Of a stretch of DNA of 35,423 nucleotides, positions 1-35,423 are shown in pieces (position 1 is the first letter of the stretch; every line of letters starts with the position of its first letter). Source of the stretch: Bacteroidota bacterium (GTDB taxonomy: Bacteria > Bacteroidota > Bacteroidia > Bacteroidales > Prolixibacteraceae); assembly GCA_021849365.1 (NCBI GenBank), contig JAJZSZ010000006.1:1-35423 (forward strand), written 5' to 3'. The notes under the pieces are model-generated. The model was not told the origin of the DNA, did not search any database, and saw only the letters and a list, made by a program, of their open reading frames with translations. Both the position numbers and the translations under genes were made by a program.

Positions 1-728
1 TTTCCATCATAATCGAGCCGGCTGATGCCCGGAACAATGATGCCCAGCTGATCCTGCGAACCTGAAACATACTTGCTCCCGGGAGGATTTTCGGCACCAA
101 ATAAAAGCTGCGCATTTCGAACCGGATTGCCTTCAGGCATTTTTCCTCCCCACAATTCGGCGGCTACTTTTCGCGAGCTGGTTGCCATTCCCGAGCGGTC
201 GTTAAAATCGGTGGTTGGCCATATTTGTGCCACCACAACCGATCCCGGATGAATTTCGGAAACCCACGGTTGATCCATCCAGCCTCCGGCAATGCAAATG
301 CGGTAAGGAAACTGTAACTCTTTCTTGGAGCTTGAACTTGAACGGGCTGGAAGCCCTTCTTCCGGAATACGTTCCAAAACCACCAGTTCAACATTATTTT
401 CCTTGCAAATCCGTGCTTTTCCTTCGGTATAACCATCGGTATTCACAACGAAAATATCGGGTTTCAGGCGCTTCATATCTTCTTCAAAATCGAGCATTCC
501 CATGCCCGACGACACGAATGCTTCGGTAACATATTTAACGGCGCCCACCATGTAAACCCGTTCTTCCTGCGTAAAGTAGGGTTTTTTACCCTTCAGCTGA
601 AAGAGGTTTTCGTCGCGGCCAACACTCACATATAACTTGCCGTATTGAGCTGCTGTTTTAAAAAAGGCTACGTGACCGGCATGCAAAAGATCGTAACAAC
701 CACTGACCAATACTTTTTTATCACTCAT
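1..728 (-). CDS. Bifunctional HxGH nucleotidyltransferase (cytidylyltransferase-like) + GHMP-kinase-like protein, C-terminus truncated by window edge
   Basis: Reverse-strand translation from ATG at 728 is open to base 1: MSDKKVLVSGCYDLLHAGHVAFFKTAAQYGKLYVSVGRDENLFQLKGKKPYFTQEERVYMV...; HAGH motif; then GHMP-like RICIAGGWMDQPWV, RSGMATSSR and SGSQDQLG. Not in the ORF track because it runs off the edge. Confidence 0.8.
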   Translation of the reverse strand, partial: MSDKKVLVSGCYDLLHAGHVAFFKTAAQYGKLYVSVGRDENLFQLKGKKPYFTQEERVYMVGAVKYVTEAFVSSGMGMLDFEEDMKRLKPDIFVVNTDGYTEGKARICKENNVELVVLERIPEEGLPARSSSSSKKELQFPYRICIAGGWMDQPWVSEIHPGSVVVAQIWPTTDFNDRSGMATSSRKVAAELWGGKMPEGNPVRNAQLLFGAENPPGSKYVSGSQDQLGIIVPGISRLDYDG

Positions 729-799
729 AAGTTTTCGAAAGTCTTAGAAAAGGGCCGGCGGCCGACTGCTAGTTGTCAGCCGCTGGCTTATTTTGTGAT

Positions 800-1774
800 T
801 TATTTAATCCCTCCGGTTACCATTTGGGTGCGAATCCAGTCGTAGGTTTCTTTCATCCCTTTGGCCAGCGGCAGGCTTGGTTCCCAGTTCAGAAGTTCGA
901 GAATCAGGGTATTGTCGCTGTTTCGTCCGCGAACGCCTTTTGGTGCATTCAGGTCGTATGTACGGTTTAATTTTATTCCGGCTATGTTTTCAACAATGTC
1001 AACCAGTTGATTGATTGATACCATTTCGCTGCTGCCCAGGTTAATAGGCTCAATAATGTCGCTGTACATGATTTTCAGGATACCTTCAACGCAGTCGGTA
1101 ATGTACATGAAGCTGCGGGTTTGTTCGCCGTCGCCCCAAATGTTGATGTCTTTTTTGCCATAGAGTTCAGCTTCGAGCACTTTTCGGCACATGGCTGCAG
1201 GTGCTTTTTCGCGTCCGCCGTCCCAGGTTCCGTGCGGGCCGTAAACGTTGTGGAAACGTGCCACACGGGTGTTAATTCCGTAATCTTCGCGGAAGTGGCG
1301 GCACATTCTTTCAGAGAATAATTTTTCCCATCCGTAGCCATCTTCGGCCTGAGCCGGATAAGCATCCGATTCTTTCAGTCCTGGATTGTTTACATCCTGT
1401 TGTTTTTCGCCGTTGTAAACACAGGCCGACGAAGCATAGAAGAACCGGTCGATACCCAGATCTTTGGCTGCCATCAGCAAGTGCGTATTGATTAAAACAC
1501 TCAGCATACATTCGGCTTTGTGAGTTTCGATGAAACCCATTCCTCCCATGTCGGCTGCAAGGTTGAACACTTCGTTGTATCCGTTCAGGGCAGTATAGCA
1601 GTTTTCTTTGCTATTCAAATCCAGAACAAGGTTATCAATGTCGGTGTGTACCTGATACCATTGATTCAATGGTTTTTTATCAACTGCACGCACATCGTTT
1701 CCTAAGTCTTTTAATTTTCTGGCCAGGTGACCGCCGATAAAACCACCGGCTCCGGCTACTACAATTTTTTTCAT
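800..1774 (-). CDS. NAD-dependent epimerase, GDP-mannose 3,5-epimerase-like
   Basis: 324 aa; GAGGFIGGHLARKL Rossmann motif; AADMGGMGFIETH and FFYASSACVYN resemble GDP-mannose 3,5-epimerases; YGWEK catalytic Tyr/Lys. Confidence 0.82.
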   Translation of the reverse strand: MKKIVVAGAGGFIGGHLARKLKDLGNDVRAVDKKPLNQWYQVHTDIDNLVLDLNSKENCYTALNGYNEVFNLAADMGGMGFIETHKAECMLSVLINTHLLMAAKDLGIDRFFYASSACVYNGEKQQDVNNPGLKESDAYPAQAEDGYGWEKLFSERMCRHFREDYGINTRVARFHNVYGPHGTWDGGREKAPAAMCRKVLEAELYGKKDINIWGDGEQTRSFMYITDCVEGILKIMYSDIIEPINLGSSEMVSINQLVDIVENIAGIKLNRTYDLNAPKGVRGRNSDNTLILELLNWEPSLPLAKGMKETYDWIRTQMVTGGIK

Positions 1775-1893
1775 TTCTGTATGTATTGATGTTATGATTA
1801 AACTTTGCTTTTCGTTCTTCGGTTTTCGATTGGGTTTAGCAAAGATCGGTATAAAAAATTCGTCTGCAACACCTTAAAACAGGGCTGAATATT

Positions 1894-1917
1894 GCAAAGG
1901 TTTGCGCAAAGGTTTGC
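1894..1917. promoter_or_regulatory. Tandem 12-bp repeat of a near-palindrome (GCAAAGGTTTGC x2), candidate LacI-family operator
   Basis: Sequence gcaaaggtttgcgcaaaggtttgc in the divergent intergenic region between the epimerase and the LacI-family gene; each unit is palindromic except the central GG. Confidence 0.45.
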
Positions 1918-2029
1918 GTTTCAAAAATATGTTGCGGAACATCTTAAGAACGGAGAGATCAAATCTCAGAAGGATTGATTTTGGCGATTGCAAGAAACTG
2001 ACAGGTACATAAAATCCTGAATATTCTGT

Positions 2030-2037
2030 TAGCTTTG
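2030..2037 (+). promoter_or_regulatory. Possible Bacteroidota -7 element (TAnnTTTG)
   Basis: tagctttg located 28 nt before the LacI ATG at 2066; no convincing -33 TTTG at the expected spacing. Confidence 0.3.
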
Positions 2038-2065
2038 TGAGTGAAAACTCATTGCGTTACGGGTT

Positions 2066-3085
2066 ATGCAAAAAGGCAAAAGTCATGTTTCGTTAAAAGA
2101 TTTGGCACGCGAAATCGGTGTTTCAATATCAACGGTTTCAAGGGCACTGAATAACCATCCCGACATATCTCCGGAGGTGACTCAAAAAGTCCAGAAGCTG
2201 GCTGCAGAGTTGAATTATACACCAAATCCACTTGCGATGGGCTTGCTCAAACAGGCGACCCGCATGATTGGGGTGATTGTTCCTGATTTGGTGACACACT
2301 TCTATTCGTCCATTATTTCAGGTATTGAAGATGTTGCAGAAGAAAAGGGGTATTACATTCTGATAGCCTCGTCGAACGAAAAACTGCAAAAGGAAATTAA
2401 GGCTGTTGAAAACCTGATGAAGACCCGGGTCGAAGGCCTGATTGTTTGCCTGAGCCAGGAAACAAAATCGTATGGGCATTTCGACCGGCTGATAAACAAC
2501 AATATTCCACTGGTTTTTTTCGATCGGGTGTGTCGAACAGATGAAGTGCCGTCGGTGGTGGTCAACAACGAAGACGCAGCATTAAAAATCACGAAGCATT
2601 TCTATAAAAATGGGTTCCGCCGCATAGCCTACATTGCTGGTCCCGAGTATCTGAATATTTCTCAGGAACGAACTCATGGGTATTTAGCCGGACTAAAAAG
2701 CTGCGGATTGGAATTTAGACCTGAATTACTGGAGAAATGTAACCTCAGTACCCGGGAAGCAACCAAAGCAACGGCGCGACTTCTCGATTTACCCGAGCCT
2801 CCCGACGCTATTTTTGGCATTAACGACACCGTGGTTTTTGCAGCGATGAAAGAAATTAAACAAAGAGGATTGAGAATTCCGGAAGATGTGGCTCTGGTTG
2901 GTTTCACCGACGAGTTTCACTCTACCGTTGTCGATCCGGCTTTAACATCAATTACTCACCCAACTTTCGAAATCGGTCAGGAAGCAGCACGTTTATTCTT
3001 TCGCTGTGTCGAAAATCCGGATAGCCGACCCGATCAGGTTGTTCTGAATACCAAACTGATCATTAGAAAATCGTCGGTCAGATAA
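2066..3085 (+). CDS. LacI family transcriptional regulator
   Basis: 339 aa; N-terminal [47 protein letters not shown], then periplasmic-binding-like domain ([29 protein letters not shown]). Confidence 0.95.
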
Positions 3086-3148
3086 AACTTCCGGAGATGG
3101 CATTTGTTATTTTGCCTGAAAAGTAAATAACCACTTAAAAGAGTACTC

Positions 3149-4216
3149 ATGACATCCAGATTATTATCGCCGATCACCATAAAAAATATCACCCTGAAAA
3201 ACCGAATTACCATTTCACCCATGTGCCAGTATTCAGCTGTCGATGGGTTTGCAAACGACTGGCATTTGGTTCACTATGGAAGCCGTGCCGTTGGAGGTGC
3301 TGCATTAATTATTCAGGAAGCAACCGCTGTTTCGCCTGAAGGCCGTATTTCGCCCGGGGATTTGGGTTTGTACAACGAAGAACATATTGAAAGACTGAAG
3401 GGCATTACTTCGTTTGTTCGTCAGCATGGCGCTGTGGCAGGTGTTCAGCTTGCACATGCAGGTAGAAAAGCCTCATGCGCTGTTCCATTGAATGGTGGCA
3501 AACAACTTAAAAAAGAGGAAGGTGGATGGACAACCGTGGCACCATCGGCAATTCCATTTAACCCGGAAGATGAGGCTCCGCAGGCCTTGGATCTGGTCGG
3601 AATTCAAAAGGTTGTGGATGACTTTAAAAAAGCTTCTGAAAGAGCATTGACTGCCGGTTTTCAGGTGGTTGAAATACATGCGGCACATGGATATTTGATT
3701 CACCAGTTTCTTTCGCCATTAAGCAATCAGCGTACTGATGCGTATGGCGGAAGCTTCGAAAACCGCATTCGCCTGCTGCTCGAAATAGTGAATTCCGTAA
3801 AAGGTATTTGGCCTGAAGATCTGCCCTTGTTTGTGCGTATCTCGGCAACCGATTGGGTTGATGGGGGCTGGAATGTGGATGAAGCTGTGAAACTTGCTGC
3901 AATTCTGAAGGATTTGGGAGTTGATCTGATTGATTGTTCATCGGGAGGAATGGTGCCTCATGCTAAAATTCCGGTGGCTCCGGGCTATCAGGTTGCTTTT
4001 GCTGAGCGGATTAAAAAAGAATCGGGAATTTTGACCGGTGCAGTTGGCTTAATTACCGAGGTTAAACAAGCAGAAGACATTCTGGCAAACAACCGTGCCG
4101 ACCTTATTCTCATTGCCCGTGCCTCTTTGCGCGATCCTCATTTTGCGCTTCATGCAGCAAGAATTCTGGAAGACGACATTGCCTGGCCGGTGCAATATGC
4201 AAGGGCAAAACAGTAA
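3149..4216 (+). CDS. NADH:flavin oxidoreductase / old yellow enzyme (YqjM/NamA-like)
   Basis: 355 aa; NRITISPMCQYSAVDGFANDWHLVHYGSRAVGG, VQLAHAGRKAS, HAAHGYLIHQFLSPLSNQRTDAYGGSFENRIR. Confidence 0.93.
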   Translation: MTSRLLSPITIKNITLKNRITISPMCQYSAVDGFANDWHLVHYGSRAVGGAALIIQEATAVSPEGRISPGDLGLYNEEHIERLKGITSFVRQHGAVAGVQLAHAGRKASCAVPLNGGKQLKKEEGGWTTVAPSAIPFNPEDEAPQALDLVGIQKVVDDFKKASERALTAGFQVVEIHAAHGYLIHQFLSPLSNQRTDAYGGSFENRIRLLLEIVNSVKGIWPEDLPLFVRISATDWVDGGWNVDEAVKLAAILKDLGVDLIDCSSGGMVPHAKIPVAPGYQVAFAERIKKESGILTGAVGLITEVKQAEDILANNRADLILIARASLRDPHFALHAARILEDDIAWPVQYARAKQ

Positions 4217-4264
4217 AATAAAATCAGAAAGCCTCGGTCAAGCGAGGCTTTCTGATTTTATTTT
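4215..4264. terminator. Bidirectional intrinsic terminator, 22-bp perfect stem
   Basis: aaaataaaatcagaaagcctcg - gtcaag - cgaggctttctgattttatttt; T-rich 3' end on both strands; sits between convergent genes. Confidence 0.9.
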
Positions 4265-4289
4265 TGCTTCAAACGAGAAAAAATGCCGT

Positions 4290-5027
4290 TCAGTTTTTAG
4301 CCCATAAAAGATTAACTACATCATTGTAACCTTTAAAACTCACGAATCTCTTTAAGAATTCATCACTTTCAATTCCACCTAACGTTCTGATTCTGTTCCA
4401 GTCCGTATAAGCGCCTTCGTTATCTCCAAGTTCATAGCGGCACATTCCTCTTGCCAACAACATACTTTTGTCGTTTGGATAACAGCATATAGCTTTGTTG
4501 TATGACCTTAATGCGCTTTTGTTATTTTTTGCAATAAAGAACTTTTTATTTCCTTTATCGAAATTTGGTTTGGCGAGAGCTAAAAAGTCTTTACTGCTTT
4601 TTGACTTTCCATCCAGACAAAAAACAATCGAAACTTCTTTTTCCATACTTACAAGCTCGCCGTTTTTCAATCCAGGACTCCACATTTTGTTTGTTGTTTC
4701 AAATACTCGCATAACTTCCCTGTCTATTTCCGGCGATACACTATTAATAACAACAATATCTTCAATTTTGCCCTGGGGTGTAACCGTAAAATGAACGACT
4801 TCAATTCCTTCTTTGTCCCACATTTTTGACTCTTCCGGATATTGAATATTACTTAGTAAATATTGTCTTAGCGAACTTTCTTTTAATTGATTGTGGGCTA
4901 CTAACATAGATGGACCGTTAAATTTTGGAGCTGTAACTTTTATTCCTTCCAGTTCGTGAACATCGTCTTGAGCAAAAGCGAAGATTGCTCCAAATAAAAA
5001 CAAAAGAACACTAATTAATTTTTTCAT
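4290..5027 (-). CDS. Secreted protein with TonB C-terminal-like domain and TPR-like C-terminus
   Basis: 245 aa; signal peptide MKKLISVLLFLFGAIFAFAQ; WDKEGIEVVHFTVTPQGKIEDIVVINSVSPEIDREVMRV is TonB_C-like; AICCYPNDKSMLLARGMCRYELGDNEGAYTDWNRIR is TPR-like. Confidence 0.75.
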   Translation of the reverse strand: MKKLISVLLFLFGAIFAFAQDDVHELEGIKVTAPKFNGPSMLVAHNQLKESSLRQYLLSNIQYPEESKMWDKEGIEVVHFTVTPQGKIEDIVVINSVSPEIDREVMRVFETTNKMWSPGLKNGELVSMEKEVSIVFCLDGKSKSSKDFLALAKPNFDKGNKKFFIAKNNKSALRSYNKAICCYPNDKSMLLARGMCRYELGDNEGAYTDWNRIRTLGGIESDEFLKRFVSFKGYNDVVNLLWAKN

Positions 5028-5103
5028 GGCGTTTAATTTTAAGTTTTCAATTTCTGCTGAAATGGATTGATAAAAAAATTGCTTTCAAATAGGTAGCACA
5101 TTT

Positions 5104-5141
5104 TTTCCTGTTGGCCTGCATTACGCAGGCACAACGGGAAA
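5104..5141. other. Long imperfect inverted repeat / hairpin
   Basis: tttcctgttggcctgc - attac - gcaggc a caacgggaaa: 16-bp stem with one bulged A and one G-U pair; no clear U-tract on the 3' side of either strand. Confidence 0.6.
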
Positions 5142-5169
5142 GACAATCTGAATTCTGAAAGATGTTTCC

Positions 5170-5415
5170 ATGGCCTGGTTGTTTAATAATGATCACGAAA
5201 ATTACCAACTCAAATTTCGGGAGAAATGCGAGGCCACACTTAGAAACTATTTGTATGATTGTGTTAAATTCCGGCAAATCATTGAAGAAATAAATTCAAT
5301 CGTTGAATTTATTTGCAAAAAGGAAGTTTATCGGGTTGAACTTGGAATTTTCGACCGATACAATTCACCCTGCGAGATGTATTCTCATATTCTACGGAAC
5401 TACATTATTTTTTGA
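5170..5415 (+). CDS. Small hypothetical protein (81 aa)
   Basis: Open frame MAWLFNNDHENYQLKFREKCEATLRNYLYDCVKFRQIIEEINSIVEF...; occupies a region with no better ORF and overlaps the convergent gene by 16 nt. No recognised domain. Confidence 0.4.
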   Translation: MAWLFNNDHENYQLKFREKCEATLRNYLYDCVKFRQIIEEINSIVEFICKKEVYRVELGIFDRYNSPCEMYSHILRNYIIF

Positions 5416-7484
5416 TTTTTCAACCATTTGCTAACCCTGTCATGTTCAGCTTGATGCTCACTTATTATTTCATTCAATATTGCCTGAAACCGTGGCTCTG
5501 ATCGTAATCGATCAAAAAGCGGATCATTCTGGATTAAGATGATAATCCAGCTATGTTTCCATTTTATGGTATTCATAAACAGGTTGAGCTGCTCGTATGC
5601 ATTTTCTTTTTCCCCCAGAAATGCATAGACACCGGCTAAGTCATAATGAAAAAATGGATTGTTGATTCGCTGTAAATCAATTCCTTGGGTCGATAATTTA
5701 ATCTGTTTTTCAAAATAGTAGTTTGCTTTTTCCTTAAAACCTTTCATCCAGAAAGCATATCCAATCCGGTGCATTTCATTGTAGGATAAAAGATCTGATT
5801 TCTCCAATTGGACAAGTAGTTTTTGATAGGTCTCCAAGGCCTTATCATACTGATGTAAAAAAATGTATGTCAGTCCCAGACCTCTGATAACTGTTGTGTT
5901 GGAAGGATCAATCTGATGTGCTTTTAAGAAAAAAACAAGCTTTCCCTGCCAGTTTTGCATATAATCTTCAATGAATCCCTGATTCAGAAAATAAGTAACA
6001 GAGTCTCTTGTTAATTTAAATACCTCATTGTCATAATATGAACCTTCTTTTGGGAATCCGGCCCAAAGAAAACAATTCCCAATAGCTGCGAGTAATTTGG
6101 GAAGATCACGTCCACGATGTAATGAAGCTGCTTTTATGTAATTGCTTAGGGCAATAACCGCATCCTTAAATTCGTATAAAAATCCCATCGCAGCATAGGC
6201 CTCCCAGCAGTTTGGATTAATTTTTATGGCCTGGCTAAATTCCTGAATAGCCAGTTCCGGCTTCCCGGTTTCCATATAATAATCACCTCTGACTTTGTAG
6301 GCTTCGGCCAGTTGATCGTCGAGCTTAAGTGCTTTATTCGCAAAGAAAAAAGAAGAATCGATAAATGAATTGGAAAGGTATGAATGAATAAAATTCTTTT
6401 CCCAGTATATGTTCGCCAAGCCAGAATAAGCTTCAGCATATTGAGGGTCAAAAAGTAGAGCTTGTCGATAGTGATATTCAGATGATTTCAACATATCGGT
6501 CTTTTTTTTATCCAAGCGGTATTCCCAAAGTTCTTCTCTCGCCTTTTGATAGAAATCGTACGCCGTCAGGTTAAGTGTAGGAAATTTTTCGAGTCGCTGT
6601 CTTTCTTCCTGTCCGATTTTGGCATTTAACTCATTCGCGATTGATTGAGCCACTTCGTTTTGTACTGTTAATATTTCTCTTTTATCACGGAGGAAATTCC
6701 CGACCCATATATGGCGTTCCCTGCGACCAGGCTCAATTAACTGTGCAATTAACTGAATGCTGTCGCCAATGACAAACAAACTACTTTCGAACAAATAGTC
6801 AACTTTTTGCTCCTGACAAATTTTGCGGGCAGTTTTTTTTGTGCCACGGTATTGTTCGGTTGAGGTTCGCGACATCACTCTCAAATCGGCAATTTTTGAA
6901 AGATATAATAAGATAGCATCTTGTAATCCATCAGCCATATACTGTTTGTTTGGGTCATTTCCCAAATATTTTACCGGAAGCACTGCAATTGATTTTTCCT
7001 TGTCATTACCGGATTTTGAGTCTGAAACTTCATTCACAATCAGCGAAATTGCGATCGCCCCAAAAATAACAGACCCCAAAATCACTAATAATTTGGTTTT
7101 CAAACTCCGGCTTTTTGTCTTCGCAATAGCCTTATCGGAGTGGTTGTTATCTCCGTTCGATAACTCTCGCAACCTTAACTCGCCCGGAGCATATCCAAAA
7201 TATTCGTGAAAGCACTTATTGAAGTAGCTTGGGCTACCAAAGCCGACCCGGTAAGAAATCTCCGAAGCGGTCAGATCTTCATTTAGCAACAACTCTTTTG
7301 CCTTATTGAGTCTGGCCTCTCTGATGAATTGATTGATTGTTTGATTCGTAATTGATTTTAACTTTCGGTGCAGGTTTGAATGGCTCATTCCCATTTCCCG
7401 GATAAGATCTTCGACTCCAAATTCTTCATTTGACAAATTTGCGTTTACAAGATCTGTAAGCCTCTGCATGAAATCGTTGTTCAT
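5400..7484 (-). CDS. AraC-type HTH / transmembrane / TolB-like (FlgO-like) / TPR protein (copy 1)
   Basis: 694 aa; N-terminal AraC HTH (LNKAKELLLNEDLTASEISYRVGFGSPSYFNKCFHEYFGYAPGELR); TM LVILGSVIFGAIAISLIV; KSIAVLPVKYLGNDPNKQYMADGLQDAILLYLSKIADLRVMSRTSTEQYR; TPR repeats. Confidence 0.88.
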   Translation of the reverse strand: MNNDFMQRLTDLVNANLSNEEFGVEDLIREMGMSHSNLHRKLKSITNQTINQFIREARLNKAKELLLNEDLTASEISYRVGFGSPSYFNKCFHEYFGYAPGELRLRELSNGDNNHSDKAIAKTKSRSLKTKLLVILGSVIFGAIAISLIVNEVSDSKSGNDKEKSIAVLPVKYLGNDPNKQYMADGLQDAILLYLSKIADLRVMSRTSTEQYRGTKKTARKICQEQKVDYLFESSLFVIGDSIQLIAQLIEPGRRERHIWVGNFLRDKREILTVQNEVAQSIANELNAKIGQEERQRLEKFPTLNLTAYDFYQKAREELWEYRLDKKKTDMLKSSEYHYRQALLFDPQYAEAYSGLANIYWEKNFIHSYLSNSFIDSSFFFANKALKLDDQLAEAYKVRGDYYMETGKPELAIQEFSQAIKINPNCWEAYAAMGFLYEFKDAVIALSNYIKAASLHRGRDLPKLLAAIGNCFLWAGFPKEGSYYDNEVFKLTRDSVTYFLNQGFIEDYMQNWQGKLVFFLKAHQIDPSNTTVIRGLGLTYIFLHQYDKALETYQKLLVQLEKSDLLSYNEMHRIGYAFWMKGFKEKANYYFEKQIKLSTQGIDLQRINNPFFHYDLAGVYAFLGEKENAYEQLNLFMNTIKWKHSWIIILIQNDPLFDRLRSEPRFQAILNEIISEHQAEHDRVSKWLKNQKIM
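6975..7484 (-). repeat. Direct repeat unit A (5' ~510 bp of copy 1)
   Basis: Encodes aa 1-170; by eye 12 amino-acid differences from unit B (9310..9819), with long stretches of near-identical DNA. Confidence 0.75.
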
Positions 7485-7585
7485 CTTTCGCTTGATTAAA
7501 ATTCCTTTAATCGATACCCTTCCAGATTATAGATTCGTAATAAGGATCAATGAAATTCAGTCAATCAATCTTATTCGAGAAAAAA

Positions 7586-7714
7586 CTACAAGTTCTCCTG
7601 CGTTTCCAACCACTTTTTAACTCGTTCATGTTCTGCCTGATATTTAGCTTCTGCCTCATTCAGAATTTCTTTAAACCGAGGTTCATTTCGGATGTTATCC
7701 AATAATGGATTCAC
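7586..7714 (-). pseudogene. C-terminal remnant of a third AraC/TolB/TPR paralogue
   Basis: Reverse-strand reading immediately after the 7720 stop gives VNPLLDNIRNEPRFKEILNEAEAKYQAEHERVKKWLETQENL*, homologous to the C-termini of both neighbours (NDPLFDNIRGEARFQQIASDIESKYQAEHERTGKRL; NDPLFDRLRSEPRFQAILNEIISEHQAEHDRVSKWLKNQ). Confidence 0.8.
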
Positions 7715-7719
7715 ATATT

Positions 7720-9819
7720 CTAAGGAACTACCAGAATCCCTAATTCTGCAAGCCGTTTTCCGGTTCGCTCATGTTCAGCCTGATATTTTGATTCAATGTC
7801 GCTGGCAATCTGCTGAAACCTGGCTTCCCCACGGATATTGTCGAAAAGCGGATCATTTTTCAGGTAAACCGTCCACCAATGGGCAAATGATTTCCTTTTA
7901 TTTAAGATGTCTAAATTTTTGTAAGCCTCCTCTTTATTACCTATAAAAGTATAAGTAGCAGCAAGATCATAATAGGTGTGTGAGTCTGAGAAAAATCTTT
8001 GAAGTTTTATCATTTCCTGAGAATATTTGATTTGCTGATTAAAATAGAAATTGGCCTCTTTAAATTTGCCAAGTTTCCAATAGCAAAATCCAATACGATT
8101 CGCCCCATATGTAGGGATATATTCTGATTTTATTGATGCTTCAATGTATTTTTCGTAGAAAGGAAATAGTTCTTTGCTATTACTTAAAGATGAGCAATTT
8201 ATACCTAAATTGATAATGTAGTCGGGATTAATCGCGTGGGCTTTTTGGGCATAGCTTAAAGCGTTTTTAATGTTTCCACGGCTAAGCTCAATAGAACTTA
8301 AGTTATTAAAATACCATACTGAGTCTCCAAGTATGGATAATACGTCGGTATAATACTTTTCTGTTTGATCAAAAAATCCGGCCCATTGATATGCATGCCC
8401 AATAGACATCAAAAAATAGGGATACTCCTTTCCCCTGTTGCGTTTCATTCCTTCGATATAATTGGTAATGCCTTCTGCAAAATTCTCCAATAAATAGTGC
8501 GAAATTCTTCCTTTATTATAATACGACTTAAAGTCATTGGGATCCAGTTCTATGGCTTTGTCAAAATCTTCAGATGCCTGTTCAATTTTACCTGTTTCCA
8601 GGTAACAACTTCCCCTCAGCCGATATGCCTCTGCCAACTGACTGTCATAGTTAATTGCCTGATTGGCAAGAATTAAAATTGAATCTGTAAAATTTTCTAA
8701 GTATTGATTTTTAACCATGGGTATTTGAACATTTTTATCCCACATTATCTCGCCTAATCCAACGTATGCCTTCGCAAATGTTGAATCTTGCGCTACTGCT
8801 TTTTGGTAAAAATTCCAGGCATTTACAAGTGCAGTTTTGTTGTGGTTGTCATTCTCGCATTTCATGTATTCATTTCGCCCTCGTTGGTAAAAATCATAAG
8901 CTACAAGGTTTGTCGTAGGTAATTTTCTGATAAGCTTTTGTTCTTCCGGTGTTATTGCGGCCTTTAATTCATTGGCGACGGTCTCAGCAATTTCACTTTG
9001 AACCGATAAAATGTCTTTCCAATCCCGATTATATTCATTCGACCACGCATGCCTTTCGTCGCTTGCTTTAATTAGCTGCAATATCAACCTGCTTTTTTCT
9101 CCATCCCTTAAAAAGCTGCCTTCCAACAGATAGGCCACATCGAGTTCTTTGCCAATCGCTTTTGCAGTTTTGTCGGTTCTTCGGTACTGCTCAACAGAGG
9201 TTCTGGAAATAACACGCAGATCCTTTATTTTCGAAAGATGAAGCAGAATTGCGTCCATGATACCGTCGGCAAGATATTGTTTATCACCATCATCACTTAG
9301 GTATTTGAACGGAAGTACGGCAATTGATTTTTCTTTGTCATTGCCGGATTTTGAGTCTGAAACTTCATTCACAATCAGCGAAATTGCGATCGCCCCAAAA
9401 ATAACAGACCCCAAAATCACTAATATAATGGTTTTCAAATTCCGGCTTTTTGTCTTAGCGACAGGCTTATCGGAGTGGTTGTTATCGCCGTTCGATAACT
9501 CCCGCAACCTTAACTCGCCGGGAGCATATCCAAAATACTCGTGAAAGCACTTATTGAAATAAGTTGGACTGCCAAATCCGACCCGGTAAGAGATCTCTGA
9601 TGCGGTTAGATCTTCATTTAGCAACAACTCTTTTGCCTTATTGAGCCTGACCTCTCTGATAAATTGATTGATTGTTTGATTTGTATTGGATTTTAACTTT
9701 CGGTGCAGGTATGAATGGCTCATTCCCATTTCCCGGATAAGATCTTCGACTCCAAATTCTTCGTTTGCCAAATTTGCTTCCACAAGATCTGTAAGCCTTT
9801 GCATGAACGGGTTGTTCAT
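7720..9819 (-). CDS. AraC-type HTH / transmembrane / TolB-like (FlgO-like) / TPR protein (copy 2)
   Basis: 699 aa; same architecture as 5400..7484; first 170 aa nearly identical to copy 1, remainder divergent. Confidence 0.88.
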   Translation of the reverse strand: MNNPFMQRLTDLVEANLANEEFGVEDLIREMGMSHSYLHRKLKSNTNQTINQFIREVRLNKAKELLLNEDLTASEISYRVGFGSPTYFNKCFHEYFGYAPGELRLRELSNGDNNHSDKPVAKTKSRNLKTIILVILGSVIFGAIAISLIVNEVSDSKSGNDKEKSIAVLPFKYLSDDGDKQYLADGIMDAILLHLSKIKDLRVISRTSVEQYRRTDKTAKAIGKELDVAYLLEGSFLRDGEKSRLILQLIKASDERHAWSNEYNRDWKDILSVQSEIAETVANELKAAITPEEQKLIRKLPTTNLVAYDFYQRGRNEYMKCENDNHNKTALVNAWNFYQKAVAQDSTFAKAYVGLGEIMWDKNVQIPMVKNQYLENFTDSILILANQAINYDSQLAEAYRLRGSCYLETGKIEQASEDFDKAIELDPNDFKSYYNKGRISHYLLENFAEGITNYIEGMKRNRGKEYPYFLMSIGHAYQWAGFFDQTEKYYTDVLSILGDSVWYFNNLSSIELSRGNIKNALSYAQKAHAINPDYIINLGINCSSLSNSKELFPFYEKYIEASIKSEYIPTYGANRIGFCYWKLGKFKEANFYFNQQIKYSQEMIKLQRFFSDSHTYYDLAATYTFIGNKEEAYKNLDILNKRKSFAHWWTVYLKNDPLFDNIRGEARFQQIASDIESKYQAEHERTGKRLAELGILVVP
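9310..9819 (-). repeat. Direct repeat unit B (5' ~510 bp of copy 2)
   Basis: Partner of 6975..7484, same orientation. Confidence 0.75.
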
Positions 9820-10121
9820 AGGACATTGATCTGATTGCTCGCGTTTAATTGTAGCAATATAAATTTACGACATTATTACCTGATAACAATTAGTTGATCA
9901 TACTTTCTGAACCGACCTTAAATTAACGAGAGCTCAATTCATTGAAAAAAGCCCTGTTAAAAGGACAGTCGTCAACGAGCACAACCGGAAATCAATGCGT
10001 TGGTATTTAATCAATAAAGTATCAGCTCTCCGACGATAATCACAAATTTTATCGTTAACTTTAATAGACAATTCATTTGTCTGGCTTTAAATAGTGGGAT
10101 GAACCTCAAAAATTTAGTGTT

Positions 10122-12392
10122 ATGGCAAAATTTACCAAAGAAGATGCCCTGAGGTACCATGCTGAAGGACGTCCCGGCAAGCTTGAAGTAGTTACCACCA
10201 AACCGCATTCTACCCAACGCGATCTTTCGCTGGCCTATTCGCCCGGAGTGGCCCATCCTTGCCTTGAGATCGAAAAGAACTTCGACGACATTTACAAATA
10301 CACGTCCAAAGGAAATCTTGTAGCCGTTATTTCAAACGGAACTGCAGTTCTTGGACTTGGAGACATTGGGGCCGGTGCCGGAAAGCCAGTGATGGAAGGC
10401 AAGGGTTTCCTTTTTAAAATTTTTGCTGATATTGATGTATTTGACATTGAAGTTGATACGCATAACGTGGATACCTTGGTTGAAACTGTGAAAAATATTG
10501 CTGTTACATTTGGCGGAATCAACCTCGAAGATATTAAAGCACCTGAATGTTTTGAGGTGGAAGAGCGGCTAAAGCGGGAAGTTTCCATTCCGCTTATGCA
10601 CGACGACCAACACGGCACAGCCATCATCTGTTCGGCCGGAATAATTAATGCCCTTGAATTGGCCGGAAAAAAACTCGGAGATGTCCGCATTGTAATTAGC
10701 GGGGCCGGAGCTGCTGCCATTGCCTGTGCCAACCTGATTGTTTCGTTGGGTGCACGAAAAGAAAACATGGTGATGCTCGATTCCAAAGGGGTTATCCGGA
10801 AAGATCGAACCGACCTGAATAAATACAAAGCCGCGTTTGCTACCGATTTCGATCTTCATACCTTGCCCGAGGCTATGACCGGAGCTGATATATTCCTCGG
10901 GTTGTCTCAAGCCAACTTGGTTTCGAAGGAAATGGTTCGTTCGATGGCTCCCAACCCAATCATTTTTGCCATGGCCAATCCCGATCCGGAAATTCCTTAC
11001 GACGAAGCGATGTCAGCTCGCGAAGACCTGATTATGGCTACCGGTCGTTCCGATTTTCCGAACCAGGTAAATAATGTGCTGGGCTTCCCGTATATATTTC
11101 GGGGAGCGCTTGATGTGCGGGCAACCTGTATCAACGAGGAGATGAAGCGGGCTGCGGTTTATGCACTAGCCGGTTTGGCCAAGGAAGCTGTTCCTGAAAG
11201 TGTAAGCAAGGCATACAACGTAAAGAATCTGGTATTTGGAAAGGAATACATTATTCCCAAGCCACTCGATCCACGACTAATTTCGACTGTTGCACCGGCA
11301 GTTGCCAAAGCCGCTATCGACAGCGGTGTTGCACGGAAACCAATCTACGACTGGGATCAGTATAAGCTTGAATTGAGCCAGCGGCTTGGTTTGGATAATC
11401 AGTTGTTGCACGGCATCGTGGTAAAAGCCAAACAACATCCAAAACGAATTGTATTTGCTGAAGGAAATAACCCGAAAGTGCTTAGGGCGGCAAATGAAGT
11501 TCTGCACGACGGAATTGCAGTTCCGATATTGCTGGGGAACGAGAACGAAATCAGGCAATTAATTGCAGAGAACCATTTCGATTTGCACACCATATCCATT
11601 ATCGATCCGCACGCAACGGAAAGCGATCAGATGCGTGAGTCGTTTGCCAACCTGATTTGGGAAAAGCGTCGCCGGAAGGGAATTACGCTTGAAGAAGCTA
11701 TGGAATTGACCTACAATCGCAATTATTTTGGCATCATGATGGTTGATGCCGGAGAAGCCGATGCCATGATCTCAGGCGTTACCAGTCATTATGGCGATGT
11801 CATGAGTCCGGCATTGAAATTAATCGGACCGAAATCCGGACTGGTCCACATTTCGAGCATGTACATTGTATTGACTAAACGTGGTCCGCTGTTCTTTGCT
11901 GATACTTCGGTTAATCTCGATCCCGATGTTCAAACCCTCATTGAAACGACTTTACTGGCTTCGGAAGAAGTGAAGAAGTTTAATATTGAACCGGTAATTG
12001 CCATGGTTTCCTATTCAAATTTCGGATCGGTTAAATCATCGGAACATACCCGTACACTTGACCGCGTGCGGCAAACCATTGCCTTCCTGCATCAGAATCA
12101 TCCTGATTTGGTTGTGGACGGCGAGATACAGATGAATTTTGCACTCAACAAGGAATTGCGAAGCCAAAAATTCCCATTCACCCGGCTCGAAAACCGCGAT
12201 GTTAATACCATCATTTTCCCAAACCTGACTTCAGGAAATATTGCATACAAACTGATGCAGGAGGTTGGTGGGGCCGAGGTGGTTGGCCCAATCCTCATGG
12301 GAATGAAAAAGCCTATACATGTGGTTCCAATGGAATGTTCGGTACGCGAAATTGTCAATATGGCGACAATTGCCGTCGTCGATGCGCAATAA
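10122..12392 (+). CDS. maeB: NADP-dependent malic enzyme with C-terminal phosphotransacetylase domain
   Basis: 756 aa; SLAYSPGVAHPCLEI, HDDQHGTAIICSAGIINALELAGK, then PTA-like C-terminal half (RIVFAEGNNPKVLRAANEVL... GEADAMISGVTSHYGDVMSPALKLIG). Confidence 0.95.
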   Translation: MAKFTKEDALRYHAEGRPGKLEVVTTKPHSTQRDLSLAYSPGVAHPCLEIEKNFDDIYKYTSKGNLVAVISNGTAVLGLGDIGAGAGKPVMEGKGFLFKIFADIDVFDIEVDTHNVDTLVETVKNIAVTFGGINLEDIKAPECFEVEERLKREVSIPLMHDDQHGTAIICSAGIINALELAGKKLGDVRIVISGAGAAAIACANLIVSLGARKENMVMLDSKGVIRKDRTDLNKYKAAFATDFDLHTLPEAMTGADIFLGLSQANLVSKEMVRSMAPNPIIFAMANPDPEIPYDEAMSAREDLIMATGRSDFPNQVNNVLGFPYIFRGALDVRATCINEEMKRAAVYALAGLAKEAVPESVSKAYNVKNLVFGKEYIIPKPLDPRLISTVAPAVAKAAIDSGVARKPIYDWDQYKLELSQRLGLDNQLLHGIVVKAKQHPKRIVFAEGNNPKVLRAANEVLHDGIAVPILLGNENEIRQLIAENHFDLHTISIIDPHATESDQMRESFANLIWEKRRRKGITLEEAMELTYNRNYFGIMMVDAGEADAMISGVTSHYGDVMSPALKLIGPKSGLVHISSMYIVLTKRGPLFFADTSVNLDPDVQTLIETTLLASEEVKKFNIEPVIAMVSYSNFGSVKSSEHTRTLDRVRQTIAFLHQNHPDLVVDGEIQMNFALNKELRSQKFPFTRLENRDVNTIIFPNLTSGNIAYKLMQEVGGAEVVGPILMGMKKPIHVVPMECSVREIVNMATIAVVDAQ

Positions 12393-12430
12393 TTGTTTTT
12401 TTGTTTCTGTTCGTTTTAGGGTGGAATTTT

Positions 12431-12458
12431 AAAGAGGTCGTAACGACCTCTTTTTTTA
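12431..12458 (+). terminator. Intrinsic terminator after maeB
   Basis: aaagaggtcgt-a-acgacctcttt with 11-nt arms followed by a T-tract (cctctttttttatt). Confidence 0.8.
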
Positions 12459-12558
12459 TTGCAAAATTTCGACACGTGCGGGAAAATAGCGCCCTTTGAT
12501 TTTGTTTTTGTAGGCCGCTTTTAATATCATTGTGTAACCTAACCAAACAACCTATACG

Positions 12559-14568
12559 ATGAATCACTTTTCCTGCAGAAGATTAAAATCGCTTCTTTCA
12601 CTGATAGTTATACTTTGTTTCCAGAATAATATGCTGGTTCAGGCCGACGAAAATCGGTGGAAAATAAACCCTTCCGGTTCAATTTCATGGTTTATCGACA
12701 ACCGTTTGCCTCATTCGGATCACATCGAAATGAGTGGCGACAGTATTTCGGCTATTCTTCGTTATGGCGTAAATGCTGATAAATCGTTTCAGATTGAGCG
12801 GCAGCTGGTGTGGCCCATGCTGAGAACCATTCCGAACAATACGCACGCCAGTTTAATCCGCTCGTTTTCTGAAGATTTGATTGGCAAAATATCAGTGAAT
12901 GGTCGCCTTATAAAAGGCGAAAAAGTTGATGAAATTAGTCTGAATGGATTGATGACCGTTAAAAGTTCGGCTAATGGAATTGGGATTGAGCGGGTCATCT
13001 TTCCCTCAACAGCTCACCCGTTTTTTTACGAAGAATACAGGATTACAAATAGGCAGGACCGGCCACTTTCGGTTGAAATACCTGATTATCGGGTAGATTA
13101 CACAACCGATCCGCAAAAAGGAACAGTAGGTAGTTACAGCGTAGTTTCAGAGGTAGCGGGAAGCGGTTTTTATACCCTGAAAAAGGACGAAAGCGTTAGG
13201 TTTGGTCTGGTGTTTTCGGCATATCCAAAAGGTAAAAACAAAGTTGCTACAGATATTTCTGCAGAAAGAAGCAGCCGCGAGAATCTGGTTGCTGAGTGGG
13301 AAAACAAATTGGTACTCGAAACTCCTGACCAGGTTTTAAATCAGGCTTTTGCGTTTGCAAAAATCAGAGCTTCTGAAAGTATCTATAAAACTGCAGGTGG
13401 ATACATGCATGGTCCTGGTGGCGGAGCTTACTATGCCGCAATCTGGGCCAACGATCAGGCCGAATATGTCGGGCCATTCTTTCCGTTTTTGGGTTACTCA
13501 AAGGGCAACGATGCTTCGGACAACGCTTACCTGCATTTTGCCCGGTTCATGAATCCGGAGTACAAGCCAATTCCGAGCTCAATTATTGCTGAAGGGAAAG
13601 ATATCTGGAACGGAGCCGGGGACAGGGGCGATGCCGCTATGATTGCTTATGGGGCAGCCCGTTTCAGCCTTTCGCTGGGCGACAAACAAACCGCTGAAAA
13701 ACTCTGGCCTTTAATTGAATGGTGCCTCGAGTACAACAAACGACACATAAATACAGATGGCGTTGTTTCGTCGGATTCGGATGAGCTTGAAGGTCGCTTT
13801 CCTGCCGGAAAAGCAAATTTATGCACTTCGAGTTTGTATTACGATGCATTAATCTCGGCTGCTGCTCTGGGAAAGGAACTTGGCAAACCAGCCTCTTTAA
13901 CTTCAGTTTATGCCAAACAGGCTGCCGCGATAAAGCAGTCGATCGAATCGTTTTTTGGTCGCAAGGTTGAAGGGTTTGATACATACCGGTATTACAAGGA
14001 AAATGATGTACTGAGGTCGTGGATTTGTGTTCCGCTGACTGTCGGAATTTTCGATCGCAGCGAAGGAACAATTAATGCCCTTTTCTCTTCAAGGCTTTGG
14101 ACCAAAGACGGGTTGGCCACACAGGCAGGCGATTCAACCTTCTGGGATCGCTCAACTTTATACGCATTGCGGGGAGTTTTGCAGGCCGGTAAAACCGAAA
14201 AGGCAATGGAATTCCTGAAATATTATTCTCAGCGTCGTTTGTTGGGCGAACATGTTCCTTATCCGGTTGAGGCTTATCCGGAAGGAGGACAGCGACATCT
14301 TTCGGCCGAAAGCGGGTTATATTGCCGCATTTATACCGAAGGATTGTTTGGCATTCGTCCGGTTGGATTGAGTAGCTTCACAATTACTCCGCAGTTACCT
14401 GCCGATTGGGATTTTATGCGGCTGAAGAAGGTCCATGGATTTCAGAAGGAATTTGACATTGACATTAAGCGCGAAGGTGACAAAATCCGGTTGACTGTTA
14501 TGAGTAATGGGGCGGTCGTTCTAAATAAACTCGTACCAAACGGATCGAAACAGATGGTTAAGTTTTAG
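12559..14568 (+). CDS. Secreted six-hairpin (alpha/alpha)6-type glycosidase-like protein
   Basis: 669 aa; N-terminal signal-like segment; mid-region YMHGPGGGAYYAAIWANDQAEYVGPFFPFLGYSKGNDASDNAYLHFARFM, WNGAGDRGDAAMIAYGAARF, C-terminal beta-type segment. Family not assigned with certainty. Confidence 0.65.
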   Translation: MNHFSCRRLKSLLSLIVILCFQNNMLVQADENRWKINPSGSISWFIDNRLPHSDHIEMSGDSISAILRYGVNADKSFQIERQLVWPMLRTIPNNTHASLIRSFSEDLIGKISVNGRLIKGEKVDEISLNGLMTVKSSANGIGIERVIFPSTAHPFFYEEYRITNRQDRPLSVEIPDYRVDYTTDPQKGTVGSYSVVSEVAGSGFYTLKKDESVRFGLVFSAYPKGKNKVATDISAERSSRENLVAEWENKLVLETPDQVLNQAFAFAKIRASESIYKTAGGYMHGPGGGAYYAAIWANDQAEYVGPFFPFLGYSKGNDASDNAYLHFARFMNPEYKPIPSSIIAEGKDIWNGAGDRGDAAMIAYGAARFSLSLGDKQTAEKLWPLIEWCLEYNKRHINTDGVVSSDSDELEGRFPAGKANLCTSSLYYDALISAAALGKELGKPASLTSVYAKQAAAIKQSIESFFGRKVEGFDTYRYYKENDVLRSWICVPLTVGIFDRSEGTINALFSSRLWTKDGLATQAGDSTFWDRSTLYALRGVLQAGKTEKAMEFLKYYSQRRLLGEHVPYPVEAYPEGGQRHLSAESGLYCRIYTEGLFGIRPVGLSSFTITPQLPADWDFMRLKKVHGFQKEFDIDIKREGDKIRLTVMSNGAVVLNKLVPNGSKQMVKF

Positions 14569-14577
14569 AGCCAGAAA

Positions 14578-15819
14578 TCAGGCTTCCGTCTTATTAATTG
14601 TTTTGGGATGTAGCGTTACCAATTGCAGAATTATTGCAATGGCAACAACGATTGTGAGTTTCGCGAAATCGTGCCTCATGTTTCCGGCGTCAGCCGATTT
14701 TCCCATAAAACTGGTTATGGCCGCACCTGCCGAAATTCCGACAAGGTTCATCAGGCCATACCCGGTGGCACGGTATCGCGACGAAACAAACTGACAAAGA
14801 ATAGGCATATTGTTTACATCGAAAATTCCAAAGCCAAGCCCGAAACACAGTCCGCCAAGCAGGATAAATCCGAATCCTGAGCCGTACCCAAGTAGAAAAA
14901 GGGCCGGAATGGTGAGTGCCAGTCCGATCACTCCTGTGTAAATCCGGCCTTTCAGGTTGTGCTGCGACCATCGGTCGGAAACATATCCTCCCAGTAATAC
15001 TCCGGCCAGTGAGGCCAGGGCAGTTGTCATGGTCGCCAGCGGGCCTGCTTCCGACATGTCGAGGTGTAAAGTTTCGGAAAACAGGGTAGGGACCCAGTTT
15101 TTTACAGCCCAGCCGGGCAGACTTGGAGCCGAAAAATAAAAAAGCAGTACCCAGAATGCGACGTTTCCGAACAGAATCCTGAACGCATTGAATGCCATTG
15201 AAAGCTCCGTTTTGAACGAAGATCGTTCGGTTGATTCAACCTTGTAAGTTTTCTTTTCTTTCAGGAAAAACAGAAGAATAAAGCTGTAAACCATGCCAAT
15301 TATTCCGAAGAGGAAAAATGTGGAGTGCCACGAAAGCTTTGTTGCAATGGTTGCTCCAAAACCACCCAGTGCCTGACCCAGATATATTCCGGTGGTGTGA
15401 ATTCCGATGGCAAACGATCGAGTTTTGCCCAAATGATAGTCGGCAATTAACGACAGTCCGGCCGGAATATAAAAAGCTTCGCTGATGCCCATAATGGCCC
15501 GGAGTACATACAGCTGATCGAATGTTTGGGCGAAACCCATTCCCAGGGTGACGCTCGACCAGGTAAACAAACTTCCGACAATTAGCCACTTGCGGTTTAT
15601 CCGGTCGGCAATAATGCCCGAAATGGGACTCATCAAGGCGTAAATCCAGAGAAAGATAGCCATGAGACGGCCGAAACTTTCGGCTTTGGCCAGTTCAGCA
15701 ATATCTACCATCATCGAGGGTTTCATGGTCGAAAGCATCTGTCGGTCGAGGTAGTTGAGAACTCCGACCAGCCACAACAAACCGACTACAACCCACGGGT
15801 ATATTGCTTTTTCTTTCAT
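14578..15819 (-). CDS. MFS transporter, ACS (anion:cation symporter)-like
   Basis: 413 aa; WLVGVLNYLDRQMLSTMKPSM, SPISGIIADRINRKWLIVGSLFTWSSVTLGMGFAQTFDQLYVLRAIMGISEAFYIPAGLSLIADYH; multiple TM segments. Confidence 0.9.
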   Translation of the reverse strand: MKEKAIYPWVVVGLLWLVGVLNYLDRQMLSTMKPSMMVDIAELAKAESFGRLMAIFLWIYALMSPISGIIADRINRKWLIVGSLFTWSSVTLGMGFAQTFDQLYVLRAIMGISEAFYIPAGLSLIADYHLGKTRSFAIGIHTTGIYLGQALGGFGATIATKLSWHSTFFLFGIIGMVYSFILLFFLKEKKTYKVESTERSSFKTELSMAFNAFRILFGNVAFWVLLFYFSAPSLPGWAVKNWVPTLFSETLHLDMSEAGPLATMTTALASLAGVLLGGYVSDRWSQHNLKGRIYTGVIGLALTIPALFLLGYGSGFGFILLGGLCFGLGFGIFDVNNMPILCQFVSSRYRATGYGLMNLVGISAGAAITSFMGKSADAGNMRHDFAKLTIVVAIAIILQLVTLHPKTINKTEA

Positions 15820-16046
15820 CTGAAAAGTTTAGTTGGTTTTGAATTTCAAAACTGAAAGCGAATTTAAGAAAACTCCGGCAAGTCTGGCTTTCGATTTTAA
15901 TTCATGAAAAAGGAAGTTTAAGGCAAAAGGTGGTGGTTATTCCTGTTAGTATTTGGATCCGGATTGATTTTTTATTGATTAATCAACTTTTATTCCTATT
16001 TTCATCCGAAAAGTTATTGCTTTCGGCTTTAAAGAGAGGTAAAGAG

Positions 16047-18194
16047 ATGAATATAAGGATTATCCGGACTTTTTTGCTTTTAATAATCATTGCAAGTATT
16101 CAACCTGCCTTTTCCGGGGAAAAATCGGGCATTACTCAAATTGATAGTCTTCGTAATACAGGAAGCAATAAAAAGGGAGTTGATAAAATATCTGCTCAAC
16201 TGGAATTTGCCATGCAAATTATGGGAAAAGATGCCCAGGAAGCTCAGCGTTTAGCAAATTCAGCACTCATCGCAGCCAAAGCAGCAAAAAATAAATTGCT
16301 TGAAACCAAAGCTTATTATACGCTTGGAAGAGTAAGTGAAGCATCGGAGAACAAAGACGCTGCAGAGGCTTATTACGATTCGGCTTTAGTAATTGCAGAG
16401 GGAACCGGTGATCAATGGAATAAGGGAGAAATTCTTTTTCGGAAAGGGATTATCAAGCACAATCGGAGCGAAGAAATACATGCATTGGAGTATTTTAATG
16501 CATCGATTCAGGCTTGTCGGCTATCCGACAATTTCAAGATAATGGGTTCTTCCTATTCAATGATGGGAACCATATTCAGGGTTAACGGATTATACGACAG
16601 AGCAATAGAATATACTGTAAACTCGAAATTGAATTATGAGAAGGCGGGCTACCTGGAAGGTAATGCCTGGGCTGCATATATTTTAGGGCGAATTTATGCT
16701 GACTTGAAACTTCCGGAAAAGGCACTTGAGTATTTTCAGGAAGCATTGGGAGAATATACCAAGCAGGCTTCGGTTGATGGGAATGAAGATGGCGTAGCAA
16801 TTTGCTACGAACAAATCGGTCTGTTGAATCTGGATTCGGGCAATTATGCCGAAGCAAAAAAATACATTGACAATACACTAAAAATTTACACCGATAAGAA
16901 ATCGAAATACGGCATCTCAAATGCTCATAAAAATCTCGGTATTGTTGAGTATTCGATGGGTGATTATGGTCTTGCGGAGAAATATCTGAATGAGGCTCTT
17001 GCGATAAAAAAAGAAGTCAATGATTTACTTAGTTTGCCTACTATTTACGAGTACATCGGATTATGCCTTGTGGGTAAAGGGCAAATTAATGCGGGCCTGA
17101 AGAATTTAAGGCAAGGTTTAGCACTAGCTGTTTCGAACAACCAGAAGAAAATCCAGTTAAATATTTATTCAAAGCTTACTGAAGTTTATTTAGGTATCAA
17201 TGATCTTAAGAATGCACTTGATTGTCAGAAAAAACAAATTGAAATTCAGGATTTAATACTTTCGGGTGCTGCCAACATAAAAATTGAGCAGTTGCAGGCC
17301 ATTTACGAAATTGACAAGAAAAACGCACAGATTATCGAGTTGGAAAAGCAAAACGAAATCAATGCATTAACAATCAAGCAACATCGTATTTCGCAGCTGA
17401 TTATGATTGTGGGAATTGTCATTGCATTTTTAATTTCAGTATCTATTTATTTGGTTTATAATAAGATTCGGCGTAAGAATCAGGAATTAAGAGAAACCAA
17501 TGCTGCAAAAGACAAGCTTTTTGCAATCATTGCACACGATTTACGTGGCCCAACCGGGAATCTTGCTTCATTTCTGGAGCACCTCAACGACACTTTTGCA
17601 GAGCATAGTCCCGATGAATTGAAGAAAATCTTATTGTCACTGTACAAATCAGCCGACAGTGTAAGTGTTCTGCTTGAAAATCTGCTTATTTGGGCGCAGT
17701 CGCAGTTAAATAAAATTGAGTACCGGCCTAAGGAGTTAGAATTGAGTGATGTAATCCAGAATTCAGTAAAGGGATTGAAGCCAATGGCTGATAACAAACA
17801 GGTTGAAATTAATCTGAAATTGGATGAAAACATTTCTGTGATGGCTGACCCAAACATGATTCAATCTGTTGTGCGTAACCTGTTTAGCAATGCCATAAAA
17901 TTTACACAACGGGGCGGTTCGGTAACGATCAAAACTGAAGTTAGCGATATGAGCAAGGCTTGCATCAGTATCACCGATAACGGTATCGGCATTGAAAAAG
18001 CATCACTCTCCAAGTTGTTTGACTTAAGTAATTCACAGCATACTCCCGGCACCGAAAATGAAAAGAGTACCGGACTGGGCTTGATTCTGGTTAAAGATTT
18101 CGTTGAAAGAAACCACGGAACGCTAACAATAGATAGTGAAAAGGGAAAAGGAACTGTAGTTTCATTTACACTACCTCTAATTCAACGTAGCTGA
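16047..18194 (+). CDS. TPR-containing membrane sensor histidine kinase
   Basis: ORF track 15930..18194; the more plausible start is the ATG at 16047 (MNIRIIRTFLLLIIIASIQPAFSG signal). TPR repeats, TM LIMIVGIVIAFLISVSIYLVY, HisKA FAIIAHDLRGPTGNL, HATPase NLFSNAIKFT / DNGIGI / STGLGL. Confidence 0.92.
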   Translation: MNIRIIRTFLLLIIIASIQPAFSGEKSGITQIDSLRNTGSNKKGVDKISAQLEFAMQIMGKDAQEAQRLANSALIAAKAAKNKLLETKAYYTLGRVSEASENKDAAEAYYDSALVIAEGTGDQWNKGEILFRKGIIKHNRSEEIHALEYFNASIQACRLSDNFKIMGSSYSMMGTIFRVNGLYDRAIEYTVNSKLNYEKAGYLEGNAWAAYILGRIYADLKLPEKALEYFQEALGEYTKQASVDGNEDGVAICYEQIGLLNLDSGNYAEAKKYIDNTLKIYTDKKSKYGISNAHKNLGIVEYSMGDYGLAEKYLNEALAIKKEVNDLLSLPTIYEYIGLCLVGKGQINAGLKNLRQGLALAVSNNQKKIQLNIYSKLTEVYLGINDLKNALDCQKKQIEIQDLILSGAANIKIEQLQAIYEIDKKNAQIIELEKQNEINALTIKQHRISQLIMIVGIVIAFLISVSIYLVYNKIRRKNQELRETNAAKDKLFAIIAHDLRGPTGNLASFLEHLNDTFAEHSPDELKKILLSLYKSADSVSVLLENLLIWAQSQLNKIEYRPKELELSDVIQNSVKGLKPMADNKQVEINLKLDENISVMADPNMIQSVVRNLFSNAIKFTQRGGSVTIKTEVSDMSKACISITDNGIGIEKASLSKLFDLSNSQHTPGTENEKSTGLGLILVKDFVERNHGTLTIDSEKGKGTVVSFTLPLIQRS

Positions 18195-18207
18195 AGTGTA
18201 AAAACAG

Positions 18208-18235
18208 AAAAGGCCAGGTGATGACCTGACCTTTT
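18208..18235. terminator. Hairpin between convergent genes, likely terminator
   Basis: aaaaggccaggt-gatg-acctgacctttt, one mismatch in a 12-bp stem, short T run. Confidence 0.6.
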
Positions 18236-18260
18236 CCGGATGTATTTCTGTAATTAAAAA

Positions 18261-19430
18261 TCAGACATTCAGTTTGTGAGCTAATTTTTGTGCTGTTAAA
18301 GCCAGCTTAGTAGCCAGGAAACAATGATCCTGAGTCATTGCTGTTTCGGTCCGGTTCACCACATCGTTTACAAGTTGTTCGCCATATGGCATATATACTC
18401 CTGAACAATCGAAGTATTGTGTTTCTTTCTGATTAACCAGGAATAAATGATTTTCGCCCTTTCGTCCGGCAATGTCAACATATTTTCTCATTTCAATATA
18501 TCCTTCAGTCCCCAAAATAAACGTACGGCCATCGCCCCAGGTTGGAAGGCCCTTGGGGGTAAACCAATCGATTCGGATATAACCGGTTGCATGAGGACTA
18601 CGTACGCTCATGTCGCCAAAGTCCTGGTAATTTGGGTAATCAGGTGTGTTAAAATTGGCGATTTGCGAAAAGTTAACTTCGGCTTGTTTCGATCCGGTGT
18701 AAAAAAGGAACTGATCGCATTGGTGTGAGCCGATGTCGCATAACACTCCACCGGCTTTTTGCGGATCAAAAAACCAGGCCGGGCGTGAAGCCGGATTCAT
18801 GCGGTGAGGTCCCAGTCCGATAGTCTGAATGACTCTTCCGATGGCGCCTGACTGCACTAATTCGCCAGCCTTCACCGATGCCGGATTGGTCAATCGCTCG
18901 CTGTAGAGGATTGAAAAAATTCGTTTGGTTTCTTTCTGAACTTTCTTGACTTCTTTGAGTTGTTCGAAAGTGATAATACCGGGTTTGTCGGTCACATAAT
19001 CCTTTCCCGATTTCATTACCCGGATGCCGAGCGGCGCACGATCAACCGGAATACCGGCACTGGCCACGAGCTGAATGGAATTATCTTCCAGAATTTCTTC
19101 TTCTGATTTGGCCACTTTTACATTGGGGTACGCTTTGGTAAAGGCAGGTAACAAATCGGGCTCCCTTGAATATACGGCAACCAATTCTCCACCACCATTA
19201 ATCAGCGCATTGGCTATTCCGTAAATATGGTTATGGTTAATCCCAATTATTGAGAATTTGATTTGCTTTTTGAGAACCGGTCGGTCGTCAGGCTTCAAAA
19301 TTACTTCAACCGGGGTAGTATTGTTATAAAAACTTCTACCCAATGCTTCATCCGGAAACATGGATATGGCGGCCATTCCGGCAGCCGAAGCAATCGACTG
19401 CCTCAGGAAATTTCGTCTGTTGGATTGCAT
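18261..19430 (-). CDS. Gfo/Idh/MocA family oxidoreductase with Tat-type signal
   Basis: 389 aa; NRRNFLRQSIASAAGMAAISMF Tat-like signal; IKFSIIGINHNHIYGIANALINGGGELVAVYSREPDLLPAFTKAYPNVKV; VTDKPG; GGVLCDIGSHQCDQFLFYTG. Confidence 0.9.
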   Translation of the reverse strand: MQSNRRNFLRQSIASAAGMAAISMFPDEALGRSFYNNTTPVEVILKPDDRPVLKKQIKFSIIGINHNHIYGIANALINGGGELVAVYSREPDLLPAFTKAYPNVKVAKSEEEILEDNSIQLVASAGIPVDRAPLGIRVMKSGKDYVTDKPGIITFEQLKEVKKVQKETKRIFSILYSERLTNPASVKAGELVQSGAIGRVIQTIGLGPHRMNPASRPAWFFDPQKAGGVLCDIGSHQCDQFLFYTGSKQAEVNFSQIANFNTPDYPNYQDFGDMSVRSPHATGYIRIDWFTPKGLPTWGDGRTFILGTEGYIEMRKYVDIAGRKGENHLFLVNQKETQYFDCSGVYMPYGEQLVNDVVNRTETAMTQDHCFLATKLALTAQKLAHKLNV

Positions 19431-19758
19431 AAGTTGGGTTTTTGGGTAAACTATTCAGGAACCGAACTTACGAAATATCTTTTCAAAATAGATGGGTTCC
19501 TGAAAATTAAGGGTTGAAGCCTGAATTTGTACCATGGGAATCAATAGACTCTTCAATACCTGTACACTTTTTATCTCTTAGTATTAAAATTGTCAGGAAT
19601 ATGGCTGGTTATACATGACTTGTTTTACTCTTTGTTTCAATTAGTTTTCAAGTATTTGTAGTAAATTTATAGTTAGTAAATTAACAGTTGATTTGTTTTT
19701 TACTTCATTACGGAGCCTCTGAACATTGTTCACTGCTCAAGAGATAATAGAGCTGACC

Positions 19759-21921
19759 ATGAAGCAGTTTTCTGCTATCGGTGATTGGTTTACGTGGTTA
19801 GTATTTCATCAGAATGACACTCCGGAACTTATTATCAGAAAAAAATTCTTTCTGATCACAAACCTCGTAACTATCGTTTTCATATCCATTATTACCGTAT
19901 TATCGTATGTGCTTGATTTGATGAATTTCGCACGCTATGCATTGATGTTGTTGGCATTTAGTTTGGGGCAATCAATTCTGCTGTTAATTCTCAGAAGCTG
20001 GTCGCGATGGTTTGTTTACTCTGTTTGCAGCCTTTTCATGGTGTTGATCTTCTACATTATTCTCAAACTTGGAGGGATTGCAAACTCGGCGGGCCTTTTA
20101 ATGGCGGCCTATTTTTTCCTTCTTACTTCGCAATGGATGGAAGATACAAAACTCTTGGTTTTGATTGGATTGCTGTTTGTGATTGGCGTGCTGGTTGCCG
20201 GAGTTTCATATCCTTATCTTAAACTTGATGAAAGCATATTCGGATGGAAGAACAACCTTTTCTTTGCAATAAACTTTGGCTGGATTGGACTATTGTTGGC
20301 TGTGGCTCTTTATTTTACAATTATAAAAAGTGAAAATACGGCTAAAAACAGGGCCGAGCAGTTACAGGAACTTGATCTTCTGAAATCACAACTTTATGCC
20401 AATATCGCTCACGAATTACGTACTCCGTTAACACTGATAAAGGGAAATGCAGAGGAAATAAAAGAGAATCATTATGGTGAAACTACAGATAGGGCAAACA
20501 GCATTATACAAAATTCAGATAAGATTTTGTCTCTGGTTAACCAGATATTGAACCTTTCCAAAATAGAAGAAGGTGTTATGCCAATGCGTTATGTCCAGAG
20601 CGATTTGATCACTTTTGTCAAGGCTATTGTGGATTCATTTCACGCATATGCCCATATGCAAAAGATTGAGCTACACTTTTATTCAGAATGCCCGCAACTA
20701 TTGATGGATATTGAACCAGAGAAGTTGGAAGAATCGCTGTCGAACCTGTTATCGAACGCCATCAAATATACCCCTCAAAATGGAGATGTTTATGTTTCGG
20801 TTCGAAAACTCCTTTCGGACAGTAAATCAGAGCCGCAGGTTGAAATCAGTGTACGTGATACCGGAATTGGCATTCAGGAAGACCAGCTCGATAAAATTTT
20901 CATTCGCTTTTACCGTGTCGAGGACAAACGTTATCCTTATCCCGAGGGAACAGGAATAGGGCTGACGCTGGTGAACGAATATCTTAAGCTAATGAATGGC
21001 TCAATACACGTAAGCAGTTCGTTGGAAGAAGGTTCCGAATTCATCATCGTGCTTCCCGTAACTCACACTGCAGAAACAAAGAATGAAATTCGTTCAGGAA
21101 ATTCATTCAGGAGTAGGGAAACATTTAATACATCGCATATCGCAATTACAAACAATGACAATAACTTACCTCATTTACTCATTATTGAAGACAATAAGGA
21201 GTTGAGCGAATATCTTATCGGTTTGCTTAATGACGAATATCAGATTCTAACTGCCGAAAATGGTGTCTCCGGAGTTGAAAAGGCTGTAACTATTATTCCT
21301 GACATTATTTTGAGTGATGTAATGATGCCCGGCAAAGATGGCTATCAGGTTTGCAAAGAGTTGAAGAATGATTTTCGTACAAACCATATCCCAATTGTAT
21401 TACTCACGGCCAGAGCCGACACTGATTCGCGCATTTTGGGACTGGAGCTAGGCGCCGATGCATACCTTACCAAGCCTTTCGACAAAAAGGAATTGATGAT
21501 TTGCCTGCATAATCTGTTTATTCAACGGGAGAAACTGAGGTTGAAGTATCAATCAAATCTTTACGAAAAGTTTCCTGAGGAATATGCTGGCGGATTAAGT
21601 GAAAAGTTTTTGAACAGGACGATTAGAATTCTTGAACAGAATTTTGGCGATGAAACCTTCCGTATTGAGGACCTGTACCTGAAATTAGGAATCAGTAGAG
21701 TACAACTGCACCGAAAACTGACGGCTTTAACCGGACAATCAACATCCACTTTCATGCGAAATTTCAGGTTACATAAAGCCTGCAGGCTATTGCCTGAACC
21801 CGATAAAAATGTTTCGGAAATTGCTTATGCTGTTGGCTTTACTGATGCCAATTACTTTACACGTGCATTCACGCAGGAATACGGAATAACTCCGACAGAA
21901 TACAGGAGATCTATTATATAA
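19759..21921 (+). CDS. Hybrid sensor histidine kinase / response regulator / AraC regulator with N-terminal TM sensor (copy 1)
   Basis: ORF track begins at an alternative TTG (19726); ATG at 19759 is more likely. Several TM helices, LYANIAHELRTPLTLIKGNAEEI, NLLSNAIKYTP, receiver ILSDVMMPGKDGYQVCKEL / LLTARAD / YLTKPF, C-terminal AraC HTH. Confidence 0.92.
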   Translation: MKQFSAIGDWFTWLVFHQNDTPELIIRKKFFLITNLVTIVFISIITVLSYVLDLMNFARYALMLLAFSLGQSILLLILRSWSRWFVYSVCSLFMVLIFYIILKLGGIANSAGLLMAAYFFLLTSQWMEDTKLLVLIGLLFVIGVLVAGVSYPYLKLDESIFGWKNNLFFAINFGWIGLLLAVALYFTIIKSENTAKNRAEQLQELDLLKSQLYANIAHELRTPLTLIKGNAEEIKENHYGETTDRANSIIQNSDKILSLVNQILNLSKIEEGVMPMRYVQSDLITFVKAIVDSFHAYAHMQKIELHFYSECPQLLMDIEPEKLEESLSNLLSNAIKYTPQNGDVYVSVRKLLSDSKSEPQVEISVRDTGIGIQEDQLDKIFIRFYRVEDKRYPYPEGTGIGLTLVNEYLKLMNGSIHVSSSLEEGSEFIIVLPVTHTAETKNEIRSGNSFRSRETFNTSHIAITNNDNNLPHLLIIEDNKELSEYLIGLLNDEYQILTAENGVSGVEKAVTIIPDIILSDVMMPGKDGYQVCKELKNDFRTNHIPIVLLTARADTDSRILGLELGADAYLTKPFDKKELMICLHNLFIQREKLRLKYQSNLYEKFPEEYAGGLSEKFLNRTIRILEQNFGDETFRIEDLYLKLGISRVQLHRKLTALTGQSTSTFMRNFRLHKACRLLPEPDKNVSEIAYAVGFTDANYFTRAFTQEYGITPTEYRRSII

Positions 21922-21952
21922 ACTTACATTCTTTTATAAGGTAGTTACAATT

Positions 21953-24112
21953 ATGGTACTTAACCGAAAAATAGATGGTTGGCTTAGCCGGTTACTTTGG
22001 TACGAAAGTGATACGCAGGAAACGCTTGACCTGAAAGTTTATCTTGTTGGAAACATGATCATTCCGGCAGTTATTATCACGCTTAACCTGATCCTGATTT
22101 TAATATTAAAGGTGTCTCATCTCTTCTTGTTAATCAGCCCCCTTGTACTATCCATGATAATTACAGTGGCTTTACTGCTAATGATAAAGCGGGGAATAAA
22201 ATGGTTTCTCTATTTTTATTATGGGGGGTATATCGTTATTTGTGGGTTAATTGTTCTTGAGCTGGGAGGACTTCCAAATTCATGCGGGGTATGGGGAGGA
22301 GCGTTTATTTGTTTTATGCATGCTTTGGCTGTAAAGAGTAAGCAAATATTGATTATTAATGCGTCAATTTACTGTATTTGTCTGATTATAATAGGCTTTT
22401 CATTCCCTTATCTGTCGCCTGCAAAAGAATGGAGCCCCAAAATCAACAATATATTCTTCACAATAAACGAAATATGGATGTGTTTGTATCTGGTCAAATC
22501 CTTTTATGACAGTATCATCATTAAAACGGATGAGGCGAAAAAAAGGACAGCACACTTACAAGAGCTCGACCTGATGAAATCTAAACTATACGCCAACATT
22601 GCCCATGAATTTCGTACTCCTTTAACATTGATAAGGGGAAATGCCGAAGAGATTGAGGAGCATTATAGTGGTGAAACGAACTCCCGGGCAAATTGTATCA
22701 TCCAGAATTCAAATAAAATTCTATTTCTGATCAACCAAATGCTGAACCTTTCAAAAATAGAGGAAGGCCATGTTTCTTTAAATTACATTCAATGCGATTT
22801 GGTTGCCTTTGTGAGGTTTATCGTAAATTCATTTCTGGGCTATGCCGAATCGCGGAAAATTGAGTTACACTACCAACCACAATGTCGTCAGCTGATGATG
22901 GATATTGAAACAGAGAAACTTGAAGAGTCGTTATCTAATCTTTTGTCCAATGCTATAAAATATACGCCTGAAGGTGGCGATGTTTATATTTCAATCAGGC
23001 CGCTGAATTCGACTAAAACAACAAATTTACAGGTCGAAATCAGCGTGCAAGACACCGGAATTGGCATTCCTGAAAATCAGTTGGATAAAATATTTATTCG
23101 ATTTTATCGGGTTGAGGATAAGCGTTTCCCCTATCAGGAAGGTACAGGAATTGGACTTACTTTGGTCAGCGAATACATAAAACTAATGCATGGCTCTATT
23201 CGGGTGAATAGTACGCCAAATATTGGTTCCGAATTTATTATAGCGCTTCCGGTTACGCAGAATGCAAAAATTGGAGGACTTGCCCCCGATAGAGCTAATG
23301 TTTGTGTACAAGAGATAGCTGACTCTCAGTCGAGAGAAGTTAAACATACCACCAATCGCCCTCGTTTGCTGATTATTGAAGACAACAGTGAACTGACCGA
23401 TTATCTTGTGGGATTGCTTGAGATCGATTATCAGATTCTTACTGCCGAAAATGGAATTCAGGGTATAACGCATGCCATAAAATATATTCCGGATATTATT
23501 CTGAGTGATGTAATGATGCCAGGCAAAGATGGATATCAGGTTTGTAAGGAATTGAAGAAAGATTTTCGCACCAATCATATTCCGATTGTATTGCTGACTG
23601 CCAGGGCTGATAACGATTCACGCATACGTGGATTGGAACATGGCGCAGATGTGTATCTCACAAAACCTTTTAATAAAAGAGAATTGATGGTTTGCCTGAA
23701 TAATCTGCTTGTACAAAGAGATATTTTGCGGCTCAAGTTCAGCAATCAAATTTTAAGTAAGGAAACCATTAATAAAGAGGCTGGATTAAACGAGAATTTT
23801 ATGAATAAAGTAATTGTGTTCCTTGAAAAGAATTACCAAAACGACAGGTACGGGATAAACAATCTTTATTCCGATATGAAAATAAGTAGGGTACAGCTTC
23901 ACCGAAAACTTACTGCTTTAACCGGTCAACCGGCATCCGGTTTTATCCGGAACTTCAGGCTGCAAAAAGCCCGCAACCTTTTGCTCGAAACCTACAAAAA
24001 TGTATCAGACATCGCCTATGAAGTTGGGTTTGCCGACGCTAATTATTTTGGTAAAGCTTTTATTTCAGAATATGGATTATCGGCTACCGATTACCGAAAA
24101 TCATTCACATAG
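21953..24112 (+). CDS. Hybrid sensor histidine kinase / response regulator / AraC regulator with N-terminal TM sensor (copy 2)
   Basis: 719 aa; same layout as the preceding gene (LYANIAHEFRTPLTLIRGNAEEIEE; ILSDVMMPGKDGYQVCKELKKDFRTNHIPIVLLTARAD; C-terminal AraC HTH); 31 nt after the previous stop. Confidence 0.92.
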   Translation: MVLNRKIDGWLSRLLWYESDTQETLDLKVYLVGNMIIPAVIITLNLILILILKVSHLFLLISPLVLSMIITVALLLMIKRGIKWFLYFYYGGYIVICGLIVLELGGLPNSCGVWGGAFICFMHALAVKSKQILIINASIYCICLIIIGFSFPYLSPAKEWSPKINNIFFTINEIWMCLYLVKSFYDSIIIKTDEAKKRTAHLQELDLMKSKLYANIAHEFRTPLTLIRGNAEEIEEHYSGETNSRANCIIQNSNKILFLINQMLNLSKIEEGHVSLNYIQCDLVAFVRFIVNSFLGYAESRKIELHYQPQCRQLMMDIETEKLEESLSNLLSNAIKYTPEGGDVYISIRPLNSTKTTNLQVEISVQDTGIGIPENQLDKIFIRFYRVEDKRFPYQEGTGIGLTLVSEYIKLMHGSIRVNSTPNIGSEFIIALPVTQNAKIGGLAPDRANVCVQEIADSQSREVKHTTNRPRLLIIEDNSELTDYLVGLLEIDYQILTAENGIQGITHAIKYIPDIILSDVMMPGKDGYQVCKELKKDFRTNHIPIVLLTARADNDSRIRGLEHGADVYLTKPFNKRELMVCLNNLLVQRDILRLKFSNQILSKETINKEAGLNENFMNKVIVFLEKNYQNDRYGINNLYSDMKISRVQLHRKLTALTGQPASGFIRNFRLQKARNLLLETYKNVSDIAYEVGFADANYFGKAFISEYGLSATDYRKSFT

Positions 24113-24215
24113 TAATTTGAAACAATACTGCTAGCATTGAAACATTAGGGAATCAACCCATGGTCGGTTCTCTTGTAACTTTAACTCATAGTTTAACTTC
24201 ATAATTCTAAAAGCT

Positions 24216-24740
24216 ATGAAAAAGATTATCATTTCAATTGCAGTATTGATGCTGATTTTCATTGGTTCAGGATGTGATAAGGAAACTCTTATGACTGAAG
24301 AACCAACTGTGAACTTTAAATCAGCAGAGATGAAGAGCATCCCAATTACAGCAGATTTCTATGCTGTTACTTCTACATGGATACCCGACGGATTAGCTTA
24401 TTCAGGCAATTTGGGAGGGAATTTTTCTCATCTGGGTAAGATCGATTTTGAAAAGAGCACCTTTGAAAGAACAGGTCTGGAAATACTGGGACCATACACC
24501 GTTCGCTGGGAGATGTTTGGCGAAGTTGTTGCCGCCGATGGTGACGCCTTGCATTATACTTTATGGGGTATAATGGATCAGGAGAAAAACGAATACACAA
24601 GCACGGTTACTTATAGCGGTGGAACTGGTCGGTTCGAAAATGCTTCAGGGTATCTTGATGTCACCGGGTATGTTGACGAATCACACGTACTTTGGATGAA
24701 AGGGGATGGTCTACTCTCCAATGTTGGTAGCTCAAAATGA
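24216..24740 (+). CDS. Small lipoprotein, beta-barrel-like hypothetical
   Basis: 174 aa; lipobox MKKIIISIAVLMLIFIGSGCDKE; Gly/Thr-rich TVTYSGGTGRFENASGYLDVTGYV segment weakly reminiscent of allene-oxide-cyclase-like barrels. Confidence 0.65.
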   Translation: MKKIIISIAVLMLIFIGSGCDKETLMTEEPTVNFKSAEMKSIPITADFYAVTSTWIPDGLAYSGNLGGNFSHLGKIDFEKSTFERTGLEILGPYTVRWEMFGEVVAADGDALHYTLWGIMDQEKNEYTSTVTYSGGTGRFENASGYLDVTGYVDESHVLWMKGDGLLSNVGSSK

Positions 24741-24899
24741 TGAAAGGCGAAAAAGAGAATGCCAATGCCTTCTTTCCGTTCAGATTCACCTATGATCTGC
24801 AACTAATTAAAATATCCGTGTTAAGATTTCAATTGGCTCGTTTTCAGGAGGTGAAGAAATATGTGTTCGGGATTTTCGGGGAATTAAAAATTAGAGGTT

Positions 24900-25733
24900 A
24901 TGAAAAAGAAATTTACCTTTTCGAAAGGGATCAGGAGCAGTCTTATTGTTTTCTTCTTAGGAATAATCCTGATTACTGGTGGTTGTTATTTGATTGACTA
25001 TATTGTTCAACCTGTTGTTGTCCGTCCGAATAGTGCTTTTAATGTTAAAATAGCTATTAAACCTGATGTGGAAAATACAGAGGATTATGAATCAGGAACA
25101 GGGATTTTAGGAATTATTTTACCTGAAGGTTGGATTGTGAAAGATTCGATAGCTTATTCGGTAAGTGGAAGTGGTTCTGATCAGGTAGGTGTTTTTTGTT
25201 CTGATGCCGGTGTTGTTTCGTTTCTTAATAGTTATGCCACTCAACCACCATCCGGATATCGTTGGTGGGGGGCAAAATCAAATGATGTGATAGACTTGCG
25301 TAATTATAAAAGCGGGGTCGTTAATTTAACAATTTTGACCAATGAAAAATTGGGAAAATTTAAGACCAAGTATATTTTGGGAGATGATAATGACTGGAAT
25401 AAACAAAAGCTCGAAGACCAATTCACTATTATGGCCCAAAGCGATTTTATGCCAATTACTGTTGATTTTACAGAATCTACAGTAAATTCCTGGATAAATG
25501 AAGTGTGGGAAGTTTATCCTAATCCCTCGGAAGGACAGATTTACATCAGGCAAGCAAGTTTGACAGATGGGATTGTGATGAAGGTTTACGATTTGAATGG
25601 AAAACTTCAAAAATCAGGGGTTCTTCGTGAAAGCCTGAATTCTGTTGATTTAAGTTTTCTGTCAAAAGGAATGTACATTATTTCTTTGGAGAAAGATGGG
25701 GAGGTTAAATCTAAACAGCTAGTTATTAAATAA
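24900..25733 (+). CDS. T9SS type A sorting-domain protein, function unknown
   Basis: 277 aa; C-terminal tail VYPNPSEGQIYIRQASLTDGIVMKVYDLNGKLQKSGVLRESLNSVDLSFLSKGMYIISLEKDGEVKSKQLVIK; N-terminal hydrophobic segment with lipobox-like LITGGC. Confidence 0.8.
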   Translation: MKKKFTFSKGIRSSLIVFFLGIILITGGCYLIDYIVQPVVVRPNSAFNVKIAIKPDVENTEDYESGTGILGIILPEGWIVKDSIAYSVSGSGSDQVGVFCSDAGVVSFLNSYATQPPSGYRWWGAKSNDVIDLRNYKSGVVNLTILTNEKLGKFKTKYILGDDNDWNKQKLEDQFTIMAQSDFMPITVDFTESTVNSWINEVWEVYPNPSEGQIYIRQASLTDGIVMKVYDLNGKLQKSGVLRESLNSVDLSFLSKGMYIISLEKDGEVKSKQLVIK

Positions 25734-25792
25734 TTAACTGTATTTTCACTTTGGACATCCTTATACCTTTGGTCTTCAGATGAAATAAAAGC

Positions 25793-25820
25793 AAGAGGAG
25801 GTCGAAAAAGGCCTCCTCTT
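25793..25820. terminator. Intrinsic terminator between convergent transcription units
   Basis: aagaggagg-tcgaaaaagg-cctcctctt, 9-bp perfect stem, followed by cttatag. Confidence 0.65.
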
Positions 25821-25885
25821 CTTATAGATTTCTTTGTTTGATGAAATTTAATGTGTAATGCCGCGGATATTGGTAAGAAACAGGC

Positions 25886-26767
25886 TCATTTTAGCAATTC
25901 GGCTGGAATTGCCGGCGTTGCCCCTTTTTGCGTACAAACAAAAGCAGAAATCTCGACAGCCTTTTGGTGAATCTCTTTTAATGGTCTTTGGTTAAGTATA
26001 CCCATTACCATAGCCGAAGTAAACGAATCGCCAGCACCAACGGTATCTTCAACCTTTACTAACGGTGTTGGTACAAACGAAACTTCGTCGTTACCAAACA
26101 AATAACTGCCGGATTCACCTTTGGTCAGGGCTAAATAATCGAGCGAATAGGTTTCTTTGATTTTTTCACAGATTTGTGTTTCTGATCCTTCCAGCCCAAA
26201 CAGTTCTTTAAATATTTCAACCTCGTCGTCGTTGATCTTGAAAATATTGGCAAGCGATAACGATTCATGAATCAACTCTTTACTGTAATATTTCTGCCGA
26301 AGATTGATGTCATAAACTTTCAGGCAATGGTCCGGAACAAGCTTCAAGGCCAATATGATGGATTCATGCGAAACCCAGCTGCGCTGTGCCAGAGTCCCGA
26401 AACATACCGCATCAGTTTCTTTTAAAACCTGAATGGCTTCAGGAAGAAGCTCAATGAAATCCCATGCTACATTTTCGTAGATGGTGTATTCGGGCTTCCC
26501 TTCCTTTAAGGTTACACCAACGGTACTGGTCGGGTATTTATTAATGGCGATGCAATTCCGGATTCCTTTTTCATTGACAGTATTCATGATTTCACGGCCC
26601 AATTCATCGTCGCCAACTGCACTGATTGCCACGCCAACAGCGCCAAGCTGCATGGCATGATAAGCGAAATTAACAGGTGCTCCACCCAAAACTTTTCCTG
26701 TAGGCAACATGTCCCAAAGAACTTCGCCCATCCCGACTACTGTATATTTTTTGATTGAATTATTCAT
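25886..26767 (-). CDS. PfkB-family carbohydrate kinase (fructokinase-like)
   Basis: 293 aa; GEVLWDMLPTGKVLGGAPVNFAYHAMQLGA; LVKVEDTVGAGDSFTSAMVMGIL (PfkB signature). Confidence 0.93.
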   Translation of the reverse strand: MNNSIKKYTVVGMGEVLWDMLPTGKVLGGAPVNFAYHAMQLGAVGVAISAVGDDELGREIMNTVNEKGIRNCIAINKYPTSTVGVTLKEGKPEYTIYENVAWDFIELLPEAIQVLKETDAVCFGTLAQRSWVSHESIILALKLVPDHCLKVYDINLRQKYYSKELIHESLSLANIFKINDDEVEIFKELFGLEGSETQICEKIKETYSLDYLALTKGESGSYLFGNDEVSFVPTPLVKVEDTVGAGDSFTSAMVMGILNQRPLKEIHQKAVEISAFVCTQKGATPAIPAELLK

Positions 26768-26811
26768 TATTAATGATTGATTATTGGTTGCAATGATGTT
26801 TCCGCTTATTG

Positions 26812-27963
26812 CTACGCTTGTTTAATTTTAGGAAAAACGCCAAGAATCAGGTAGGTCACCAAAGCAAGCAACACGATAACAGCGCCGACTTGTCCGCCCA
26901 TTGTATCCGACATTACGCCCATGATCAACGGGAAAACCGCCCCGCCGAATACGCCCATGATCATTAACCCCGAAACCTCGTTGTTGTATTTGGGTTGACA
27001 AACAAGGGCTTGTGAGAACATGACCGAGAAAATGTTTGCATTACCCAGGCCAAATAAGGCAATACCCACATAAATGATGGTTTTATCGGCAGTGAACATG
27101 GTTAAGATTCCTGTTAAAATCATCAATACACTGACCAAAAATACTTTCCGGCCTGAGAATTTTGCAAGTATCGCCGATCCCAGCAAACAGCCTACAGTTC
27201 TGAAAATGAAATAAAAACTGGTGGCATAACCTGCATCGGCTAATGGGATATTTAATTTCTCGATCAAAAGTTTGGGCGCAGTTGTATTTAAACCAACATC
27301 GAGTCCAACATGCGCCATAATTCCGAGAAACAAAAAAAGCACAGTGACATCGCCAAGGAGTGAAAAACTGGCCCGAAAAGAGGTTGATTTATTTTCGGCT
27401 TTGGGCTCATCAACTTTTGTAATGAAAAGTAAGGCAATCACCAATACACATATTGCCAGGAATGAGGGGAACAGAATCATTCTCCAATCAGAAAAACGAA
27501 TGACTGCCCAGGCTGCAAGAATCGGGGCGATGAACGAGGCGATTGCCTTAACAAATTGACCAAAAGTTAAGGTACTTGCCATCCGTTCTTTACTTACCAA
27601 ACCTGCAATCAGCGGATTCAGCGACACTTGCATCAGTGTATTTCCTATACCCAGAAAGGTAAATGAAATAAGCATCGTGACAAATGAATAGCTAATTAGC
27701 GGAATCATTAATGCAGGAAGGGTTACCACCAAACTCAGCAATACGGTGTTTTTTCTTCCAATTTTGTTCATCAGCATGCCTGTTGGAACCGAAAAAACAA
27801 AGAACCACAGGAACACCATGGAGGGCAATAAATTGGCCAACGTATCAGACAGTTGAAAGTCAGCTTTCACGTAATTGGCTGCAATACCTACCAGGTCGAC
27901 AAATCCCATGGTAAAAAAAGCCAACATAATAGGAACTAATAAAAGGGCTGATGATTTTTTCAT
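26812..27963 (-). CDS. MFS sugar transporter (FucP-like)
   Basis: 383 aa; FFTMGFVDLVGIAANYVKADFQLSDTLANLLPSMVFLWFFVFSVPTGMLMNKIGRKN; multiple TM; between fructokinase and GH32. Confidence 0.88.
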   Translation of the reverse strand: MKKSSALLLVPIMLAFFTMGFVDLVGIAANYVKADFQLSDTLANLLPSMVFLWFFVFSVPTGMLMNKIGRKNTVLLSLVVTLPALMIPLISYSFVTMLISFTFLGIGNTLMQVSLNPLIAGLVSKERMASTLTFGQFVKAIASFIAPILAAWAVIRFSDWRMILFPSFLAICVLVIALLFITKVDEPKAENKSTSFRASFSLLGDVTVLFLFLGIMAHVGLDVGLNTTAPKLLIEKLNIPLADAGYATSFYFIFRTVGCLLGSAILAKFSGRKVFLVSVLMILTGILTMFTADKTIIYVGIALFGLGNANIFSVMFSQALVCQPKYNNEVSGLMIMGVFGGAVFPLIMGVMSDTMGGQVGAVIVLLALVTYLILGVFPKIKQA

Positions 27964-27981
27964 ATTGATAAGCTTTAGTTT

Positions 27982-29544
27982 TTAACGCCAGATTGAGGCT
28001 AGTTTCCGTACTTTTGATTCAGTTATTTTTATTTCCTGTTCCGACTTAATATTCACTTCATTGTAAATTTCGCCCGGAAATACAATATTAGTCATTTCAA
28101 GCAATCCTTCATTCAGGAAAAGCTCAACCGATGCCTGATCGATAACCAGACGTAGTGATACTTTTTCATCTATCTGAGCCGGGGCAACAATATCGACCGG
28201 AAAATTCGGACTGAAAGATGTCTCGCCCGAATGATTGCGGTTAATGCGAACCTGCTGTTTGGCTTTATCCAGAACAATTTCAAATACCTCATTTTTGCTG
28301 TTTGCCAGCTGAATGTTAGCCTGACTGGCCGTTCCCAAATCGAGTTCTACGGAATAGTCGAAAGCATCAGCAGCACCCAGACTGTATGTATTTGATGATT
28401 TTTCCGATTGAAGAGTTTCCCATTTTGACCCGTAATTTTCAAATTCAGCAGTTGGGTAGCCACTCAATACAATTTCGCCGGATTCAAGCTTTTTAAGTTT
28501 TAACTCCCGGGGTAAAGTCATTGCTCCACGCCAAACCGTTGTTGGAACCTTGTTTGCATATTGCCAGTTACTCATCCAGCCAATCAACAATCTGTGTCCG
28601 TCAGCTGCCGGAATGCCCGACCAGCTTACTCCGGCGTAATTGTCTTTCCCGTAATCCATCCAGCGGGGAGCAGGACTCGGGCTTTCGTTGTGAAATACCT
28701 TGCCGTCGAATTCGCCTACGAAATACTGTGTTGCCGAGCCTCCGTTTGGCCCACCGGGATTGATGCTCACCAAAAGCACCCATTTTTCCAGATCGGTTCC
28801 CTCTACTTTTAGCTTGAACAAATCGGGACATTCCCAGGCAGCGCCATGCTGACCAACGCCTTCGCCAAATTCGCTTTCCTTGGTCCAGTTTTTCAGATCG
28901 GGTGACGAGAAAAATGTAATGGTATTGAGCGTTGCCAAAGTCAAAATCCACTTTTTTGTGGGTTCGTGCCAACACACTTTCGGATCGCGGAAATCGCGAA
29001 TCCCGGGGTTTTTAACTACAGGATTGTGATCGTATTTGGTCCAGGTCATTCCATCGTCGTTGCTGTATGCAATCGCCTGATTCTGAAATGTATTTGTTCC
29101 GGCTTTTGCTCCAACAAAGTCATGATAGGTAAACATAGCCACCAGCGGTCCTTTCCCATCTTTTCCCAATCCTGAGGTGTTATTCGCATCGACAACCGCA
29201 CTTCCGGAGAAAATGCAACCAAGCGAATCGGGATAGAGTGCTATAGGCAAGTGTTTCCAGTGAATCAAATCCTTACTTACGGCATGTCCCCAATGCATAG
29301 GACCCCAAACTGAACTGTCGGGGTAATACTGGTAAAACAGGTGGTAATTTCCGTTCGAGAACACCAGTCCGTTCGGATCGTTTGTCCAATGCGCTTCAGG
29401 CGAGAAGTGAATCTGAGGACGATAAGGCTCGGTATAATAACCACTTTTCGAAGCATCAGCCGTTTGTTTTTTTGCGGACTGATTGGTACACGACATGATT
29501 ATCATGCCAATTGCAAAAACGCTTAAAATGAAATTTATCTTCAT
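27982..29544 (-). CDS. GH32 family fructan hydrolase (levanase/inulinase/invertase-like) lipoprotein
   Basis: ORF track start 29598; ATG at 29544 gives lipoprotein signal MKINFILSVFAIGMIIMSCTNQ. GH32 motifs HWTNDPNGLVF, FRDPKV, WECPDLF all present. Confidence 0.95.
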   Translation of the reverse strand: MKINFILSVFAIGMIIMSCTNQSAKKQTADASKSGYYTEPYRPQIHFSPEAHWTNDPNGLVFSNGNYHLFYQYYPDSSVWGPMHWGHAVSKDLIHWKHLPIALYPDSLGCIFSGSAVVDANNTSGLGKDGKGPLVAMFTYHDFVGAKAGTNTFQNQAIAYSNDDGMTWTKYDHNPVVKNPGIRDFRDPKVCWHEPTKKWILTLATLNTITFFSSPDLKNWTKESEFGEGVGQHGAAWECPDLFKLKVEGTDLEKWVLLVSINPGGPNGGSATQYFVGEFDGKVFHNESPSPAPRWMDYGKDNYAGVSWSGIPAADGHRLLIGWMSNWQYANKVPTTVWRGAMTLPRELKLKKLESGEIVLSGYPTAEFENYGSKWETLQSEKSSNTYSLGAADAFDYSVELDLGTASQANIQLANSKNEVFEIVLDKAKQQVRINRNHSGETSFSPNFPVDIVAPAQIDEKVSLRLVIDQASVELFLNEGLLEMTNIVFPGEIYNEVNIKSEQEIKITESKVRKLASIWR

Positions 29545-29611
29545 GATATACTGGTTTAGTTTGTATATGCCCGCGTTGTTGTAAGACGAGCAATGCAATT
29601 TTGTTGATGGG

Positions 29612-31099
29612 TTAATTGGTTAAATTATATATGGTTGCTCCATTTAATGTGATTTCGCCACCTTCGGCAAACAATTTTAAGTTGTTGAATTCCTTGTTGG
29701 GAAGCAGCTTCTCTGTCATTACCACATGTCCGTTTCCTGAAAAAAGTTCAACCGATGAATGATAGATAATAATTCGGAGATCGAGGGTTTCCTGGTTGGC
29801 AATGTATGGCCCATAATCCACCGGAATCGGTAATTCTGCCTGTTCAGTTTGTCCTTTATACTGTCGATCGACGTAAAATACGCGCTTCGTATGGTTATAG
29901 GCAACAGTTAATCTATCTCCTGCATCCGTCAGAAATTCGGCCCCAAATTTCTCGGCAAAGTTTAACCATTGCAATTTATTGAGGTTAAAAGTGAGGTTCA
30001 GTTCATAAGGCAAAGTCAGCTTTTCATTAATTGTCAGAACGCCTTTCAAATTGGTTCCTGCAATCATTTTCTTTTGGTCCCGGAGTTGGTCAATTTCTTC
30101 AACTGGTGACGATTGAACTACAAAACCATTAAAATTACGACTTAATGAAAGTTCCCGGGGAAGAGTAAATGAGTTAACCGATTTTGAAGTGTCTGCGGAA
30201 TTACTGATGCAACCGATGTGGTAACAAATGTTGTTTGCCAAGGCTGTAACTCCGGCAAAATTATCACTTCCGTAATCGACCGATTTAATTTTCTCGCGAA
30301 CCGGCTGAAATGCAAATCCGTTGAAATCACCAATAATACTACGTGTTCCGGCACCACAGGAAGGATTTCCCGAATTGTAACTTACCATCAGCACCCATTT
30401 TGTTTTATTACTTTCCGTATCAATTAAAGGGAAGAAATCTGCACGGTTCCATTCGCCGCTGATGTAATCGAGTACCTCGGTAAATGTGCTGTTCAATTGC
30501 CAGTCGATCAGGTTTTCCGACGAATAAAAGCGCACATGATCGCGTCCGGTTGCCATTAGTATCCATTTCTGCGACTCTTCGTGCCAGATAATTTTCGAGA
30601 TTTTATAATCGGACACTGGAGTGCCGAGTGAGATCTGTCGCTCGGTATATCTGGTCCAGGTTTTTCCGAAATCGTAACTGTAGGCTAGCTGCTGGATATC
30701 CGTTGAAACAGTTTGGTAGATGGCAATCAATGGTTGTTGCCCGTCTTTCGCCAGGCCTGAAGTATTATCCCAATCGATTACAAAACCGGCAGAATTAATA
30801 ACTCCTGACGAATCGGGTAGTTGCAGTGTTGACGACTTTTCCCAATGAATCAAATCGCTGCTTATAGTTTGCGCCCATTTATTATCGTCGCCGTTAATTT
30901 TACCCTGAAAGAAAAGATGAAACTGTTTACCGTCGTGAACCAAAGCCGCCGGAATACCATCATTCATTCCACTCGCAGCAAAATGCAACGATTGGCGGTT
31001 TGCTTCATTCTCAGGAGTATGCCCACAACTTACCAACAGAAAAATAACAAGTAGAAAAGAAACTATTTTGAATGCCATATTGATTGATTTGAAAGACAT
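29612..31099 (-). CDS. Degenerate GH32-like lipoprotein (probable non-catalytic paralogue)
   Basis: 495 aa; MAFKIVSFLLVIFLLVSCGH lipobox; collinear with the neighbouring GH32 (FHLFFQ, DLIHWEK, WILMATGRDHVRFYSSENLIDW, KWVLMVSYNSG, FAGVTAL, SVELF) but the NDPNG, RDP and ECP motifs are altered. Confidence 0.85.
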   Translation of the reverse strand: MSFKSINMAFKIVSFLLVIFLLVSCGHTPENEANRQSLHFAASGMNDGIPAALVHDGKQFHLFFQGKINGDDNKWAQTISSDLIHWEKSSTLQLPDSSGVINSAGFVIDWDNTSGLAKDGQQPLIAIYQTVSTDIQQLAYSYDFGKTWTRYTERQISLGTPVSDYKISKIIWHEESQKWILMATGRDHVRFYSSENLIDWQLNSTFTEVLDYISGEWNRADFFPLIDTESNKTKWVLMVSYNSGNPSCGAGTRSIIGDFNGFAFQPVREKIKSVDYGSDNFAGVTALANNICYHIGCISNSADTSKSVNSFTLPRELSLSRNFNGFVVQSSPVEEIDQLRDQKKMIAGTNLKGVLTINEKLTLPYELNLTFNLNKLQWLNFAEKFGAEFLTDAGDRLTVAYNHTKRVFYVDRQYKGQTEQAELPIPVDYGPYIANQETLDLRIIIYHSSVELFSGNGHVVMTEKLLPNKEFNNLKLFAEGGEITLNGATIYNLTN

Positions 31100-31111
31100 A
31101 AGCTGCAGGTT

Positions 31112-31143
31112 AAAATGGGGATGAATAAAATCATCCCCATTTT
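31112..31143 (-). terminator. Stem-loop downstream of susD, possible attenuating terminator or processing site
   Basis: aaaatggggatga-ataaaa-tcatccccatttt, 13-bp perfect stem; on the minus strand it ends in tttt. Confidence 0.7.
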
Positions 31144-31156
31144 TTAGGTATATAAT

Positions 31157-32899
31157 TTAGTAGCCAGGATTCTGGACGTACAATCCTTTGGTAAAGTCGA
31201 TTTCACGTTGCGGAATTGGGAAATATTCATCACGACCGGCAGTGAATTTCGCATTACCCAGGAATGCTCTTCTGGTTTTTTCTTTGGTCAGATAAGCGTT
31301 GAGCGTTGGCTCGGCAATTCCCCAGCGAACAAGGTCGAAGAAGCGCGGACTTTCCATGGCAAATTCCAAACGTCGCTCCCATTGCAGAGCCTTGCGTGCA
31401 TTTTCTTTGGTCCACGAAAGATTCGATCCGTCATACAAAGCAATCTTGTAATTTGAAGCAGGAGTACCATCGGCCAGTTTTGTTCTTCCAGTACTGTTGG
31501 CAGCTCTGGCCCTGATCTGGTTGATCAATGGCATTGCTTTTTCCTGCTGACCTAATTCAATATAGGCTTCGGCCTGCCATAAAAGCACATCAGCATAACG
31601 AATGATATCGATATTTTTGGATGTTCCCATAAATGGGCCAAGCTTCTTATAACATGCACAATCGGCAGCCTGCTGTTCTTTCATACTTTGGAAGAATCCG
31701 TAAACACCGGGATCACGAACCCAACTGTTTTTGAAAATGTAAGCAGCATCGCTCCGATATTTATACGGGTGTCCGTCCATTCCAACGGTATGGTCAATGC
31801 GCGGATCAACAGTAACTCCTTTCGGTGTAATGTCGGCAGCACTCAACTCCACATTGTTGAAAGTATCATATTTCGGTAAACCATTGGCGTCGGTTGCAAA
31901 AGCATTGACCAGGTTCTGGCTTGGCTGATGGAATCCGCAACAGCCGTACTGCGAGGCTCCGGTTGGGTAATTTAAACCTGTTACGAAACTGAGACGACCG
32001 GTCGAAGTTCCGTCGCTGATAGAGAACTGAACAGCGAAAACCGATTCAGGACCATTGTCAAATCCATCCAAGAAGTTTTCAGCAAAATCGGGCTGAAGAC
32101 GATACTTTCCTGAATTGATTACTGTTTGTGTCAAAGCAACAACCTCGTTTAAGCGGGCAGCATTTATTCCGGTAACTTTGTGGTTCGCATCCTGCTCATA
32201 AGCCTGATACAAACGCAGTTTTGCCAGGTAAGCCGCAGCCGCAAATTTGTTGACGCGACCAACTTCAGGTTGTGTTTCAGGAAGATTGTCCAGGGCGTAT
32301 TTAAAATCATCGGCGATCTTGTTCCACAACTGATCGTTGGTGTATTGGTTGTTTTTGGTCTTCAGAATGTCCTCGTTCGACAAGGTTTCGTCGATAAACG
32401 GAATATTCTTGAAAATCAGTTTCATTACAAAATGAGAGTGTGCACGTAAAAAACGAGCTTCGGCAATACGCGTTTTACGCAATGATGTTGGAGTGAAATT
32501 TTCGTCTTTCAATTCGTTGAGCGCACGTAAAGCTGCATTGGCTCTTGAGATAGCAGCATAAAAATTCTCCCAGGTATAAGCGCCCATCCAAACCTGGCTT
32601 GGTGTGGTCAGGTTGTATTGCTCATAGAAATTCACGTCGGCTACGTCGCCAACGCCTCCACCACCCTTGTAAGCATCGTCAGAGCGGACACTTCCGTAAA
32701 CCCACATACTAGTCATCGGACCAATCATATCGTCGTTGGCAATACCTGCATAAGCGGCTATTACCAGCCCATTCGCACTTTCAGCTGTTGGATTGCCCGC
32801 GGTAATATATCCTTCAGGCTTTGTATCAAGGTAATCATTACACGAAGCCAGTGAAACGGCCAGTATAACTAATGCTTTACCAAAATTTCTATATTTCAT
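31157..32899 (-). CDS. susD: RagB/SusD family outer-membrane glycan-binding lipoprotein
   Basis: 580 aa; lipobox LAVSLASCNDYLDTKPEGYITAGNPTAESANGLVIAAYAG; RIAEARFLRAHSHF; ADVLLWQAEAYIELGQQEKAMPLINQIRARA; C-terminal RQFFPIPQ-like DEYFPIPQREIDFTKGLYVQNPGY. Confidence 0.96.
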   Translation of the reverse strand: MKYRNFGKALVILAVSLASCNDYLDTKPEGYITAGNPTAESANGLVIAAYAGIANDDMIGPMTSMWVYGSVRSDDAYKGGGGVGDVADVNFYEQYNLTTPSQVWMGAYTWENFYAAISRANAALRALNELKDENFTPTSLRKTRIAEARFLRAHSHFVMKLIFKNIPFIDETLSNEDILKTKNNQYTNDQLWNKIADDFKYALDNLPETQPEVGRVNKFAAAAYLAKLRLYQAYEQDANHKVTGINAARLNEVVALTQTVINSGKYRLQPDFAENFLDGFDNGPESVFAVQFSISDGTSTGRLSFVTGLNYPTGASQYGCCGFHQPSQNLVNAFATDANGLPKYDTFNNVELSAADITPKGVTVDPRIDHTVGMDGHPYKYRSDAAYIFKNSWVRDPGVYGFFQSMKEQQAADCACYKKLGPFMGTSKNIDIIRYADVLLWQAEAYIELGQQEKAMPLINQIRARAANSTGRTKLADGTPASNYKIALYDGSNLSWTKENARKALQWERRLEFAMESPRFFDLVRWGIAEPTLNAYLTKEKTRRAFLGNAKFTAGRDEYFPIPQREIDFTKGLYVQNPGY

Positions 32900-32920
32900 A
32901 GTTCTTTAGATTTTAAGTGA

Positions 32921-35423
32921 TTAGAATGAAACATTTACCCCGAAAGACAATGTTCTTGGAATTGGGATTGTATTGACGTCAGTCCGTTCAGGATCTGGTC
33001 CCTGCCATTCTTTGCTGGTAATCCAGAAAACATTGTCGGCCATGGCATACACGCGAAGTGATTTTACAACACCAATCTTTTTAAGGGTTGTTTCAGGAAC
33101 TTTATAGCCCAACTGAATATTCCTCAGTTTGAAATAAGAAGCGTTGATCATGAAATAGTCTGAAGTACGGAATTCAGAGTTGTTATCAGACAAGGTTAGG
33201 GCAGGAATGGTTGAGCTGGTATTTTTCGTTGACCACGCGTTAAACAAGCCAGGGCCTCCATTGTCGCGACTTCTGATAAAGTTGTTGATTTGAGTGTATG
33301 GGCAATATCCGGTTTTTCCGGCAACACCCGAACCGAAGATCGCCAAATCGAAATTCTTGTAGTTCAATTCAATTCTTAAACTGTATTCCAATGCTGGCAA
33401 TAAAGTCCCAAGGAACTTCTGGTCAAGAGCATCCACTTTTTTATCGCCATTCAAATCTTTATAACGGATTCGTCCGGGAGCAGCACCTGGTTGGGTCGCA
33501 TGTGCAGCCACTTCAGCAGCATTTTGGAAAAGGCCATCGGTAACATATCCAAAAACTGATAATTCAGAATGTCCAATGATGGATTGTTCTGCGTTTCCGG
33601 GGTAGCCGGTGCGAACTTCTTCAGGAAGAACTGTGATTTTATCTTTAAAATGACCGGCTGCTGCCGAAATGTTGTAAGTGAAATCAGCATTTCGCCTTCC
33701 TCCTGCATAACTCAACGACAATTCCCAACCTTTATTGGTTTTAGTCGCACCATTAAGAAATTGCAACTGTCCTTCGCCTACAGCAGAAGCCACTGGCGGA
33801 CGGATAAGAATATCGGTGGTTTTGCGGGCGAAATAATCGAATGCACCAATCAGTTTGTTGTTGAGAATTCCAAAATCGAGACCAATGTTGAATTCGTTGG
33901 TTGTTTCCCAGCGCAAATTTGGGTTGGCAGCCTGAACCGAAACAAATCCTGACGGAAGGTTTCCGGAATTGCTGCCATAAATATCGTAAGCTGTACCAAC
34001 GTTGCGGTATTGATCGAAAAAACCTACGTGGCCAATACCGGCTCCTTCAGATGCAACAGCGCCGTAGCGTGGTTCGAAAAGACCAAGACTGGCAAAACTA
34101 CCAACATCCTGATTACCTACACGACCAGCACCGGCACGAAGTTTCAGGTTCGAGATTTGTGGAAGATTTGCCATAAATGGTTCAGAGCTAATTCTCCAAC
34201 CTAAGGTTGCAGCTGGGAAAATACCGTAACGGTTATTCGATCCAAATCGGGAAGATCCGTCGCGACGAACTGTAGCTGATGCTAAATATTTATCAGAAAA
34301 TGTGTATTCAATTTTACCGAACTGAGAGAAAAGACGACTGCTGTTGGCAGTACCAAAACTATTTCCATTGGCACTTCCGGCACTCAAAACAAAGAATTCT
34401 TCGGTCTGGGTGGCAAATCCTTCTTTATAGGCTGTTACATCATTGTAATTATCGCCAACAGCTTCAATACCGGCAAGAAATGCAAACTTATTCTGACCTA
34501 AGTCAATTTTGTAATTCAATGTATTTGACCACGATACGCTTTTGAATTTGCTTTCAATAATTCTCAGGCTATTCACCGCACGGGCGATAAAACCTTCCTT
34601 GAAACTCTGTTCAATATTCTTATTATTGATCATCGAATAATCCAAACCCAACGTTGAACGGAAGCTCAGATTTCTGGCCAGTGAAACATCAGCATAAACA
34701 TTTCCGAACAGAAAACTACGATTCACGTTATCCCAACGATTGAGGTACTGCATGTGAACCGGGTTATTACGATCGGAATATCCTGAACCCAGAGGGCCGG
34801 CATATTCTCCGGTTTTAGTGTACATCGGAATAGTTGGAGCCAGATTGATCGCCAAGCCGGGAGTTGGAGCACTTCCAAGGTCAGGACATTGCAACGTTTC
34901 ATTCGACGATACAATCTGGGTGTTCATCCCAAATTTAATTTTACCCTGAAATACGCTGGTTGAAGCATTGATACGGGCATTCACACGGTCGTAGTTGGTA
35001 TATTTCAGAATACCGGTGTTTTTAATGTAACCCAAAGCAACAAGAGCAGATGTCTTTTCATTACCACCTGAAATAGTGATATCATTATTGGTCACATAAC
35101 CTGTTTTATAGGTTTCGGCCTGCCAGTCGGTATCTCCAACAGGTACATTCTGATCACCGCCAACATAAGGCTTTGGAGTTACGCTATTGAGTATCGGGTT
35201 GTTAAAGTCTTTGTTCCAGTCGAACGTATAAATTTCGCCGTAACCATCGGTTGGGTTGATATGATCGTTAACCGAAGCCTGCCACAGAACTTTTCCGCGA
35301 TCAACAGCATTCAGCATCTTGAAGCGCTGATTCTTTTCTGACTGAATAGAAAGGTTGGAGTTAAACTGAATGCTTACTTCGCCGTTTTTCTTCGAGCCGT
35401 TGTTGGTGGTAACAATGATTACG
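32921..35423 (-). CDS. susC: SusC/RagA family TonB-dependent receptor, N-terminus truncated by window edge
   Basis: ORF track 32921..35317, but the frame is open to 35423 (VIIVTTNNGSKKNGEVSIQFNSNLSIQSEKNQRFKML...). RRDGSSRFGSNNRYGIFPAATLGWRIS, LRAGAGRVGNQD, NPNLRWETTNEFNIGLDFGIL, C-terminal LSFGVNVSF. Confidence 0.96.
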   Translation of the reverse strand, partial: VIIVTTNNGSKKNGEVSIQFNSNLSIQSEKNQRFKMLNAVDRGKVLWQASVNDHINPTDGYGEIYTFDWNKDFNNPILNSVTPKPYVGGDQNVPVGDTDWQAETYKTGYVTNNDITISGGNEKTSALVALGYIKNTGILKYTNYDRVNARINASTSVFQGKIKFGMNTQIVSSNETLQCPDLGSAPTPGLAINLAPTIPMYTKTGEYAGPLGSGYSDRNNPVHMQYLNRWDNVNRSFLFGNVYADVSLARNLSFRSTLGLDYSMINNKNIEQSFKEGFIARAVNSLRIIESKFKSVSWSNTLNYKIDLGQNKFAFLAGIEAVGDNYNDVTAYKEGFATQTEEFFVLSAGSANGNSFGTANSSRLFSQFGKIEYTFSDKYLASATVRRDGSSRFGSNNRYGIFPAATLGWRISSEPFMANLPQISNLKLRAGAGRVGNQDVGSFASLGLFEPRYGAVASEGAGIGHVGFFDQYRNVGTAYDIYGSNSGNLPSGFVSVQAANPNLRWETTNEFNIGLDFGILNNKLIGAFDYFARKTTDILIRPPVASAVGEGQLQFLNGATKTNKGWELSLSYAGGRRNADFTYNISAAAGHFKDKITVLPEEVRTGYPGNAEQSIIGHSELSVFGYVTDGLFQNAAEVAAHATQPGAAPGRIRYKDLNGDKKVDALDQKFLGTLLPALEYSLRIELNYKNFDLAIFGSGVAGKTGYCPYTQINNFIRSRDNGGPGLFNAWSTKNTSSTIPALTLSDNNSEFRTSDYFMINASYFKLRNIQLGYKVPETTLKKIGVVKSLRVYAMADNVFWITSKEWQGPDPERTDVNTIPIPRTLSFGVNVSF

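Follow-up and report, generated by a model that had tools for sequence, protein, structure and literature searches.

What does a GH32-like lipoprotein do beside a SusCD transporter once its catalytic residues have been replaced? The question is raised by a gene of the window (the whole stretch of Prolixibacteraceae DNA analysed, 35,423 nucleotides) that the initial annotation had described as a degenerate paralogue of the adjacent GH32 gene, located at positions 29612–31099 in the slot of a surface glycan-binding protein (SGBP). A GH32-homologous open reading frame does occupy this interval but is encoded on the minus strand, the opposite strand being packed with stop codons. The gene, referred to below as pseudo-GH32, belongs to a one-strand series with short gaps in the order susC, susD, pseudo-GH32, intact GH32, MFS transporter and PfkB kinase (Table 1). 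Its placement directly after susD, also proposed initially, is borne out by a spacing of 57 bp.

Table 1. Features of the pseudo-GH32 locus in the window. Residues of the pseudo-GH32 protein are numbered with Ser2 as 1.
Feature	Coordinates	Strand	Evidence or remark
susC (TonB-linked outer membrane protein), cut by the contig end	32921–35422	−	TIGR04056, 497.7 bits
susD, of the subtype found before every pseudo-GH32 gene	31157–32899	−	SusD_RagB
pseudo-GH32 lipoprotein, 495 aa	29612–31099	−	ORF; Pfam GH32N and GH32C; AlphaFold model; lipobox
Lipobox Cys, C24 (LVSC; LLVSC)	31025–31027	−	Cys invariant, 21/21 members
Degenerate nucleophile motif, WMNDPNGL to MNDGIPAAL	30941–30967	−	Alignment
Degenerate RDP motif, KIS	30596–30604	−	Alignment
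Degenerate ECP motif, NRA; no acid/base Glu	30440–30448	−	Alignment
β-sandwich residues 361–385, family-specific conservation (N373, L378, A381, E382, F384, G385)	29942–30016	−	
Catalytically intact GH32 partner	27982–29598	−	NDPNG, RDP and ECP present; likely ATG near 29544
MFS sugar transporter	26812–27963	−	Domain matches
PfkB-family fructokinase-like kinase	25886–26767	−	Domain matches

The window protein is covered over its whole length by Pfam GH32N (E = 1.1e-28) and GH32C (E = 1.4e-17), both above cut-off; only GH32 domains were found in the Pfam search, and no DUF4960-type levan-binding domain. Its sequence matches in the PDB are exo-inulinases, invertases and levanases. An AlphaFold2 model based on 39 aligned sequences (pLDDT 87, pTM 0.86) was compared with the PDB by Foldseek: all 50 listed matches were GH32 enzymes, the best being the exo-inulinase 1Y4W (TM 0.82). 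By sequence and predicted fold, the protein is a GH32, with propeller and sandwich over its full length. The GH32 fold is thus predicted to be retained, in line with the fold-defining stretches pointed out in the initial annotation, and the lipobox reported there is present as well.

The catalytic residues are another matter. Alignment with the neighbouring GH32 pairs WTNDPNG with MNDGIPA, RDPKV with KISKI and WECPDLF with WNRADFF, and on a large GH32 alignment the triad reads I-I-N in the window protein versus D-D-E in the neighbour (Ile in place of the nucleophile Asp, Ile in place of the RDP Asp and Asn in place of the acid/base Glu). The initial residue reading was therefore correct: profile-based mapping to GH32 did not recover Asp/Asp/Glu. 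Two candidates for a rescued residue were considered and rejected. The Asp of MNDG is not a preserved nucleophile, because the two orthologues carry Glu at this position and other clade members Leu; of the two options raised at the outset, displaced or lost, the nucleophile is lost. An Asp at the RDP position is kept in 16/21 family members but is absent from the window protein and its two closest orthologues. Judged by these alignments, the window protein is not an enzymatic GH32, all three catalytic residues being replaced.

A homologue search retrieved two orthologues at 66–67% identity and further members at 26–36%. In total there are 21 pseudo-GH32 proteins: of the 141 genomes searched in the window's own family, 20 encode one, as does a genome of another family of the same order (G049). 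Sunxiuqinia dokdonensis DH1 (L057; Prolixibacteraceae in the NCBI taxonomy) is one named carrier. A binning artefact is excluded, since several members come from single-contig genomes. Neither the nucleophile Asp nor the acid/base Glu is kept in any of the 21, which agrees with the loss of catalysis predicted initially, and the replacements at the three catalytic positions vary between members; the same loss is conserved across genomes without frameshifts. The family is well delimited in a profile search of ~790 genomes across the order and the phylum, where its last member scored 575 bits and the next match 439 bits. In the loci opened from matches at or below 439 bits, the catalytic motifs were present, one of them lacking only an exact NDPNG string.

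In a tree calculated with the motif columns excluded, the 21 proteins form a single clade (SH-aLRT 98) that adjoins three partly degenerate GH32s lacking only the RDP Asp (support 96), and the two groups together nest inside active GH32s of fructan-type clusters. Judging from this tree, the pseudo-GH32 proteins are of one origin and descend from a GH32 fructanase. The GH32s of three genomes of one genus (L137, L138 and L139; also L035:10064–11623, L036:12029–13588 and L040:8759–10318) have the triad DYE: nucleophile and acid/base are kept and the RDP Asp is lost (CKYPRL). Being sister to the pseudo-GH32 clade, the triad-DYE proteins are possibly an intermediate. As to the proposed paralogy with the neighbour, full-length homology to GH32 stands, but the neighbour as the source of a duplication is unsupported by the free tree, in which the adjacent active GH32 is not the nearest relative. 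Since an AU test did not reject a sister relation of the clade to the neighbouring active GH32 (p 0.58), a local duplication is nevertheless compatible with the data, though the free tree groups pseudo-GH32 elsewhere.

An open frame and a lipoprotein-type leader are found in all 21 members. For the window protein and its two orthologues, dN/dS was unusable due to saturation of synonymous sites; in nine genomes of one related genus, median dN/dS was 0.14 for pseudo-GH32, 0.08 for the adjacent active GH32 and 0.033 for SusD. A value of about 0.14 in that genus indicates purifying selection and shows that pseudo-GH32 is maintained. What is maintained differs from what is conserved in the enzymes. 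Close active GH32s share 137 invariant positions, and pseudo-GH32 has lost 64 of them, including the −1 subsite tryptophans, Gln, Arg and Glu, with no one agreed replacement. Mean identity in active GH32s is 0.66 in the propeller versus 0.34 in the sandwich, whereas in pseudo-GH32 both are about 0.39. Residues 361–385 show an identity of 0.57 among pseudo-GH32 proteins versus 0.23 among active GH32s, i.e., 2.5 times higher, and the pattern [ND]x(2-3)[WY]LxxA[EK]xFG occurs in 21/21 pseudo-GH32 proteins and in 0/162 other GH32s of the tree set. A comparison of position conservation revealed no evident family-specific invariant aromatic platform on the propeller. As far as can be told from sequence conservation, this pattern shows that constraint moved from the active-site face to a family-specific β-sandwich motif. 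Whether the former active site still binds a ligand is doubtful, because its −1 subsite is destroyed and it is the C-terminal β-sandwich that has gained constraint.

To see what accompanies each transporter, every SusD locus found was scored against the window SusD and the next gene was recorded. Above 900 bits (71–100% identity and one truncated copy), pseudo-GH32 came next in 21 of 22 loci; the remaining locus is cut off by the end of its contig. Between 630 and 900 bits, an active GH32 was next in 4/6 loci, and between 380 and 630 bits, a DUF4960 protein in 24/41. All 21 pseudo-GH32 genes thus directly follow susD of one subtype, against 0/47 at other related SusD loci. DUF4960 was found in none of the 21 pseudo-GH32 clusters; where a carrier genome possesses DUF4960 at all, a genome check placed the gene in another cluster. 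The nearest SusCD relatives without pseudo-GH32 (SusD about 63–70% identical) have an active GH32 in the slot and no DUF4960. Levan binding by the DUF4960 domain is documented (PMC10076258), so the post-susD position can rightly be read as an SGBP slot in fructan-type clusters generally. However, because the nearest relatives hold an active GH32 there, the term has to be widened to a surface GH/SGBP slot. In position and anchoring, as a lipoprotein encoded directly after susD, the window protein is like an SGBP. At L034:12135–12557, an IS200-type transposase ORF lies between susD and pseudo-GH32, neither of which is disrupted.

The enzyme partner is less constant. An intact GH32 directly follows pseudo-GH32 in 17 of the 20 loci with a visible next gene; in L157 a GH36 gene lies in between, in L143 a GH172-like gene stands instead, and in L041 the GH32 is further off and broken. 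Genomes G003 and G019 are both close to the window in SusD (1239 and 1248 bits) and pseudo-GH32 (764 and 733 bits), yet the enzyme partner scores 1024 bits in G003 and only 574 bits in G019. Pseudo-GH32 therefore follows the transporter and not the enzyme, as the G019 partner diverges while SusD and pseudo-GH32 stay close. The active GH32 at L041:7460–9067 (G049) is split by a stop codon, with an intact pseudo-GH32 at 11458–13023, and at L047:8154–9384 (G003) a second GH32, near another SusCD pair, is broken into two ORFs.

Some hints as to the substrate come from the accompanying genes. A GH36 α-galactosidase is encoded in 9/21 pseudo-GH32 clusters (L142, L144, L145, L146, L149, L151, L153, L156 and L157) versus 0/47 other SusD loci, and a GH172-like (DUF2961) gene in one of the 21; in the window genome, GH36 is on another contig. 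In view of the nine GH36-bearing clusters, the ligand may be a raffinose-family or other galactosyl-sucrose oligosaccharide rather than levan. The association is a lead and not a test, because these clusters concentrate in few genera. In Bacteroides, raffinose-family oligosaccharides are used via BT1871 and PUL22 hydrolases (PMC11501099).

Given the lost triad and inheritance with one transporter, pseudo-GH32 most likely helps to capture or hand over sugar without cutting it. The reading that we favour, and consider probable from comparative sequence data, is that it belongs to the SusCD complex as an outer-membrane lipoprotein without catalytic activity, derived from a GH32 enzyme and doing SGBP-like work. 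The genetic basis for a SusCD subunit is the 21/21 linkage to one SusCD subtype; surface exposure, contact with SusC/SusD and glycan binding are what we infer. A GH32 fructanase would have given rise to a protein that serves a single SusCD transporter lineage as its dedicated subunit and most likely sits on the SusC lip, where GH32 and SGBP subunits are found in the levan utilisome. There, like an SGBP, it would keep a chain or oligosaccharide that contains fructose close to the mouth of SusCD, while hydrolysis and import would fall to the separate intact GH32, the MFS transporter and the kinase. A variant of the endo-levanase BT1760 without the acid/base residue binds levan strongly but no longer cuts it (PMC6560043), so loss of catalysis could at first leave a GH32 that acts as a binder; in the pseudo-GH32 family, the pocket has decayed since then and a sandwich motif has become fixed. 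Since the sandwich domain of BT1760 is not a levan-binding module (PMC6560043), the conserved block may be a protein interface, and contact with SusC/SusD is perhaps made through residues 361–385. Some observations count against the SGBP-like reading: family members do not conserve the former fructose pocket, the propeller shows no evident invariant aromatic platform of the family's own, and the nearest SusCD relatives carry an active GH32 in the slot and no DUF4960 SGBP. A fuller scenario is put forward tentatively and is, as a whole, less likely to be right than wrong: a whole SusCD lineage of Prolixibacteraceae and a relative would have taken on a GH32 without its triad as an obligatory transporter subunit, the new sandwich block having replaced the propeller active site as its functional surface, in clusters that lack a DUF4960-type SGBP and import galactosyl-sucrose or fructo-oligosaccharides.

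The main rival to SGBP-like work is an architectural or docking role on SusCD with no affinity for glycans: the GH32 body would occupy the surface-enzyme site of SusC, act through the β-sandwich block and stabilise the complex or position another protein. The weakened propeller conservation, the gain in the sandwich block with its exclusive signature, and the strict SusCD linkage with a changing enzyme partner all argue for it, but the binding site could itself have moved to the sandwich: the CBM66 of SacC is a fructan-binding β-sandwich, according to a passage of PMC10076258 that cites it. We regard docking without glycan binding as rather unlikely, though deserving of attention. Regulation of the neighbouring active GH32, by analogy with plant Nin88, a defective invertase that indirectly activates cell wall invertases (PMC3713406), would fit the adjacency of the two genes in most loci; this adjacency is broken in L157, L143 and L041, and the partner GH32 varies while SusCD linkage is constant, which makes a regulator very improbable.

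A further alternative is that pseudo-GH32 is still an enzyme, its mechanism or substrate having changed and its catalysis relying on different residues of the five-bladed propeller. The RDP-position Asp of 16 members would suit it, as would the GH36 or GH172-like genes that some clusters have nearby and that hint at unusual substrates; among the 21 members, however, no propeller acidic residue is both family-invariant and absent from active GH32s, and the replacements at catalytic positions differ from member to member, so that we give it slightly less credence than a regulator. The least credible alternative is a decaying pseudogene. Lost catalytic residues and a dN/dS above that of the partner enzyme are what decay would produce, but the open frame and leader of every member, a dN/dS far below 1 and the existence of a family-specific conserved motif speak strongly against it.

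Compared with GH32 fructanases such as the Aspergillus awamori exo-inulinase (1Y4W) and B. thetaiotaomicron BT1760, the latter likewise a lipoprotein beside SusCD, pseudo-GH32 shares the whole (here predicted) fold and sequence homology but lacks the nucleophile and acid/base, has a destroyed −1 subsite and is conserved in the sandwich. Like the levan SGBP of the BT1761 type, made of Ig-like domains and a levan-binding domain, it is a non-enzymatic lipoprotein encoded after susD in a fructose-sugar cluster, yet it has neither DUF4960 nor Ig-like domains and its fold is unrelated. In the B. thetaiotaomicron levan utilisome, GH32 and SGBP stand side by side on the SusC lip (PMC7618045), and SusC, SusD and accessory lipoproteins are likewise encoded together; the pseudo-GH32 clusters differ in having a dead GH32 after susD and no DUF4960. 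Plant defective invertases such as Nin88 are GH32 folds without sucrose hydrolysis, as pseudo-GH32 is predicted to be, but they have an intact triad, never affected according to a 2013 review (PMC3713406), and an altered glucose-binding couple, whereas pseudo-GH32 is a bacterial SusCD-operon lipoprotein with the triad lost. The accessible parts of the open-licence papers covered by our literature search describe no bacterial triad-less GH32 as a SusCD partner.

Family-based annotation calls pseudo-GH32 a GH32 and so probably counts a nonexistent enzyme, skewing predictions of fructan use. The family would also be a clear-cut example from nature of how a surface glycosidase can become an accessory of a transporter, and its SusCD linkage, signature and named carrier strain make the role of SusC-borne GH32 bodies and of their little-studied sandwich directly testable.

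Elsewhere in the window, tandem hybrid histidine kinase–response regulator–AraC proteins encoded on the plus strand at 19726–21921 and 21953–24112 are candidate regulators of the nearby cluster. Another tandem pair, at 5400–7484 and 7720–9819 on the minus strand, encodes paralogues of 694 and 699 aa with very similar N-termini, each with an AraC-like N-terminal region and a TPR-like C-terminal part.
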